DNA of 64,000 nt from Candidatus Hydrogenedentota bacterium. Lineage in GTDB: Bacteria; Hydrogenedentota; Hydrogenedentia; Hydrogenedentales; JAGMZX01. Below, piece by piece: positions 1 to 64,000 of the stretch (position 1 is its first letter; the number at the start of each line of letters is the position of its first letter). The translations under genes were made by a program, and so were the position numbers. The stretch is from the NCBI GenBank assembly GCA_029556545.1, contig JAKQEQ010000042.1, positions 62,001-126,000 of the forward strand. The letters are read 5' to 3'. Below the pieces are notes generated by a model. It was not told the DNA's origin. It was given only the letters and a program-made list of their open reading frames with translations, and searched no databases.

Positions 1-174
1 ATCCGTGACATGGCCCTGCTGCAATTCGGCTACGACGTGTGGGCCCGTGAGATCAACACGAACTGGGCCATCGTCATGCTGTTCCTGGCGCTGTTTGTGG
101 GGGCGGCGGGGCTGGTCGCGTGGATGGCGGCGGTTACCGCGCGAGCGAAAGGAGTGGACGAGACCTATGCCTGA
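1..174 (+). CDS. C-terminal end of a membrane protein (partial)
   Basis: Reading frame 1 is open from the first base and stops at TGA 172-174, giving 57 residues of a protein whose start lies outside the window. It has one hydrophobic stretch (about residues 22-46), so the protein probably ends with a membrane anchor and a short charged tail. The stop overlaps the ATG of the Rieske gene (167), which indicates translational coupling and membership of the same respiratory operon. The fragment is too short to name; another subunit or electron-transfer partner of the cytochrome b complex is possible from context only. Confidence 0.7.
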   Translation: MRDMALLQFGYDVWAREINTNWAIVMLFLALFVGAAGLVAWMAAVTARAKGVDETYA

Positions 175-667
175 ACAGGAATCCAAGGGCGATCCCGCCC
201 CGGCAACGGAAATGTCGGAAGCGGTAAGCCGGCGCGCCTTCGCCGCGCGCGTGGGCTTGGGCGCGGTCGGCGCGTGCTACGCCGCGGCTTTCGGCTACCC
301 CGTGTATCGCTACCTTGCCGCGCCCGCCCGGGACGCTGCGGAGCTCGCGGCGATCACCGAAGTGACGATTCCCCGGGAGAACATCCCGCCCGCGGGATCC
401 GTGCTGATGTTCAAGTTCGGCGCGAAGCCCGCCATGCTGATTCACCACGCGGACGGGGGGAAGGTGTGCTTTTCGGCGGTCTGCACGCACCTTGGCTGCA
501 CGGTGCAGTACCAGGCGGCCGAGGACCACATCCATTGCGCGTGTCACGGCGGTGTGTACGACAGCCGCACGGGAAAAAACGTGAGCGGTCCGCCGCCGAA
601 ACCGCTCCCCCGATTTGACGTGATAGAGGAGACTCCCGATGGCCCAGTCGTCGTCAAGCGTGTCTGA
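167..667 (+). CDS. Rieske [2Fe-2S] iron-sulfur protein
   Basis: Translation from ATG 167 gives 166 residues. An SRRAF twin-arginine motif (residues 21-25) followed by a hydrophobic segment predicts TAT export and an N-terminal anchor. The cluster motifs are complete: CTHLGC (C106, H108, C111) and CACHG (C124, C126, H127), with both disulfide cysteines. The protein would carry electrons from quinol at the cytochrome b Qo site to a c-type heme. An in-frame ATG at position 5 would add 54 residues of shadow sequence, so the internal ATG was chosen; it overlaps the previous stop by 8 bp. The gene overlaps the cytochrome b gene by 29 bp. Confidence 0.93.
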   Translation: MPEQESKGDPAPATEMSEAVSRRAFAARVGLGAVGACYAAAFGYPVYRYLAAPARDAAELAAITEVTIPRENIPPAGSVLMFKFGAKPAMLIHHADGGKVCFSAVCTHLGCTVQYQAAEDHIHCACHGGVYDSRTGKNVSGPPPKPLPRFDVIEETPDGPVVVKRV

Positions 668-1760
668 CGCGCCGCCGCGCGGCCCGATCTACGAGTGGTT
701 AAATGATCGGCTCGGGCTCGATTGGTTCCTCGCGTTCGCGCGGAAGAAGACGGTCCCGGACCACGCCCACACCTTCTGGTACTACTGGGGCGGGATTTCG
801 CTGTTCTTCTTCGTGGTGCAGTTGGTGAGCGGCATCCTGCTGCTGATGTACTACCGTCCCGGCGAGCAGGCCTACGACTCCGTGCGCGAGATCACCTACG
901 CGATCGATTTCGGCTGGCTCATCCGCTCCGCGCACTCGTGGTCCGCGAACCTGATGGTGCTGGCCGTGTTCATCCACATGTTCTCCGTGTTCTTCATGAA
1001 GGCGTATCGCAAGCCCCGCGAGTTCGGGTGGTGGAGCGGCCTTGTCCTGCTCGGGCTGACCATGGTTTTCGGGTTCAGCGGCTACCTCCTGCCCATGGAC
1101 GACCTGGCCTATTTCGCGACCCAGGTCGGACTGAATATCCCGAAGAGCCTGCCCGGCATGGGGCCGATCATCGAGCAACTCGTGCAGGGCGGCCCGGACG
1201 TGTCGAGCGTCACCATACAACGGTTCTTCGCGCTGCACGTGGTCGTGCTGCCGCTGGTTTTCCTCGGCGTGCTCGCGTTCCACCTGTGGCTCGTGTTCAA
1301 ACACGGCAGCGCGCTGCCCCCTTCGGAGGAGGTCAAGCCGGAACCGCAGCGCCGCTCGATCCCGTTCTTCCCAAACTTCATGCTGAAAGACCTGGCGATG
1401 TGGCTGTTCGCGCTGAACCTGCTGACCCTGCTCGCGTTTCTCTACCCGTGGCCGCTCGGGCCCCAGGCGGACCCGCTCGCCGCCGCGCCCGAGGGCATTC
1501 ACCCCGAGTGGTATTTCATGAGCCAATTCCAGGCGCTCAAGGTGATTGGCCGCTACGTGCCCGGCATGGCGGGCGAATTGCTCGGCATCGGCCTGTTCTC
1601 GATGGGCGGCGTCCTCTGGGGCCTTATCCCCTTCTTCGATACCCGCAAGGCAGGTGCGGCCCGGGCGCGCGCAATCACGTGGTTCGGATTGGCGGTCGTG
1701 CTGGGGCTGGCGGCGCTGACCGTCATGGGATATTGGGAAGTATGGAGCGTCGCGGAATGA
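639..1760 (+). CDS. cytochrome b of a bc-type quinol oxidoreductase (fused b6/subunit IV form)
   Basis: This 373-residue polytopic protein carries the two histidine pairs that ligate hemes bL and bH (H99/H200 and H113/H215). The pairs are separated by 13 and 14 residues; the 14-residue spacing is typical of b6-type proteins. A PEWY Qo-site motif (residues 289-292) lies in the C-terminal half, so b6-like and subunit-IV-like parts are in one chain. The start has a strong GAGGAG ribosome site and overlaps the Rieske gene. Together with the Rieske protein it should form a quinol-oxidising complex in the inner membrane. Confidence 0.93.
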   Translation: MAQSSSSVSDAPPRGPIYEWLNDRLGLDWFLAFARKKTVPDHAHTFWYYWGGISLFFFVVQLVSGILLLMYYRPGEQAYDSVREITYAIDFGWLIRSAHSWSANLMVLAVFIHMFSVFFMKAYRKPREFGWWSGLVLLGLTMVFGFSGYLLPMDDLAYFATQVGLNIPKSLPGMGPIIEQLVQGGPDVSSVTIQRFFALHVVVLPLVFLGVLAFHLWLVFKHGSALPPSEEVKPEPQRRSIPFFPNFMLKDLAMWLFALNLLTLLAFLYPWPLGPQADPLAAAPEGIHPEWYFMSQFQALKVIGRYVPGMAGELLGIGLFSMGGVLWGLIPFFDTRKAGAARARAITWFGLAVVLGLAALTVMGYWEVWSVAE

Positions 1761-1806
1761 GAATTGGGGATCTTCCCTGGTTCTTCAGTCGTTTGGGAGA
1801 ATTGAG

Positions 1807-3210
1807 ATGAATTACCCCCTCTGGGACGTGCCCGTCATCGGCGGCATGTGGGTCATTGGCGGGATCGCGATCATCCACGTGATGATCTCGCATTTCGCCA
1901 TCGGCGGCGGCTTCTATTTGCCAATGGCCGAGCGAAAGGCCCTGCGCGAAGGCCGCGACGACTGGATGCAAGTCCTTCGGAAGCACGCGAAGTTCTTCAT
2001 GGTGCTCACGGCGGTCTTCGGCGCGGTGACCGGCGTCGGCATCTGGTTCTCGATCGGTCTGGCCAATCCCGAGGGCACCAGCACGCTTATTCACAACTTC
2101 GTGTTCGGCTGGGCCATGGAATACGCGTTCTTCCTCGCGGAGATCACGGCCGCCGCGGTCTATTACTACACCTGGGGCCGTGTCTCCGACCGCCTCCATC
2201 TGATGATCGGCTGGATATACGCCGGGACCGCATGGATGAGCCTCGTCATCATCAACGGCATCCTCGCGTTCATGCTCACGCCCGGCCGCGCGTGGCTCGA
2301 AGTCGCGGGCACAGGCGACGAGGCGGCGCGCTTCTGGAGCGCCTTCTTCAATCCGACCTACTTCCCGAGCCTCGCGCTGCGCACCCTGGTGTGCATCTCC
2401 CTGGCGGGCATCTGGGCGTTCGTCACCGCAAGCCGTATCGACAGTTATGCCCAACCGAGACTCAAGACCGAAGTGCTGCGCTGGTCCGTCAAATGGCTTA
2501 TCCCGTCCTTTGTGCTGTTGCCGTTCTGCTTCGCCTGGTACCTCGCCATGGTCCCCGAGCAACAGTTGAATCTCCTCGAACTCGGCATCAGCACCATCGG
2601 CCAAGGCACCTTCACCCAGGTCACCCGCGCCGCGCTCGTGACCGTGATGACCTCCGCGACCATCGCCGCCATAGCCTACCTCTTCGCGTGGCGGCATCCC
2701 CTCGACTTCAACTTCGGCCACGCCTGCGCGCTGTTGTTCCTGGCGTTCGCGGCCACCGGCGCCACCGAATACGCCCGCGAGATGCTGCGCAAGCCCTACG
2801 TCGTCGGCGATCACATGTACTCGAACGGCGTGCGCAAGAGCGACGTCGATCGCTTCAACCGCGACGGCTACCTGACGCGCAGCCCCTGGGCCCGCCCCGC
2901 GGAACGCGCGGGCGTAGCGGCTGTGGTGACTTCAGGTTCCCAGGTTGAGGCCGCGCACCTGGGCCGGGGCTGGCTCATGTTCCGCGGCCAGTGCATGGCC
3001 TGCCACACCATAGACGGCTACCGATCGATGCGCCGGCTTCTGGCCGACCGCGATCGCGAGGCCATCGGCAGCATCCTTACCATGCTCCACGAATACAAGG
3101 AAGACTCGACATACCGCGCGTACATGCCGCCGCTCGTCGGCTTGCCTGAGGAGGTCGATGCGCTCGGCGACTACCTCGCCACCCTGACGCCCAAGCCCGG
3201 CAATACGTGA
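1807..3210 (+). CDS. cytochrome bd-like oxygen reductase subunit fused to a c-type cytochrome
   Basis: The 467-residue protein starts after a GGGAGA ribosome site 46 bp downstream of cytochrome b. The first about 330 residues are strongly hydrophobic with several transmembrane helices and resemble CydA, including an early histidine-rich helix (HVMISHF) and a GWAMEYAFF helix. The C-terminal part is soluble and has one CxxCH heme c site (CMACH, residues 396-400). CydA-like proteins with heme c have been described as the OR-C type of the bd superfamily. The c-heme and the neighbouring Rieske/cytochrome b genes suggest it takes electrons from that complex rather than directly from quinol. No CydB is visible here. 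Confidence 0.8.
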   Translation: MNYPLWDVPVIGGMWVIGGIAIIHVMISHFAIGGGFYLPMAERKALREGRDDWMQVLRKHAKFFMVLTAVFGAVTGVGIWFSIGLANPEGTSTLIHNFVFGWAMEYAFFLAEITAAAVYYYTWGRVSDRLHLMIGWIYAGTAWMSLVIINGILAFMLTPGRAWLEVAGTGDEAARFWSAFFNPTYFPSLALRTLVCISLAGIWAFVTASRIDSYAQPRLKTEVLRWSVKWLIPSFVLLPFCFAWYLAMVPEQQLNLLELGISTIGQGTFTQVTRAALVTVMTSATIAAIAYLFAWRHPLDFNFGHACALLFLAFAATGATEYAREMLRKPYVVGDHMYSNGVRKSDVDRFNRDGYLTRSPWARPAERAGVAAVVTSGSQVEAAHLGRGWLMFRGQCMACHTIDGYRSMRRLLADRDREAIGSILTMLHEYKEDSTYRAYMPPLVGLPEEVDALGDYLATLTPKPGNT

Positions 3211-3287
3211 TCAAGTTCGCCGTCATCGTTGTCGTCCAGGTGCGGCTTTCGATGCAACTGCGGTACAATGTTTTCAGCCCGCCCGAC

Positions 3288-3371
3288 GGAGGGTTAGCGT
3301 AATTGGTAACGCACCGGTCTTGAAAACCGGCGCCTTCGGGCTTGGGGGTTCGAGTCCCCCACCCTCCGCCA
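3288..3371 (+). tRNA. tRNA-Ser(UGA)
   Basis: A complete cloverleaf can be drawn. The acceptor stem is GGAGGGT/ACCCTCC, the D arm GCGT...ACGC, the anticodon stem CCGGT/ACCGG with loop CTTGAAA (anticodon UGA), a 13-nt variable arm with a GCC/GGC stem, the T arm GGGGG-TTCGAGT-CCCCC, discriminator G and an encoded CCA. Serine identity fits the long variable arm and G73. The 3' part, from the anticodon stem onward, is the integration target of the adjoining island, and the gene remains intact after insertion. Confidence 0.96.
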
Positions 3372-3373
3372 TC
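3315..3373 (+). repeat. left attachment site (attL), 59-bp direct repeat
   Basis: This copy starts in the anticodon stem of tRNA-Ser and runs two bases past the CCA. It is identical to 54414-54472. Left of the repeat the sequences differ (gcac versus ggga); right of it they differ again (actg versus cccg). The anticodon loop is a usual crossover site for tyrosine integrases. Confidence 0.93.
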
Positions 3374-3477
3374 ACTGTAAACACGCACAATACCCCCGAA
3401 AACACAAGCGATTCCGCAAACAGCCCGCCGGTTCCGTAAGTGACCCCAAGCGCCCCCAAGCGTTCTCAAGAGTCGTT

Positions 3478-3506
3478 AATTCGTCCAAAATTCGTCCAGG
3501 TAAGTC
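3478..3506 (+). repeat. ATTCGTCCA repeat, candidate integrase arm site (left)
   Basis: ATTCGTCCA occurs twice, 12 bp apart, followed by GG and TAAGTC, 105 bp inside the left att core. A closely related block lies at 54356-54392 next to the right core. Matching repeats at both ends of an integrated element suggest integrase arm-binding sites; this is inference. Confidence 0.45.
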
Positions 3507-3860
3507 GGCGCTTCACCCGTATCCTTTTCTCCGAGGACACGTCCGCGATCCTGTAATTCCACCAGCCGGTGGCCTTTCACCCTCATGATCGGAAATCCCG
3601 ACCCGCCTCCGTACCCGCGGGCATGTCCGGCGGCCCGTCATCCGGCCCGCGGACCCGCACCCGAAACCCGCTCGCCGGAGGCGGCGATAGTCCGTTCTTC
3701 CCCTGCTCCCGGCACAGGCGTGTTCCGCCGATAAGTCCGTGTTTTCGGTCATACCTCGGGCGCGCTACCACATTTGTAAGTGCCTGTCAGGACACCCCTT
3801 AGAAAACCGACTTGACTTCTGGTATATCCCTGTGGTCAAGCGCACATCCCATGCGACTGC

Positions 3861-3889
3861 TTGACTCGGGCGCGGAGAACAGGTACGCT
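3861..3889 (+). promoter_or_regulatory. weak candidate sigma-70 promoter for the PLD/helicase remnant
   Basis: TTGACT (3861-3866) and TACGCT (3884-3889) are separated by 17 bp, 59 bp before the GTG at 3948. The -35 is good but the -10 is poor. Confidence 0.3.
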
Positions 3890-3947
3890 CTAGTGGATTT
3901 GCACCGTAACAAGGGGAGCGTTTTTCGCGAACTCGACCGGAGGGATT

Positions 3948-4280
3948 GTGCCTCGGATTTTCGACAATATCGGCGAGTCGCTTCTGCCCGCCTTGCAGAA
4001 CACGCTTAAGCTGTCTCATCGGGCGGATTTCTGTGTTGGATACTTCAATCTTCGCGGTTGGCGGCTCGTGGATTCCCTGACGACGGCACCCTGGGAAGTA
4101 GCCCGGCAGCCCGCCAATGAAGGGATGCACCGGACGGACGAACTGGACGACGGCGTGCGCAACCCGCCGTCAGTTCTTTTCGGGGCTCTTGAGAGAATCA
4201 CCTGCCGAAAACGCATTCCACAGTCTCAGGCGGCGACGGCGACGGCAAATCTTCCGCGCACGCTGCGGTCCCAGACGTAG
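3948..4280 (+). pseudogene. N-terminal remnant of a PLD-domain/helicase defence protein
   Basis: A GTG start at 3948 follows a GGAGGGA ribosome site. The first about 45 residues (beginning MPRIFDNI, with [12 protein letters not shown]) match what I recall as the conserved N-terminus of long phospholipase-D-like DEAD/SNF2 helicases of defence islands. Those proteins run to about 1000 residues. Here the resemblance stops near 4085 and the frame continues as low-complexity sequence to a stop at 4278-4280, overlapping the 3' end of hsdR on the other strand. The gene appears to have been cut, keeping only its promoter end. The product is probably non-functional. Confidence 0.6.
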
Positions 4281-7200
4281 TCGTATACCCGCTTCACAAG
4301 CGTCTCGGTTTCCTCTTCGGAAAACGGCGGTTGGGGAAGGCTCTGCCAGAGCGAATCCCGAATTACTGTTTCCACCTGGGCTTGCGTGGCAGCATTCTTC
4401 GTCCAGTCGTGCATCGGTTCGAGCAGTTGGACAAGCGTACTCAACAGGGACCGGCTGGCCTGTTTGAGCCGCTCCCGGTCGGCTTTACTGATGTCCTCCC
4501 GGAACAGCATCTGGAACAGGGCGTACTCGGTCTCGGAAAGCCCTTCCTCCGCTGCTTTCCGCTGTTCCGCGTCGAGTTCCTGGGCGAGTGCAACCAGTCT
4601 CGTGAAAGTCTCCTCCACGGAGACTCGGTCCTTTTCCCGGTTGTAGTCGGCGATGATTTCCTGATACCGCTTGTAGTAATCCATCCGCGCCGGGTTGACG
4701 GCAAGCATGGCGGCCAGCTTCTCTTCCACAAGTTGGCAGAGGTCCTGGACCGCCGTATGCTTCCGGGTCACTCGCGACGCGAATTCCTCCCGCAACCGCT
4801 CGAAATCAATCGTGCTCAGGTCCACCGCGAGACCCTCGGCGCGGTCGTCGCCGGGCTGCTGCGCGCGGATGGCCTCGTTGACGATTCGATGTATTTCCTT
4901 CAAGACCTCCGTGACGTCGGCCGTGTCGCGCCGCTCCAAGAGCTTCCTGTAAATGGTCTCGATATTGTCATGCCGCTCCACGTAGGCGTAGGCGCCAGGC
5001 TCCGTGACCAGGGCCTTGAACCGGGAAAACACCTGGCGCGCGATGATCTCGAATTTCCGTCTTGCCGCATCTGACGTGTAAAGCACCTCGACGGCGTCGC
5101 GCAACGCCTCGATTCGGTCGAAGCCGCGCGCGCCGGCGAACCTGCCCGGATCAAACCCCAAGGCGCGGAGATGCCCCTCAGCGGCCTCGATGGCATCCAC
5201 GAGCGCCGCGACAAGCGCCTCGATAGGCTCTGCGACGTCTTCCACTCCGCCCGCGCCGTCGTCGTCAACGCCCTCATCCCCGAGCGCGTACTGCGCAAGC
5301 GCCTCCCGCAGGCTTCGCAGCATGCCGTTGTAGTCCACGATAACGCCGCACTCCTTGCCGGGGTACACCCGGTTGGGGCGGGCAATCGCCTGCATCAGCG
5401 TATGCGCTTTCATCGGCTTATCGATGTACAACGTCGAGAGACACTCGACGTCGAAGCCCGTCAGCCACATGGCGCACACAATGGCCACGCGGAATGGATG
5501 TTCCGGGTCCTTGAAGGCGTCCTCGACGCTGACGCGGCGCCCGTCCGGCGTCTCGAAGCCGAATTTCATGACGGTGCGATGGGGGATGATATCAACGCCC
5601 CACCGCTGGAAGTCCCGCACCTCGTTCTGCGCCTCGCTGATGATGAACTCGATGATCGCGCTTTCCATCCACGCGATTTGCCCGCGCAGGGCGGTTATCT
5701 TTCGCAGGACGGCCTCGCGCTCATCTTCATCGGAACAAGCCGCGAACGCCGACTCCACCGCCGCCAATTCGCCCCGCAGCGCGGCTGTCTTCGCGTCCCA
5801 ACGGGGCATGATCCGCTGATGCATGCGCCCGCACGTGATCTTGTCGATGCACACCATCATCGACTTGCCGCTTTCCCATCGAGCGGCGCAATGTTCGACA
5901 AAATCGTCCGCCAGCTTGTCCAGCCGGTCATCCGCGGTAATGACTTCGTAATCCTGCCCGAGCAACCGCTCGAGCAGTGCCGTCTGGTCCACATCGAGTT
6001 CGGCCTCTTCGATCTTTTCGGCGATCTGGTCGTTCAGGTCGAGCCGCGCGATGCCCAATTTTTCGCCCCGGCTCTCGTAGACCAGTTTGACCGTTGAATT
6101 GTCTTCCTCCGAACGCTTGAAATCGTACCGGGAAACGTAATCGCCGAAAATGCGTCGTGTCAGTTCGTCATGTTTGAACAAGGGCGTGCCCGTGAACCCG
6201 ATGAACGAAGCGTTCGGCAGGGCCAGCCGCATGTTCCGCGCGAATTTGCCCGCCTGCGTGCGGTGCGCCTCGTCCGAGATCACGATGATGTCGTCGCGCT
6301 CGCTGTAGGGCGCGGTCACGTCCTGATTGAACTTGTGGATGAGGCTGAAGATGAAGCCGTGGTTCTCGCCGAGCAGGCGACGCAGGTCGTCGCCCGAGGC
6401 CGCGCGCGGCGTCTGTTCATTCGCCACGCCGCAGCCCACAAAGGTGCGGAACAACTGCTCGTCGAGGTCTTCCCGGTCCGTCATCAACACGAACGTGAAG
6501 TTGCCCGGCACCACGCGCCGCACCTTCTCCGCGAAAAACACCATCGAATACGACTTGCCGCTCCCCTGCGTGTGCCAGAACACGCCCAGGCGCCCGAGGT
6601 CGGGGTGCGCGCGCTCGATCACTTGCAGCAGTTCCGTTTCTCTTCGCGGGAGCGCCCTGGCGGCCTCGCCTTCTTCGGCGGCCTTCTTCGGCACCGAACG
6701 CTGTATCTCATAGCGAAGCAGGCGCTCTTCCGGCGGATATTCGCGCTTCAAGTCCTCCTGACGCCGCACCGACGCTACCGCGCGGTTAACGCCCAGCACC
6801 TGATGGTTCCGCGCCATTATCTTCCGCGTGCCACCCGCGCGGCTGTCGTCGAACAACACAAAATTCTCGATCAGATCGAGCAGCCGATCCTTCGCAAGCA
6901 TCCCCTCGACCAGCGCCTGCGCGTCCAGCCGCGCCGTGGACTGCTCGTCGTCCCGCTTCCACTCCGCGAAATGCTCCCACCGGCCCGTGATCGTGCCGTA
7001 CCGCGCCCGGTCGCCGTTACTGACCACCAGAAATGCGTTGTGGTGGAACGCGTGCGCGATCGTGTATTCGTTCAGGTAATCGGTCAGGTTCTTGTCGAAT
7101 CCCTCGCGGATGTTCTTGTAGACCGCCTTCAACTCGATGAAGACCAGCGGCAGCCCGTTTACGAAACACACCAGGTCCGCGCGTCGGTTGTAATGCGGCA

Positions 7201-7642
7201 CGCGCACCCCCTGTATCTTCAACTCGCGCACCGCCAGAAAGCGGTTATTCGCCGGTGCCCGGAAGTCGATCACCCGCGCCCGTGCGTACTGCGTCTCGCC
7301 GGACCCGTCCCGCCACTCGACCGGCACCCCATTCCGGATATACCCGTGGAACTCCCGGTTGTGCTGCACCAGCGACCGCGAATAATCCACCCGCGTCAGT
7401 TTTTCGACCGCCTGCTCGACTGCTTCCCCCGGCAATTCCGGATTCAACCGGACCACCGCCGCCCGCAAGTCCCGCGTCAGCACCACCTCCCGCTCCGAAC
7501 CCCGCCCCAGCAGCCCCGACGGCCCGAACGTCTCCTCGTTCCACGCGAAACACGTCTCCCAACCCAGCGCTTCCTCAAGGTGCCGCGCCACGGTCTCCTG
7601 GACCAGCCGGTCTTCGCTGTTGATGTCCGTAATCAACGCCAA
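4226..7642 (-). CDS. hsdR: type I restriction enzyme R subunit (HsdR)
   Basis: The 1138-residue protein is full length for the family. An N-terminal nuclease domain has the PD-(D/E)xK residues D156, E170 and K172 (FIELK). It is followed by an SF2 translocase with Walker A TQGSGKS (358-364) and DEAH (457-460), and a C-terminal helical part for docking on HsdM/HsdS. It cleaves unmodified DNA after ATP-driven translocation. The start is TTG at 7642, preceded by AGAAAGG, which lies inside a repeated upstream element (7650-7683). The gene is the last of the restriction operon and is separated from hsdM/hsdS by an AAA+ gene and a subtilase gene. Confidence 0.93.
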
Positions 7643-7649
7643 TCGGCCT

Positions 7650-7683
7650 TTCTAAAGGACACTCAGCCCAATTCTAAAGGACA
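7650..7683 (-). promoter_or_regulatory. paired direct repeats over the hsdR ribosome site
   Basis: TTCTAAAGGACA occurs at 7650-7661 and 7672-7683, exactly 22 bp apart (two helical turns). The proximal copy contains the AGAAAGG used as ribosome site on the - strand and an inverted CCTTT/AAAGG. A second, diverged pair with the same spacing lies at 7906-7939. A regulator or antisense control of hsdR could act here; none is identified. Confidence 0.45.
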
Positions 7684-7728
7684 TTCGGTTTTGGGCGCCA
7701 TTTATATAAAACATTGCGCTGCAATGCG

Positions 7729-8199
7729 TTACAGCAATTCATATCGTACAGGGTCTTTATAGACATCGGTTATTTGCAGCATTTTGGACTTTATGCCGTC
7801 TGTGGCCTCACGAGCCACGGGGACGGGAATAAACATGCCCGCAGTCGCTTGACCCAAGCCGCCATTCCTTCGCTGGTCGTGTCCGCAATCATCGCCTATC
7901 CGCCTTTCTATTGGACACTCGACGCAAGTCAATTGGACAATGCTCCAATTGTGCCCAATATGCAAATCCTTTCCATTGCACAGTTTACGAGATTTGAAGC
8001 GATCCGGTCTATTGACCCATTCAGGTATTTGTCCAATAGAACTCGGCCCACGACCTTCCAATTGCCTCGGGAAGACACCCGACTCAATTTGCCGATGCAG
8101 CAGCCCTTTCCACGCGGACTGCCACCTTGGCTCATCACGCAGATACTCTGCCAGCGTCGCTTGGGCCAGCCGGTCCTCGCTGTTGATGTCGGTGACCAT
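7729..8199 (-). pseudogene. decayed second copy of the hsdR 5' end
   Basis: The frame opens [20 protein letters not shown], which parallels the first residues of the intact HsdR ([20 protein letters not shown]). After about 25 residues the similarity is lost. Around 7878-7920 the DNA again resembles the hsdR start region (GTCCG-AATCA-CGCC-ATC-GCCTTTCTA--GGACACTC), and a short frame from ATG 7892 reads MIADTTSEG before stopping at 33 codons. The 572-bp gap between the subtilase gene and hsdR therefore holds at least two degraded hsdR-like starts, best explained by past duplication or replacement of hsdR. The MVTDINSED start lies just after the subtilase stop and keeps a GAGGTAG ribosome site. 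Confidence 0.55.
7906..7939 (-). promoter_or_regulatory. second pair of 22-bp-spaced repeats (ATTGGACA)
   Basis: ATTGGACA occurs at 7910-7917 (as TTCTATTGGACA) and at 7932-7939, spaced 22 bp like the AAAGGACA pair before hsdR. A third copy in inverse orientation, TGTCCAAT, is at 8030-8037. The element sits before the degenerate ATG at 7892. Confidence 0.4.
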
Positions 8200-8214
8200 G
8201 TGGATGTTATCGAT

Positions 8215-10698
8215 CTACCTCTTTTCGTGATTGATCGGAACGGGAATCGCGATACCAAGCTGCACCGCGACAGGAGTGTAAATGTCTATCTCCTGCTCCG
8301 GCGTCTCAATAGAGACTATCAGGGAGTACCGGCAGCGGCTGTCCCATCTTCGAAGGTGCTGTCGCTCGCGCCACCAGCCGGTGGTTGGATACACGGCGAC
8401 CAGATTCGAAGTCGCCAACTCGGCTGCCGTGCCGTGCCAAATATCAGAGTGAATAGAACCTACGTTCCGTGCCTCCCCGATAAACCACTTGCCGCCCGGA
8501 CCCACAGTGCCAGGGTGGCCTTCGTCATCTTCCCATGCCTGACGGTTTACTCTCCGGACGAACTCATCCTTCGATTCCTGCGGCCCATTCAACGCGAAGC
8601 GGAGCGCATGCGACGCGTACCGGTAGCGATTGCCCCATCCTACTTCGCCTGGCCCAGGTTCAACAAAATAGGAGAGTGTCACCCTCATCTCGACGGCACT
8701 CTCACCTAGAGAGGATAAGACCTCCGTGGGCCATGGCAAGTTGTATAGATGCATTTCATTCGTTACATACCGGCTGTCGCGCCTATCAAACGGTTGCAGT
8801 TCTGCCTGGGAAATCAACGTCAGCGAACTTGCCAAGGAATACAAAGCACGTGGCAGGCTGGGCACACCGTACCCGCAAATCCGCAGGAGGTTCGCGATCT
8901 CCTGCTTGCTTGGATTGAGCTGCGGCAAGAACTGTTGCAGCATTGTCTGCGTCCAGCGTGCCGAGTGCACAAGGAGTCCGCGTACTGTTTCAGGCCAAGC
9001 TTCGGGGTATGCGATGTGAATCTGAGCGGCCATCCAGGCCGCCTGTGCAGCGGCAGCGCTCGTGGCGCTGAACGGCAAGAACTGAGCCGTTGACGGATCA
9101 GAACTGGTCGAAAGTAATTTCAAGTCTTCGGTATCGAATATGGAATTATTTGGACCGGCCGCGACGTTGCCACCTTCCAGAAGTATGTCGGGCTTGATTG
9201 GCCAGCGCCGCCGATCCCATGCGGCAGAAGTCGTGCTGAACGGTGAAAGCCCACCAGCGGGCGCGACGGCACTCCAAGAGATCATTGTGGGGTCAGTAAT
9301 GCGTACCTTTTCCGTATACGCACCTGCCGTCAGGGCATTCCACGCCTGAGCCGGATCATGTACCTCTTCGGTCAGATTTGCATGCGGATAGTTGCGCCAA
9401 CTGTTGGACTCCACAACATTTCCCGCACTTACTATGATTAACCGTTTGCGATCGTCTTCATAGCCCGACGCAATAGAGTCAAGTTCTGCGGACCACGAGG
9501 AGGGGCGGCCCCGGTCAAGGTCCTCCGGTGAGGTCACCGCAAGACAGACAATTCTCCGACGCTGCGGTGCCTGGATTTCCGCGAGACTGATTCCTTGTGC
9601 TGTCCGATGCCCCCAAAGCTCTTTCGGGTTCTGTGCTGGCGGCGGCGGGAGTATTTTCGAGGATTCGAGTCGATGTGATACCCGAATGGCCGAAGTACTA
9701 TTGAGAATCTGCAACAAGTCGCCGTATGCGGCCGTTCCCGCCATCAGCGTTCCGTGTCCATCATTGTCATGGATGCCCCACTGGCGAATCACGGCGTGCA
9801 TGTCGCTTGCGTCGAGCACCGGTTGGAGCAGCACATGTCCGCTGTTCACGCCGCTGTCAAGGATACAGACTGCGATGTCGCCGTCCCCCTCGAATCGTGT
9901 TCTTTGCAGCAAGTCTTGAACCAGTTGTACTTGATCCCGGCTCTCCATCTCGATGTAGTACGTGGCAACCTGCTTTGCAACGCGAAATTCAACAATAATG
10001 TCGGATCGTTCAATAAGGCTGGCCAGTTGCCCGCCGGTCGCCTTGATCAGTAATACGGAACGCTCAGGGAACGTCAATTGTCCCTCGGCCTGAGTAACCT
10101 CCAGCGATTCGAGCAACGCCCTGAATTGGGCAATTTCATCGCCGGATTCCGTACCAAGCCAGACCTCGATCCAATCGGCCGAAGAACCGGGTATCTGGTC
10201 CCGCTCTTCCGGACGCCAGAACGATTCCAGTACTGCGCGGCGAATGTCGGAAATGCTCCGGACGAGTTTGTCATGCTTTGGCTTCTTACGTTCTTCAGGC
10301 GGAAGGGCGTAGCCCTCCAGAATCTTAAGGAAATGCCTGCGTTTCTCATTCGGCACATAGACTGTTGCCAATGTGCGCGCTCCGTCCGGTCCCGGAACCT
10401 CGCGTACGTTGCATAGGCGGATCCCTGAACGAAGACGTTCCAGACTCGTTACTCTGAGGTCGTATCCGGGTTCCCCTTCAAACTCGATATATGCGCCGCG
10501 ACGGGTTGTTTGCACCACGGCGCGCGCGGCGTCTACCTCGTGCCACGTGGCATTCAGTCGGGACAACAGAAGTTCGCTGTGGCTGGCTTGATCACGCACA
10601 GGGATATTTGCGTCGCCGCCCCCGCGTCGCGGGTTGGTGAATCCCTGTGATTCTTCACGGCCCGATATGTCGAGGTGTTGGTAGAGAGGCCCCCCCAT
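8215..10698 (-). CDS. subtilisin-like serine protease (S8 family), partner of the upstream AAA+ ATPase
   Basis: This 827-residue cytoplasmic protein has no signal peptide. After an N-terminal region of about 270 residues of unknown fold comes an S8 peptidase domain with Asp281 (LDSG), His315 (DGHGT), oxyanion Asn427 (SAGN) and the nucleophile Ser547. The Ser box reads ATSAA rather than the usual GTSxA. A C-terminal region of about 250 residues follows. The gene starts 6 bp after the AAA+ gene, so the two are co-translated. AAA+/subtilase pairs are recurrent neighbours in defence islands; the likely mode is ATPase-gated proteolysis of a host or invader target, which is inference. Confidence 0.85.
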   Translation of the reverse strand: MGGPLYQHLDISGREESQGFTNPRRGGGDANIPVRDQASHSELLLSRLNATWHEVDAARAVVQTTRRGAYIEFEGEPGYDLRVTSLERLRSGIRLCNVREVPGPDGARTLATVYVPNEKRRHFLKILEGYALPPEERKKPKHDKLVRSISDIRRAVLESFWRPEERDQIPGSSADWIEVWLGTESGDEIAQFRALLESLEVTQAEGQLTFPERSVLLIKATGGQLASLIERSDIIVEFRVAKQVATYYIEMESRDQVQLVQDLLQRTRFEGDGDIAVCILDSGVNSGHVLLQPVLDASDMHAVIRQWGIHDNDGHGTLMAGTAAYGDLLQILNSTSAIRVSHRLESSKILPPPPAQNPKELWGHRTAQGISLAEIQAPQRRRIVCLAVTSPEDLDRGRPSSWSAELDSIASGYEDDRKRLIIVSAGNVVESNSWRNYPHANLTEEVHDPAQAWNALTAGAYTEKVRITDPTMISWSAVAPAGGLSPFSTTSAAWDRRRWPIKPDILLEGGNVAAGPNNSIFDTEDLKLLSTSSDPSTAQFLPFSATSAAAAQAAWMAAQIHIAYPEAWPETVRGLLVHSARWTQTMLQQFLPQLNPSKQEIANLLRICGYGVPSLPRALYSLASSLTLISQAELQPFDRRDSRYVTNEMHLYNLPWPTEVLSSLGESAVEMRVTLSYFVEPGPGEVGWGNRYRYASHALRFALNGPQESKDEFVRRVNRQAWEDDEGHPGTVGPGGKWFIGEARNVGSIHSDIWHGTAAELATSNLVAVYPTTGWWRERQHLRRWDSRCRYSLIVSIETPEQEIDIYTPVAVQLGIAIPVPINHEKR

Positions 10699-10704
10699 CC
10701 TGCT

Positions 10705-11673
10705 TTACCCCCTTATCCCTTGATGGACACTCCGCCGTTCTGCCAGACTTTGCCGCAGAGCGCCGGCCGTCACCTTCGTCTTGTCCGCAAGAATGGCCCG
10801 CTTGATGGCGTCGCGGCAGGCGGTGTCGATTTCGGCATGGCTGAGACGCGCGCTCTGGCGCAGCACCGCCGCCCACGCGAATTTGGGCGCGAGGAAGGTG
10901 CCCAACACGTTCTGCATGAGCCGTTTGCGGTCGGCTTCTTCCGGCAGTGCGTAGTACAACACATCGTCGAAACGGCGGTACAGCGCGCGGTCGAGCAGCT
11001 TCGGGCTGTTCGTCGCCGCCACGATCAGACTGTCGGAACTGTCCTGCTCGATAAACTGTAGAAAGGCATTCAGCACCCGGCGCATCTCCGCCACATCGTT
11101 TTCCAGCATGCGTTCGCCACCGATGGCGTCGAACTCGTCGAAAAGGTAGACCCCCGGCTCCTGCTGAATCAGCTCGAAGATCTGGCGCAGCTTCGCGCTC
11201 GTCTCACCCATGAACTTCGTCACCAGCTTGTCCACCTGGACGGTGTGCAGCGGCAACCTTAGTTCATGCGCCAGCACCCGCGCCGTCATCGTCTTGCCCG
11301 TGCCCGGCGGCCCGACAAGCAGCACCTTGCGCCGGTGCGCCAGCCCGTGCAATTTCAGCTTCTGCTGTTGACGGTACTCATGAACGATGCGCTGCACCCG
11401 GTCGGACAACGACTCCGGAATCACCAGCGCAGAGCGCGGCGTGTCCGGTTCCTCGGAAAACACCAGCCCGCGCAAGTCCACCGGAAACTTCAATATCCGA
11501 GGGCCGCGCTCCCGCCGTGCCTTATCCACGAGTTCCCGGATGTCAAGGGCCAGCGCCCCGTGGCCCTGTTGGGCCTCATGCGCCGCTACTTGCAGCGCAA
11601 TCGTGTAAAACCGCTCCGCGTCGTCACTTAGGTGCGACCGAATCAGCGCCTTCAGTTGTTCCGCAGTGGCCAT
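10705..11673 (-). CDS. AAA+ ATPase paired with the subtilase
   Basis: The protein has 322 residues: an N-terminal helical region (1-85), then an AAA+ core with Walker A GPPGTGKT (121-128), Walker B LFDE (177-180) and a sensor-1 AATNS motif. It resembles single-ring ATPases of the FtsH/spastin type but has no transmembrane segment or protease domain of its own. It lies between hsdS (110-bp gap) and the subtilase gene (6-bp gap), all on one strand. Its role is probably to gate or feed the protease. Whether it acts with the restriction enzyme or independently cannot be read from the sequence. Confidence 0.88.
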   Translation of the reverse strand: MATAEQLKALIRSHLSDDAERFYTIALQVAAHEAQQGHGALALDIRELVDKARRERGPRILKFPVDLRGLVFSEEPDTPRSALVIPESLSDRVQRIVHEYRQQQKLKLHGLAHRRKVLLVGPPGTGKTMTARVLAHELRLPLHTVQVDKLVTKFMGETSAKLRQIFELIQQEPGVYLFDEFDAIGGERMLENDVAEMRRVLNAFLQFIEQDSSDSLIVAATNSPKLLDRALYRRFDDVLYYALPEEADRKRLMQNVLGTFLAPKFAWAAVLRQSARLSHAEIDTACRDAIKRAILADKTKVTAGALRQSLAERRSVHQGIRG

Positions 11674-11783
11674 CGATAATCCCCGGCTGTGTCCCGCTTG
11701 ATGTTACCTTCTTTCCGATTCTACATCAACAATTCGCAACCTGAACCCCGATGTTCAAGCGGACCGGTGGTCCTGGCTTCTTG

Positions 11784-12989
11784 TCATACCGCAATCTCCC
11801 CGTTCATCAGGCGCGGCAGGAGTAGATCGCGCGCCGCGCGGAGACGTTCATTGTGCTGCTTGAGCACACGAATTTGAGCAAAGTGGAGGCTGGCCTGCTC
11901 GGAAAACTCCAGAGTGAAGCTGTGCGCGGGAATCACCACCTCGAATTCGCGAAACTTCCCTCGACTGACTTCGGGGTACGTGCTCCCGCTGCCCATGGAG
12001 CGGATTTCTTCAACCCGGTCGGAAAGATGAAACACGAGGTACGGGGTCAAAACGGGTTCGTGGGGCACAACAGAAATGAAACCCTGGTTGGTGCAGACTT
12101 CGCGGCCCGCTATGCCAAAGAAGCCGACGGAGGCGCGACTCGTCATGAGAATGGCATGGGGTTTGACAAGCTTTGCCGAACTATTCTGTAACCCCGCCTC
12201 TGTAATCTTCTTCTCGGCATCCAGAAGAACGAAATGCTTATTCCTCGTTACATCAGTTGGTGTCACCCACGTGATTTCGCCGTCGTCCCAATAAGCAGCA
12301 TTCGCAGTTGAAGGCGTGCCGCCCCCAACGCAATCGGCCACATCACCTATTCGTTTCCGTTCCCAGCCTTGGGGGAGGCCGTTCGTGATGGGGGTGTGTT
12401 CGTGGCCGGGGAAGCGGAGGCGGACAAACCATTCGCGGTAGAGTTGGCGGGCCGATTCTTCCAACAACGCCATCCGCCGCCGGTTGTTCTCGATCAGGTC
12501 GTCATACGCCGACAAGATGTCTGCAATGCGTTGCTGCACTTCGAGCGAAGGAAAGCTTATCTCGACTCCTGCGAGCTTTTCTCGTGGAAGATGCTTGATT
12601 GTTGCGCCGGTTAACAGAGGCGTAAAGCCCCCGAGCCTTCCCTTATGAAGCAGTGAATAGAACAGGAACCGGTAATCGAGGCAATCATGAGGACGAATGC
12701 GGTGAAGGGCTTTTTGGTACATTACTCCGGGCATAGGCTCTTTCCAAACTGCGCAACGTCCGGGTTCGCCGCCTTCACACAGGAGAATGTCGCCGCACTT
12801 CAACCCGTATCGCTCCATTTCATCTTGCTCGAACCGCATCTCGCGAAGGTTCTCAAGATCGAACTCGCCCCAGCGAACGTTGATATTTGCAAGATACGGA
12901 AGGGCTTCTCCCCTATTTTTCCTTTCGTCCAACATTTTACCCAAGCTAAAATCCGCAATCTCGGCCAAGGGCTTAGTCATCCACTTCAT
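11784..12989 (-). CDS. hsdS: type I restriction specificity subunit (HsdS)
   Basis: The 401-residue protein has two target-recognition domains (about residues 1-150 and 205-350), each followed by a conserved helix (QQRIADILSAYDDLIENN and the region ending LRAARDLLLPRLMNGEI). It determines the bipartite DNA sequence recognised by the complex. The ATG overlaps the hsdM stop by four bases (ATGA), indicating coupled translation. No inverted or silent hsdS copy was seen, so there is no sign of phase-variable specificity. Confidence 0.92.
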   Translation of the reverse strand: MKWMTKPLAEIADFSLGKMLDERKNRGEALPYLANINVRWGEFDLENLREMRFEQDEMERYGLKCGDILLCEGGEPGRCAVWKEPMPGVMYQKALHRIRPHDCLDYRFLFYSLLHKGRLGGFTPLLTGATIKHLPREKLAGVEISFPSLEVQQRIADILSAYDDLIENNRRRMALLEESARQLYREWFVRLRFPGHEHTPITNGLPQGWERKRIGDVADCVGGGTPSTANAAYWDDGEITWVTPTDVTRNKHFVLLDAEKKITEAGLQNSSAKLVKPHAILMTSRASVGFFGIAGREVCTNQGFISVVPHEPVLTPYLVFHLSDRVEEIRSMGSGSTYPEVSRGKFREFEVVIPAHSFTLEFSEQASLHFAQIRVLKQHNERLRAARDLLLPRLMNGEIAV

Positions 12990-15106
12990 ATCCCCAACTC
13001 CTGGAAGTTGGCCTGGATTTTGGCGGCGAGATCGGCGGCTTCGGTGTTGAGGTCGGCGAGTTCGACGTGGATGCCGCGGAGGGTCTCCTCGAAGTCGAAG
13101 TCTTCGTCGTCTTCCTGGGGCGCGACGCCGACGTAGCGGCCGGGGGTGAGGCTCCAGTCGGCGGCGGCGATTTCGGCGCGGGTGACGAGCCGGACCAGAC
13201 CGGGCACGGCTTCGAGGTCGGCCTTCGGGAAGCGGTCTTCGAGCCAGGCGACCTGCCGGTGGAAGTAGACGGTGCGCTTGAGTTGTTCGACGGCGTCCTT
13301 GCGCGTGTCGTCGAGTTGTTTGACGAGGCGGTTGGCGGCGCGGCGGTCGTAGCTGGATTCGAGGCCGGTTTCCACGACGAGGTTCGCGGCGTGGTCCGCC
13401 ACGCGCGCGGTAAGCTTGAAGACGAGGTCCACCTGTTTGACGAGGCCGCGCAGGCGCTCCGCGACAGGCTCGAAGGCATGGCGCGCGGCATGCTGCGCGG
13501 CGTTCGATTTGGGCGGCTTCTTCCCGTACTTCTTCACGAACGCGGCGCAGTCTTTGATCGCGCGCTTCCGGTCGGCGATATAGGCCGTCACGGCGTCAGA
13601 CGATTCAAGGAGCGCGTCCAGGAACGGCTGTTTCGTCTCCGCGGGCACGTCCCAAACGTTATTGACGCTTATCGCCAGCGCGGCCAGTCGCATTCGGAGT
13701 TCGCCCAGCGCCTTCTCGAATGTGTCGATCGCGCCGGGCACGGCGGCGCACTCTTCGCAGACGCGGCGGAAGTAGTCGGTCACGAGCGCGAGGAAGCGGT
13801 CGCGTTGGCCGCGGTAGAGCCAGACGATGGCGGCGAGGTTGTGCAGTTGTTCGGGCGAGAAATCGTTGATCTTGCGGTTGACCTTGCGGAACACATTGCG
13901 CGCGTCGATCATGAGGACCGTATCGCGCCGTTCGGCGGGCTTGCCGCGGTCGAAGAACCAGAGTTCGCAGGGGACGGTGCGCGTATAGAAGAAATTCGAG
14001 CGGATCGAGACCATGACGTCCACGTCGCCGGTCTCGACCATCTTGCGGCGGACTTCCTTCTCGCCGTGGCCCGCGCTCGAAGCCTGAGACGACATGACGC
14101 AGCCGGCGCGGCCTTTCTCGTTCAGGTAGCTCCAGAAATACGAGAGCCAGAGGTAGTTGCCGTTCGAGACCTTCTTGGCCTTGTTCACGCCGGGCAGGCC
14201 GAAGGGCAGGCGCGGATCGCCCTGGATGCGCTCGGCATCGACCAGATCGACGTTGAACGGGGGATTGGCCATGACGAAGTCGCATTTGCCGTAGAGGCTG
14301 TGTTCGTCCTGGTAGTAGGTGATGGCCTCGGCAATCTGGCCTTCGAGGCCGTGTACGGCGAGGTTCATCTTGGCGATGCGGATGGTGTCGCGGTTCTTTT
14401 CCTGGCCGTAGAACACGACTTTCTTCGCCGTGTCGCCGCCGGCCTGCTCGATGAAGTGGCTCGATTGCACGAACATGCCGCCGGAGCCGCAGGCGGGGTC
14501 GAAAACGGTCCCGTGGTCCGGCTCGATGACGTTGACGATGGTCTGCACGATCGAGGCGGGCGTGAAGAACTCGCCGTTGTCGTGGGCCTTCTGGATCGAG
14601 AACTTGGCGAGAAAGTATTCGTAGATGCGGCCGAACACGTCGCCCGTGGCGTTCTTGATGCGCTCGGTGTTGAAGGTGCGCATCAGGTTTTCGAGCACGG
14701 CGGGCTCGAAAATGCCGTAGTCCTTCGGGAGCACGTTCTTGAGCGGATCGAAGGCCGCCTCGATGGCCTCCATCGCGCCGGTCACCAGTTTGGGCAGGCC
14801 CGACTGGTCAGAGGTGGCCTTTTTCATGATCGTGTCGTAATGCGCCGCCTCCGGCAGCCAAAGCGCGCGGCGCGAGATGTAGTCGGCGGGCTGCACCTTG
14901 CGTTTGGGCATCTTGCCGCTCGCCTGGTCCGCCTGAATCTGGCGCGTGGCGGCGTCGAACCGGTTGGCGGCGTGGCGCAGGAAGATAACGCCCAGCACGG
15001 GCATGAAATAGTCGCTCGAGGTGAGCTTCGAATTCGCGCGGAGGTTGTCCGCCGCCTCCCACAAGTCGGCTTCCAGCTTGTCGATGTCTCTGAAAACGTC
15101 CGGCAT
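12986..15106 (-). CDS. hsdM: type I N6-adenine methyltransferase subunit (HsdM)
   Basis: From ATG 15106 (GGGGAG ribosome site) the product has 706 residues. An N-terminal helical HsdM domain is followed by the methyltransferase core with the S-adenosylmethionine motif DPACGSGG (203-210) and the catalytic NPPF (281-284). A C-terminal extension of about 200 residues is helical and acidic, making this longer than the classical about 500-residue HsdM. It methylates adenine in the HsdS-defined site and forms the core of the restriction complex. An upstream in-frame start at 15160 would add 18 unlikely residues. It is the first gene of the hsdM-hsdS-AAA-subtilase-hsdR operon. Confidence 0.93.
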   Translation of the reverse strand: MPDVFRDIDKLEADLWEAADNLRANSKLTSSDYFMPVLGVIFLRHAANRFDAATRQIQADQASGKMPKRKVQPADYISRRALWLPEAAHYDTIMKKATSDQSGLPKLVTGAMEAIEAAFDPLKNVLPKDYGIFEPAVLENLMRTFNTERIKNATGDVFGRIYEYFLAKFSIQKAHDNGEFFTPASIVQTIVNVIEPDHGTVFDPACGSGGMFVQSSHFIEQAGGDTAKKVVFYGQEKNRDTIRIAKMNLAVHGLEGQIAEAITYYQDEHSLYGKCDFVMANPPFNVDLVDAERIQGDPRLPFGLPGVNKAKKVSNGNYLWLSYFWSYLNEKGRAGCVMSSQASSAGHGEKEVRRKMVETGDVDVMVSIRSNFFYTRTVPCELWFFDRGKPAERRDTVLMIDARNVFRKVNRKINDFSPEQLHNLAAIVWLYRGQRDRFLALVTDYFRRVCEECAAVPGAIDTFEKALGELRMRLAALAISVNNVWDVPAETKQPFLDALLESSDAVTAYIADRKRAIKDCAAFVKKYGKKPPKSNAAQHAARHAFEPVAERLRGLVKQVDLVFKLTARVADHAANLVVETGLESSYDRRAANRLVKQLDDTRKDAVEQLKRTVYFHRQVAWLEDRFPKADLEAVPGLVRLVTRAEIAAADWSLTPGRYVGVAPQEDDEDFDFEETLRGIHVELADLNTEAADLAAKIQANFQELGI

Positions 15107-15152
15107 GCAATCTCCCCTCGGGCGGGCACGCATCCTGGTCCAACCTGACCAC

Positions 15153-15169
15153 GCAGGCATTCCGCCTGC
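15153..15169. repeat. inverted repeat in the hsdM leader
   Basis: GCAGGC-ATTCC-GCCTGC is a perfect 6-bp stem with a 5-nt loop between the candidate promoter and the hsdM start. It could form an RNA hairpin or be an operator. There is no T-run, so it is not a terminator. Confidence 0.4.
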
Positions 15170-15196
15170 CCGACACTTTCCATGGAAACCGGCTTC

Positions 15197-15225
15197 ATTC
15201 TACTGCGCAACCGGCGACGGCGCAA
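15197..15225 (-). promoter_or_regulatory. candidate sigma-70 promoter for the restriction operon
   Basis: On the - strand TTGCGC (15225-15220) and TAGAAT (15202-15197) are separated by 17 bp, about 90 bp before the hsdM start. Confidence 0.5.
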
Positions 15226-15287
15226 GGGGCGCCCGCGGGCAACTTTCGACGCACGGCCTTTGTTACAGACAGCCCTCGCCGGGCACG

Positions 15288-16739
15288 CTACCGGCGCCCG
15301 TACGAACTCATGGTGACGGGCGAACTGGCGGTTGCCGTCTCTCTGGACATGCTGCGGGAAAGAGCGGCAAGCACCGCGGCTTCTTCCCATCGTCTCCTAT
15401 GCTCGATAACGCGCGCCAGCGTTCTTATCGCCGGCCTGACGTTCCTCCGGGTACGGCCATCCTTTCCTGGCCCATCACCGCCCTTCAGTCGGTCGAGGCA
15501 CTTCTCAGCCTCGGCAAGTCTTCCCAACTCCACCAGGATCAGGCCGCGGAGAAAGGTCGCATCGGGGGATTGGTCAAGGGGCGCATGCAGTTCACTGATC
15601 TGATCAAGGGCGCGCGCGTAGCTGCCGTCATGATACATCTTCTCCGTATTCACGAGGATCATGTAGTAGACAAAGCCAAGCAAGGCCCGCGCCCGCACTT
15701 GAGAATCAGGCATTGTGATCTGTTCCATGTTGGCCAGCATCACATACCGCGAATATCGCTCCTGGTCCTTCCTTTGAAGCGCCAATCGGGCATGCAGCAC
15801 CCGGGCCATGGCACAGTAGGGCCAAGTCCGCAGCGCTTTCCGGCACTTTGCCTCCGCGCGCGCAATCTTGAAAACTCGCGCGCGCTGAAGCAAACGACAA
15901 CCGCGCAAGGCCAGGCGCTCCGCCTTCCTGTCCAGCGATGCCTCCAGATTGCCGGGGGCATCAAACGGCAGCGGTCCGAGGCCAAAGGAACTCATGATTT
16001 CTCGCGTGGCGTTGCGACTGAATTCCGCCCCCGCGGCAGGCGTTTCCAATGCTTTTCCAGCCAGTCTTTCCGCGTCGGCCATACCATGGCGTTTCAGGGC
16101 GTCAACTGCGCGTTGCGCCGCGCGGTGGTGTCCTGAAATTCCGTGGAGTGATTGTAGGTAGGTCTTCCATGCCGCAATTGCCGATTCGTTATTGCCGGCG
16201 CGTTCGTGAGCCATGGCTATAAGATAGCGGAGTTGGGGGGCTTTCGGTTTCAAGTCATTGGCAGCCCGTTCCGCAACCGCAATGGCTTCGTTCACGTTAC
16301 CCAGCGCCAGCAGGATGGCGGCGTGGTCGTGATGAAAGTAGGCGTGTTTCGGGATACGCGCCAGCGCTCTCTTACAGGGAGCCAGGGCTTCGTTGGGTTT
16401 GCCAAGGCGCAATTGGCACCAGGCGATGTTGTTCCATGCTTCGCCGGAGTTCGGGTCTTTCGACAACTGAAGCTGCAAACACGCGATGGCTTTTTCATAC
16501 TCGCCGAAGCGGATGAGTTCGAACCCGAGATAGCCAAGGTACTCAGCATCGTCCGGCGGCCGTTCAAGCGCCGCGAGCGTTATGTCTCTCGCGGTCTTGT
16601 AGAGGGGGTTTTCGACATCAATCGCCCCGTCAATGTAGATGTAATCCAGATCCTCAGGCCCCATCATTACGAGGAGCCGCGCCATGTCCACAAGTTCTTT
16701 CGGGGAGAGCGCTTCTGTCCCTTTGGTTCCTATCACCAC
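15288..16739 (-). CDS. TPR-repeat protein
   Basis: The 483-residue protein starts with GTG at 16739 and has no signal peptide or membrane segment. Residues about 55-220 contain several degenerate 34-residue TPR motifs (for example SGEAWNNIAWCQLRLGKPNE), and the remainder is helical with TPR-like spacing. TPR arrays are protein-docking scaffolds. It follows the kinase-TPR gene at 18513-16804 by 64 bp on the same strand and is the last gene of the signalling block, so it may be a substrate or adaptor of that kinase. The specific function is unknown. Confidence 0.75.
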   Translation of the reverse strand: MVIGTKGTEALSPKELVDMARLLVMMGPEDLDYIYIDGAIDVENPLYKTARDITLAALERPPDDAEYLGYLGFELIRFGEYEKAIACLQLQLSKDPNSGEAWNNIAWCQLRLGKPNEALAPCKRALARIPKHAYFHHDHAAILLALGNVNEAIAVAERAANDLKPKAPQLRYLIAMAHERAGNNESAIAAWKTYLQSLHGISGHHRAAQRAVDALKRHGMADAERLAGKALETPAAGAEFSRNATREIMSSFGLGPLPFDAPGNLEASLDRKAERLALRGCRLLQRARVFKIARAEAKCRKALRTWPYCAMARVLHARLALQRKDQERYSRYVMLANMEQITMPDSQVRARALLGFVYYMILVNTEKMYHDGSYARALDQISELHAPLDQSPDATFLRGLILVELGRLAEAEKCLDRLKGGDGPGKDGRTRRNVRPAIRTLARVIEHRRRWEEAAVLAALSRSMSRETATASSPVTMSSYGRR

Positions 16740-16803
16740 GCCCCTTTCCGTTTTGCCCTGTTGTCGAGGGCAAATTCACCCTAGCGCTGCCGCACGCATG
16801 TTT

Positions 16804-18513
16804 TCAACGCGACGGCGCGCGGTCTCCAAACAATTTGCGGAGCGTGTCTCGTTTTTCCATCGCGGCGGCGTCTTCCGGGTCAATCGCTACCGCGCGTTCA
16901 TAGCATCGCAGCGCCTCCCCCGCATTGCCCAAGCCGCACAAGGCATCGCCAAGGTTGACGCAGGCGTCGCAGAAGAACGGGTCCACGTCCAGCGCCTTCC
17001 GATAGCACTCGATGGCCTTCTTGAAATCCCGTTGCTGCTGGTGCAAGCCGCCCAGGGTGTTCCACGCGTCGCGGAACGTGTCGTCCAATTGGATGGCCTT
17101 CTGGGCCGCGGCGAAGGCGTCGGGCGTTCGGCCGAGGCGCTTGTGCGCGCAAGCGAGATTGTTCCAGGCGAGCGCGTTCTCCGGTTCACGGGTGAGGGCA
17201 GTTTTCAGGTCCTCGACCGCCTCCCGGGGTTGATTCAGGTTCAAATGACACAGGCTCCGGTTGATTCTTGCCGCCACATAGCCGGCATCCATTTCGACGG
17301 CTTGGTTCGCGATTTCGAGGGCCTCCTCGTAACGTTGCAGGTAGCACAGACTCGCGGCCCAGTCCTTCAGCCTTTCAGCGTTCACGGGAAGCGGCGGCGT
17401 GTCGGGAACGTCGATACCCGATTCGGCGGCGTGCTGCTCCAGCTCTCGTCGCAATACCGCGAATTCCTGATACCGGTCTTCGGGCGATTTTTGGAGGCAT
17501 CGCCCCACAACAGGCCCGAGCGGATCGGGCAAGGGGGGAGGCGGCATGTCCCGGTGCAGGTTCGCGTAATCCTGTAACGTGTTTCCCTGAAACGGCAGGA
17601 CGCCGCACGTCAGCATCTGGAACAAGACCACTCCAAAGGAGTAGATATCACTGCGAACATCGGCATGCTTTGCGTCGCCAAACTGCTCGGGCGACATCCA
17701 CGGCGGCGAACCGCAACACGAACCTTCCTTGGTGGCGATGACCGACAGGCTGCTTGGTCTTGGGACCGCCCCTGCGGCGGGCTCGGGCGGAACATCGCCA
17801 TCAAGTGATTTCGCAAGTCCGAAATCCGTTATTTTCACGCGTCCCTCCGCGTCAATCATGATGTTGTCGGGCTTGACATCTCGGTGCACATCAATTCCGT
17901 GCGCGAGGGCAAATTCCATACCGCGGCAGAACTGAATACTCCACGGAATCACGCGAACCAGGGGCAACTGTTCCCCTTGAAGGTAATGCGTAAGGGTGTT
18001 ACGGCCTTCCGGGTCCGGCCCGATGAATTCCAGCACAAGACACAACCGCCCATCGGGTTTTCGGACCGTGTGGGCTCGGACGATGTGTGGATGGTGCCCC
18101 ATACCGATCCAGAGTTCCGCTTCGCGCCGGAACACCGCCGCCACCCGTTTGTTCCATACCGACGGGTCCTGAAACGTCTTGATCGCGCGCTGCTGCCGGT
18201 CCCACCGGTCCCAGACCAGGTATACCACTCCCATGCCCGATTTTCCCGGCCCACCGAAGACATTCAGGACTTCGTACCGGCCCCCTATCAGTGCGCCGGG
18301 CGCATACCGCGCGGGAGGAAGCAACGTTGCCGCGCCGTCGGACACCGCGGACGAGTCTTCTGAAGACTGCGCCCAGAACTGTGAGTCGCGCTGAACAACC
18401 CGCTCGGCTGAAGATGCCATGGTCGATGCGACCACAGTATTCGTGGCTTGCGGCGGCGCCTTGTGTCCGGCGTGGGCGCGTCGTCGGAACATGTCTGCAA
18501 GTCGCTTCAGCAT
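16804..18513 (-). CDS. Ser/Thr protein kinase with C-terminal TPRs (GGPGKSGMG type)
   Basis: The 569-residue protein has an N-terminal low-complexity region (1-75), then a Hanks-type kinase. The glycine loop GGPGKSGMG (87-95) has a Pro-Gly insertion. Catalytic residues are present: Lys112 (AIK), HRDVKPDN (210-217) and DFG (230-232). About five TPRs follow from residue 375 to 560. No transmembrane segment is evident, so it probably acts in the cytoplasm. The same unusual glycine loop is seen in the kinase at 42669-44177, which marks the two as one subfamily, distinct from the three 46-residue-repeat kinases of the island. Confidence 0.88.
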   Translation of the reverse strand: MLKRLADMFRRRAHAGHKAPPQATNTVVASTMASSAERVVQRDSQFWAQSSEDSSAVSDGAATLLPPARYAPGALIGGRYEVLNVFGGPGKSGMGVVYLVWDRWDRQQRAIKTFQDPSVWNKRVAAVFRREAELWIGMGHHPHIVRAHTVRKPDGRLCLVLEFIGPDPEGRNTLTHYLQGEQLPLVRVIPWSIQFCRGMEFALAHGIDVHRDVKPDNIMIDAEGRVKITDFGLAKSLDGDVPPEPAAGAVPRPSSLSVIATKEGSCCGSPPWMSPEQFGDAKHADVRSDIYSFGVVLFQMLTCGVLPFQGNTLQDYANLHRDMPPPPLPDPLGPVVGRCLQKSPEDRYQEFAVLRRELEQHAAESGIDVPDTPPLPVNAERLKDWAASLCYLQRYEEALEIANQAVEMDAGYVAARINRSLCHLNLNQPREAVEDLKTALTREPENALAWNNLACAHKRLGRTPDAFAAAQKAIQLDDTFRDAWNTLGGLHQQQRDFKKAIECYRKALDVDPFFCDACVNLGDALCGLGNAGEALRCYERAVAIDPEDAAAMEKRDTLRKLFGDRAPSR

Positions 18514-18759
18514 AGTGGCTCTGCCTCACGGATACTGGCTGTCGCTCCCCTCGGGCCCCGCTCTGAACCCATATTCTAACAGAAGACGCTTGACCGGCTT
18601 CTCCGCCCGCTTGACGCTCGGCAAGGGGCCGCGAACACGTTGAGAACTACCGCTGAATGCAATTGAATTGCCGGAGACATCGGTAACGGGAATTGCCAGA
18701 GTCGCCTAAGCGAAACTTCGACTGGTACGTTGCGACGGCACCCCTGCCTCACGTGTCTC

Positions 18760-21255
18760 TCACTTGGACTGTTCCAGCACCACTCGTTGTTCCAGGCAGA
18801 TTTTCGAGCAGCCATGCCCCTGCGTCGTAATGCTGTATTCGATGTCTTGCCCCTGTGACCGGCGCTGGTTCCGTCCGACGTATTTCCCGCACCTTGAAAG
18901 ACTGCCACAAACCTCCGTCACCTGTTCATCGCTGAACCTGAACTCTTCAGACATGCGCCGGCGAAGGTGACTGGGCACTTCAGAGAATGTGCCCGGCGGC
19001 GGCATCAAGGGATGAAAGTCCGAGGTCGTCAGGTCATTTGGGATGAACAGGGCACATATCCTGTTCAGGGCAGGCCATTCCAACTCATACACCGGGCCAA
19101 ACGCGAGAAGCGGCTCGAAGTCCAGCAGGGCGAGGTCTTGCTTCTCCGTGCACAGTATTGTATCCGTGCCAAACCTGAAGAGATCATGAACGCGGATACT
19201 CGAAGAGTTCCGCAAGACGGGCGTCCATTCCGCAGCTGCCGCCACGTCTTTGACGGCCGCGGCGTAGGCGTCCACTGTCATCGAAATCCAAAATGTCCTC
19301 GTAGGGCATTGGGATATGTCCAGCTTCAGCGGCGTCACGCCCAGTACGGTGTCTAGCTGCGGCTCGCCGTCTTTGACCGCGAATACGCTCGCGCCCGGCG
19401 GCACGGAATCGATGTAGACCGTTCGGGACTGGACGCCCGAATCAGTCTTCTGCGAGCAGGCAGGGCTCGCAAGACCCGCAAGAAGCGAGACCAAGAGCAA
19501 GCCGTACCCCACATCCATGGCAAACCGGGAGCGTTTTGTTCGCAGCGACGCGCCGAACAGGCCCCACAGCAAGAGCACGATGCCTGTCAGAGTAAATACG
19601 ATGCCCACCGCGATAAGGGGAGTCGCCAAGCGCCCATACCATGGCATTGGCTGCCCATCCGGGAAGGTCCAACGGATGTTATCCAGGTAGACGGAAACGG
19701 GAGCATCGGGCAACTGGTCCGATTGGTTGCCCTGCGCCAAGCAGACATAGAACGACGTGACGACCCGGCTGACATCGGCCGAACCGACCGGCATTTGAAA
19801 ATGCCGCCGTTCCGTGGTCAAAGTCGAAAGCGGCTTCTCTGGCTGGATGGCTGCCTTGGCCGAGTCTCCATGGATCTTCTTGTCTCCACCAGTGAAACAC
19901 GCTTTGAATTCGACGGCCAATGGAAAGACAGCGAAATCCGTCCACGCGTCGAATTCAATGGACTTCGCGCCGGTCAGATTCACCGACGTGTCCATTCCCC
20001 CCAAGAGTTCCTCCGGCGTACAGCGTGTCCAAGCCACACCGACCCATCCTCGCGGGCTCAAGTCCGACCGGAATTCCAACTTAAGCACCCGATCTTCCGA
20101 AGACGCCTCTCCTCCTGATACAAGCCGAAAACACAATACTCTTTCGTAATCATCGCGTGGAAAGCTGGCGTCGCCCACCATGAAGTATTGCGGGATCCAC
20201 TCGTTGGACCAACCATCCTCGAAGAGATGGTAGTCTTGACCCTGGAGCGGAATCGATGGCGGCATCATCGAACGGGCAATCAGACCGCCTGCGAAGAGCA
20301 AGGCGCCTAGTCCAATTGTGACAAGGCTGCGCCGGAACCGGCGCCGCCTGGCAAACTCGCACGCAACACACCGGAACTTGTTTGCCATGTGCCAGGAATG
20401 AAGCCGTTTCCCGCAGGAAACACACTTTGCCGGTTGGCTGTCCAGTTTCAAGGACAGGCCGCACAGGTCACAGGTGAGGTCTTGCGTAGCCGATTCAGTT
20501 TCCGCGGGGGCAAGAGATCGTGGTGCAAATAAGGACTGGAGCAGTTCCATACCTTGACTTGCCGCGAGACGCGCGATCTCGTCCTGTGTGATGAGTCTCT
20601 GGTCCTTCATCTCATCCAGAATACGGGCGGCATCTTGATCACATTGATGCGCCAACCCTCCTGCGACGGCGGCACGCCAATCCTCCACCAGTTTGAGAGC
20701 GCGCGCATGGTGCTCCAGCCAACGGGTTGCCGTCTTCTCGCGCTGTTCCGGCGTACAGACACGATAGAAGACAATATTGTCGATCTTCAGGCCTGAGAAA
20801 CGGCTGGCAAAGGCCATGTCGCCGCAGAGCTGCCCCCGGGCCTCGTTGTATGCGGCTTCGCTCCGGCCCAGATCAAATCTGTCGAAAACCGTGCCCAGCC
20901 GGTCCTGAAGATACTGCCGAATTTCCTGATAGGGGAGCCGAAGAACGTCGCGCGCTGCTTGCGTGGTCGCGTAAAGCGCGGCGCTGTCTTCCACATGTAT
21001 CGTCACCAGGCACCAGACAAGAAGGTCCTGCTCCCGTCTGTCACTGCTGACCTGAAGTTCATGAAATGGGACCTGGACCAGATCCCAATGGACGAAGACA
21101 CTTTCCCCGTCCCGAAGGCGCGTGCGATCTTCCGCAATGGGTGGCTGCTCGATGCCGGAAGGCGTGGCGCGAAAGGCCGTAGTCTCGGCCTGACGCTCAT
21201 ACACGCCATCGGGTGCGTGAATGATTCTGGCGACTTCGTTGCGGTGCAGGATCAT
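18760..21255 (-). CDS. membrane protein: SPFH-like N-terminus, zinc ribbon, carbohydrate-binding-like and PEGA-like domains
   Basis: From ATG 21255 the product has 831 residues; the start overlaps the preceding stop by four bases (ATGA) and has a GGAAAGG site. In order it shows an SPFH/band-7-like region (about 1-210), a cysteine-rich zinc ribbon (CDLCG...CVSCG...CVAC, about 262-305), a transmembrane helix, a beta domain containing DVSRVVTSFY and VYLDNIRW that matches the two repeats of the preceding gene, two more transmembrane helices, and a PEGA-like stretch (SVPPGASVFAV). It probably links a cytoplasmic sensor part to a periplasmic binding domain. The exact function is unknown. Confidence 0.65.
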   Translation of the reverse strand: MILHRNEVARIIHAPDGVYERQAETTAFRATPSGIEQPPIAEDRTRLRDGESVFVHWDLVQVPFHELQVSSDRREQDLLVWCLVTIHVEDSAALYATTQAARDVLRLPYQEIRQYLQDRLGTVFDRFDLGRSEAAYNEARGQLCGDMAFASRFSGLKIDNIVFYRVCTPEQREKTATRWLEHHARALKLVEDWRAAVAGGLAHQCDQDAARILDEMKDQRLITQDEIARLAASQGMELLQSLFAPRSLAPAETESATQDLTCDLCGLSLKLDSQPAKCVSCGKRLHSWHMANKFRCVACEFARRRRFRRSLVTIGLGALLFAGGLIARSMMPPSIPLQGQDYHLFEDGWSNEWIPQYFMVGDASFPRDDYERVLCFRLVSGGEASSEDRVLKLEFRSDLSPRGWVGVAWTRCTPEELLGGMDTSVNLTGAKSIEFDAWTDFAVFPLAVEFKACFTGGDKKIHGDSAKAAIQPEKPLSTLTTERRHFQMPVGSADVSRVVTSFYVCLAQGNQSDQLPDAPVSVYLDNIRWTFPDGQPMPWYGRLATPLIAVGIVFTLTGIVLLLWGLFGASLRTKRSRFAMDVGYGLLLVSLLAGLASPACSQKTDSGVQSRTVYIDSVPPGASVFAVKDGEPQLDTVLGVTPLKLDISQCPTRTFWISMTVDAYAAAVKDVAAAAEWTPVLRNSSSIRVHDLFRFGTDTILCTEKQDLALLDFEPLLAFGPVYELEWPALNRICALFIPNDLTTSDFHPLMPPPGTFSEVPSHLRRRMSEEFRFSDEQVTEVCGSLSRCGKYVGRNQRRSQGQDIEYSITTQGHGCSKICLEQRVVLEQSK

Positions 21256-22604
21256 CGCGTTTTCCTTTCCGCAGGCGATACGCCTTCCCAATAGACGGAA
21301 TCAAGGAAAAACTCGACGGGCTCGTTCTGATGCGGTTGCGCGGACTTGTTGGTTACCCAGCAAAAACCTGTGACCACCCGGGACAAGTCCACCCCCTTCA
21401 GGCCGATCGCGTATTCTTTCCACTCCGGCGTCAAGGTGGTCCATTCCGTCGCGGGGCCAAACGGCGACGAATCGCCATACTTTTTGTCCCCGATGAACGC
21501 CGCTTTGAACTGCACCTTGCACGGTCGAGGCGCGCGCGCCCAGAAGACCACGCGCTGCGCGCCGCTCAGGTCCCAGCCGGGCGCGGGCGTCTCGCCCCAA
21601 TACGCCTTTTCCGGGTCGTCCGGATTCAGTGTCCCCCATCCGATGCCGCACCAATACGGCGCCTGCCACTCCTGAATCTTCACCTGGATGCAGTTCTCGC
21701 CGGATTGCGGGTTATCGCGGCTGTCCGGCACGAACGTGACCATCTTGGACGCTTCCGCGGGCATCCAGTTGGCGGGGACCCAGTCGTTCATGTTCTTGTC
21801 AGCATAGACCCAGAAGCGGTTCGGCTCGGGGGCCGCCGGCGCCGAAGCGCTGGACGAGATGGTGGTCTCAGCCGGCTTCTCCGGGAATTCCCAATAGATT
21901 TCGTCGAGGTAGAAGTCGATCGCCTTGTTGGGTTCCGATTGCGCATCGCGGCTGGTCACAAAGCAGAAGCCCGTAACGACGCGCGACAAGTCCGCATTGC
22001 CCACATCGATGGAATACTCCTGCCAGTCCGGCGTCAAGGTGATGTAGGATGTCGCCGCGGGCCGCTTCTGCGAGTCGCCATACGGTTTATCACCCATGAT
22101 ACACGCCTTGAACTGAATCCGGCTTTGAGACGGTGAACGCGCCCAGAACACCACCCTCTTCGCACCGCGCAGGTCCCAGCCGCCTGCCTCGGTTTCCCCC
22201 CAGTAAGGCTTGTCCACGTCTTCGGGATTGGGCACGGCGCAGGCCACGCCCGCCCAGTAGGGCTGCGACCATTCCTCAATGCGCACGTGCAGACACGACG
22301 TCCCGCTCTTCGGCTGGTCGGCGCAGGCAGGGTCAAACACGCGAATGATCTTCGCCGACTCCGCGGGCATCCAGTTCCCCGGTATCCACGAGTTCAGGAA
22401 CGTGTCCCGGTACACCCAGAAGCGGTTCCCCGCAGCCAAGTCGGGCGCGTGATTGCTGGTGGCTGCCGCCTCGGCCACACTTGCGCGCAACAGCGACGGC
22501 AACCAGTCGTGGCCGACCCAACCGCCGCTGAAAATCAGGGCAACAAGGCAAGCCACTGCCGCGATGGCTCCAACTCCTGTACAAACACGCTTTGTGGTCT
22601 TCAT
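21252..22604 (-). CDS. exported protein with two tandem carbohydrate-binding-like domains
   Basis: Start at ATG 22604 after GGAGGA (450 residues); an in-frame start at 22646 lacks a ribosome site. A signal anchor (about residues 8-28) is followed by two homologous domains of about 190 residues (about 58-245 and 262-445). Both carry NRFWVY at the start, an internal GWDL.GA.RVVFWAR strand, and DLSRVVTGFC near the end, and close with an F-YLD-YWE strand. The pattern resembles beta-sandwich carbohydrate-binding modules. A third copy occurs in the overlapping downstream gene. Likely periplasmic or surface-exposed; a sensor of cell-wall or surface glycans is a guess. Confidence 0.7.
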   Translation of the reverse strand: MKTTKRVCTGVGAIAAVACLVALIFSGGWVGHDWLPSLLRASVAEAAATSNHAPDLAAGNRFWVYRDTFLNSWIPGNWMPAESAKIIRVFDPACADQPKSGTSCLHVRIEEWSQPYWAGVACAVPNPEDVDKPYWGETEAGGWDLRGAKRVVFWARSPSQSRIQFKACIMGDKPYGDSQKRPAATSYITLTPDWQEYSIDVGNADLSRVVTGFCFVTSRDAQSEPNKAIDFYLDEIYWEFPEKPAETTISSSASAPAAPEPNRFWVYADKNMNDWVPANWMPAEASKMVTFVPDSRDNPQSGENCIQVKIQEWQAPYWCGIGWGTLNPDDPEKAYWGETPAPGWDLSGAQRVVFWARAPRPCKVQFKAAFIGDKKYGDSSPFGPATEWTTLTPEWKEYAIGLKGVDLSRVVTGFCWVTNKSAQPHQNEPVEFFLDSVYWEGVSPAERKTR

Positions 22605-22749
22605 CTGAAGTCCTCCTTTACGTGATACACCGCAATTTTCGGACAAGCTTGTGCTCTGACCTTCTCATACGCAGAAAAGGCGGATATCAATTCACACAAA
22701 TGCTGCGGATCCCATTCCATTCCTTGGCCCTATATCCAGCAAAGCGTTC

Positions 22750-25746
22750 CTATGTCAGACTCCTAAACGTTTTCTCCGCCAACTGCAGAACGCCTTGAAG
22801 GTCACCGCGGCCCGTGCGGGCGATTTCCTCGCGGAGCACCTGCATGGCGTCGTGCGCCTTGTGTATGGCCTGCTCCCGTTGCGTCGTATCAAGCAGGAGT
22901 TTCGCGCGATAGATCTGCGCCCGCGCCAAATCGCCGCGCAGTGCTGTCCGGCCCGCCGCCACCCGCCGCTCAAAAAGCGCAATGCTCCGGTCGTAATACC
23001 CGAGCGCCTCCCGATCCTCGCCCAGAATATCCAGTGCCAACCCGTTATTCATGTACGCCGCGGCGAGGTCCGGCTCGAATGCCGTCAGGCCCATCGCCAC
23101 CATCCGTTCGAAAGCTTCCAATTCGCCCGGCGCGTTGCCCCTGGTCATGTAAGCATTGGCGAGGTCCGGCTCGAGTTCCGTCCGGCCCTCGGAAACCAGC
23201 CGCTCAAGAAGCGCAATGCACCGGTCGTAAACCCCGAGCGCATCCAGGTACTCTCCCTGGGACCGCAGCGCACCGCCCTTGGTCATGTACAGCCTGGCGA
23301 GGTCGGGCTCGAGTTCCGTCCGGCCCGCCGCCACCAGCCGCTCGCGGATCGCGATGCACCGGTCGTAATACCCGAGCGCCTCACGGCCCTGTCCCAGGGA
23401 CCGCAGCGCCACGGCCTTGTTCATGTACGCCGTGGCGAGGTACGGCTCGAGTTCCGTGTGGCCCGCCGCCACCAGCCGCTCGTGGATTGCGATGCACCGG
23501 TCGTAAAGCCCGAGCGCCTCACGGCCCTCGCCCAAGGACCATAGCGCCGCGGCCTTGTTCAGGTACGCCGCAGCGAGGTCCGGCTCGAGTTCCGTCCGGC
23601 CCGCCGCCACCAGCCACTCGAAAAGCGCGATGCACGGGTCGTAAAGCCCGAGCGCCTCACGGCCCTGTCCCAGGGACCTAAGCGCATTGCCCTTGTTCAT
23701 GTACGCCGCAGCGAGGTCCGGCTCGAGTTCCGTCCGGCCCGCCGCAACCAGCCGCTCGTGGATTGCGATGCACCGGTCGTAAAGCCCGAGCGCCTCCCGG
23801 CCCTCGCCCAGGGTCTGAAGCGCATTGCCCTTGTTGATGTACGCCGAGGCAAGGTTCGGCTCGAGTTCCGTCCGGCCCGCCGCCACCAGCCGCTCGAAAA
23901 GCGCGATGCACCGGTCGTAAAGCCCGAGCGCCTCCCGGCCTTCGCCCAGGGAGTTTGCCGCCAAGCCCTTGTTCATGTACGCCGTGGCGAGGTACGGCTC
24001 GAGTTCCGTCCGGCCCGCCGAAACCAGCCGCTCATACAACGCGATGCACCGGTCGTAATACCCGAGCGCCTCACGGCCCTCGCCCTGGGTCTGAAGTGCA
24101 TTGCCCTTGTTCATGTTCGCGAGGGCGAGGTGGGGCTCGAGTTGCGTCCGGCCCTCGGAAACTAGCCGGTCGCGGATCGCGATGCACCGGTCGTAATACC
24201 CGAGTGCCTCCCGGTCCTGACCCACAGACCGCAGCACACTGCCTTTGTTCATGTATGCGTCTGCGAGAAGCGGCTCGAGATCCCACCGGACCGCAGAAAC
24301 CAGCCGCTCGTACAACGCGATGCACCGGCCGTAACATGCCAGCGCCGCGCCCGAGTCGCCAAGGTTCTCGTGCAGCAACGCCTTGCTCGTACATAGCGTG
24401 GCAAAGTCTGTTTCGAGATACTGGCGACCCTCTCCTATCAGACGCTCATAAATTCGCGCCGCTTCCTCGTATGCCGCTAGGTCCGAGACCAACTGCGCCG
24501 CGCGCGGCCCCGTCCGGTCGAGCATCAGGCGCTCCGCCTCGCGCGGGTCCCGGCCCGCCGCACGCAACGCACGCTCCAGCCATATCCGAGGGTCGTCCCA
24601 CTGGATGCACCGTATCGTCCAGCGGTCCGATTCGGTCCAGCCCTCTTTCGGCGGGCGCGGGAACCCAGGGAGGTCCCGGGGATACGGCCGTCCCACGCAG
24701 GCCGCGTATATATCCCGCAACGCGTCCGCGGCATCGAGCAAGGTCGCCCACCGCTCCCCCGGCTCCTGCCGGAAGCAACTCCGCAGCACTTCGACCACCG
24801 CAGGCGGCATCGGCGGCAGACTGGGCCGGGCCGGGCCCGTCTCCAGGTAGCGGTCGAGGAAGGCGTTCGCTTCCGCGCCCCTCTCCCAGTTCACGGTGCC
24901 ATGGAACAGGGTCAACACGCTCAGCCCCCAACTCCACACATCCGTCCCGCGGTCCAAGGGTGCTCCCCGCCGCTGTTCCGGCGAGCAGAATGCCGGCGTC
25001 AGCCCGCCGAAACTCACCAGCGGTTCACGAGAGCCGCCGGCCGTTGCCCCATCCGCCGTCTCGCCCGCCTGCGCCCGAGCACGCGCCAGCCCGAAATCCG
25101 TCACCAGCGCGCGCCCGTCCGGCGTCATCAGGAAATTGCCCGGCTTCACGTCACGGTGCACCAGACCCCAGGTATGCGCCGCGTGCAACCCCCAAGCCGT
25201 CTGGATGGACACGTCGAGCATCTGCTCCAGCGCCATCAGCCTGCCCTCGTCTATCCACTGTTGCAGCGACCCGCCCTCGACGAAGTCCGCAAAGATGCCG
25301 ATGGTGTCGCCGAACGCCCGGAAAAACCGGCACTTGACCACGTGCGGGTGTTCCGGAAAGGCAATCCAGCTGTGCAGTTCCCTGAAGAAGGCCCGATGAT
25401 GTTCCGTGTCCCGGACAAGGTCGGGCCGGACCCGTTTCACGGCAAACCGGTCCTCCGTCTTCGTATTCTTCACGCAGTAGACCGCGCCCATGCCCCCGCG
25501 CCCGAGGATGCCGTCCACCGTGAATATCTCGTCCAATTGGACCCCCGGCGCCCAACCTTCGGCCCCGTCCTCACGCGGCCCCGTGTCCCGGCCCCTGCCG
25601 AACGCAGCCGAGTCGATGGGCCGGACCCGTTCCCGCGACTCGACCGGGGACACAATCTGCGTGTCGGGCAGCGCTGAGACCGTTGTTTGCCCCCTGTCCT
25701 TTGCGCTATCTTCAGATGGCGGTTGTGAAGAGTCTTCAGACGCCAT
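22750..25746 (-). CDS. Ser/Thr protein kinase with 12 near-identical 46-residue TPR units (paralogue A)
   Basis: 998 residues with an AAGGAG ribosome site. Kinase: glycine loop GRGGMGAVY (82-90), Lys104, HRDVKPGN (197-204), DFG (217-219). The common module ends at residue 435. Then come units of 46 residues (consensus LVAAGRTELEPDLA..YMNK, REALG.YDRCIA), eleven from 436 to 927 with the tenth shortened to 32 residues, and a capping unit to the end. Two paralogues in the island have fewer units. The repeat has the 42-46-residue spacing of kinesin-light-chain-type TPRs, a protein-binding surface. It follows the SPFH/FHA gene by 118 bp, suggesting a kinase-FHA relay. Confidence 0.9.
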   Translation of the reverse strand: MASEDSSQPPSEDSAKDRGQTTVSALPDTQIVSPVESRERVRPIDSAAFGRGRDTGPREDGAEGWAPGVQLDEIFTVDGILGRGGMGAVYCVKNTKTEDRFAVKRVRPDLVRDTEHHRAFFRELHSWIAFPEHPHVVKCRFFRAFGDTIGIFADFVEGGSLQQWIDEGRLMALEQMLDVSIQTAWGLHAAHTWGLVHRDVKPGNFLMTPDGRALVTDFGLARARAQAGETADGATAGGSREPLVSFGGLTPAFCSPEQRRGAPLDRGTDVWSWGLSVLTLFHGTVNWERGAEANAFLDRYLETGPARPSLPPMPPAVVEVLRSCFRQEPGERWATLLDAADALRDIYAACVGRPYPRDLPGFPRPPKEGWTESDRWTIRCIQWDDPRIWLERALRAAGRDPREAERLMLDRTGPRAAQLVSDLAAYEEAARIYERLIGEGRQYLETDFATLCTSKALLHENLGDSGAALACYGRCIALYERLVSAVRWDLEPLLADAYMNKGSVLRSVGQDREALGYYDRCIAIRDRLVSEGRTQLEPHLALANMNKGNALQTQGEGREALGYYDRCIALYERLVSAGRTELEPYLATAYMNKGLAANSLGEGREALGLYDRCIALFERLVAAGRTELEPNLASAYINKGNALQTLGEGREALGLYDRCIAIHERLVAAGRTELEPDLAAAYMNKGNALRSLGQGREALGLYDPCIALFEWLVAAGRTELEPDLAAAYLNKAAALWSLGEGREALGLYDRCIAIHERLVAAGHTELEPYLATAYMNKAVALRSLGQGREALGYYDRCIAIRERLVAAGRTELEPDLARLYMTKGGALRSQGEYLDALGVYDRCIALLERLVSEGRTELEPDLANAYMTRGNAPGELEAFERMVAMGLTAFEPDLAAAYMNNGLALDILGEDREALGYYDRSIALFERRVAAGRTALRGDLARAQIYRAKLLLDTTQREQAIHKAHDAMQVLREEIARTGRGDLQGVLQLAEKTFRSLT
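22966..24441 (-). repeat. tandem 138-bp units encoding TPRs in kinase paralogue A
   Basis: Eleven consecutive units of 138 bp (one reduced to 96 bp) encode the 46-residue repeats. Neighbouring units are nearly identical in DNA, for example the recurring CGGTCGTAAAGCCCGAGCG and CCGGCTCGAGTTCCGTCCGG. Such homogeneity predicts copy-number change by slippage or unequal exchange. Confidence 0.9.
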
Positions 25747-25864
25747 GACTTGACTCCTTGCTGTTCACAATCACATACGCGTTAGAAACCCGATCTGGCG
25801 ATGTCTTCCAGGCCGCTATCAACCCGTTAGCGTTGGCGCCGTGGCACAACACCAACGAGCCTTC

Positions 25865-27781
25865 TCACAGCACGCAGTGCACGAGCAGGTCACAGTGTTT
25901 CTCTCCCTTGCTCAGGCGCACGATGTCGCCCGGATTGAGTACTTGCGTCTCATCCTTCTGCAACTGATGCCCGTTTACCTTGGTTCCATTGGTGGAACCG
26001 AGGTCGCGGACACAATACTGCTTCTCGCCCCGGGAAGTGCGCATGGATTCTATCTCCACATGCCTTCGGGATATTCCCTCGCTGCCGAGCACCAGGTCGC
26101 AGCCGGATTCCCTGTCTTTCCCGATTACCCAGGCGGTCTTGGAATCGTCCAGCAAGAGCGACGCGCCCGCGCACGGCCCCTCGATGCACGTGAGCGCGAA
26201 CCTGCCAGGAACGGGCCGGACCACGGCAAGCGCGCGGGCGCGTTCCTCCACGTTGCCCGCGAGCACAACCTTCATTCTGTACCCCCCGACCTCGATGATA
26301 TCCCCTTGTTCGAGCCTCTTCTTCCGCTGCACCAATGCGCGGTTGACCGACAGGCCGCGCCCGCTGTGCAAGTCCTCGATGAACACGCCCGCGTCCGGCG
26401 TCCTGTCTTCGCGCGCGGGGGCGGCGTTCCAGTACACGATGGCGTGAAACCGGGCGACGCCCGCGCCCGTGATGCGTAAGTCGCAGGCGGGGTCGCTACC
26501 AATCAAAATGGGCGCGCTGTCGCTCGTGGGCGCGTGGCCTATGGACGAGACGAGTTGCACCATCGCGGACAAGCTCGTTTGGGGCGTCTCGGTTTTCCGC
26601 GCGAGTTCCGCATAATCGCTGGGTTCGATGGTCTGTCCGGAAGACCCGATCGAGCGCAGCAGGTCGTCGCGCACCGCCTGCACTTCCTGCGAAGGGTCGA
26701 TCTTGAACACCATCCAATAACCGCCCATGCGCAGCACGTCGCCCGACTGCAGAAACCGCTGAGCGATGCGCTCCCCATTGAAAACCGTGCCGTACGTGCT
26801 GGCATGGTCAACGAGCAGCAGCCCGCCGTCAATCCGCGCGACCGTTGCGTGTAGCGCGCTCATCCCCGCCCCCGGCAGCTTCACATGGCAGTTCTCATCC
26901 CTGCCCGCCAGGCACCAGGGACGCCGCATCTCGAAGTAGGCTGGATGCTCGTTCGCGGACAGCATGACAAAGCGCGGGTTCTCCTGGCCCTTTTCGGCGA
27001 GGAGAACGGGCCTGCCCTGAACGCTGGCTATGGGCTTGTCCTTATCGATAGAAGGCGCCGCGTCCGCTGCATGAAGCTTCCCGGCAAACTCCGCATCCTC
27101 AAGCGACACGTATGCTGTTTTCGCGGCCCGGTCGCCCTGGCTGGCGCGGCTGTTCAGGACCTTGCGCTGTTCTTCAAGGCTCTCTTCCAGGGCCATGTTT
27201 TTGGCCTCGGCCTCTGCACGTATGCGCTTGATGAGGTACTTGGCTTCCTCGCCTTCAACCATGCGCTGGAGATGTGTGAGCGAGAAGTCGCGCACCGCGA
27301 ATCCCAGCGGTCCGTAGATACGCCCCAATTGCTCATTGATGCTTGCTTCGACCCGCGCCTGCGCCACGCCGCCCACCATATCTTCCGGCCTGTACTTGCC
27401 GGCCTCACGGTGCAGCGCCCGGCACACTTTTTCGCTCACGTCCAACGAAAAGTCGGACAGGGACACCGACAAGGCGTCCCGCAGTAGAAACCGGTGCAGC
27501 GCGCTCGCGCTCGCGACATCGAGAGCCACGTGTGACTCGATTTCAAAGCTGTTGGCGGGCGTCGGCACCTCACCGACGAATTCCGTACGCATCTGGACCA
27601 GCAATTCGGTCCAGTACAGCATTACTTCGCCCGCGCGGTCTTGCGCGTTTAGGGAGAAGGCCCCCGGTCCCGGACCATAAACCTGGCCGCTCGCAATGCC
27701 ATAGGCGGCCACTTGGGAAGGCAAAGTCAATTGCCGGCCTTGGGCCGGGATAACACTGCAGATGTCCGCGGCTGGAAGCAT
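25865..27781 (-). CDS. SPFH-like protein with three FHA domains
   Basis: 638 residues with a GGAGAG ribosome site. Residues 1-215 look like an SPFH/band-7 domain ending in a charged coiled coil (about 172-212). Three FHA domains follow: FHA1 (about 288-358; GRDEN, STYGTVFN), FHA2 (about 424-506; IGSDPACD, SGRGLSVN) and FHA3 (about 549-636; IGKD, SRRH, GSTNGTKVN). Only FHA3 has the full canonical set for phosphothreonine binding. FHA domains read Thr phosphorylation, so the neighbouring kinases are likely upstream. SPFH parts form membrane-associated oligomers. Confidence 0.85.
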   Translation of the reverse strand: MLPAADICSVIPAQGRQLTLPSQVAAYGIASGQVYGPGPGAFSLNAQDRAGEVMLYWTELLVQMRTEFVGEVPTPANSFEIESHVALDVASASALHRFLLRDALSVSLSDFSLDVSEKVCRALHREAGKYRPEDMVGGVAQARVEASINEQLGRIYGPLGFAVRDFSLTHLQRMVEGEEAKYLIKRIRAEAEAKNMALEESLEEQRKVLNSRASQGDRAAKTAYVSLEDAEFAGKLHAADAAPSIDKDKPIASVQGRPVLLAEKGQENPRFVMLSANEHPAYFEMRRPWCLAGRDENCHVKLPGAGMSALHATVARIDGGLLLVDHASTYGTVFNGERIAQRFLQSGDVLRMGGYWMVFKIDPSQEVQAVRDDLLRSIGSSGQTIEPSDYAELARKTETPQTSLSAMVQLVSSIGHAPTSDSAPILIGSDPACDLRITGAGVARFHAIVYWNAAPAREDRTPDAGVFIEDLHSGRGLSVNRALVQRKKRLEQGDIIEVGGYRMKVVLAGNVEERARALAVVRPVPGRFALTCIEGPCAGASLLLDDSKTAWVIGKDRESGCDLVLGSEGISRRHVEIESMRTSRGEKQYCVRDLGSTNGTKVNGHQLQKDETQVLNPGDIVRLSKGEKHCDLLVHCVL

Positions 27782-27939
27782 TGTCTCTCTCCTGTCCAGG
27801 CTTCTGGCTACCGTCGTTTTTCCTCTACGGCGGAAAGCGCGACATCAATTCAAATCAAGTAGAACCACTGCCCTCTGCCCGCAGGAAGAACATCATGGTT
27901 ACCCCGCCCCCGTGGCAAGCATCGGCGCACATATCTTCA

Positions 27940-30642
27940 TTAGACGCGGTGCGAACGGTGTGCTGCCCGCTCCTTCGCGGTGGCGGGGCGCAGCGCAGCT
28001 TTCCCATTCACTTCCTCTCTGCGGAATTTCCCCTCGTCCTGTAACAAATCAAATACGAAGAGCACTTCGTCCACGGCTATGGTGGTGCGCAATGTCGTCT
28101 CCACGGCGTCCTGGACCTTGCTTGTCGTCACGAATTCAAATGCGTCGAGATATTCGACCACCCACTTCCGAATCGCTTCCATGCGCTGATGAACAGTCTC
28201 TGGTTCGAGGCTTTCCGCGAATTTGCGCACGCCGGTGGCCATGCCCGGCAGGGCCGGTCTGCGCACGCGCCACGTGTCGCCGCTTGGCTCGACCAGGATG
28301 AGCATCTCCGTCGGCAGGGCGACCGCCTTGACCTCCTTCACCCAGCCTTGGGGGGCAATGGCCACCCAGTACGCGTCTGGGATTTCTCCCTGGGGCGCTG
28401 TGTCCTTGAGCCAGGCCCTGACCGTGTTCTGGGCGATGCTCAAGTGCTTTGCGTTGCATGGCATGAATACGGGGCCAAGATTCTCCATAAAATCCACGGG
28501 CGTCAAGACGGCCAATACGACGATGACGGGACGCCCCCATAGTCCCGACAGCCGGAACACCCGCACATAGTTCACCGCATTCAGGTCATTCAGCCAGTTC
28601 TCGGGGGGATGCCATCTCACGGCCTGCGCCAGGCCATTGGGCAGCCGCCATTCGCTCTCCATGTGTTGTTGCAGTGCGGCCGAGACCTGACTCCGGTCAA
28701 GTTCGACGAGACTGCGAACACGCGGATGCAGAAGGGAGATGTCCCGGCGTGCGGACGTAAGCCGAGGTACACGCGGACGATCCTGGGCTGCTCGACCAAT
28801 GTTCACGGCCATTGCCGATTCGATGTCGTTCAGCATGCCCCGGTATTGCACGAGCCTGGTCCGCGTTGCCACATTCATGTTCTGAATGCCGCGATCTTCC
28901 AGCGATTTCAGCCACTCCGTGTCTTTTTCCGTATTCGACCGCGTCGTGTCCGGGCAATACATGGTCTGCTCATGCCACAGGCCGCACGTTTCACGTGAAC
29001 ACAGTTGCCGCCCGCAGTCGGCACAGACACCATGCCACGGGTTTTCAGCCGTGATGAAGGCGCCGCAGTGGCCGCATGCCTGCGGTTGACCTGTCGGCGA
29101 CGCCTCCGCCAGGCAAGCATCACAAAGACCACGAAACCAACCGTCATCGCGGGGGCAGATGGAACGCTTCTCATTGCGATGCCGTCCCTGAGGATCCGCA
29201 CACTCCTTGCTCAGCCCATGCCGAATCGGGTGTCCATTGTTGCAGCAGTGTTCCCAACAGAGTCCCTGTCCAGCCCCCCGGCAATGGGAACATACCATGT
29301 TCCCGCACTCTGCCACTCTACACGGCGCAAGCTGCACCCCATCGGCCACTGGATGCCCCGCGGAACAGGTGATCGGCGTATCTGCCGCACAGTGAACGTC
29401 ACACAACTGTTGGGCGTAACCGCGGTCGTGCGGGCAAATGACCCGTCCACAAAACACGCCAGCGTCCAATCCGCCACAAAAGGCGATAGGAGCGCTATCA
29501 ACGCGATGGCCGTTGCCGCAGAGGTAGGCATCCCCCGGATCGCCATACAGGACATATGCCAAGCCGAGCAATGTCCCGGCATCAAGCGGGTTCCCCTCGC
29601 TACCGCGCAACGCCCGACGCGCGATCCGAAGGGACTCCCCAACGGTTCGTCCCTCACCCAAGGCCTTGTAGAAGTCCACCATGGCAAGCGGGCAGCGTTG
29701 AAGCGGCAACTCCACCGTGGTACAGATGTAATGGCGAATGCCTGCCCTTAATGCGGCATCAGCCATGCCATACAATCGCGTTGTTTCCGGCCATTCGGCT
29801 TCCCAGCCGCACGTTACGCCCGACTCGCAACTGGTGGAGAAAAGAAGTAATGGCGGAAGCGCACCTGCATCAAAGGATCGCAGCAGGTCCTCGGCGGTGA
29901 ACACGCTTTCAGGGTCGCCACTGATTACAAAGCCGCTCTTCTCCGGATTTTCCTCGTCATACTTGTAGTGAGAGCAAATGTTCACCGCCTCAAAAACACG
30001 CATGGCGGACTGTATATCGGAAATGGCGAGCGTTTGGGAAACCACACCGGAATCCAAATTAAAACTTCCAGCCAAATCGACGGTGGTCCAGGAAGTCGCA
30101 AGATCATTCACCGGCCCTTCAGGAAGCTGCATACCGGGATCGATCATTGTATGCACGCGATAGGGCAGACTGGCACCAAGTCTTTGGCCTTTGGCCGGCC
30201 CTGGCCGTTTCGGATTGAGCAACTCCTTTCCCGTCGCATATTCGAATGCCAGGAAGTCATTCCACAAATAGATTCCGTCAAACGGCACCCCGTTCAGAAG
30301 GGGGTCTACCCTGAAGAGAATCTGTCGTATCGAGCGGTCGTTGCGCAGTCTGTCCAGAAGCTCCGCCGGCATCAGATGCGTGCGCAATCGTTCGCTGATG
30401 GGTTGAAGGACAGTCTGAATCCACGCTGTGAGGTCCGGCAGCGGTTCCCAATGCTGCGCTGAGACAATTCCTTCCCCTAGACACTCGATAAACGTCCTGG
30501 AATCGTCTAACAGTCCCTCATAGCCGCACACGCGCGGTATAAACAAAGCCGGTAGTGTCTTTCCTTGGTCTGTCCGGATTTCCGCGAGCAATTCCACGCG
30601 ATCGTCGGGGAAGACGCGATATTGAAGAACAAGCGTCGCCAT
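27940..30642 (-). CDS. CHAT (caspase-like) protease with a large zinc-binding cysteine region
   Basis: 900 residues. The N-terminal about 390 residues carry a CHAT fold: His225 in NICSHYKYDE and Cys272 in FSTSCESG, with the usual 'DLL..FDAG' helix between them. Residues about 395-560 contain at least 20 Cys/His in repeated C-G-H / C-x2-C patterns (SAGHPVADG, NNGHPIRHG), resembling several RING- or ribbon-like zinc modules. The C-terminal about 300 residues are unassigned. The ATG shares one base with the stop of the anti-sigma-like gene, so production is coupled. CHAT proteases are frequent effectors in bacterial conflict systems; cleavage of the anti-sigma protein is a plausible idea. Confidence 0.82.
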   Translation of the reverse strand: MATLVLQYRVFPDDRVELLAEIRTDQGKTLPALFIPRVCGYEGLLDDSRTFIECLGEGIVSAQHWEPLPDLTAWIQTVLQPISERLRTHLMPAELLDRLRNDRSIRQILFRVDPLLNGVPFDGIYLWNDFLAFEYATGKELLNPKRPGPAKGQRLGASLPYRVHTMIDPGMQLPEGPVNDLATSWTTVDLAGSFNLDSGVVSQTLAISDIQSAMRVFEAVNICSHYKYDEENPEKSGFVISGDPESVFTAEDLLRSFDAGALPPLLLFSTSCESGVTCGWEAEWPETTRLYGMADAALRAGIRHYICTTVELPLQRCPLAMVDFYKALGEGRTVGESLRIARRALRGSEGNPLDAGTLLGLAYVLYGDPGDAYLCGNGHRVDSAPIAFCGGLDAGVFCGRVICPHDRGYAQQLCDVHCAADTPITCSAGHPVADGVQLAPCRVAECGNMVCSHCRGAGQGLCWEHCCNNGHPIRHGLSKECADPQGRHRNEKRSICPRDDGWFRGLCDACLAEASPTGQPQACGHCGAFITAENPWHGVCADCGRQLCSRETCGLWHEQTMYCPDTTRSNTEKDTEWLKSLEDRGIQNMNVATRTRLVQYRGMLNDIESAMAVNIGRAAQDRPRVPRLTSARRDISLLHPRVRSLVELDRSQVSAALQQHMESEWRLPNGLAQAVRWHPPENWLNDLNAVNYVRVFRLSGLWGRPVIVVLAVLTPVDFMENLGPVFMPCNAKHLSIAQNTVRAWLKDTAPQGEIPDAYWVAIAPQGWVKEVKAVALPTEMLILVEPSGDTWRVRRPALPGMATGVRKFAESLEPETVHQRMEAIRKWVVEYLDAFEFVTTSKVQDAVETTLRTTIAVDEVLFVFDLLQDEGKFRREEVNGKAALRPATAKERAAHRSHRV

Positions 30643-31400
30643 CAGTAGTCCGTCTCCTTCTGCTCCTCAGTTGCATCAGGAGATGACCCGAGCGCGATGA
30701 CGTACTCTGCGTCGGGACAGACTATTTTTAGCAGGCCGTCGGAGCAGGGCGAAAGCACTGCCGGTTGCCTGGTCTGAGGCATGCCGATACTGCGCTCGCG
30801 TAGAGCGGTGCCTTCGGGAATCAACTGCTTGAATTGTACACGTCCTCCCGTTTTCCCCTCCGGAAGCGTCACCTGGACCTCATACCTGTCGCCTGGGAGG
30901 GGCCGAACCGATATCACGGTGCCATCGGGCGCTTGGATATCTTGCGACTTCCCAGCTTTTTCCACATCCGCCTGCTTTTCTCCCGGCTTCTTCAACGTCC
31001 TTGGGCCGAGGGTATAGGCCGGCGCGAGTCGTAGAAGACTCCATTCTTGCCTCAGGAATGGGGTCAGCAATTCCTCGCCAACACGAACTACAATGGCGAA
31101 GACCATCATCTTCTTATCCATCATGTTCTTCAGGATTTCCGCCCCTTTGGCCCTCGCCTTCTCCAAACGTGATGGTTGACCAGTCATCGCCAATGCACTG
31201 CGAATCGCCTCAAGTTCCCTTTGTGTCTCCTCACTGACAGCAATCATTTCCATGACCGCGTCCCGCTCGTCGGGCTCCAGCAAGTCCAACTCATAGGCCC
31301 ATAGCAAGTCCTCGGGAACCCGCGGGACATGACTTGCCGGATCGTCCAAAGCCCGCGCTAATCTCTCGGAAATCTCACGAATATCTTCTTCTCGTGTCAT
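30642..31400 (-). CDS. anti-sigma-like protein
   Basis: 252 residues. The N-terminal about 75 residues have the helical pattern of anti-sigma domains (LLWAYELDLLEPDERDAVME), without the HxxxCxxC zinc motif. A weakly hydrophobic stretch (about 95-120) may touch the membrane, and the C-terminal half is beta-rich. It lies 96 bp after the sigma-like gene and overlaps the CHAT gene by one base. The position directly after a sigma-like gene is the main support for the call. It could hold the sigma factor inactive until signalling or CHAT cleavage. Confidence 0.6.
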   Translation of the reverse strand: MTREEDIREISERLARALDDPASHVPRVPEDLLWAYELDLLEPDERDAVMEMIAVSEETQRELEAIRSALAMTGQPSRLEKARAKGAEILKNMMDKKMMVFAIVVRVGEELLTPFLRQEWSLLRLAPAYTLGPRTLKKPGEKQADVEKAGKSQDIQAPDGTVISVRPLPGDRYEVQVTLPEGKTGGRVQFKQLIPEGTALRERSIGMPQTRQPAVLSPCSDGLLKIVCPDAEYVIALGSSPDATEEQKETDY

Positions 31401-31496
31401 CTTGGTTCCAACTCTTTCAGCCTTCGAATCGAAGGCTTGTCCTCGACTGCCCTATTCTTTCTATACACAGAAGACGCGCACATCTATGCACACGTC

Positions 31497-32957
31497 TTAT
31501 TCTTCGTCACCTGGAAAGCCATCACCTCCGCCACGCAGTATGTCCCTTCCCTCTTCCAGACGTCTGTGCGCGGTAGACTGCGAGAACCCCATCCGTCCAC
31601 CGATTTCAGCCTCCGTGCGCACCCACTGCGAATGCTTTCTGAAACTGAGGTACTTCGCTCTCTCAATGCGCAATGCTTCCAGTCTGTTCTGCGCCGCCTT
31701 CCTTCGCTTGAAGGCGTGCATATACGCAAGTTCCTTGATTGTGAAGGCCAAACCCTTGGCTCTCGCTGCTATTGCCACCTTACCGTGGCAGCCGCCCTCT
31801 TCTGAACACGCTAACTCCCGCTGCGAAAGCAAGAGTGCCGCCTTCTCCTTCGTGATGTGTTCCTGTTCATCCAGTTGCTCATGGGTTAGCGCTAGCGCCT
31901 TTACCCCCAGGTCATCAATCAGGTTCTCTTTGGCCTCCCGGCTTCCGCCCCATTCATCTTCCAATAACGCCCTGCGAGCCCCTTCCTCCAAAGCCTGCGC
32001 CTCATCGAAATGACTCTTGGCTTCAGGAAGTTCTTCTTCGGACAACTTCTTCCACGCGCAGGCCGCCTTCACATATTCCTGATGGATACGGCGGAGATCG
32101 TCTTGTGATAATCTTTCAATCGTCTCGCGGAACATATCGTTTGTGTCGAGGTAGGCCTTGAGGTAGAGTTCCCATGCCATTCGCGCCTCGGACGGAAGAC
32201 TGCGCAAGATATGCGTTATCGTCTCTGTTAGGTTATCTGCTCGCTCAGCCGGCTCTCCAGCAGAGCAGGTAGTCTCCGATGAAATCGATGTCTGCATGAA
32301 TTCATCTTCTTGGGGAGGATTTTCCAATTTGCGAATAGCGTCGAGAAACCTACGCAAGATGGTTGTTTTCAAGAACCTGTCAAAGGTCTTACCCTTCGCC
32401 GGGTCGTAAGCGCGAGCACATGCCGCGAAACCTGATCCACGAAAAACGGCGTTTTCGGCGTGGTCTATAACCGTGGTACAATACAAATCGACCACGTGGT
32501 GTTTGTCCAAACGATCCCGGAATCTGTACAACAGCCGGGCATGCGCGGTTCGTTCTATCCACGACTGTGTCCGTAACCAGTAGTAATCCTCGATTTCGCG
32601 CTTGCGCTCCGGCGTACACGATGCGGACCGGTACTCCGCAACGTATTCACAATCGGAAACATACAATTCCTTCAAGACCTGTTGGGAGATATCCTTTGCT
32701 CGCGCATTCAGCCATTCTTTGAAGGCGTCGGGGTCTTCGGGGATATCCGCGAATTCCGTCTGCAGTTGCGCTGTAAGATGCTGGGATTTCTGCAGTTGCT
32801 TCCGCACCAACAAGAGCACAGCATCCAGAGAGGCGTATCTGAGTTTGAGGCAATCGCGCAATCTGGCCTCGACCGCGCTTAGAAGCAGACTCTGCAGTTG
32901 TTCCACCGTGGCGGGCTTTTTCGTTGACCCGACGCCACCGATTTCATGTATCGACAT
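31497..32957 (-). CDS. divergent sigma-70-like factor
   Basis: From ATG 32957 the product has 486 residues. A region-2-like segment (ARAYDPAKGKTFDRFLKTT, then LRRFLDAIRKLE) fits the core-binding/-10 helix of sigma-70 proteins. The extreme C-terminus has an HTH (TEAEIGGRMGFSQSTAHRR) in the place of region 4. About 250 helical residues lie between the two, much longer than in ECF factors. An upstream in-frame start at 33350 would add 131 residues of non-protein-like sequence overlapping the next gene, so it was rejected; ATG 33164 is a less likely alternative. It is first in the sigma/anti-sigma/CHAT run. Confidence 0.65.
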   Translation of the reverse strand: MSIHEIGGVGSTKKPATVEQLQSLLLSAVEARLRDCLKLRYASLDAVLLLVRKQLQKSQHLTAQLQTEFADIPEDPDAFKEWLNARAKDISQQVLKELYVSDCEYVAEYRSASCTPERKREIEDYYWLRTQSWIERTAHARLLYRFRDRLDKHHVVDLYCTTVIDHAENAVFRGSGFAACARAYDPAKGKTFDRFLKTTILRRFLDAIRKLENPPQEDEFMQTSISSETTCSAGEPAERADNLTETITHILRSLPSEARMAWELYLKAYLDTNDMFRETIERLSQDDLRRIHQEYVKAACAWKKLSEEELPEAKSHFDEAQALEEGARRALLEDEWGGSREAKENLIDDLGVKALALTHEQLDEQEHITKEKAALLLSQRELACSEEGGCHGKVAIAARAKGLAFTIKELAYMHAFKRRKAAQNRLEALRIERAKYLSFRKHSQWVRTEAEIGGRMGFSQSTAHRRLEEGRDILRGGGDGFPGDEE

Positions 32958-33171
32958 ACGGCGGATATCCCCACTTGCGCCCCTTGGCCAAGTGGGGGTA
33001 GACGGGAAGACCCGGTCAAGGGGCAGATTGCGTTCCGGCAAGCGCCCGGCGACAGGAATCGCAGACGCTACCCTCCTCAGCGGGCCGCTTGCTGCTTCCC
33101 GCTGAACCCCAAGGATACGATAGCAAGGAGCATCCTTATTGTCAATAGCCAGCGAAGGATTCATGGCGGGG

Positions 33172-34029
33172 TTACTCCGGCAATCCTTCCAGGCGCAAGG
33201 CAAAACGCATGATGTAGGCGTTGTAGCAGATGGCGAAGCCGACGGCGACAAGGAACAGCAACAGGGCAAACCAGGAGGACAGGGCCGCGCCGAGCAGGAG
33301 ATACGCGAGCAGCGCGTCGGCGGCGCTGTAGATGACGAGGGTCGCCGCATTCGACCGGTTCGTGTCCTTGCGGACCATGGCGCGGATGAAGCCGATGGTG
33401 AAGACCGGCAGCAACAGCACGGCGATCAGCCAGGCGAAGAATCGCTTCGGAGCGTTGATTCGCGCGATTTCTTCCCGGACGCGGCCCGTGTTCAGAATGC
33501 CGGGCGCGGTCTCTTTGGTGTACCGCCGGTCGAGCAGGAGCGCGCCGGAGGCCACATCGAGTAGGCGTACTTCGAGATCCAAGGCCGCTTCGCCTCCAAA
33601 GGACTCGAACGCGCGCACCGTGCCGAAGAGTACGCCCTCGACGCCCATCGCATGTCCCGTCGCACGCGCCGCTTCCGGCTCGCCGACCCCGGTTTCGCGC
33701 AAGTCCAGGAAGGCCCGGGCCTTCTCAGTCAGCGTCCGGTCGCGCAGGTCCAGGATGCCCGACGACGAAACAGCGGACCGTAGTTGATTCGTCACGTACC
33801 CGGAGGAATCGCCCGCGAACGGCAGCAAGGCCACCGTGCCGAGGCCGTCGCGCGCGTCGCGCAGGTCCCGCAGCATGACCGGGACGGCTTCGTCCGCCAC
33901 TTGGACGCGCAGCGGACTGATCTCCGGCTTCTTCGGACCGACGGCGTCCCACGCCTGCGACCCCAGATAGAACGCGAGCAGCACCGTCCCCGCCCGGCTC
34001 GCCAGGTTCCACAGCCCCCGTATCAACAT
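33172..34029 (-). CDS. membrane protein with a CsgG/LpoB-like domain
   Basis: 285 residues. An N-terminal hydrophobic helix (about 10-27) is followed by a soluble domain with the pattern of the CsgG/TolB-N fold: VALLPFAGDS at the start, a helix, GHAMGVEGVLFGTVR in the middle and LDLEVRLLDVASGALL near the end. The C-terminal third has about three transmembrane helices. It is the last gene of the ESCRT-like operon, 46 bp after the AAA+ gene, so it may be the membrane anchor or receptor for that machine. The fold call is from pattern only. Confidence 0.6.
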   Translation of the reverse strand: MLIRGLWNLASRAGTVLLAFYLGSQAWDAVGPKKPEISPLRVQVADEAVPVMLRDLRDARDGLGTVALLPFAGDSSGYVTNQLRSAVSSSGILDLRDRTLTEKARAFLDLRETGVGEPEAARATGHAMGVEGVLFGTVRAFESFGGEAALDLEVRLLDVASGALLLDRRYTKETAPGILNTGRVREEIARINAPKRFFAWLIAVLLLPVFTIGFIRAMVRKDTNRSNAATLVIYSAADALLAYLLLGAALSSWFALLLFLVAVGFAICYNAYIMRFALRLEGLPE

Positions 34030-34075
34030 GGCCTATTCCTCCACGGGCGGAACGCCCATGCCACGCTTCTTGTGA

Positions 34076-35209
34076 TCAGTCGTCGCCATAATCGTCGCTC
34101 GAGGCGGCGTGGCCCGCGCGCCAGGCGTCAAACTCCGCCAGGTGTTCGGGCGTGACCGAAGGCCGCACCTTCCCCAGCGCCGCCTCGAAGTCCTCCTGCG
34201 TCACGTCTTCATCCTGGCCGCTGGCGAGTTGCCGATTCTTCGCCGAACGCTTGGCCCGGTCGCATAGCGACGCCATGTCCGCGCCGCTGAAGCGGTCCGT
34301 CCGCGCGGCGATGGCGGCATAATCCACGTCGTCCGCCACAGGGACGCCTTCCATGTTCAGGCGCACGATGGCCTCGCGCGCGGGCGCGTCCGGCGGCCCG
34401 ACGTAGATGTGGTCGCCCAAACGGCCCGGCCGCAGCACCGCCGGGTCGAGCAGCCACGGCTTATTCGTCGCGGCCAGCACCAGCAGGCAGTTCTTCGTCT
34501 CGACGAGGCCGTCCGTCAGCGTCAGGAACTGGGTCACCATGCCGATCTTCCGGTTGCCGCGCCGCGCGAGGATGGCGTCCACTTCATCGAGGAAGATGAC
34601 CGCACGATCGTGTTTGCGGGCCTCGTCAAAGAGCCGCTGCATGTTCTTCTCGGTTTCCCCGACGTACTTGTCCTTGACCTGCGAGGCGTTCACGTTAAAG
34701 AAGGCCGCGTCCAGTTCGCCCGCGATGGCCTTGGCGATGTACGTCTTGCCGTTGCCCGGCGGACCGTACATGAGCACGCCGCCGCCCTTGCGCAGTCTGA
34801 ACCGCTCATGAACCTCCGGGTGCAGGAACGGCTCGATGACCTTCTCGCGCAACTCGACCTTCACGTCTTCAAGCCCCGCCACGTCGATCAGCTTCTCGCG
34901 CGGCCGCTCCTTGAGTTCCCACTGCGATTGCGACACGTCCTCGTCGGGGCCGGCTTTTTCCTTCGCCCGTTGCAGGCCCTCCCGCGACTGCGCCCGCGCC
35001 TTCTCCTTCAGTTGCTCAGCGATATCGAGCAGTTCGTAGGCGTCCTCGACGTACTGCTCCGCCACCTTGCCCTCGCTCTGCTCCGCCAGCTTGAGCCCGA
35101 ACTCGGCCGCCTTCGCCGTGTGGAAGAACGCTTTGCCGAAATGCTTCTCGCACAATGCCGCCTCGGCGGCAGCCTCGTGCTCCCGCTTTTTGTCGGCATT
35201 GAAACTCAT
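34076..35209 (-). CDS. Vps4/katanin-like AAA+ ATPase with N-terminal MIT-like domain
   Basis: 377 residues. Residues 6-75 form a three-helix pattern like the MIT domain (helices near 10-24, 26-45 and 49-71). A linker (76-105) leads to an AAA+ domain with Walker A GPPGNGKT (149-156), Walker B VIFLDE (204-209), and AATNKPWLLDPA (246-257), close to the ATNxPWxLD signature of the Vps4/katanin clade. In eukaryotes and archaea this ATPase pulls ESCRT-III subunits through its pore after MIT binds their C-termini. Here the gene overlaps the Snf7-like gene by ATGA, which makes that partnership likely. Confidence 0.85.
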   Translation of the reverse strand: MSFNADKKREHEAAAEAALCEKHFGKAFFHTAKAAEFGLKLAEQSEGKVAEQYVEDAYELLDIAEQLKEKARAQSREGLQRAKEKAGPDEDVSQSQWELKERPREKLIDVAGLEDVKVELREKVIEPFLHPEVHERFRLRKGGGVLMYGPPGNGKTYIAKAIAGELDAAFFNVNASQVKDKYVGETEKNMQRLFDEARKHDRAVIFLDEVDAILARRGNRKIGMVTQFLTLTDGLVETKNCLLVLAATNKPWLLDPAVLRPGRLGDHIYVGPPDAPAREAIVRLNMEGVPVADDVDYAAIAARTDRFSGADMASLCDRAKRSAKNRQLASGQDEDVTQEDFEAALGKVRPSVTPEHLAEFDAWRAGHAASSDDYGDD

Positions 35210-35853
35210 TTCTCATCCTCCATCAGTCTCCGAAGCCGCGCGCGGCCCTCGCCAATCTTCTCCGCCAGACCGCCCTCCGCCTCGGTAGCCTTGCGCGCAC
35301 CCGTCCGCTCGCCGATGTCCGCCGCCACCTCGTCCTCCAACAGCTTCTCCATTTCGTCCAGCGACGGCACCACGTCGGTCATCTTCGTCTCGACCCCGGC
35401 CATCTCCTTGCCGTAAGCGCGCTCCCAAATCTTGTCGAGGTCCACCTGCTCACCCAGCTTGTCCTCGACCGCGCCCAGCACGTCTTCGACCCGCTCGGGG
35501 TCGATGGCGATGACGGCATCGAGCGATTGCAGCGCGTTCGTGAAGTCCTGGTCCGTCTGCGACAACTCCATCTTCGCGATCAGTTGCTCGAAGACCCAAC
35601 GTTTCATGTCCAGCTTCGTCATCAGAATTTCACAGGCGCGGCAGGATTGCAGGCTCCGCTGGCTTGCCCCCTTCTGGCCGTCCTTGAGGTATCGGCGCGC
35701 CTCGCTCCACGCGGCGTCCCGCTCCGCCTTGAGCTTCTGGATGCGCTCCTTCACCGTGTCAACCGCGCCTTCCGCCTGGCGCTTGGCCCGGCGCTGCTTT
35801 ACCCGAAGGTCCTTCTCCCGCTGCGCCTTCGACTTGAACAGGTCCTCGAACAT
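35206..35853 (-). CDS. Snf7/ESCRT-III-like coiled-coil protein (second gene)
   Basis: From ATG 35853 (GAGGAGG site) the product has 215 residues; a longer frame from 35919 has no ribosome site. It begins MFEDLFKSK, a short amphipathic N-terminus like that of CHMP proteins, then a long basic helical hairpin (about 10-110), an acidic helical second half and a C-terminal helix ending RLRRLMEDEK. Size, charge switch from basic to acidic and the terminal RLxxL resemble ESCRT-III proteins, whose C-terminal MIM helices bind MIT domains. The match to the MIM consensus is partial. It is coupled to the MIT-AAA+ gene. Confidence 0.72.
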   Translation of the reverse strand: MFEDLFKSKAQREKDLRVKQRRAKRQAEGAVDTVKERIQKLKAERDAAWSEARRYLKDGQKGASQRSLQSCRACEILMTKLDMKRWVFEQLIAKMELSQTDQDFTNALQSLDAVIAIDPERVEDVLGAVEDKLGEQVDLDKIWERAYGKEMAGVETKMTDVVPSLDEMEKLLEDEVAADIGERTGARKATEAEGGLAEKIGEGRARLRRLMEDEK

Positions 35854-35931
35854 GGGCTGTGCCTCCTCTTTGCTCGCTTGCCGCCACGCGTGTTCCCGCT
35901 GTCGGGTCATCCTGACCACTGCGCCAACGCC

Positions 35932-36540
35932 CTACTCCTCTTCCGTCTCCAACTGCTTCAGCCACTTCGCCGTATCCTCGGAGAGCGCCTCCTTGGCGGG
36001 CGGCTCCACGACGTCCATCGCCTCGGGACGAACCGTCTCCGTCACGGGCTTGCGCTCGCGCTGGTACTGCACGCGTTTCAGGTCGCGCGCCGCCTTGTCC
36101 TCGTCTTTCAGGTCGGCAAGGGCGCCATCGAGATCGACCGCGATGTCGTCCAGGACTTCCTGACCCACCCCCCGCTTCCGGGCCGCTTCGAGTTCATCGA
36201 GCTTCGCCAGCGCCGTATTTACGTTGCTGATCCGGCTGACGAGGATGTCCTGGCGGCCCTTCTGGCCGTCAAGTTCTTCTCGCGCGAGTTCGATCTGCTC
36301 GATGATGACGCGCTTGCCCTCGCCCTTGGTTTGATCGAATTCCTGCTTGAGTTTGAGCGCGCGCTGTTCGAGGACATGGATGTCCGTCTTCAGATTGTCC
36401 AGTTCGTCGTTCAGCGTCCGGCGGAGTCCCAACAGCGCGCGGCGCTGCGCCTCGAGCCGCGCCTGCTCCGACTTGCGCAAGCCCAGAAACTCCGCCAACT
36501 TGGCCAATACGGCCCTGACCAGGTCCGGTAACGTGTTCAT
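35932..36540 (-). CDS. Snf7/PspA-like coiled-coil protein (first gene of ESCRT-like operon)
   Basis: 202 residues after a GGAGGGG ribosome site. The N-terminus is an amphipathic helix (MNTLPDLVRAVLAKLAEFLG), followed by a long helical hairpin (about 22-125), a linker with Pro and acidic residues, and a C-terminal helix EDTAKWLKQLETEEE. This order (membrane-inserting helix, coiled coil, acidic tail with a WLxxL-type terminal helix) is that of PspA/Vipp1 and ESCRT-III polymers. It lacks a transmembrane segment. It precedes the second Snf7-like gene by 78 bp. Confidence 0.7.
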   Translation of the reverse strand: MNTLPDLVRAVLAKLAEFLGLRKSEQARLEAQRRALLGLRRTLNDELDNLKTDIHVLEQRALKLKQEFDQTKGEGKRVIIEQIELAREELDGQKGRQDILVSRISNVNTALAKLDELEAARKRGVGQEVLDDIAVDLDGALADLKDEDKAARDLKRVQYQRERKPVTETVRPEAMDVVEPPAKEALSEDTAKWLKQLETEEE

Positions 36541-36599
36541 CAGACTACCCCTCCAATTAGGACACCCTTATGAGATAGGACTTTGGTCGCTCGAACGCT

Positions 36600-36628
36600 A
36601 ATATACGCCACAACCGATGTCTTCACAA
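36600..36628 (-). promoter_or_regulatory. candidate sigma-70 promoter of the ESCRT-like operon
   Basis: On the - strand TTGTGA (36628-36623) and TATATT (36605-36600) are separated by 17 bp, about 60 bp before the ATG at 36540. It is the best promoter match in the 332-bp gap. Confidence 0.55.
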
Positions 36629-36872
36629 GACCTATGAGCCCCAGCCGTATCCCGTGTGCCCGGATTGGGTCTTGCCTCGACGCCATGAATTTGCTCTCCT
36701 CGATTCGCATGCCATGGCCGCCCCGCGCGGACCACGGAGCGGTCTCTCCCTTGTTAATACGCCCGGAAATGCCGAGTCTATTCAGCCTGGCGACAAGCCG
36801 GCATTATGGGGCGCTGTTCTCGGTCGGCATGATTTCCCGCACCCCCAATTCTGTCCGGGAAGATCTGTGGCA
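36629..36872. other. intergenic sequence between kinase paralogue B and the ESCRT-like operon
   Basis: Apart from the promoter just to its left, nothing was recognised: no open frame with a ribosome site and no hairpin with a T-run. Confidence 0.4.
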
Positions 36873-39362
36873 TTACGACAATTCCCCGAACGTTTTCTCT
36901 GCCCACTTGAGCACGCCCTGCAAGTCGCTGCGGCCGGTACGGGCGATTTCTCCGCGCAGCACCAGCATCGCGCGGCGCGCCTCCTGGATGGCTTGCTCCC
37001 GCTGAGGCGTCCCGAGCAAGAGCTTCGCGCGATAGACTTGCGCCCAAGCCAAATCGCCGCGGAGTTCCGTCCGGCCCGCCGCCACCAGCCGCTCGTGGAT
37101 CGCGATGCATCGCTCGTAATGCCCGAGTGCCTCCCGGCTCTCGCCCAGGGTATCCAGCGCCACGCCTTTGCTCATGTACGCCGTGGCGAGGTTCGGCTCG
37201 AGTTCTGTCCGGCCCGCCGCCACCAGCCGCTCGCGTATTGCGATGCACCGGTCGTAAACCCCGAGTGCCTCCCGGCCCTCGCCCAGGGTATCCAGCGCCG
37301 CGGCCTTGTTCAGGTACGCCGTGGCGAGGCCCGGCTCGAGTTCCGTCCGGCCCGCAGAAACCAGCCGTTCGCGGAGCCCGATGCACCGGTCGTGGTACGC
37401 GAGCGCCTCCCGCCCCTCGCCCTGGGTATTTAGCGCCACGCCCTTGTTCAGGTACGCCTGGGCGAGGTCCGGCTCGAGTTCCGTGCGGCCCGCCAAAACC
37501 AGCCGTTCGCGGAGCCCGATGCACCGGTCGTGGTACGCGAGCGCCTCCCGCCCCTCGCCTAGGGTGTCCAGCGCCACGGCCTTGTTCAGGTACGCCGTGG
37601 CGAGGTCCGGCTCGAGTTCCGTCCGGCCCGCCGAAACCAGTCGCTCGTACAACGCGATGCACCGGTCGTGGTACGCGAGCGCCTCCCGCCCCTGACCCAG
37701 GGAATCCAGCGCCACGCCCTTGTTCATGTACGCCGTGGCGAGGTCCGGTTCGAGTTCCGTCCGGCCCGCCGCCACCAGCCGCTCGTACAGCGCGATGCAC
37801 CGGTCGTGGTACGCGAGCGCCTCCCGCCCCTGACCCAGGGAATCCAGCGCCACGCCCTTGCTCAGGTACGCCGTGGCGAGGTCCGGCTCGAGTTCCGTCC
37901 GGCCCGCAGAAACCAGCCGCTCGTGCAGCGCGATGCACCGGTCGTGGTACGCGAGCGCTGCGCCAGAATCGCTTAGGTTGTCGTGAAGAAACGCCTTGTT
38001 CAAACATAGGATGGCAAAGTCGTCTTCGAGATCCTGGCGACCCTCCCCTATCAGACGCTGATAAATCTGCGCCGCCTCCTCGTACGCCGCGAGGTCCGCG
38101 ACCGACTGCGCCACACGCGGACCCGTCCGCTCGAGCATCAGCCGCTCCGCTTCGCGCGGGTCTCGACCCGCCGCCGTCAGCGCACAAACGAGAAACGTCC
38201 GCGGGTCCTCCCACTGCACGCCGACTGTCGTCCAGCGGTCCGTCTCCGCCCAGCCCTCCTTCGGCGGACGCGGGAACCCAGGCAGGTCCCGGGGATACGG
38301 CTGCCCCGCGCAGGCCGCGTATACATCCCGCAAGGCATCCGCCGCATCGAGCAGTGTACCCCACCGTTCCCCCGGCTCCTGCCGGAAGCAGCGGCGCAGC
38401 ACCTCGGCCACCGCCGGCGGCATCACAGGCAGGCCCGGCCGCGCCGGGCCCGTTACCAGATACCGGTCCAGAAGGGCATTCGCTTCCATGCCCCACTCCC
38501 AGGTCACGGCGCCGTGGAACAGCGTCAACACGCTCAGACCCCAGCTCCACACGTCCGTACCATGGTCCAGCGCCACCCCCCGACGCTGTTCCGGCGAACA
38601 GAACGCCGGCGTCAGACCGCCGAAGCTCAGCAGCGGCTTGTGAGAAGCATCTGTCGGTGCCCCGTCCGGCGTCTCGCCCGCCTGCGCCCGCGCCCGAGCC
38701 AAACCAAAATCCGTCACCAGCGCGCGGCCGTCCGGAGTCATCAGGAAGTTCCCCGGCTTCACGTCCCGATGCACCAAGCCCCACACGTGCGCTGCATGCA
38801 GCCCCCACGCCGTCTGGATGGACACGTCGAGCATCTGCTCGAGCGTCGTCAGCCGGTCCTCGTCTATCCACTGCTGTAACGAACTGCCCCCCACCAGATC
38901 CGCGAAGATGCCAATGGTGTCTCCGAACGCCCGGAAGAACCGGCACTTGACCACGTGCGGGTGTTCCGGCAAGGCGATCCAGCTCTGCAGTTCCCTGAAA
39001 AAGGCCCGATGATGTTTCGTGTCCCGGACAAGGTCTGGCCGGACCCGTTTCACGGCAAATCGGTCGCCCGTCTTCGTGTTCTTCACGCAGTAGACCGCGC
39101 CCATGCCCCCGCGCCCGAGGATGCCGTCCACCGTGAATATTTCGTCCAGCGCCGTCCCCGGCGCCCAGCCCTCGGCGCCGTCCTCCTGCTGCATGGTGTC
39201 CCGGTCCTTGCTCCACGCAGCCGAGTCGATAGGCTTGACCCGTTCCCGCGACTCCGCTACCGCAGACGCCACCCGCGTCCCGGACGGCTGGGCTGCCGGT
39301 TCCGCTGGTGTTTCCTTCGGTCCTTTGCCGAACAACCGCCTGAAAATGCCCCCGGACGCCAT
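36873..39362 (-). CDS. Ser/Thr protein kinase with 8 near-identical 46-residue TPR units (paralogue B)
   Basis: 829 residues, beginning MASGGIFRRLFGKGPKETPA. The kinase (ending near residue 340) keeps the GRGGMGAVYCVKN loop, the catalytic Lys, HRDVKPGN and DFG. It matches paralogue A closely and paralogue C even more so; B and C share the N-terminus and about 50 bp of leader before the ATG. Residues 437-758 hold seven full 46-residue units and 759-829 the capping unit. Compared with A the unit consensus differs (ALAYHDRCIALYER), showing homogenisation within each gene. It lies just upstream of the ESCRT-like operon on the same strand, but 332 bp and a separate promoter intervene. Confidence 0.9.
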   Translation of the reverse strand: MASGGIFRRLFGKGPKETPAEPAAQPSGTRVASAVAESRERVKPIDSAAWSKDRDTMQQEDGAEGWAPGTALDEIFTVDGILGRGGMGAVYCVKNTKTGDRFAVKRVRPDLVRDTKHHRAFFRELQSWIALPEHPHVVKCRFFRAFGDTIGIFADLVGGSSLQQWIDEDRLTTLEQMLDVSIQTAWGLHAAHVWGLVHRDVKPGNFLMTPDGRALVTDFGLARARAQAGETPDGAPTDASHKPLLSFGGLTPAFCSPEQRRGVALDHGTDVWSWGLSVLTLFHGAVTWEWGMEANALLDRYLVTGPARPGLPVMPPAVAEVLRRCFRQEPGERWGTLLDAADALRDVYAACAGQPYPRDLPGFPRPPKEGWAETDRWTTVGVQWEDPRTFLVCALTAAGRDPREAERLMLERTGPRVAQSVADLAAYEEAAQIYQRLIGEGRQDLEDDFAILCLNKAFLHDNLSDSGAALAYHDRCIALHERLVSAGRTELEPDLATAYLSKGVALDSLGQGREALAYHDRCIALYERLVAAGRTELEPDLATAYMNKGVALDSLGQGREALAYHDRCIALYERLVSAGRTELEPDLATAYLNKAVALDTLGEGREALAYHDRCIGLRERLVLAGRTELEPDLAQAYLNKGVALNTQGEGREALAYHDRCIGLRERLVSAGRTELEPGLATAYLNKAAALDTLGEGREALGVYDRCIAIRERLVAAGRTELEPNLATAYMSKGVALDTLGESREALGHYERCIAIHERLVAAGRTELRGDLAWAQVYRAKLLLGTPQREQAIQEARRAMLVLRGEIARTGRSDLQGVLKWAEKTFGELS
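37089..38054 (-). repeat. tandem 138-bp units encoding TPRs in kinase paralogue B
   Basis: Seven full 138-bp units encode residues 437-758. Several adjacent units differ at only a few positions, with the recurrent blocks CGGTCGTGGTACGCGAGCG and GGCTCGAGTTCCGTCCGG. Confidence 0.9.
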
Positions 39363-39446
39363 GATTTCGGACCCTCCGCTCGCAGTCTACGCCGGGCTGC
39401 GCCGGCCTTCAACCGTCTCGCGCATGCGGTGCTCACACTTCCTAGT

Positions 39447-42431
39447 TCACGGCGCGTAGCGCGGCTTGATGGAAAAAGTGGGCTTCACGTGATACCAGTG
39501 CGGCGCATTCAGGTAGTAGCTCTTGACTACCGTGAACGATGAGCCATCCCACGAGAGGACATCGATGCCGCGCTTGTGCTTGTACCCCTGTGTGACCGTG
39601 CCCGTGCCGAAGTGGTCCACGTAGTGCGTGCTCACATAGACGAGACCGTCCGGTCCCACTGCGACGGACGACGCGCCGAATTGCGGGTAGAAAGTCACCA
39701 ACGACGTATCGGCCAAGTCGAAAGCGTACAGGCCGCCCCCGCCGTAGTAGCTGTTGCCGTAGCCGCCCGCGAAGGCGGTCAGACCGTCTTCGGAAAACGC
39801 CACCTGGCCCATATAGTCGGCAAGCAGATCAAATACGGCGAGCGTTTCCTGCGTCGTAAGACTTCCGATGTCCACCGCGCCCGCGGCATACGAGTACGAG
39901 GTGACAACCCCATAGGCGCCCGAGGGATCGATGGCCGACGTGCCCCATAACGACCGAAGCAAGGAGAGTTCCGCCTCATTGATCGCCACGTTCGTGGTCA
40001 GGTCAACTGTTGTGAAACCCGTCAGGTTATGACATTGCACCAGGATATCGCCCGGAAGCAGACGTGCAAACCGCCCGTCCGCCATGACCGGGAAGTCGTC
40101 CGCGACCACCGCGCGCGATGCGAAGTCGATGACCCGCCTTGCCGCGTAGCAGTACTGATCATTGCCGCGGAACACGGGGTACGCGGGAGCACTCGCGAAC
40201 GGCAACGCGCCGACAACCGTGTGATTGCCCGCGTCATAGACATTGCCCGAAGTGTCCACGACGAAATCCCCCGCGTGCGTGGAAGCCACAATCTGCACAC
40301 CGGGCAGGAGACCGAGGATTTCCCCCGCGTCCAGGTCCAAGACAATCGTTTCACTGCCCGTGGGGCCATAATTGTAAAGCAGTGCATGACCAGACGTTGA
40401 GAACTCCGGATCGTAGGTAGCCTCGAGCACAAGGCCGTTGGCGGGGTCTTTGTCTCCGTCAATCGGCGCTACGGTGAACGTGTTCACGCCTTCCGACAGC
40501 GTCACGTCGTGACGCAGCCCGCCGTCCGCATCGAGCGCCACCGTCTCACCATTGATGGACACGGCGGTTGCCTCCGCGAAATAGCCCATGATCGGATAGT
40601 TGGGCAGATTCGTCGTCACGCGCCGCATGCCTTCCCCTTCGCCCTCGCCCTCGCCGGGCTCTCCCCACGCCGGTGGTTCGGGTTGCCAGGCAAAATCCGT
40701 GACGAGCACCTCGACCGGCTGCCCGTCGGTTGGCGCGGTTCCGTTGAACAACCAGAGATTCAGCCGGAAGTTCTCATTGCCGGGGACGGGTATGTCCGCA
40801 CCTTCGAAAACCTTATATCCCGCCAGTTGTTCCGCCGGCGGCACTTCCCCCGCGCCGTACTTGCCGTAATAGCTCCTGAACTCCGCGCGATCCGGCGTCC
40901 AGACAAGGTAGCTGGTCAACTCGGAGTCTTCATCCGTCAGGTCAGCCCGGAAGCGGTGACAATGATCGCCGCAACCCGGACACGCGCTACAAGGCTGCAC
41001 CACGTATTGCGCGTTCGTATCCAAGGCGGCGTTGCCCCAGCGCGCGAATTCGATGTCCAACTCACGGTAGTACTCCTGGTATGCCGCCGTTTCCCACGTG
41101 AACATGCCAAACACCACATTCGGGTCCAGCATATCCACGCGGCTCCCCGTTACGACCCGATACGCGCCGTAACCATAGGACGCATTCAAGATGACTTCGG
41201 TGCAGGCCAGGTGGCCGTCGCGCTCGCTTATCGTGAGGTGCAGGCCCTTCTCGTCGGCCCACACGGCATCCTCCGCATCCGAGAAATAGTTGCCCCCAGG
41301 CCCCGCCGGGAAATCCCGGCGTTTCACCGACCAGTCGTAACCAAAGGCGGATATCCGGCGCACTTCCGGGCTACGGTCAATGATCAGCGTGTCGATGGCT
41401 TCGGGGATCACGGGCAGTTCGTGGCACGGGTCGCAGCTCGTTGCCGCCGTGCCCGCCGGGATCAGGTACACGGTGATCCCGGTCGCATACTGGTCGTAGC
41501 CGCCCGTCACAATCGGACAGGACCAAGTCCCGTCAACGCCGATCCCCGTCAACGGCGCCGCGTAATACGGTTTCGTCCACCAGACCTCCTCGACCTCGAT
41601 GTAAACCTCTATTCCGAGGCTCACGGGATCATTCGGCGGGATACACGTCACGTGCCCGGCAAGATTGCCGTACGTCCCATAGGGAGGCACGAAATCAATG
41701 ACGATCTCGGGCTCACAGGGCTGACCTTCACCCTCACCCTCACCCTCGCCTTCACCTTCACCCTCGCCTTCACCTTCACCTTCACCTTCACCTTCACCCT
41801 CACCCTCACCCTCGCCCTCACCCTCACCTTCACCTTCACCCTCACCTTCACCTTCACCTTCACCTTCACCTTCGCCCTCGCCTTCACCTTCACCTTCACC
41901 ATGCAAGACAGGACAGAACTGGTCTTCCGTGCCCTGATCCGGGCAATAGGCGTAGCCGCCTGTGTTATAGAACTGAATGAGACGCAGCAACTCCGTCAGG
42001 GCTATGGTCCAATCCGGTCCGGCAGGATAATAGTCACCGTCGTGAGGGCAACAACCCACGTTGACGCCCCAACCGGGCACGTAGCCGTCTTCCGTGCTCT
42101 CCGGCTCATCCGCACAATGGAACCCGCCTGAGTTATAGAACTGAACAACACGCAGCAACTCGGTCAGGACAATCCTGCCGTCTTGGTCCTGGTCGGCGGT
42201 ATGCCACCGATCAACGCAAGAATGACCCTCTCCCTCTGCGTTGCGGTAGTCCTCGCCACCAGAAATGGGTGTGAAGAGTGTAGTCGAAGAATCGTGGGAC
42301 TCGAACACGCTGCCGCCTGTCGCGGCTGCGTAACCCCTTTGTGCCGGGAAAGCCAGGATCACACACATGCTGATTCCCAGCAGGCCGGCCCACTTTGTAG
42401 CAGTGTTCAGGAGCGCAATTTGCCGAATCAT
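39447..42431 (-). CDS. secreted GH16-like protein with EF-hand-like modules, Gly-Glu linker and beta-propeller-like C-terminus
   Basis: From ATG 42431 the product has 994 residues with a signal peptide (about 1-37). Two EF-hand/dockerin-like modules follow (DQDQDGRIVLTELLR and a second LTELLRLIQFYN), then a linker of 29 Gly-Glu pairs, and a domain with ELDIEF, the catalytic motif of GH16 glycosidases (lichenase-like). Next comes a shorter EGEGEGEG stretch and a region of repeated short strands suggesting a propeller. It would hydrolyse or bind an extracellular beta-glucan. The linker and EF-hand style is what I associate with Hydrogenedentota and relatives. The start is uncertain: the frame continues to 42581. 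Confidence 0.72.
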   Translation of the reverse strand: MIRQIALLNTATKWAGLLGISMCVILAFPAQRGYAAATGGSVFESHDSSTTLFTPISGGEDYRNAEGEGHSCVDRWHTADQDQDGRIVLTELLRVVQFYNSGGFHCADEPESTEDGYVPGWGVNVGCCPHDGDYYPAGPDWTIALTELLRLIQFYNTGGYAYCPDQGTEDQFCPVLHGEGEGEGEGEGEGEGEGEGEGEGEGEGEGEGEGEGEGEGEGEGEGEGEGEGEGEGEGEGQPCEPEIVIDFVPPYGTYGNLAGHVTCIPPNDPVSLGIEVYIEVEEVWWTKPYYAAPLTGIGVDGTWSCPIVTGGYDQYATGITVYLIPAGTAATSCDPCHELPVIPEAIDTLIIDRSPEVRRISAFGYDWSVKRRDFPAGPGGNYFSDAEDAVWADEKGLHLTISERDGHLACTEVILNASYGYGAYRVVTGSRVDMLDPNVVFGMFTWETAAYQEYYRELDIEFARWGNAALDTNAQYVVQPCSACPGCGDHCHRFRADLTDEDSELTSYLVWTPDRAEFRSYYGKYGAGEVPPAEQLAGYKVFEGADIPVPGNENFRLNLWLFNGTAPTDGQPVEVLVTDFAWQPEPPAWGEPGEGEGEGEGMRRVTTNLPNYPIMGYFAEATAVSINGETVALDADGGLRHDVTLSEGVNTFTVAPIDGDKDPANGLVLEATYDPEFSTSGHALLYNYGPTGSETIVLDLDAGEILGLLPGVQIVASTHAGDFVVDTSGNVYDAGNHTVVGALPFASAPAYPVFRGNDQYCYAARRVIDFASRAVVADDFPVMADGRFARLLPGDILVQCHNLTGFTTVDLTTNVAINEAELSLLRSLWGTSAIDPSGAYGVVTSYSYAAGAVDIGSLTTQETLAVFDLLADYMGQVAFSEDGLTAFAGGYGNSYYGGGGLYAFDLADTSLVTFYPQFGASSVAVGPDGLVYVSTHYVDHFGTGTVTQGYKHKRGIDVLSWDGSSFTVVKSYYLNAPHWYHVKPTFSIKPRYAP
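41725..41898 (-). repeat. 29 copies of a GGYGAR-type hexamer (Gly-Glu linker)
   Basis: From 41725 to 41898 the + strand is 29 uninterrupted hexamers of the form CC(T/C)TC(A/G), encoding (Gly-Glu)29 on the - strand. The tract is prone to slippage in steps of two residues without frameshift. Confidence 0.95.
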
Positions 42432-42668
42432 CTTTGTATTCCTTCTCCCCATCCGTGGGTGTCTCATGGTGTTACGGGTGTCAGGTCTTGATTTCATAGT
42501 CTTGTCATGCCTTTTCTTGTGCCGGTCAGCGGCGGTCTCGACACGTTGTCCCTTGGCGCCGCAGGCCACGCTTGCCTTCATCTCCTCTATACGCGGGGAA
42601 CGTCGATGTAATTCGCCTCGACCGTTTCACCTCGCCATACGGAGTCTCTTCGCGCTTGACGGGCATCC

Positions 42669-44177
42669 TCAGTTATTGCTCGTGTCATTGTGGGTCATCC
42701 TTCGGATTTCGGACAGGAGTGCGTAGGCGCCCGTGAAGAAGGGGTCGATATCCACCGCCTTCTCGGCACAAGAGGCCGCTTCCGTCAGATATTCGTTTCC
42801 CACTGCCGTCTCGCGTGCCTGCTCAAGAAGGGCTACGCCCTTGTAAAACCACGCATGGCAGTCGTGGTCGTTGATCCGCAAGACATGGTCGAAGCACGCC
42901 GCTGCGTCCAGCCACTGTCGGAGCCGAAGCAAACAGTGGCCTTTTCCACTCCAGGCGTTAGGGAACTCCTCGTCGATCTGCGTCGCGACTTCAAAGCACA
43001 GGAGCGCTTCGTCACATCGGTCTTGTTCGAGCAGCAAATACCCTTTGTTACAATAGGGATGTACAAACGTGGGGTCCAACGTCATAGCCTGTTCGAAACA
43101 CTGAAGAGCCTCCGTGTGCCGCTCTAAGTCCCACAGTGCGACGCCGCGATCATTCCAGGCGTTGGAAAATGTCGCGTCCAGATTGATGGCCTCGTCATGA
43201 TAGACCAGCGCTTCCGCGGGCAGCCCCAGATGTTTCATGGCCACGCCCTGCTGATTGACCTCGCGCGCTGTTTTCAAAGGCGGCGTTACCTGTGCCGCCG
43301 GGATTGGTTCACCTGTATGTCCGCGCCACAATGACTCCAAGTCTTCCCGCAGTTCGGAAAAATTGCTGTACCGCTCGGGGACTGCTTTGCTGAGGCATTT
43401 GTGGATAACCGGATACAACGGACTCTCAATCGGCGGCTCAGGAACCGTGCAATGCAGCCGCTGGAACGCATCCCGCGCCGACGCAAGCGTGGATGCTTCC
43501 GTGGCAAAGGGCAGGCGCCCCGAGGCCATCTGGTAGAGCACCACGCCGAAAGAGTAAACATCACTCTGGATCGTACAACGGTCCGTGCCCTCGAATTGCT
43601 CGGGCGCCATCCAAGGCAGTGTGCCGAGAACGCCGCCACCGGTCGCATCATCCACATCAAGCGCCTTGGCCAGCCCGAGGTCCGTGATCTTAAGGGTGCC
43701 GTCCGGCGCAATCATGAGGTTATCCGGCTTGATGTCACGGTGTACGCTAAGTCCGTTGTCGGTGGCATGTTCCATGCCCCGACAGAACTGGATGCCCCAG
43801 AGCAGGCTCTTTTCAAGCGATAAGGGCGCGCCTTCGCGGAAGTGATCGGACAGCGTGCGCCGGCCCTGGGCGTCTCTTGGAACATGTTCCATGACGATGT
43901 AGATGCGCCCGTCAAGACGATGCACCCAGAATGCCCTTACAATATGAGGATGAGCGCCCAAGCGCATCCACAACTGTGCCTCGTTGTGGAATGCGTTGCG
44001 GAACGCGCGAAAGATCCCGTAGCGCTGCTGATACGTCTTGAGCACGTAGCACGCCTGATGCCATCGGTAGAAGCACAAATAGACTTCGCCCATGCCCGAG
44101 CGCCCGGGACCGCCCAGCACCTCCCGAACCTCGTAAAGCCCTCCGATCTTGTCACCTATCTTGCGACTGTCGAACAT
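42669..44177 (-). CDS. Ser/Thr protein kinase with C-terminal TPRs (GGPGRSGMG type)
   Basis: From ATG 44177 the product has 502 residues. The glycine loop is LGGPGRSGMGEVYL (21-34), the catalytic Lys is in VLKTY (47), the catalytic loop HRDIKPDN (146-153), and the magnesium motif is DLG (166-168) instead of DFG. About five to six TPRs occupy residues 325-500. No transmembrane segment is seen. It is closest in the window to the kinase at 16804-18513. It sits downstream of four secreted or membrane proteins and upstream of the GH16-like gene, all on one strand. Confidence 0.87.
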   Translation of the reverse strand: MFDSRKIGDKIGGLYEVREVLGGPGRSGMGEVYLCFYRWHQACYVLKTYQQRYGIFRAFRNAFHNEAQLWMRLGAHPHIVRAFWVHRLDGRIYIVMEHVPRDAQGRRTLSDHFREGAPLSLEKSLLWGIQFCRGMEHATDNGLSVHRDIKPDNLMIAPDGTLKITDLGLAKALDVDDATGGGVLGTLPWMAPEQFEGTDRCTIQSDVYSFGVVLYQMASGRLPFATEASTLASARDAFQRLHCTVPEPPIESPLYPVIHKCLSKAVPERYSNFSELREDLESLWRGHTGEPIPAAQVTPPLKTAREVNQQGVAMKHLGLPAEALVYHDEAINLDATFSNAWNDRGVALWDLERHTEALQCFEQAMTLDPTFVHPYCNKGYLLLEQDRCDEALLCFEVATQIDEEFPNAWSGKGHCLLRLRQWLDAAACFDHVLRINDHDCHAWFYKGVALLEQARETAVGNEYLTEAASCAEKAVDIDPFFTGAYALLSEIRRMTHNDTSNN

Positions 44178-44294
44178 GGCTAATGCCCTTTCGTCTGTAA
44201 TATTCACGCCAACAACAGGGAAGCGGACCGCGCTACGGCAGGGCAAGGCGCGCCGCTTGGCGAACCTTGCCCTCAACCAGCATGGCGCCGACGA

Positions 44295-45668
44295 TTACTG
44301 GCGCACATTGCGAGTCAGCGAGGTTTCGCCCACCTGCAAGCAGTCATCGAGAATGCGGTCATGCTCCGCAAGTTTCAGTTCAAATTCCGAAGCGTTTACC
44401 AGGGACATAATGACCAAGAGATGGCCAGGCCGCTTGAGCACAAGCGAGCGCCCTTTGAGCCCGGGCATATTGGGCGTTACGATCGCCTCATAGGCCAGAC
44501 TGTTTTTGATCTTCGTGAAGCGCTCGCGCTCTATCTGGCCGAGAATCATCGTGCCGCCGCGGCCCGCCCCGATAAGCGAGTCCCGCTCCTGCTCTTCGGA
44601 ACCGAGCATCTCATCCAACTGAGGACCGTACATGATGTTCGTGTCCACCGCCATGACAATCAGCCCCTCTCCGTATACACTGTACTTGTCCTCGATCAAC
44701 ACCATCTGCATGGCGCCCGCTGTTTCCGCGGTCAGGTTCCACTTATCCGCATCGGGGTTCTTGAGACGTACGCCATAGGCAGGGATCGCTCCGGTATCCC
44801 CGTTGACGCAAGCCTGGGGCAGCCGCTGATAGAAGAGCAGGCGCAGGTCCGCCAAGTCCTCCGCGGCAGCGTTGTATTCGCCCAGCCGCGCAAGGTTCTC
44901 GGCGCACTTCAGCACCGACGCGATATCTTGGCGGTCGCAGTCGTCCCGGTGTTCATTGATGGCGGCGAGGTCTGCGGGCTTATGGTCGAAGCTGGCGGTC
45001 TTGATCAGGTCCTCCAATTTCGCGTTGCAGGCGCTCATATCCGTCGCCGTCGAGACCAGGACGAACGAAAAGACCAGACCGTCCCGGGCCAGGAGCACCA
45101 TGCGCCCCGCGGTTCCGTACACAGGCGGGGCAATTTCCACGGAAAGCACGCGATGATCGCCGATGGTGGTAGCGGCGCTGCCCTTCGCCACACCAAAGAG
45201 CTCACTTGTCATCTGCGCCAGCAATTGCAGGCCAACCTCGGAGTCGAACGACGGCATCTGGTCAGCAACGCCCGTACGACGCTCAAGCTGCTTGCCGTTG
45301 ATCAGGAAGACGGCCACGCGCTTTCCCGCCGTGGGATCTTCCAGCAACAGGAGCGGGACAAACCCCGTCATCACGATTTCCTTGGGTATGTCCAGTTCTT
45401 CCGGACTGACTTCCCTCCAGCCGTCAAAGGGATTGTGAAACGAGATATGCGCCGCCTCGCTCTGGAAGAGCCCCATCTCGAAGGTGGGCGCCTTGTACTG
45501 GGTCAGAAGTTCCTGCTCGTATTCCGCGGCGATACGGATGCCGCCCAGGTAGTCCTCCCGCGCGATACAGGCCCGGATTTCCGCCGGGAAATCCCGGTTG
45601 GCGCACCAGGTCTGCGCCGTGATGGCGACAAGCGCCAGAACAAGAATCGATGTACCGTTTGCTTTCAT
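44295..45668 (-). CDS. secreted protein of unknown function
   Basis: From ATG 45668 (GAGGAGG site) the product has 457 residues with a clear signal peptide (hydrophobic core about 7-23). No catalytic motif was recognised. The middle is beta-rich, and one helical stretch (about 240-290, AENLARLGEYNAAAEDLADL) resembles a single TPR. It follows the DUF1598-like gene by 71 bp. Probably periplasmic; its grouping with three other exported proteins and a kinase is the only functional hint. Confidence 0.6.
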   Translation of the reverse strand: MKANGTSILVLALVAITAQTWCANRDFPAEIRACIAREDYLGGIRIAAEYEQELLTQYKAPTFEMGLFQSEAAHISFHNPFDGWREVSPEELDIPKEIVMTGFVPLLLLEDPTAGKRVAVFLINGKQLERRTGVADQMPSFDSEVGLQLLAQMTSELFGVAKGSAATTIGDHRVLSVEIAPPVYGTAGRMVLLARDGLVFSFVLVSTATDMSACNAKLEDLIKTASFDHKPADLAAINEHRDDCDRQDIASVLKCAENLARLGEYNAAAEDLADLRLLFYQRLPQACVNGDTGAIPAYGVRLKNPDADKWNLTAETAGAMQMVLIEDKYSVYGEGLIVMAVDTNIMYGPQLDEMLGSEEQERDSLIGAGRGGTMILGQIERERFTKIKNSLAYEAIVTPNMPGLKGRSLVLKRPGHLLVIMSLVNASEFELKLAEHDRILDDCLQVGETSLTRNVRQ

Positions 45669-45739
45669 GGTCGGACCTCCTCTCGTTTGAGTCGTGATTC
45701 TCAATCTCGCGTTTCCTCACTAAAGCTTCGAATGCATCC

Positions 45740-47104
45740 TCACTTTTCTTCTACGATCAAAACCGCCGGACAATTCAGGAACGGGTCCTGTTCAAGCGCT
45801 TTCGTGTAGTAGTCCGCGGCGCAGGCGACCATACCTTTGCGCTCAAAAGCCCGGCCGATCCGCCAGAAGACCTCGCCTGATTCCGGGCACTGTCGCGCCA
45901 CCTCAAGCCAGCAAGCGATGGCATGGTCATAGTCTTTGGCGCGGAAAAGATGGTCTCCGCGACTGTAGGCTTCCACTACGGAATACATGGCAGCGCCGTC
46001 ACCAAGGCCCAGCGCCCTTATCTCGTTGTCCGGAGAAACGGCCACGCTCCAGGTCAGTGCGTCTGCGGAAGGGCGCGATTCGATAATGGCGTTAGAAAAC
46101 GCCGTAAGGTCGCCGTCTTTCAGGCGCAGGGACAACGCTTCCAGGCAGACGCCGCCGTATACTTCGACGCCAAGTTCCGCCGAGGTGTTGCCCAATACGT
46201 CTGCTTCCGTGGTTGTGGGAACTACGGGCACCTCGTACTCGTGCATCCAGTAATCGAGACGTGGCGCGGGTTCGGTCCTCGCCAGACCACGGCACAGCGC
46301 GGAGAACGCTGTTATGCCGCGCAATTCGTCAATGGACGTCCAAGCGCCAGCCAACGCATCAAAATGGCTGCTGAACGACTTGGAATAGGTGTCCGCGGGA
46401 CCGTCGCAGAAGCGATCGAGATCGCGCACGGGAGCGCCGTCCACCGTTGCGGCAAGTACCTCCGTGAGCACGGCAAGTTCGCAGCGGTCCAACAGCACGC
46501 CGTTGCCCACGGAGATGACCCTGGCGATAACCGGGTAGAACCAGAAGCGGCTCACCACCTCGGTGGTCTGTGCGGTCCCGTTTCGCGCGTCTTCCTTTAC
46601 GGCGTCCCAGTAGACGATGACCCCGCCCACCCGCGGCGGCTCAAGCCCCAACCCGATCCGCTTCATCAGGTAGTCGGAATCGAAACACACCGCCGCTACG
46701 TGCGTGCCCTCGATGTGGCCAAAGTACCGGACGATCTGTTTGCCCGTACGCGGGCTATCCGGATTCGGATCGATGGTCACCCCCGGCGCTTCGGAATCTT
46801 GATACAGGAAAACCGTGCGCAGAAGCACAACGAGATCGTCGAGGCGCAGCGGCGGCGACGACGGGTCGGCTTCGCCGATCAGGATGCAGTCCCCGATTGC
46901 TGGGTCCACGATGAGACCCTTGACGCGGGTGATCCCGCCCAGGAACTGCACGGCGTCAAGCTTGGCATTGGAAGATGCGCGCAACCGCCCTTCTGCCGCC
47001 CCCAGGGAAAAGGCACTGAAGACTTTGCCGCCCGGGTCCTGGCCGGCGGCTGTCAGCGCCGCGGCCAGCAACCCGAAAATGACGATAATGCGTGAGACGT
47101 TCAT
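45740..47104 (-). CDS. secreted DUF1598-like protein with C-terminal TPR
   Basis: 454 residues with a signal peptide (about 1-21). The segment FDSDYLMKRIGLGLEPP together with VDPAIGDCILIGEADP recalls DUF1598, a family of exported planctomycete proteins without known function. The last about 60 residues form one or two TPRs (SGEVFWRIGRAFERKG). The start is only 4 bp after the stop of the preceding gene and uses its GAAGGA as ribosome site, so translation is coupled. Confidence 0.62.
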   Translation of the reverse strand: MNVSRIIVIFGLLAAALTAAGQDPGGKVFSAFSLGAAEGRLRASSNAKLDAVQFLGGITRVKGLIVDPAIGDCILIGEADPSSPPLRLDDLVVLLRTVFLYQDSEAPGVTIDPNPDSPRTGKQIVRYFGHIEGTHVAAVCFDSDYLMKRIGLGLEPPRVGGVIVYWDAVKEDARNGTAQTTEVVSRFWFYPVIARVISVGNGVLLDRCELAVLTEVLAATVDGAPVRDLDRFCDGPADTYSKSFSSHFDALAGAWTSIDELRGITAFSALCRGLARTEPAPRLDYWMHEYEVPVVPTTTEADVLGNTSAELGVEVYGGVCLEALSLRLKDGDLTAFSNAIIESRPSADALTWSVAVSPDNEIRALGLGDGAAMYSVVEAYSRGDHLFRAKDYDHAIACWLEVARQCPESGEVFWRIGRAFERKGMVACAADYYTKALEQDPFLNCPAVLIVEEK

Positions 47105-47108
47105 GGCA

Positions 47109-49571
47109 TCATTCCTTCACCGGGTTCGTATCCTGGAAGATCAGGAATGGACACCGCAGTGTCGGTTGTCCGGAAGTCCCTGAATGGCCGCCGTTGCCCA
47201 GGAGCGTTTCCGTTCCGGCCTCGGCAGCACTGATGATCTCAAGGTTGCTGTCATCGACTGTGAAGACCCCCTTGCGGCTGTCCGCAGTCAAATACGGCGG
47301 TCCCGGCTCCGGCGGCCACGGGTCGCCGATCAATGGCGGCTCCGGTTCGGGCCAAGGATCGGCAATAGACGGCGGCTCCGGCTCGGGCAGGGGATAACCA
47401 TGAAGAATGGGCGGGCGAAGGAAATCGTCGCCGTCAGCGGGTCCCGGAATGATCGTGACGCCGTTAGGCCCGACAAGGATAGTGGCCGCTCTCACGGTGT
47501 CAGGGGGATTCGAGGTTCCCTCATCTTGTTTGGGCGGCTCCTCCGTCTCGGGCGGCTCTTGCTGTCCTGTCTTGCCGCCGTCTTCTTCCTTGTCGCCTTC
47601 CCGTGGCCCGCCTACCGTGATGGTCTTATCCCCGACCTTGATGACTTTTTCGCCGTTCGGGCCGGTTGTGATTGTACCTATGGTCTGTCCGCCGCCTGTG
47701 ACCGTCGTGGTTCCATCGGGCTTTTGCGTGATCTCGACTTCTTCCTGGTTCTCGGCTTCGGGCACGTCATAGACCTTTACGATCTCGCCGTTGACCTTGA
47801 TTGTCACTTCGCCCTTGCCGACCACGACCGTGACTTCGTCATCCGGGCCTATTTCTATCCCGTCCTTGTCCGTGTGGATGTTCTTGCCGCCGTGCTCGAT
47901 GTTGATATGTGGCTTCTGGCCATGCGTGTTATGAACATCAATACGGACCTCCACGCCGCCGTGCGCTCCGGACACAATCACCTGGGGACTGCCGCCGTTG
48001 GAGACGCCGGTATACACCCCCCCCGGTCCCCGCACGCTCGCGCCGCCCGGTCCATACCCTGTGGGCTTCGGCAAAGGCAGGAATGCGCCATGACTGCCTC
48101 CTGGAGTTGAGAGCAGACAGACCTGAGGGGACGTCGCCGGCCGCGCCCCCGCCTTTGCTGTCCAGGCTGACGCGAGCTGCGCCGCCAAACCCGAGATGGG
48201 ACTCGACGCGGGGCCGTCTTCCGAAAACATATGACCGGACGGTAGCTGGAAGACGCGCATGCCTGCCTGCTGAAGCGCCGGCAAGTTGTCCCACGCGCGC
48301 GATGCGTCGAAGGCGGTGTAGCCGCGCACGTCCACGCCACGGGCGCGCAAGCGCAGCCCCGTTTCCGCCAGCGCAGCGGCTTCCCGTTCCCCGGAACCGC
48401 CATCGAGGAAACCGACGGCATCCCAACTCTCTATCGCGAGTACCGCGCGCGGCGCCTCGTCCATAACCTGCTCGAGGGCCCCTGCAAGGGCCGCCGCAGA
48501 AACGGGACCGTTAGACACGAAGTACACGGCGGCGTCGGGCGCTTCATCCACGATTCCTTCCAGCGCAACAGCGAGGCCACGGCCATTGGAAGCCAGGTCA
48601 GCAGGAGCAACTGCCGCCACCACCGGACCTGATTCAGTCTGGATAGCCTCCACTGCCTCTCCGGTAGTCTCGTAGTAGCGGGGTTCGATACCGGTCGCCG
48701 CTTCGACGGCGGCTATCACTGTGTCCGCCGCTGCCTGCTTCTCGACTTCTTCCGCAACTACAACCGCGAGCGTGCGCCTGCCCAAAGCGCCCGCGCGCCG
48801 GCCCGCCACAATCCCGATACGTGTCCGGGCGCGTCCTTCACTGCACAATCGCGTTGCGGCGTCGGCATTGGTCCGGGCAACGGTAAACGCCTGCGAAAGT
48901 TCTTGCGCCAGAACAAAAGCGCGCAGACCTTCTTCGTAGCGACCCTGCTGGCACAACGCCACGCCCAGACCATTGACGGCAGCCGGGAATTCCGGCGAGA
49001 TGTCCAGCGCCTGCTCGAAGGCCCGCGCCGCTTCCTCCGGTTTTCCCTCGCCGATAAGCACGACCCCTTGCGCCGCGTAGGCGTCCGCCAAGTCCGGGGA
49101 CAGATGCAGGGCCTGAGCGAAGTCCGACTGCGCCCGGGCATCCTCCCCCGCAAAGGCATGGACCACACCCCGCACGTGGTACGCAAGGGCCTGGTCGCGA
49201 CCGAGCCGCACCGCCTCGTCCGCCGCCTTCAGCGCTTCCTCGTACTGACCGGCCTGGGCGAGACGATCCGCGCGCAACAGATGGCCCACCCAGGTGTCGG
49301 AATCCACGGGCGCGGCGGTTTCGTAATACCGAACGGCCGCCGGACTGAACGCAGCCGTTGCCTCCACATAGTCCCCGGTCATCAGCAGCACGTACCCCGC
49401 GAGCCGCCGGTCCGTTCCGGGCTGCCTCAAGTCTGCGAGACGGAAGTTTTCCTTCAGTGCCCGCCAATTGCCTGCCACAAGCAGTCGTTCCCAGTCCGTC
49501 CGAGGACCGGCCCACAGTGCGCCGTGAACATAGACGGCCAGGAACAGGCAGTAGAACCATCTGTTCTTCAT
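47109..49571 (-). CDS. secreted TPR protein with Pro/Glu-rich tail
   Basis: From ATG 49571 (GGGAGAA site) the product has 820 residues. A signal peptide (about 1-21) is followed by TPRs (about 90-220), an alpha/beta region resembling a periplasmic or caspase-like Rossmann domain (about 245-480, unassigned), and a low-complexity tail with Gly-rich, lysine/glutamate and PEPEPP segments (about 530-780). The frame from 49649 has extra N-terminal residues and no ribosome site. Likely periplasmic scaffold; function unknown. Confidence 0.65.
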   Translation of the reverse strand: MKNRWFYCLFLAVYVHGALWAGPRTDWERLLVAGNWRALKENFRLADLRQPGTDRRLAGYVLLMTGDYVEATAAFSPAAVRYYETAAPVDSDTWVGHLLRADRLAQAGQYEEALKAADEAVRLGRDQALAYHVRGVVHAFAGEDARAQSDFAQALHLSPDLADAYAAQGVVLIGEGKPEEAARAFEQALDISPEFPAAVNGLGVALCQQGRYEEGLRAFVLAQELSQAFTVARTNADAATRLCSEGRARTRIGIVAGRRAGALGRRTLAVVVAEEVEKQAAADTVIAAVEAATGIEPRYYETTGEAVEAIQTESGPVVAAVAPADLASNGRGLAVALEGIVDEAPDAAVYFVSNGPVSAAALAGALEQVMDEAPRAVLAIESWDAVGFLDGGSGEREAAALAETGLRLRARGVDVRGYTAFDASRAWDNLPALQQAGMRVFQLPSGHMFSEDGPASSPISGLAAQLASAWTAKAGARPATSPQVCLLSTPGGSHGAFLPLPKPTGYGPGGASVRGPGGVYTGVSNGGSPQVIVSGAHGGVEVRIDVHNTHGQKPHINIEHGGKNIHTDKDGIEIGPDDEVTVVVGKGEVTIKVNGEIVKVYDVPEAENQEEVEITQKPDGTTTVTGGGQTIGTITTGPNGEKVIKVGDKTITVGGPREGDKEEDGGKTGQQEPPETEEPPKQDEGTSNPPDTVRAATILVGPNGVTIIPGPADGDDFLRPPILHGYPLPEPEPPSIADPWPEPEPPLIGDPWPPEPGPPYLTADSRKGVFTVDDSNLEIISAAEAGTETLLGNGGHSGTSGQPTLRCPFLIFQDTNPVKE

Positions 49572-49590
49572 GGAAATGTTCTCCCGAATC

Positions 49591-49935
49591 TCAGAAACCC
49601 TGGTTGGCAACGAGCGCGACACCCGCGAGGCTGGCCGCGATGAAGGCAATCATCCCGGGCCAGCCCTTGGCCTCGAACGACAAGCCAATGAAGTAATAGC
49701 CGAGCAGGCCGCCGATAAGACCCGCGGCGCCCAGCACGATGACGTCCCACAGGATGTAATAGCCGACGGCGATGCCCTGGTAGCGCTTCTTCGCCTCTTC
49801 CGGCAGCGCATCGAACTGCTCCGCCGCAATCCCGTCCGTAGCCAGCCGATGCGCCACGCTGACGTTCGTCAGCGGCATGACCAAGACAAGGTTCAGAACG
49901 AAGAGAACCGCCGTTCCAATCAGTACGCCTTCCAT
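49591..49935 (-). CDS. small membrane protein (three predicted helices)
   Basis: From ATG 49935 (GGAGGG site) the product has 114 residues: a transmembrane helix at 4-24, a polar loop, and two more helices near 57-80 and 90-110. It opens the run of exported-protein genes and stands 19 bp before the secreted TPR gene. No family was recognised. Confidence 0.6.
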   Translation of the reverse strand: MEGVLIGTAVLFVLNLVLVMPLTNVSVAHRLATDGIAAEQFDALPEEAKKRYQGIAVGYYILWDVIVLGAAGLIGGLLGYYFIGLSFEAKGWPGMIAFIAASLAGVALVANQGF

Positions 49936-50208
49936 TATCCTACCCTCCGTTTCGCCGTCCACGCGGCTTGTTGTCCACTCACACTGTCGTTACGCGGCGG
50001 AACGTGCTTTCAATTCACCGGCGGCCTGGAGGACCATGGATGGCGGCGCGACAACGTAGGCGGCGGGGAGGGGAGGCGTACCGAGGATCAGGGAACTTGG
50101 AATGGACTCAAATGCTTCCCGCATGAATCGAATGGTCAAGTCAGCACGTATAAGAGGATTGAAGGCCAGCGTGGTCCGGCGTAAACTGCAAGCGGAGGGT
50201 TCAGAACC

Positions 50209-52413
50209 ATGGCGTCCGGGGGCATTTTCAGACGGTTGTTCGGTAAAGGACCGAAGGAAACACCAGCAAGACCGGCAGCCCAGCCGTCTAGGACGCGGGT
50301 GGTGTCTGCGGCAGCGAAATCGCGGGAACGGGTCAAGCCCATCGAGTCGGCTGCGTTCGCCAAGGGCGGGACCGGGCCACGAGAGGACGGCGCCGAAGGT
50401 TGGGCGCCGGGGATGCCACTGGACGAGGTATTCACGGTGGACGGCATCCTCGGGCGCGGGGGCATGGGTGCGGTCTACTGCGTGAAGAATGCGAAGACGG
50501 AGGACCGGTTTGCCGTGAAACGGGTCCGGCCCGACCTTGTCCGGGACACGGAACATCATCGGGCCTTCTTCAAGGAACTGCAGAGCTGGATTGCCTTTCC
50601 GGAACACCCGCACGTGGTCAAGTGCCGGTTCTTCCGGGCATTCGGGGACACCATCGGCATCTTTGCGGACTTCGTCGAGGGCGGGTCGCTGCAACAGTGG
50701 ATAGACGAGGGCAGGCTGACGACGCTCGAGCAGATGCTCGACGTGTCCATCCAGACGGCGTGGGGGCTGCACGCGGCGCATGCGTGGAGCCTGACGCACC
50801 GGGACGTAAAGCCGGGCAATTTCCTGATGACGCGGGACGGGCGCGCACTGGTGACGGATTTCGGGCTGGCGCGGGCGCGGGCGCAAGCGGGCGAGTCGGC
50901 GGATGGGGCAACGTCAGGCGCCTCACATGAACCGCTGGTGAGCTTCGGCGGGCTGACGCCGGCCTTCTGTTCGCCGGAGCAGCGGCGAGGTGCACCCTTG
51001 GACCACCGGACGGACGTGTGGAGTTGGGGTGTCACCCTGTTAACGCTGTTCAATGGTGCCGTGACCTGGGAGTCAGGCGCGCAAGCAAACGCTGTCCTGG
51101 ACCGGTATCTGGAGGCGGGTCCAGCGCGGCCGGGTTTGCCGCCGATGCCCCCCGCCGTGGCCGAAGTATTGCGCGGGTGTTTCCGGCAAGAGCCGGGGGA
51201 ACGGTGGGGAACCCTTTTGGAAGCCGCGGACGCCTTGCGGGACGTGTATGCGGACTGTGTGGGGCAGGTGTATACCCGCGACCTTCCGGGGTTCCCGCGC
51301 CCGCCGAAAGAGGGCTGGACCGAATCGGACCGGTGGACGACAACGGGCGTGCAGTGGGCCGACCCGCGGACTTGGATCGAGCGGGCGCTGCGCGCGGCGG
51401 GCCGGAACCCGCGGGAAGCGCACAGCCTAATGCTGGAGCGGACCGGGCCGCGCGTGGCGCAGTCAGTAGCGGACCTGGCGGCGTACGAGGAGGCGGCGCG
51501 CCTATACGAGGGGCTGATGGCGGCGGGCCACACAGAGATCGAAGCGGACTACGCTGTACTGTGTCAGAACAAGGCGTTTCTTCATGAAAACCTTGGCGAC
51601 TCAGGCGCAGCGCTGGCGTGTAAAGACCGGTGCATCGCGATCCGCGAGTGGCTGGTGGCGGCGGGCCGGACGGAACTCGAGCCGGACCTCGCCAAGGCGT
51701 ACCTGAACAAGGGCGTGGCGCTGTGGTCCCTGGGCGCGGGCCGGGAGGCGCTCGGGGTTTACGACCGGTGCATCGCCTTGTACGAGCGGCTGGTGGCGGC
51801 GGGCCGGACGGAACTCGAGCCGGACCTCGCCACGGCGTACCTGAACAAGGCCGTGGCGCTTAGGTCCCTGGGCGCGGGCCGGGAGGCGCTCGGGCTTTAC
51901 GACCGGTGCATCGCGCTGTACGAGCGGCTGGTGGCGGCGGGCCGGACGGAACTTGAGCCGGACCTCGCAAGTGCTTACCTGAACAAGGGCGTGGCGCTGC
52001 AGTCCCTGGGACAGGGCCGGGAGGCGCTCGGGGTTTACGACCGGTGCATCGAAATCCGCGAGCGGCTGGTGGCGGCGGGCCGGACGGAACTTGAGCCGGA
52101 ACTCGCCACGGCGTACCTGAACAAGGCCGTGGCGCTTAGGTCCCTGGGTCAAGGCCGGGAGGCGCTCGGGCTTTACGACCGGTGCATCGCGATCCGCGAG
52201 CGGCTGGTGGCGGCGGGCCGCACGGAACTGTGCGGCGATTTGGCGTGGGTACAGGTCTATCGTGCGCAACTCCTGCTCGATACGCCGCAACGCAAGCAGG
52301 CCATCCACGAAGCGCGTGGCGCCATGCAGGTGCTCCGCGAGGAAATCGCCCGCACGGGCCGAGGCGACCTGCAAGGCGTCCTCCAGTGGGCGGAGAAGAC
52401 ATTCGCGGGCTGA
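50209..52413 (+). CDS. Ser/Thr protein kinase with 6 near-identical 46-residue TPR units (paralogue C)
   Basis: 734 residues with a GGAGG ribosome site. The N-terminus (MASGGIFRRLFGKGPKETPA) is identical to that of paralogue B. The kinase carries GRGGMGAVYCVKN, the catalytic Lys, HRDVKPGN and DFG. The repeats start at residue 436 as in A and B: five full 46-residue units (436-665) and a capping unit (666-734). This is the only kinase of the island on the + strand, so copies A/B and C are inverted relative to each other. It is divergent from the exported-protein operon, with 273 bp between. Its target is unknown. Confidence 0.9.
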   Translation: MASGGIFRRLFGKGPKETPARPAAQPSRTRVVSAAAKSRERVKPIESAAFAKGGTGPREDGAEGWAPGMPLDEVFTVDGILGRGGMGAVYCVKNAKTEDRFAVKRVRPDLVRDTEHHRAFFKELQSWIAFPEHPHVVKCRFFRAFGDTIGIFADFVEGGSLQQWIDEGRLTTLEQMLDVSIQTAWGLHAAHAWSLTHRDVKPGNFLMTRDGRALVTDFGLARARAQAGESADGATSGASHEPLVSFGGLTPAFCSPEQRRGAPLDHRTDVWSWGVTLLTLFNGAVTWESGAQANAVLDRYLEAGPARPGLPPMPPAVAEVLRGCFRQEPGERWGTLLEAADALRDVYADCVGQVYTRDLPGFPRPPKEGWTESDRWTTTGVQWADPRTWIERALRAAGRNPREAHSLMLERTGPRVAQSVADLAAYEEAARLYEGLMAAGHTEIEADYAVLCQNKAFLHENLGDSGAALACKDRCIAIREWLVAAGRTELEPDLAKAYLNKGVALWSLGAGREALGVYDRCIALYERLVAAGRTELEPDLATAYLNKAVALRSLGAGREALGLYDRCIALYERLVAAGRTELEPDLASAYLNKGVALQSLGQGREALGVYDRCIEIRERLVAAGRTELEPELATAYLNKAVALRSLGQGREALGLYDRCIAIRERLVAAGRTELCGDLAWVQVYRAQLLLDTPQRKQAIHEARGAMQVLREEIARTGRGDLQGVLQWAEKTFAG
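51514..52203 (+). repeat. tandem 138-bp units encoding TPRs in kinase paralogue C
   Basis: Five full 138-bp units with only a few differences each encode residues 436-665. They carry the same core blocks as the units of paralogues A and B, in inverse orientation. Confidence 0.9.
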
Positions 52414-52531
52414 CTGTGAGTACGTGCTTCTGTGATGAATGCTTCGCGGGTTGGAATCCGCGTTTCTATCGTGGAAGGCGGGCGGACTCAAGAACTTGGC
52501 GCTGGCATATTCAAGGGAAGGAAGCGCACCG

Positions 52532-52867
52532 ATGCCGACCGATCTGGAAACCGCAGCCAGAGAACCACAATCGGGATGCTTCCCGCTTCCCCGACGCTGG
52601 TGGTCACGGTTGCTGCTGTGCCTGCTGCTCCTGTATATGGCAAGCTATGCCGTGATGAGCCTGTCCGGGGAGTATGTCTTCAACAATCACGGCGGCGCCG
52701 ACTGGCGCGAGGAGTGGTGCCCCCGCTACCTCGTGTATCCGTATCGCGCCCCCACCGGCAGAACCCGCATCGCCGTCAGCCGTCTGGGCATGGCATATCT
52801 GCCCCTGATTATCCTGGACTGGCTGTTGTGGCACAAGACGGTCTGGGAAGCCGATACTTTGTACTGA
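52532..52867 (+). CDS. small membrane protein
   Basis: From ATG 52532 (GGAAGG site) the product has 111 residues with a transmembrane helix at about 28-48 and a second hydrophobic stretch near 88-103. No family was recognised. It follows kinase paralogue C by 118 bp on the same strand and might be its membrane partner. Confidence 0.5.
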   Translation: MPTDLETAAREPQSGCFPLPRRWWSRLLLCLLLLYMASYAVMSLSGEYVFNNHGGADWREEWCPRYLVYPYRAPTGRTRIAVSRLGMAYLPLIILDWLLWHKTVWEADTLY

Positions 52868-53253
52868 CGACAGTTTTCAGCTTGCATATGTCCCTCGGGG
52901 CCAGATCGGGACCATTGCAGAGCCCCGAAAAGAAGCTTTGACTACAGGAAAGAATGGAACCAACCTGCATAGCCGTTCTCGGTAATACGAGCTTCCAGCT
53001 CTTGCCTATCGACTTCCGTCAATTCCACGATGTATCATGCGCAAGGGTCATAACATGGTCAAGGCTTGACGGCAACCAGGGCAACGAGCAATTGAATGAT
53101 GCCGATGTTGGATTGCGAACGCAGACTTCCGAATCACTGCTCAAGCGCGATCGTCTTTCGAGAAGCAATGGCCAAGACACCGCGACAGGCCGATAGCCGA
53201 ACATCTTGTGACAGGCGCATGTGCGCCAAGACTCCATCTGATCGGACCGTATC
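52868..53253. other. gap before the integrase gene
   Basis: These 386 bp contain no open frame with a ribosome site. A TTGACG at about 53066 has no matching -10 element. The integrase promoter presumably lies here but was not identified. Confidence 0.4.
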
Positions 53254-54357
53254 ATGAAAACGAGCCGCTATAACGGGGGTTACATCCGCCCAACTCGCCA
53301 CGGCAGCTTCATTGCGGAGGTCAATTACGCATACAAACGCCACAAGAAGACCTGCAAGAACGTGGACGACGCCCGCGCATGGATAGACGGTGTCCAGATC
53401 GAACTCGCCAAGCGCACCCGGCCCCTCGACCCCTGGGACCTTCGAGACGCCCGCATCGCCCGAGACATCCTTCCCGAAGGCGTTACGCTCGCCGACGCCG
53501 CACGCTTCTACCAAGCCCACCACCGCGGAGACCCCGGTCTCACCATAGAGACCGTCATCCAACGCCACCTGGACGAGAAACACAAACGACGTCTCCGCGA
53601 AAAGACCCTCACCATACTCACACAACGCCTACGTCTGTTGCAGACTGCCCTGGGCGCGCGGCCAGTGGCAGCCGTCACACCCGACGAACTGCGCGCTTGG
53701 CTCGACGCCCGTGGCCTCTACGGTCGCACCAGAAACCACTATCGCGCCATGCTCCATGATCTCTTCCGATTCGCGGTGCTCTCCGGCTACCGCGAGACAA
53801 ACCCTGTCGCCGCCATCGCCACTGTCCATATAGATGATACGCAGCCGGGCATACTCACCGTGGACCAGACCAAAGCCCTGCTCCGCGCTGCCGAAACCCG
53901 CGATCCGGACTGTATCCCGTACCTTGCCATTGGTCTTTTCGCCGGCATCCGTCCCGCGGAACTCGACCGCTTGACATGGCGCGAATGTGGGCCAACGGAA
54001 ATACACGTCACCGGTGCTATAGCCAAGACACGACGCCACCGCTATGTTACCATTGCCCCCAATTTGGCCGCGTGGCTCAACCGCTACCGCGGCTTTGACG
54101 AAACCGCCGTACGCCCCGTGAACTTCCGCGCGCGATTCAGGCAACTGCGCGCGGACGCCGACGCCGACCCGTGGCCTCACGATGCGCTCCGTCACAGCTT
54201 CGCCTCCTACCACTTGGCCCACCACCGGGATGCCGCCCTCACCGCCCACGAACTCGGCCACCGCAACCCCGACCTCCTCTATCGCCATTACCGGGCCCTC
54301 GTCACCCCCGCCGCAGCCGCCCGTTATTGGTCCCTTACCCCCGATCCCGAAGGATAA
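53254..54357 (+). CDS. int: tyrosine recombinase (island integrase)
   Basis: 367 residues. A core-binding helical domain (about 78-185) is followed by the catalytic domain with Arg233 (AGIRPAEL), Lys258 (AKTRRHR), the HDALRHS box (309-315), His336 (ELGHRNP) and the nucleophile Tyr346 (YRHYRAL). It catalyses integration and excision at the 59-bp att core. The gene ends 57 bp from the right core and reads toward it. It appears intact, so the island may still be mobile. No excisionase was recognised nearby. Confidence 0.93.
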   Translation: MKTSRYNGGYIRPTRHGSFIAEVNYAYKRHKKTCKNVDDARAWIDGVQIELAKRTRPLDPWDLRDARIARDILPEGVTLADAARFYQAHHRGDPGLTIETVIQRHLDEKHKRRLREKTLTILTQRLRLLQTALGARPVAAVTPDELRAWLDARGLYGRTRNHYRAMLHDLFRFAVLSGYRETNPVAAIATVHIDDTQPGILTVDQTKALLRAAETRDPDCIPYLAIGLFAGIRPAELDRLTWRECGPTEIHVTGAIAKTRRHRYVTIAPNLAAWLNRYRGFDETAVRPVNFRARFRQLRADADADPWPHDALRHSFASYHLAHHRDAALTAHELGHRNPDLLYRHYRALVTPAAAARYWSLTPDPEG

Positions 54358-54392
54358 TTCGTCCAAATTTTGTACAGGCGTCTCGTAAGTCC
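54356..54392 (+). repeat. ATTCGTCCA-related repeat, candidate integrase arm site (right)
   Basis: ATTCGTCCAAATTTTGTACA followed by GG and, after a short insertion, TAAGTCC parallels the block at 3478-3506 near the left core. It begins at the integrase stop codon, 22 bp before the right core. Confidence 0.45.
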
Positions 54393-54413
54393 AATAACCA
54401 CAAGAAAATGGGA

Positions 54414-54472
54414 CGGTCTTGAAAACCGGCGCCTTCGGGCTTGGGGGTTCGAGTCCCCCACCCTCCGCCATC
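54414..54472 (+). repeat. right attachment site (attR), 59-bp direct repeat
   Basis: Identical over 59 bp to 3315-3373. It carries the 3' half of tRNA-Ser from the anticodon stem through CCA, but the upstream acceptor strand and D arm are missing, so it is not a tRNA gene. Confidence 0.93.
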
Positions 54473-54552
54473 CCCGTAAGAAGGGCTTTTCCCCAACGAG
54501 ACGCATCATGTGGTATTCTGGCACTTCGTTCTCGCTGGGAGTGAAATGTCCT

Positions 54553-55326
54553 ATGACCGGATCATTTGTCATTTGTGCTGTTGCGAGTACTGTCTTCGCC
54601 GCGCCGGCGCCCATCCCCCTCTTCAACGGGGAAGACCTGACCGGCTGGTATACCTTCCTGCGGGACCGGGGGCGAGACAATGACCCGAAAAAAGTGTTCA
54701 CGGTAACCGACGGTGTGCTGCGTATCTCGGGCGAGGAGTGGGGATGCATCACCACGGTCGAGGAATACGCGGATTACCACCTTGCCGTCGAATTCCGCTG
54801 GGGCGAGGCGGCCCATGCGCCGCGCGCGGACCGCGCCCGCGACTCCGGCGTGCTGCTGCATTCGGTGGGTGCTGACGGCGCCTACGGCGGCGTGTGGATG
54901 CACGCGATCGAGTGCCAGATTATCGAGGGGGGCACCGGCGACTTCATCGTGGTGGGGGACGGATCGGAGGACTACGCCGTCACTTGCCCGGTCGCACCGG
55001 AGATGCAGGGGCAGTCGCATGTGTACCAGCCGGACGGCGCGCCGGTCACGGTGCATAGCGGCCGCATCAACTGGTGGGGACGCGACGCCGGCTGGCGCGA
55101 CGAGAAGGGCTTCCGCGGCGCTCGCGACGTGGAGAAGCCCGTGGGCGAGTGGAACCTGCTCGAATGCATCGCGCGCGGCGGTGCCATCACGGTGCGGCTC
55201 AACGGGGTCGAGGTAAACCGCGCGGTGGACTGTCGCCCGCGGCAAGGGCGCATCCAGGTGCAGTCCGAAGGCGCGGAAATCTTCTTCCGGCGGATCGAAC
55301 TCACGCCGTTGGACGCGAGTCCGTAA
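54553..55326 (+). CDS. secreted DUF1080 family protein (3-keto-disaccharide hydrolase-like)
   Basis: From ATG 54553 the product has 257 residues with a signal peptide (about 1-17) and the family opening IPLFNGEDLTGWY. A concanavalin-like beta fold follows with DSGVLLHS, WMHAIECQIIEGG and a closing IQVQSEGAEIFFRRIEL. DUF1080 proteins act on or bind sugars and are abundant in Planctomycetota, Verrucomicrobiota and relatives. The frame extends upstream through attR to 54370, but that extension arose by chance; ATG 54508 is a possible longer start. It is the first chromosomal gene to the right of the island. Confidence 0.85.
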   Translation: MTGSFVICAVASTVFAAPAPIPLFNGEDLTGWYTFLRDRGRDNDPKKVFTVTDGVLRISGEEWGCITTVEEYADYHLAVEFRWGEAAHAPRADRARDSGVLLHSVGADGAYGGVWMHAIECQIIEGGTGDFIVVGDGSEDYAVTCPVAPEMQGQSHVYQPDGAPVTVHSGRINWWGRDAGWRDEKGFRGARDVEKPVGEWNLLECIARGGAITVRLNGVEVNRAVDCRPRQGRIQVQSEGAEIFFRRIELTPLDASP

Positions 55327-55411
55327 CCTTTCGGACGCCTCTTGTGACATAGATTCACCTCCGTCGGCATCGTGGCAGCGCGAGGCCGCCGGGCCAATCC
55401 GCGCGGCACCT

Positions 55412-56227
55412 TCAGTCTGGGTTGCGCGCCGCGGCTTGCCGCGCGTACGCGGATTCGAGAATGGGCACGAGTTCCTCCCGTTGAAGCGCCCGGGCATAGG
55501 CCAGCGGTGTTCTCCCTTGCTCGTCCGTGACCGTTTGTGTTGCGCCTTTCGCGACAAGCGTGCGCACCGCTTCCACATCGTCTTGCCGTATTGCCCCGAA
55601 GAGTCGATGCCCTGCAATCGTTCGCTTTCGTTCGCGATGGAAGACGACGTCCCAAGGGAGGAATCCGGCTACGGCCAAGGCGTTTCTGAGCATCGGATCG
55701 CCAGCCTGCGCAACCGCATACTCCAGGAGGTCGCCATACTTCCTGATGTCGGCGCGAAGGACGCGTACGAGCGTTTCGAGCAGCGAGGTATTTCTCGTCT
55801 GGCGCGCGACATCAACGCACGTAGTCAGCCAGCTATTGTAGACTTCGGGGTCGCATGGGACGCGGGCGACGAGATAGAAGAACACCAGGTCCAGGAACCA
55901 AACGTGTTGTCTGGCATAGGGAAGCCAAGCCGAGAATATGGGTCCCCAATCCAGCGTAATTCCGCGCAAGATAGACGTAATTCGCAGTGCGCAACACCAC
56001 AGGGGCAGCGGGGGAACGGGCGGTTCGTAGAGACCTTCTATTTCACGGACGCGCCACTGGTCATAGGACGTGAGTTCGGATAAATCGACCGTTTCGAGGG
56101 CTGATTGAAGATCGTTGATAAGCGCGATAGCCGAACGGTACTCCGTGAGGTAACAACCGCAGAACCTCGTCACACACCACCTCTTCCGCTCGGTTTCCGC
56201 GAGTAATTGAAGGAAGCTGTTGCTCAT
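55412..56227 (-). CDS. protein with C-terminal ankyrin-like repeats
   Basis: From ATG 56227 (GAGGA site) the product has 271 residues. Most is helical and unassigned. The last about 60 residues contain an ankyrin repeat (RQDDVEAVRTLVAKGA, then TDEQGRTPLAYARAL), suggesting a protein-binding end. It is convergent with the DUF1080 gene and 144 bp after the VIT-vWA stop. Function unknown. Confidence 0.65.
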   Translation of the reverse strand: MSNSFLQLLAETERKRWCVTRFCGCYLTEYRSAIALINDLQSALETVDLSELTSYDQWRVREIEGLYEPPVPPLPLWCCALRITSILRGITLDWGPIFSAWLPYARQHVWFLDLVFFYLVARVPCDPEVYNSWLTTCVDVARQTRNTSLLETLVRVLRADIRKYGDLLEYAVAQAGDPMLRNALAVAGFLPWDVVFHRERKRTIAGHRLFGAIRQDDVEAVRTLVAKGATQTVTDEQGRTPLAYARALQREELVPILESAYARQAAARNPD

Positions 56228-56371
56228 GGCATTCGTCCTCACTGAACAGGTTGGCGGCGATCCGCCACACCAGGCGATTCTCAGACGCGACCGGTACACA
56301 CCCGATCGCGTCGTGTAATAGGATCGACGGAGCGGATACACGTCCCGCGCAGCACAGGGTATGCGCTTGAA

Positions 56372-58753
56372 CTACGGGGCCAACGACCGCAATGCGTGCC
56401 AGACCGCATGCGCGAAGGCGGCGTTTTCACGGACGCGGGAGGCAAGTTGCAGCCAGTCCGCGGCGTGGGCGGCCGCCGCTTCGGGTTGACGCAGGACGGC
56501 CTCAAGAATCCTCGTTTCGTTTTCGCCCAGTTCCTTCGTGTCCACTTGACACAGGAATTCGAGCAGCCGCCGCACGTGTGCCGCAAACGGTCCTTGCTGT
56601 TCGCTGCTGCCGTTGGCGACGAACGCCAGCAGCAGCGCCACGGACGCGGCCACGCGCGCCGCGATCGTGTCGCCCGGCAAGCCGCCGTCCGCTTCGAGCA
56701 TGGCCGCGTGCGCGACCAGGCCGATCATGCGGTCCGGCGAATCCTGGCGACGCACCGGCACGCTCACATCGGAAAACATCACGTCGCTCTGACGGACGAC
56801 CATGTCCTGTTTGAGGCGAAGACCGCGCCCGCGCGGCGAACGAACGAACTGGGGAATGGGAAAGTCGGCGACATCCTCTCGCGAGCATTCACATAGGTCC
56901 ACCCATGACGATCCCAAATCGGAGAAGTAGGACTCGAACTGCACGCCTTCCGGCATGCCCACTGGTACGACGCGCGTCTCGGGCGTTTCGCCGGCGGCGT
57001 CGCCCGCGCGCGCGACGACGGCGACGAGCGCCATGGCGCGGCTGCTCAGTTCGTATTCGCGGCTGAGTCGTTCGAGCGTCGCGCTGTCTTCCTCGGAAAT
57101 CACGGCCAGCGCGCTTTCCGCGTCGGTAATCAACCGCGCGCCCTGCAATTGCCGCAGGGTCTCGCCCATGCCGTTGCCGCTCGGCTCAATGGAAACCCGA
57201 TGTGTCCTGGCCTCGCCCGCGTGGTCCCACGCGAGGATCAGCGCGCCCGGCGCGTCCGCCCGGCAGGACCCGAACAGCAGCAGCGGCCCGCCCTGGAAGA
57301 CGACGTCGGCGGGCTGCGGCGCGATCGCGGCATCCTCCATGCCCTCGAACGTGCAGCGCAGGCGTCTCGCGACCGGCTCGGTGACCGCGGAGAACAGGCG
57401 CAGCGTTTCCAAGTCCACGCGTTCGCGCGGGGTGGCGAACCGGCTCACGCCGGAGGTCTGCCGCGCGAGCAGTGCGAGGAACCGGTCCTGACTCGCGCTG
57501 CCAATCCCGAGACAGTGTAGCCGCGCGTTGCACTGCTTCACCCGCGCCACAATGTCCTCGGTTCCGAAGACCTGGCCGTCTGTAACGAGAAACAGGTCGC
57601 CGCCCTCCTTGCCGAGCAGCCGCAGCGCGGCTTCGAGCCCCCGGACCAGTTCGGTGCCGCCGCGCGCGTCCACCGTTTCCAGGAAACGCGCCGCGGCGTC
57701 GCGATGGCCCGAAGTCCCAGTGACCAGCGATGGCGAGAACCGCTCGGTCTCCGAGTCAAACGCGACGATGCCGAAAGTGTCCGTCTCCGCCAGCGCGCCG
57801 AGACAGGCCCTCACGGCGTTGCGCGCCTGCCGCATGGGTTCGCCCCCCATGGACCCGGATCGGTCCAGCACGAAGACCACGCGCCGCGCCGCCTCGACGG
57901 GCGCGCCGAAGACGGTGGACGGAACCAGCACGGCAAAGCGGCCGGAATCGCGCAGGTCCTTGCCCGCAAAGGAGATGATGCTGGGCGTTTCACGCCGGGC
58001 TTCGATCACCAGATCGCGATTGGGCAGGTCGCCTTCCGTCGCAAGGCGCACGCGCGCGCCCTCGGCGCGGTTCAGGCAGCGGATAGCGTGCGAGGGCGAA
58101 CTCACTTCGACCGGCGCGCCTCCCAGCCGCACGTCCAAGTCGAAACCCACGCGGTGCAGCGAGGAGGCGTCCTGTTTCCATTCCGGCAGGACCACGTCGT
58201 CAAACAAGGCCGCCGGCAGTTCGAGTTCCCCGGTGGCATCGTCGCTTGCGACGGCGCGCGCCTGGGCGTGGTAGGCGGGCGCAAGCGTGAAGGGGAACCG
58301 GAACCGCAGGCCGTCGTCGCGCGCCTCGACGCCCGCCAGCAGTTCGATCAACACCTGCACGTCTTCGCCCGGCTTCAGGTTGCCCACCGTGAGGTTCACG
58401 ACGCCGTCGCGGTACGTGCGCGCCAGCGTCGCGAGATGCCCCGCCTCGAGGCCGGCCTCATAGGCCCGCTGCGCGTCCGCAACGGATTGCAGTTCCGAAT
58501 GCACGTCAAACCCGGCGCCCACCACGCGAAACCGCTTCAGCGTGGCGTCGCGCGGGAGCATGAACGCATACACCACCTCGATCGGATGGTCCTCGCCCGA
58601 GCGGAAGCCGTGCCGCACGACCAGATGCGCCCCCACGGGCAGCGCCGTGCCGCTCAGCCACAACTCCTGCATCGCGAGCCGCGCCTCTCGTCCATCCTCC
58701 GCGCCGCATACCGTGAACGCGGTGTTCTCAAGTGTTGTTGTCTGTGTTCTCAT
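56372..58753 (-). CDS. VIT and von Willebrand factor A domain protein
   Basis: From ATG 58753 (AGGG site) the product has 793 residues. A VIT domain occupies about residues 10-140 and a vWA domain about 290-460 with a complete MIDAS start DRSGSMGGE (297-305). The C-terminal 330 residues are helical and beta mixed, as in inter-alpha-trypsin-inhibitor-like proteins. No signal peptide is evident, so it is probably cytoplasmic. vWA MIDAS sites bind metal and protein ligands. The start lies inside the MerR gene (26-bp overlap), so both are made from one mRNA. Confidence 0.88.
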   Translation of the reverse strand: MRTQTTTLENTAFTVCGAEDGREARLAMQELWLSGTALPVGAHLVVRHGFRSGEDHPIEVVYAFMLPRDATLKRFRVVGAGFDVHSELQSVADAQRAYEAGLEAGHLATLARTYRDGVVNLTVGNLKPGEDVQVLIELLAGVEARDDGLRFRFPFTLAPAYHAQARAVASDDATGELELPAALFDDVVLPEWKQDASSLHRVGFDLDVRLGGAPVEVSSPSHAIRCLNRAEGARVRLATEGDLPNRDLVIEARRETPSIISFAGKDLRDSGRFAVLVPSTVFGAPVEAARRVVFVLDRSGSMGGEPMRQARNAVRACLGALAETDTFGIVAFDSETERFSPSLVTGTSGHRDAAARFLETVDARGGTELVRGLEAALRLLGKEGGDLFLVTDGQVFGTEDIVARVKQCNARLHCLGIGSASQDRFLALLARQTSGVSRFATPRERVDLETLRLFSAVTEPVARRLRCTFEGMEDAAIAPQPADVVFQGGPLLLFGSCRADAPGALILAWDHAGEARTHRVSIEPSGNGMGETLRQLQGARLITDAESALAVISEEDSATLERLSREYELSSRAMALVAVVARAGDAAGETPETRVVPVGMPEGVQFESYFSDLGSSWVDLCECSREDVADFPIPQFVRSPRGRGLRLKQDMVVRQSDVMFSDVSVPVRRQDSPDRMIGLVAHAAMLEADGGLPGDTIAARVAASVALLLAFVANGSSEQQGPFAAHVRRLLEFLCQVDTKELGENETRILEAVLRQPEAAAAHAADWLQLASRVRENAAFAHAVWHALRSLAP

Positions 58754-59156
58754 GCCCTGTGTCCCTTTCCTGTTCCTCGTCCAGGTGTTCCGCAAACACG
58801 GCAATACCGCGCAGGACGCGCTTCAGGCGCCAGCCGTCCAGGTCGCCCCGGACTATGACCTCCACGTCCGGCGTCACCGCGTAACGCCACCAAGGCACAG
58901 GCTGCGGCGGCTGCTTCGCCTTGCCGTCCTCCGCCAGCCGCAACCGGATTTCCGCCAGCGTCGCGCCTTGCGCCTGCCACGCCTGGATGCGCCGAATGCG
59001 CTCCAAATGTGCCAACGTGTACGCCGCGCCCCGTCCCGCCCGCACCGGGCCCGGCAGGACCCCTTTCGCAATGTACAGGCGCACCGTCCGCGGCGAGACC
59101 CCGGCTGCGGCGGCGAGGGCTCCGAGCTTCATTTCCTTGGTCAGCGTTGTGTCCAT
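58728..59156 (-). CDS. MerR-family transcriptional regulator
   Basis: From ATG 59156 (GGAAGG site) the product has 142 residues. The N-terminal HTH and wing are clear (KLGALAAAAGVSPRTVRLYI, then VLPGPVRAGRGAAYT), followed by a short helix (LAEIRLRLAED). The C-terminal part is short and has no metal-binding cysteines, so the signal is unknown. It is transcribed from a near-perfect promoter at 59188-59216 and overlaps the VIT-vWA gene, which it likely controls together with itself. Confidence 0.88.
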   Translation of the reverse strand: MDTTLTKEMKLGALAAAAGVSPRTVRLYIAKGVLPGPVRAGRGAAYTLAHLERIRRIQAWQAQGATLAEIRLRLAEDGKAKQPPQPVPWWRYAVTPDVEVIVRGDLDGWRLKRVLRGIAVFAEHLDEEQERDTGHENTDNNT

Positions 59157-59187
59157 GATGCCTTCCGCTTTCCTGTCGTCCACGCCT

Positions 59188-59216
59188 ATTATATCGCCAT
59201 AATTCGACAGTGTCAA
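59188..59216 (-). promoter_or_regulatory. consensus sigma-70 promoter of the MerR/VIT-vWA operon
   Basis: On the - strand TTGACA (59216-59211) and TATAAT (59193-59188) are both perfect and separated by 17 bp. The predicted start is about 25 bp before the MerR ATG. A spacing of 17 bp is shorter than the 19-20 bp of classic MerR-activated promoters, so it should be active without DNA distortion and may be repressed by MerR. Confidence 0.8.
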
Positions 59217-59332
59217 GTTAAAAAAGGCGACTGCCAGCCGTTGGAGGAGGCGGGAGCGGTCCCTGCCCATTTCTTGGCCCTGGATTCCCCGCTTCGCCCC
59301 GGGGAGGCCGGGCAAAGTCCGGCGGTAAGTGA

Positions 59333-59361
59333 TTGACAACGGGGCGCGGGAGTGCTACCTT
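59333..59361 (+). promoter_or_regulatory. candidate sigma-70 promoter of the large secreted protein gene
   Basis: TTGACA (59333-59338) and TACCTT (59356-59361) are 17 bp apart, about 90 bp before the ATG at 59455. Confidence 0.55.
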
Positions 59362-59454
59362 ATGCTTGGGTAAAGAAGGCGGGAGCGTGCCGCACGTGGC
59401 GCGTATGTGGGCGCGCTTCCTGTTCAGGCTACCTAGTGCTTGGGAGATCATGTC

Positions 59455-62400
59455 ATGCACACCCGGCAATTATTCCTACTAGCGGCTCTCACTGTACTCG
59501 CTGCGACATCCGCCCACGGCATAGTTTGGAACTGGGACACAGCGGGAAATTTCCAGGGGTGGGGCTCGTGGAACTGTGTTACCGGCGCGTCGGTGTCCGG
59601 GGGTTCATTGAACGGAACCATTAATTGCGGCGACCCGCACGTGTATTCGCCCGACAACTTAGGGCTTGCGGGGTCGAATCACAATTGGCTGAAAGTGTAC
59701 ATCACCTATTCGCCGGGGCCGGGCACGGCTACTCCGTTTCAATTGTTCTACAACAGCGGGAACGGCATCCGCGAAGCGGATTCCTTCCGTTTTACGGTCC
59801 ACCCGGGCACGGAGTTATACCAAGTGCATATTCCGCGAGCGATTGCGGAACAGGGCAAGACGAACATGTGGACGGGAAGGACCATCAGCCGAGTGCGTTT
59901 CGACCTGGGCAGCCACGCGTCCGGCACCTTCAACATCCACTGGCTGGCCATCGAGAACTACCCGCACCCGGACTGGGATTTCAACATCACGCCCGCCGGC
60001 GTCGCTCACCCCTCCGGTTGGTACGTGGCCAATCAACTAGCGAACTGGCAGGTGACCAATGATCGCAAGCTCCAATTCACCGTGACGGGCGGGGACCCGC
60101 ACTTCGCGGTCGCCCCGCTGGCGTTCGACCCGGCTAGTTACCGCTATGTCTATATGCGCCACGAGGTGGCCGGATTTTCATCCAATCTCCCGCAAACGGC
60201 TCAGATATTCGGCTTCCCAGGCACGGGCGGAACGGGTTTTGTCTGGAAGAATTGGGGCTACTACCCAAACGTAGGTTACGAAACCGTCGTTGTGGACATG
60301 CACACCGGCACGTCAAACGCAAGCTGGAACGGCGCGTACGGCAGCATCTCCACCTTCCGTGTGGACCCCGCGACCAGCGCCGACACTTCCGGAACACACC
60401 GGTATGACCGAATCGGCATATACCCGGCCAGTTCCATTGACAGCGGCACGCGCCTATGGAACAGCATGTCCGGACCCGGCGCCTGGATCGCGCCGAAACA
60501 CGGCAGTTACGCCGGAAGCACCGTGAGTATTTCGGGTGGCGTGGCCACGCTGAGCCGGACGGGGTCCAACCCGTTCGGCGTCATGAACATCGACTTCGCG
60601 GTACAGTCCGGGAACCGGTATCTCTACCTCGACGTCGAGCCGGTCACCAGTACGCCGCGCGATAACGTCGCCATGACCGTGCAGTGGCGCGTAGACGGTG
60701 CGGACTTCGCCGCGCAAAACCGCCAGCGTCGCTACACAAACCTGCGGGGCGGCCAGGGCATGAACCGCCACGTCTTCGACTTGGGCGCGACACAGGCATC
60801 TCCCTACAACGGCGCCTGGAGCGGCATTCCCCACGGCTTGCTCCTGCATTTCGACCACGCCGCCGATCTAACGTCCGTGCGCATCGCGAACGTGGGCCTG
60901 GTCAGTTCGGTGCGCACCATAACGGCGACGGCGGGCGCGAACGGATCGATCTGGCCGTCCGGGAGCGTCCTGGTGGTCAATGGCTCGAATGCCACGTTCT
61001 CCATCACGCCCAGCGCGGGCTACCGGGTCTTTGATGTCCTCGTGAATTCGAGCCGCTTGGCGGATCCAGTCACCTCGTACACGTTTACGAACGTCACCGC
61101 CAACCAAGCAATCCATGCGAACTTCGCGCGCCCGAATTGGCAGTTTGACACGCCGGGCTATCGCGAGGGATGGACGCCGAACGCGCATATCGGAACGTGG
61201 AACGTTGCCGCGGGCATCCTGCAATATGCGACCAATTTCCCTGTGCCGGGACCTCCGAACCCGGACCCGTACTGGCCCTCGCAGGCACTGTCGCTTCCGC
61301 GCGACCAGTTTTCCTGGCTTAAGGTCCGCGCGCGTAACGCGACCAACGCCACCCGGGGGCAGATGTTCTTCGCCACGGACCTCGGCGGCTTCTCCGAGCC
61401 GCGCTCCGTAAGTTACGACGTTATCCCAAACGACACCACCTACCGGGACTATTGGGTAAGCTTGGACGCGAACGCCAACTGGTTGGCCGCTACGACGATC
61501 ACCCAATTGCGGAACGATTTGCCGAGCAATCCCACCGTGAACGGAACGATCTATCTGGACCAGATTCTGCTCTCGCCCACGCCGCCGCCCAGCGCGACGC
61601 TGAGTTCCGGCGCGCCGAATCCGACCAACGCCGCCATCCCCGTCGCCGTGACACTAAATCTGTCCAGCAGCGATTTCACAGAAGCGGATATTGCGGCGAC
61701 AAACGCCACCGTGGTCGGGTTCTCGGGGAGCGGGACAAGCTACTCCTTTACGCTCAATCCCACGGCGCAAGGCGCGGTTTCGTGTTACGCTAGCGCGTAT
61801 ACGTTCACCGATGCCGCCGGGAATCTCAATCCGCAGGCGTCCAACACCATTTCACGAACCTATGACACCGTGCCCCCGAATGCGCCGAGCGTAACCAGCG
61901 TATTGGCCTTCACGAACGACACCACGCCCACGTGGAACTGGTCGACGGGCGGCGGCGGCAACGGCCAATACCGCTACGGTTGGACGGAGGGCGTCTGGAT
62001 CGCGGAAAACGTGGCCGTTACCCAATACACTCCACCCGCGCCGTTGGCGGACGGACCACACACACTTTACGTGCAGGAACGGGATGCGGCGGGTAACTGG
62101 AGCATGCCCGGCAGTTTCACGGTCACGGTCGACGGAACCCCGCCGACGGCCCCGGACCCGGGAACGGACGTCGAGGTGTATCTGAACGCGAACGGGACCG
62201 CGACGCTTACACCTGCTCATATCGCGGCGATGGGCGCCGGCGCCGCGGATGCCAACGGCATTGACTGGGCGGCGACCCACGCGACCGCCGGACCTGTTAT
62301 CGACTTCGACTGCACCGACTTGAATCAAGCCATTGCCGTGACGTTCACCGTGACGGACACCGCAGGCAATCCGGCCGCGAATACCACGACGGCTAATGCT

Positions 62401-64000
62401 ATCGTTCGCGATGCCATTCCTCCCCAAGCCGTGCCGCGGGCGGGGCCCATTTCGGTCTATCTGTCGAGTCCGACCTTGACGGGGCAGGACCTCGACCTCA
62501 ATAGCAGCGATAACTGCGCGGTTTTCGATTGGAAAATCGACGACCAGGATTCGGTGACCTACACCTGCGGCGACGTGGGCGCAACCCTACCCGCGAAACT
62601 GACGGTATTCGACGAGTCGGGCAACAACCATAGCGCCTTTACCTCCGTGCGGGTATATGACGACATACCGCCCGTGGCGATTTGCACGAACGTAACGCTT
62701 CAACTCGATGCGTTGGGGAACGCCACGCTGGCCGCGGCGGACGTCGATGATGGCAGCAACGATGCCTGCGGGCCGCTCGCTTCCCTGCTTATCAAGCGCT
62801 CGGCTGATCCGGACTCTGCCTATGCACAGCAGCTTGTGTTCGGCTGCGGCGACCGCGGCGCGCCCGTAAGCGTGACCCTCCAGGTCACGGACGGCGCAAA
62901 TCCCCCGAATACCGCCACGTGCCCGGCCGATGTCACGGTCGAGGACAACGTGAAACCGGTCATTGTGCTGAACGGCGCGAATCCCATGGCGGTGATGCAG
63001 GGACAGCCGTACAACGAGCCGGGCGCCGTGGCGAACGACAACTGCGACGGGCCGGGCAATACGGTCACGGATATTACCGGTACGGTGGATACCAGCGTTC
63101 TCGGCGCCAGTTACGAGGTGCGATACAACTACACGGACGAGAGCGGCAATGCGGCTGATGAGGTCGTGCGCACGGTAAACGTTGTCGAGAATCCGCCGCC
63201 CGAGATCACGATTCTCGGCGACAATCCGGCGACGGTCGAATGCACCGGTGTCTACACGGATGCCGGCGCCACGGCGTTCGACGTCCCCGACGGCGATCTC
63301 ACGGACGACATCATTACGACCGGAGTGGAATCCGTTGATACCGCCACCCCGGGTTCATATACGGTGTCCTACGAGGTAACGGACAGCAATGACACGACGG
63401 TGGTCGTTTCCCGTACAGTGGAGGTAGTCGATACGACGCCCCCGGTCATTTCGTTGATCGGCGGCGATACGGCGCAGCACGAATGCAGCACCGACTACGT
63501 GGACCTCGGCGCGGTCGCCGAGGACGACTGCGAAGGTGTGCTCGCCACGCCCGTCACCGTGACGAGCCCGGTGAACAGGAATTCACCGCCCGGCACGTAT
63601 CTCGTTCTTTACGACGTAAGCGACGCCACCGGCAACGCGGCGGCGCAGATCACACGCACGGTCGAGGTCGTGGATACGACCCCGCCGGTGCTTGTCCTAT
63701 TAGGCAGTCCCGCCGTCGTCACCGAGTGCGGACAGCCTTACACGGATGCTGGCGCGATCGCTAACGATTCCTGCGGCGGCGACCTGACCGGCGAAATCAC
63801 CGTGGACAATCCGGTGTCCGCCGATTCGGGACTTGGCTTCTATACCGTCACGTACTATGTCCTCGACGCCGCCGGCAACGCGGCCACGCCGATTACGCGG
63901 CAAGTCGAGGTCAGGGACACCACGCCGCCGTTGCTGACGCTTAATGGCGCGGCCACCGTCATCATCTTCAGGGGAACGTCTTTCACCGACCCCAGGGCGA
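59455..64000 (+). CDS. large secreted protein with repeated DUF5011/HYR-like beta domains (partial)
   Basis: ATG 59455 follows GGGAG; the frame stays open to the window end (1515 residues, incomplete). A signal peptide (about 1-21) precedes an N-terminal part with three related beta-sandwich units near residues 22-560 (each opening with a W-F-G-W-like strand), then Ig-like/bacterial adhesion segments. From about residue 1165 there are at least five tandem units of about 80 residues of the form 'TPPVI.L.G...EC...YTDAGA.A.D', which match DUF5011/HYR-type Ig-like repeats. Such proteins are surface or biofilm-matrix components. The missing C-terminus would tell how it is anchored. Confidence 0.8.
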   Translation, partial: MHTRQLFLLAALTVLAATSAHGIVWNWDTAGNFQGWGSWNCVTGASVSGGSLNGTINCGDPHVYSPDNLGLAGSNHNWLKVYITYSPGPGTATPFQLFYNSGNGIREADSFRFTVHPGTELYQVHIPRAIAEQGKTNMWTGRTISRVRFDLGSHASGTFNIHWLAIENYPHPDWDFNITPAGVAHPSGWYVANQLANWQVTNDRKLQFTVTGGDPHFAVAPLAFDPASYRYVYMRHEVAGFSSNLPQTAQIFGFPGTGGTGFVWKNWGYYPNVGYETVVVDMHTGTSNASWNGAYGSISTFRVDPATSADTSGTHRYDRIGIYPASSIDSGTRLWNSMSGPGAWIAPKHGSYAGSTVSISGGVATLSRTGSNPFGVMNIDFAVQSGNRYLYLDVEPVTSTPRDNVAMTVQWRVDGADFAAQNRQRRYTNLRGGQGMNRHVFDLGATQASPYNGAWSGIPHGLLLHFDHAADLTSVRIANVGLVSSVRTITATAGANGSIWPSGSVLVVNGSNATFSITPSAGYRVFDVLVNSSRLADPVTSYTFTNVTANQAIHANFARPNWQFDTPGYREGWTPNAHIGTWNVAAGILQYATNFPVPGPPNPDPYWPSQALSLPRDQFSWLKVRARNATNATRGQMFFATDLGGFSEPRSVSYDVIPNDTTYRDYWVSLDANANWLAATTITQLRNDLPSNPTVNGTIYLDQILLSPTPPPSATLSSGAPNPTNAAIPVAVTLNLSSSDFTEADIAATNATVVGFSGSGTSYSFTLNPTAQGAVSCYASAYTFTDAAGNLNPQASNTISRTYDTVPPNAPSVTSVLAFTNDTTPTWNWSTGGGGNGQYRYGWTEGVWIAENVAVTQYTPPAPLADGPHTLYVQERDAAGNWSMPGSFTVTVDGTPPTAPDPGTDVEVYLNANGTATLTPAHIAAMGAGAADANGIDWAATHATAGPVIDFDCTDLNQAIAVTFTVTDTAGNPAANTTTANAIVRDAIPPQAVPRAGPISVYLSSPTLTGQDLDLNSSDNCAVFDWKIDDQDSVTYTCGDVGATLPAKLTVFDESGNNHSAFTSVRVYDDIPPVAICTNVTLQLDALGNATLAAADVDDGSNDACGPLASLLIKRSADPDSAYAQQLVFGCGDRGAPVSVTLQVTDGANPPNTATCPADVTVEDNVKPVIVLNGANPMAVMQGQPYNEPGAVANDNCDGPGNTVTDITGTVDTSVLGASYEVRYNYTDESGNAADEVVRTVNVVENPPPEITILGDNPATVECTGVYTDAGATAFDVPDGDLTDDIITTGVESVDTATPGSYTVSYEVTDSNDTTVVVSRTVEVVDTTPPVISLIGGDTAQHECSTDYVDLGAVAEDDCEGVLATPVTVTSPVNRNSPPGTYLVLYDVSDATGNAAAQITRTVEVVDTTPPVLVLLGSPAVVTECGQPYTDAGAIANDSCGGDLTGEITVDNPVSADSGLGFYTVTYYVLDAAGNAATPITRQVEVRDTTPPLLTLNGAATVIIFRGTSFTDPRA

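Follow-up and report, generated by a model that had tools for sequence, protein, structure and literature searches.

Four contiguous genes on the minus strand of a 64,000-nucleotide stretch of DNA from a Candidatus Hydrogenedentota bacterium (below, the window) most likely constitute a bacterial ESCRT system, which would act on membranes. The genes, designated A, B, C and D, lie at 33172-36540, exactly where an earlier sequence-only reading had placed such a run (Table 1). The computations identify B as an ESCRT-III protein and C as a Vps4-like ATPase whose N-terminus is of the MIT type; A, D and a domain named X1 are conserved partners. Therefore, the gene set is homologous to euryarchaeal ESCRT loci and to fuller operons of Planctomycetota. 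The earlier reader had proposed an ESCRT operon in a bacterium, equipped with a dedicated ATPase of the MIT-Vps4 type, and this was borne out by profile searches, the structural model of B, the gene order in 29 loci and the archaeal homology.

Table 1. Features of the window considered in the text
Feature	Position	Strand	Size or basis
tRNA-Ser (TGA), island integration site	3288..3371	+	Left att repeat begins in its anticodon arm
att repeat, left	3315..3373	+	59-bp perfect repeat, begins in anticodon arm of tRNA-Ser
Protein with three FHA domains	25865..27781	-	Pfam FHA 3.8e-47; weak SPFH-family match, profile E ~1e-3
CHAT protease, ESCRT-associated X1 domain at C-terminus	27940..30642	-	Pfam CHAT 5.2e-12; X1 profile E 5.5e-6
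X1 (adaptor-type) region of CHAT protein, residues 743-848	28099..28416	-	X1 profile
252-aa protein, possible anti-sigma partner (positional guess)	30642..31400	-	No Pfam family
Sigma-factor-like protein, downstream of D	31497..32957	-	Sub-threshold Sigma70_r2, r4; start MSIHEIGG
D: membrane protein, possible CsgG-like middle domain	33172..34029	-	285 aa
C: Vps4-like AAA ATPase, MIT-type N-terminal domain	34076..35209	-	377 aa
MIT-type three-helix domain of C, ~residues 1-75	34985..35209	-	Pooled-family profile
B: ESCRT-III (Snf7-type) protein	35206..35847	-	213 aa, from MFEDLFKSK
A: protein with coiled coils, putative second subunit of ESCRT-III-like type	35932..36540	-	202 aa
Ser/Thr kinase carrying TPR repeats, immediately upstream of A	36873..39362	-	Pfam Pkinase 3.3e-31
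Tyrosine integrase of island	53254..54357	+	Pfam Phage_integrase 4.1e-8
att repeat, right	54414..54472	+	59-bp perfect repeat

The ESCRT-III and Vps4-type proteins

Protein B, for which an alternative GTG start gives a version of 237 aa, is of the Snf7 type rather than of the PspA type. When a profile of five relatives, chosen independently of Snf7 similarity, was compared with all PDB sequences, yeast Snf7 was the top match (E 2.7e-5), and an enlarged profile matched CHMP2A (1e-4), CHMP3 (5.8e-4) and Asgard ESCRT-IIIB (7e-4). Pfam Snf7 was matched by all 25 of the 25 family members studied, the best 13 Foldseek matches of the predicted structure were ESCRT-III without exception, and the model was superposed on the Snf7 core hairpin at 0.9 A over 79 residues, so that these searches uphold the Snf7-like character ascribed earlier to the protein. 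With bacterial PspA and Vipp1, B has a superfamily fold in common (VIA Z 9.7 for its hairpin against PspA), and Pfam PspA_IM30 was matched at E 0.1 by none of 25 B proteins and 20 A proteins. To our knowledge, PspA is not normally partnered by a MIT ATPase.

A strict MIM1 motif, for which 0.04 occurrences were expected in 25 B tails, was found in 5 of them, its carriers being some of the planctomycete proteins. The C-terminal helices of the window had been noted as standing where MIT-binding motifs lie in ESCRT-III; they retain a part of MIM1, RLxxL in the tail of B, and the strict motif is absent there.

Protein A is compatible with ESCRT-III and may be a second subunit of this type. Its family is conserved in planctomycete operons (window A, E 1.7e-39, to a profile already containing this protein) and has a relative in a Thermococcus locus, and the AF2 model comprises helices 4-70, 74-123, 127-163 and 188-201 with a helical hairpin. 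This hairpin is consistent with the Snf7/PspA-like coiled coil suggested before, a likeness which is invisible in the sequence, the best ESCRT-III match being CHMP2A at E 0.18. When A was compared with the PDB, both the sequence search and the fold search returned coiled coils of a generic kind and no specific ESCRT-III match; structure prediction, proposed as a check, led to ESCRT-III folds for B and to unspecific ones for A. The third coiled coil of related operons, X3, gave generic matches only, and profile-profile comparison of the A, B and X3 families showed weak links.

Protein C, whose start codon overlaps the stop of B as had been noticed, matched Pfam AAA (1.9e-36), AAA_lid_3 and Vps4_C (1.9e-4, above the cut-off) and contains the P-loop GPPGNGKT and the motif FLDEVD. 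In its N-terminus, a MIT domain was detected neither by a single-sequence search nor by a PDB search with a six-sequence alignment and appeared only with a profile of 30 pooled C-family N-termini (A9), which matched human Vps4B over its entire MIT domain (E 5.5e-6), the first two helices also matching TPR-like proteins. Two-domain Cdc48 proteins were at the top of the PDB ranking of C, yet this is an effect of their two domains, and because of this bias a tree was used, which separates C from Cdc48. In the tree, the window protein was grouped with planctomycete AAA1 and archaeal Vps4 against Cdc48/FtsH (branch 97/93), while AAA1, L029_C and archaeal Vps4 belong to one clade (99/99); AAA1 is the direct orthologue of archaeal Vps4 and window C a neighbouring lineage, in a tree that lacks eukaryotic, TACK and katanin sequences and in which long-branch IetA falls into the C/AAA1/Vps4 set. 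Vps4_C, the MIT profile and the tree agree with the Vps4-type ATPase first read from the letters, its MIT-like part being seen in the pooled family.

Partner proteins, the island and taxonomic distribution

Profile comparison assigns D to the D family of planctomycete operons, in agreement with the operon-linked membrane protein described earlier, and the CsgG-like fold also ascribed to it rests on a weak PDB match to XCC0632 (E 0.068). The X1 profile matched the C-terminus of the CHAT protein over 108 of 264 positions; this domain is common to the CHAT protein and a Thermococcus adaptor and may, to judge by the adaptor layout, include a winged helix. In relatives, X1-type adaptors are fused to S8 subtilisin (L029, L024), a C1 protease (L027, weak match) or a kinase (L025), in place of CHAT. 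The kinase and the CHAT protease reported near the operon were both confirmed with Pfam, and the kinase also matched a profile built from operon kinases.

The operon is located on a mobile genomic island of 51 kb, as the tRNA site, flanking repeats and integrase are all present, and the earlier statement of a tRNA-inserted island proved right. In G040, where an empty site was looked for, the contig ends at this place. The island also carries IetAS and type I restriction genes. Among PADLOC models, C matched IetA at 1.7e-31 and the genuine IetA of the island at 1.3e-72, and no model matched the CHAT protein, D or the FHA protein. C and CHAT were considered as an IetAS pair and rejected, since the resemblance of C to IetA is distant and PADLOC gave no match for CHAT.

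In 68 genomes of Hydrogenedentota, the three strongest Snf7-family matches and window B all adjoin a C-type ATPase, against 0 of 16 chance-level Snf7 matches. In 392 genomes of Planctomycetota, such an ATPase lies within ~1.5 kb in 23 of the best 30 B matches, and an ESCRT-III gene is present in 56 genomes (~14%, about one in seven). The survey of gene order that had been called for showed a conserved operon across 29 planctomycete loci; its fuller form includes the X1 adaptor, A, the third coiled coil, Vps4, ESCRT-III, a second Vps4-like ATPase, an SPFH-like protein, D and a kinase, and is carried by many Planctomycetota on large contigs. A reverse transcriptase and a caspase adjoin the Phycisphaeraceae copy. 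A plasmid search gave two matches with planctomycete B and none with window B, a genome-contig search gave one relative, and the viral contigs searched contained no relative of B, their best two AAA relatives being Cdc48-like.

Comparison with known systems

A Thermococcus plasmid carries X1 (8.5e-17), A (1.6e-5), a kinase, Vps4 (1.7e-109), PP2C and B (9.2e-22), the make-up of the archaeal 'Main' clade of ESCRT systems (PMC10936438, Makarova et al. 2024). The 'Main' loci likewise contain Vps4 with MIT, ESCRT-III, an adaptor, a Ser/Thr kinase and PP2C; the adaptor was likened to arCOG09748 by layout (coiled coil, globular domain, C-terminal wH), set beside its description alone. In contrast to them, the loci considered here are bacterial, often have two Vps4-like ATPases and, with X3, three coiled coils, contain D and an SPFH-like protein, and, in the window lineage, have the adaptor domain fused to proteases or a kinase.

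With eukaryotic ESCRT-III and Vps4 there are in common the Snf7 core hairpin, the MIT-type domain, the Vps4_C helix and, in some planctomycete B proteins, MIM1; identity is low, however, and neither a ubiquitin link nor ESCRT-I/II was seen. Vps4-like ATPases were described in bacteria by Ravi et al. 2024 (PMC11237479), in loci where a TPR/6TM protein is said to displace snf7, whereas here ESCRT-III adjoins the ATPase. IetAS defence, one copy of which is on the island, consists of an AAA ATPase distinct from C and a subtilisin, without ESCRT-III.

Possible functions and significance

In the mechanism that we propose, the Ser/Thr kinase would pass on a signal, with FHA proteins as its readers, upon which A and B would form filaments that line the cytoplasmic membrane on its inner side, close to D. 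The MIT domain of C would bind the C-terminal helices of A and B, and ATP-driven extraction of subunits may constrict or seal the membrane. Where an X1-type adaptor is fused to CHAT, assembly may also position or activate proteolysis. On the island, the operon might respond to envelope damage or phage attack, at first by repair or else by protease-driven cell death; such a defence use, suggested by the context, is for now a tentative idea.

A rival explanation, with a considerable if less than even chance, is housekeeping membrane remodelling or repair (division, vesicles, envelope stress) by a counterpart of archaeal ESCRT, the island being a mere carrier. The fuller operons on large contigs of many Planctomycetota agree with it, as does the sorting of phosphorylated proteins proposed for the archaeal Main type (PMC10936438), but occurrence is patchy (56/392), and in the window lineage the copy is on a defence-rich island, with coupling to proteases of the CHAT, S8, C1 and caspase types. 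Conceivable rather than probable is a system for phage defence or programmed death, of the type known from multicellular bacteria, in which the ESCRT-like parts would be a sensor or scaffold for a protease effector. The CHAT-X1 fusion, the kinase, the FHA protein, IetAS and type I restriction nearby, and the reverse transcriptase and caspase of the Phycisphaeraceae copy point to it; however, the CHAT, D and FHA proteins have no PADLOC match, C resembles IetA as a general relative only, and ESCRT, Snf7 and Vps4 are unmentioned in the paper on such systems (PMC7159879). It is very unlikely that the system is no ESCRT but a generic unfoldase of the AAA type with coiled-coil adaptors that resemble Snf7 by convergence, as the generic matches of A and X3 and the weak links among the coiled-coil families might suggest, since the best PDB sequences and 13 best folds for B are all ESCRT-III, with no other coiled coils, and B, Vps4 and X1 co-occur in bacteria and in the Thermococcus locus.

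In our opinion, which is offered with reserve, the MIT-Vps4 ESCRT may be a regular bacterial machine of Planctomycetota, plasmids and islands, and in the window lineage it may have turned into a mobile immune or death module, its adaptor joined to an interchangeable effector, either a protease (CHAT, subtilisin, probably papain-like) or a kinase.

According to a published survey, ESCRT systems are restricted to archaea and eukaryotes; a conserved operon in ~14% of the sampled Planctomycetota, with a euryarchaeal-type homologue, contradicts this. In the open-access literature, no paper on Vps4 with ESCRT-III in Planctomycetota was found. Also unexpected is the fusion of the adaptor to a protease on a defence island. 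Planctomycetes have internal membranes and take up proteins by a mechanism that is unknown (PMC6524685), and therefore the operon is a genetically testable candidate machine; as a bacterial ESCRT operon, it bears on the age and spread of ESCRT.

The block and its island

Four minus-strand genes, A (coiled-coil protein), B (ESCRT-III protein of the Snf7 type), C (Vps4-like AAA ATPase) and D (membrane protein), form a block where the sequence-only reading had placed it. The tRNA-inserted island proposed there was also recovered: the block lies within ~51 kb bounded by tRNA-Ser repeats, with a tyrosine integrase just inside the right repeat. Beyond D, the same strand carries sigma-like and 252-aa genes, followed by genes for a CHAT and an FHA protein; a TPR-kinase is located upstream of the block.

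Features of the island
Feature	Position	Strand	Remark
A	35932-36540	-	member of four-gene block
B	35206-35847	-	member of four-gene block
C	34076-35209	-	member of four-gene block; start overlaps stop of B
D	33172-34029	-	member of four-gene block
Island end repeats	3315-3373 and 54414-54472		59-bp perfect repeat, starting in anticodon arm of tRNA-Ser
Type I restriction genes (HsdR, S, M) and IetAS pair	4226-15160		same island
IetS	8215-10698		IetAS defence pair
IetA	10705-11673		IetAS defence pair
TPR-repeat kinases	22750-25746, 36873-39362, 50209-52413		three, closely related
1044-aa protein	39447-42581		secreted-looking; long Gly-Glu repeats; adjoins kinase

Homology of the proteins

B is an ESCRT-III protein, and its description as Snf7-like agrees with profile searches, structural model and fold ranking alike. 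With a profile of five relatives, none picked for Snf7 likeness, searched against all PDB sequences, yeast Snf7 was the top match (E 2.7e-5) and Asgard ESCRT-IIIB ranked fifth (E 0.016), with only noise beyond these; a 25-sequence profile found CHMP2A, CHMP3 and Asgard ESCRT-IIIB (E 1e-4 to 7e-4). Pfam Snf7 was matched by 25/25 members of the latter and Pfam PspA by none, but 20 had originally been found by Snf7 searches, so that their Snf7 matches are not independent. The Pfam Snf7 cut-off was just passed by the B copy of G050, a genome of the same phylum, and is not reached in Sulfolobus, despite the true ESCRT-III proteins there. The AlphaFold2 model of B (pLDDT 78) has the helix order expected for ESCRT-III, its Snf7 core superposes at 0.9 A over 79 residues, and its top 13 Foldseek matches in the PDB are all CdvB, CdvB2 or IST1. 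Since none of these PDB matches had E < 0.001, and VIA Z values of 8 to 10 are common among helical bundles, the evidence lies in how specific the ranking is rather than in how high the matches score.

C is Vps4-like, with the Pfam domains AAA, AAA_lid_3 and Vps4_C, the last just over the cut-off. The MIT-like N-terminus ascribed to it emerged at the family level only: domain and profile searches with this N-terminus as a single sequence gave no MIT match, but a profile of 30 family N-termini matched human Vps4B over the full length of its three-helix MIT domain (E 5.5e-6), as well as SKD1, Vps4A, calpain-7 and, weakly, Sulfolobus Vps4. TPR consensus proteins outranked MIT here only by summing many two-helix repeats of ~10 bits each. 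In a 42-row tree, AAA1, one of two Vps4-like ATPases (AAA1, AAA2) of planctomycete operons, groups with a Chloroflexota protein, a protein of G002 (same phylum as the window) and archaeal Vps4 (99/99); AAA2 and window-type C form separate clades, and all three lineages are set apart from Cdc48 and FtsH (97/93), and IetA, on a long branch, falls among the Vps4-type clades on their side of this split. Judged from its separate clade, C appears to be a Vps4-type paralogue lineage, not a direct orthologue of archaeal Vps4. In G040, another genome of the phylum, a second AAA gene follows C on two small contigs overlapping there (L027 5900-6406, L028 1-629); its P-loop is GPKGNGKT, its Walker B region LFDNAD, and it is probably an inactive ATPase.

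A belongs to a family conserved with this system. The proposed Snf7/PspA likeness is compatible with its model, where a long hairpin and a detached C-terminal helix follow the layout expected of ESCRT-III, but sequence and fold searches gave generic matches only, none specific to ESCRT-III. D had one weak match, to XCC0632. As for the suggested MIT-binding tails, a strict MIM1 motif (e.g. EDVVGNRLQALK) ends 5/25 B proteins, which are related to one another (0.04 expected by shuffling), but the window B tail retains RLxxL only.

Distribution of the system

Among 392 Planctomycetota genomes, Pfam Snf7 matches were found in 45 and B-profile matches in 56; a C-type ATPase lies within ~1.5 kb in 23 of the 30 best Snf7 matches. 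Longer stretches contain B with a C-type ATPase in 29 loci, 24 of which also carry A and the adaptor-type domain X1, the full order being X1 - A - X3 - AAA1 - B - AAA2 - SPFH-like - D - kinase. X3 (e.g. L181 3915-4529) is a third conserved coiled-coil family with no Pfam or PDB match; the SPFH-like protein (L181 7513-9411) has no Pfam match either, its N-terminus being SPFH-like by eye and its C-terminal part long. Few genomes of the window's phylum have the set (by profile, B occurs in 3/68, plus G002, whose locus also has D and a zinc-ribbon protein of the Band_7 (SPFH) family; G058 has C only, at a contig end); in this phylum, a C-type ATPase accompanies 4/4 top Snf7 matches versus 0/16 chance-level ones. 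In a Phycisphaeraceae MAG, B and C are accompanied by a caspase; just upstream of them lies a reverse transcriptase (L003 1-1990; RVT_1 4.4e-17) which, with its Asn-rich, variable-looking coding sequence, resembles a diversity-generating retroelement.

A Thermococcus peptonophilus plasmid unites in one block homologues of X1 (E 8.5e-17, in the C-terminal part of a coiled-coil protein of 607 aa), A (1.6e-5) and B (9.2e-22), together with Vps4 (1.7e-109), PP2C, a kinase and one more coiled coil. The same make-up is reported for the archaeal Main ESCRT clade, where Vps4 and ESCRT-III are accompanied by a kinase, a phosphatase and arCOG09748, which has a wH at its C-terminus (PMC10936438). In a Chlorohelix plasmid (Chloroflexota), A-like, Vps4 and kinase genes lie together and B elsewhere. 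Protease genes are also close by on haloarchaeal plasmids (L219, L220), where Vps4 and a coiled coil lie near genes for M48 metalloproteases.

The adaptor and possible functions

X1, presumably a wH adaptor, forms the C-terminal portion of the window CHAT protein (E 5.5e-6, 108/264 positions matched), of subtilisins in G002 (3.6e-63) and G040 (4.9e-6) and, in G050, of a kinase (5.4e-57); a weak match (E 0.017) lies in the C-terminal part of a papain-like protease in G040. Caspases lie downstream of the block in G040 and the Phycisphaeraceae MAG. Of all the traits of the island version, this swapping of the catalytic part on a common X1 adaptor is the most unusual.

Beyond the parts list and the homology of the parts, which the present data demonstrate, it may be envisaged that the kinase and FHA protein control the system, that A and B would grow filaments at the membrane near D, that C would drive their disassembly with ATP, and that the CHAT protease would be recruited or activated via X1. 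The window set is a bacterial ESCRT system, a kind already known; judged against the open-access literature, the bacterial host domain and the protease-fused adaptor are new. Genomic context suggests a possible use of the island system in defence or cell death; a housekeeping function, namely repair or the formation of vesicles, is equally probable.
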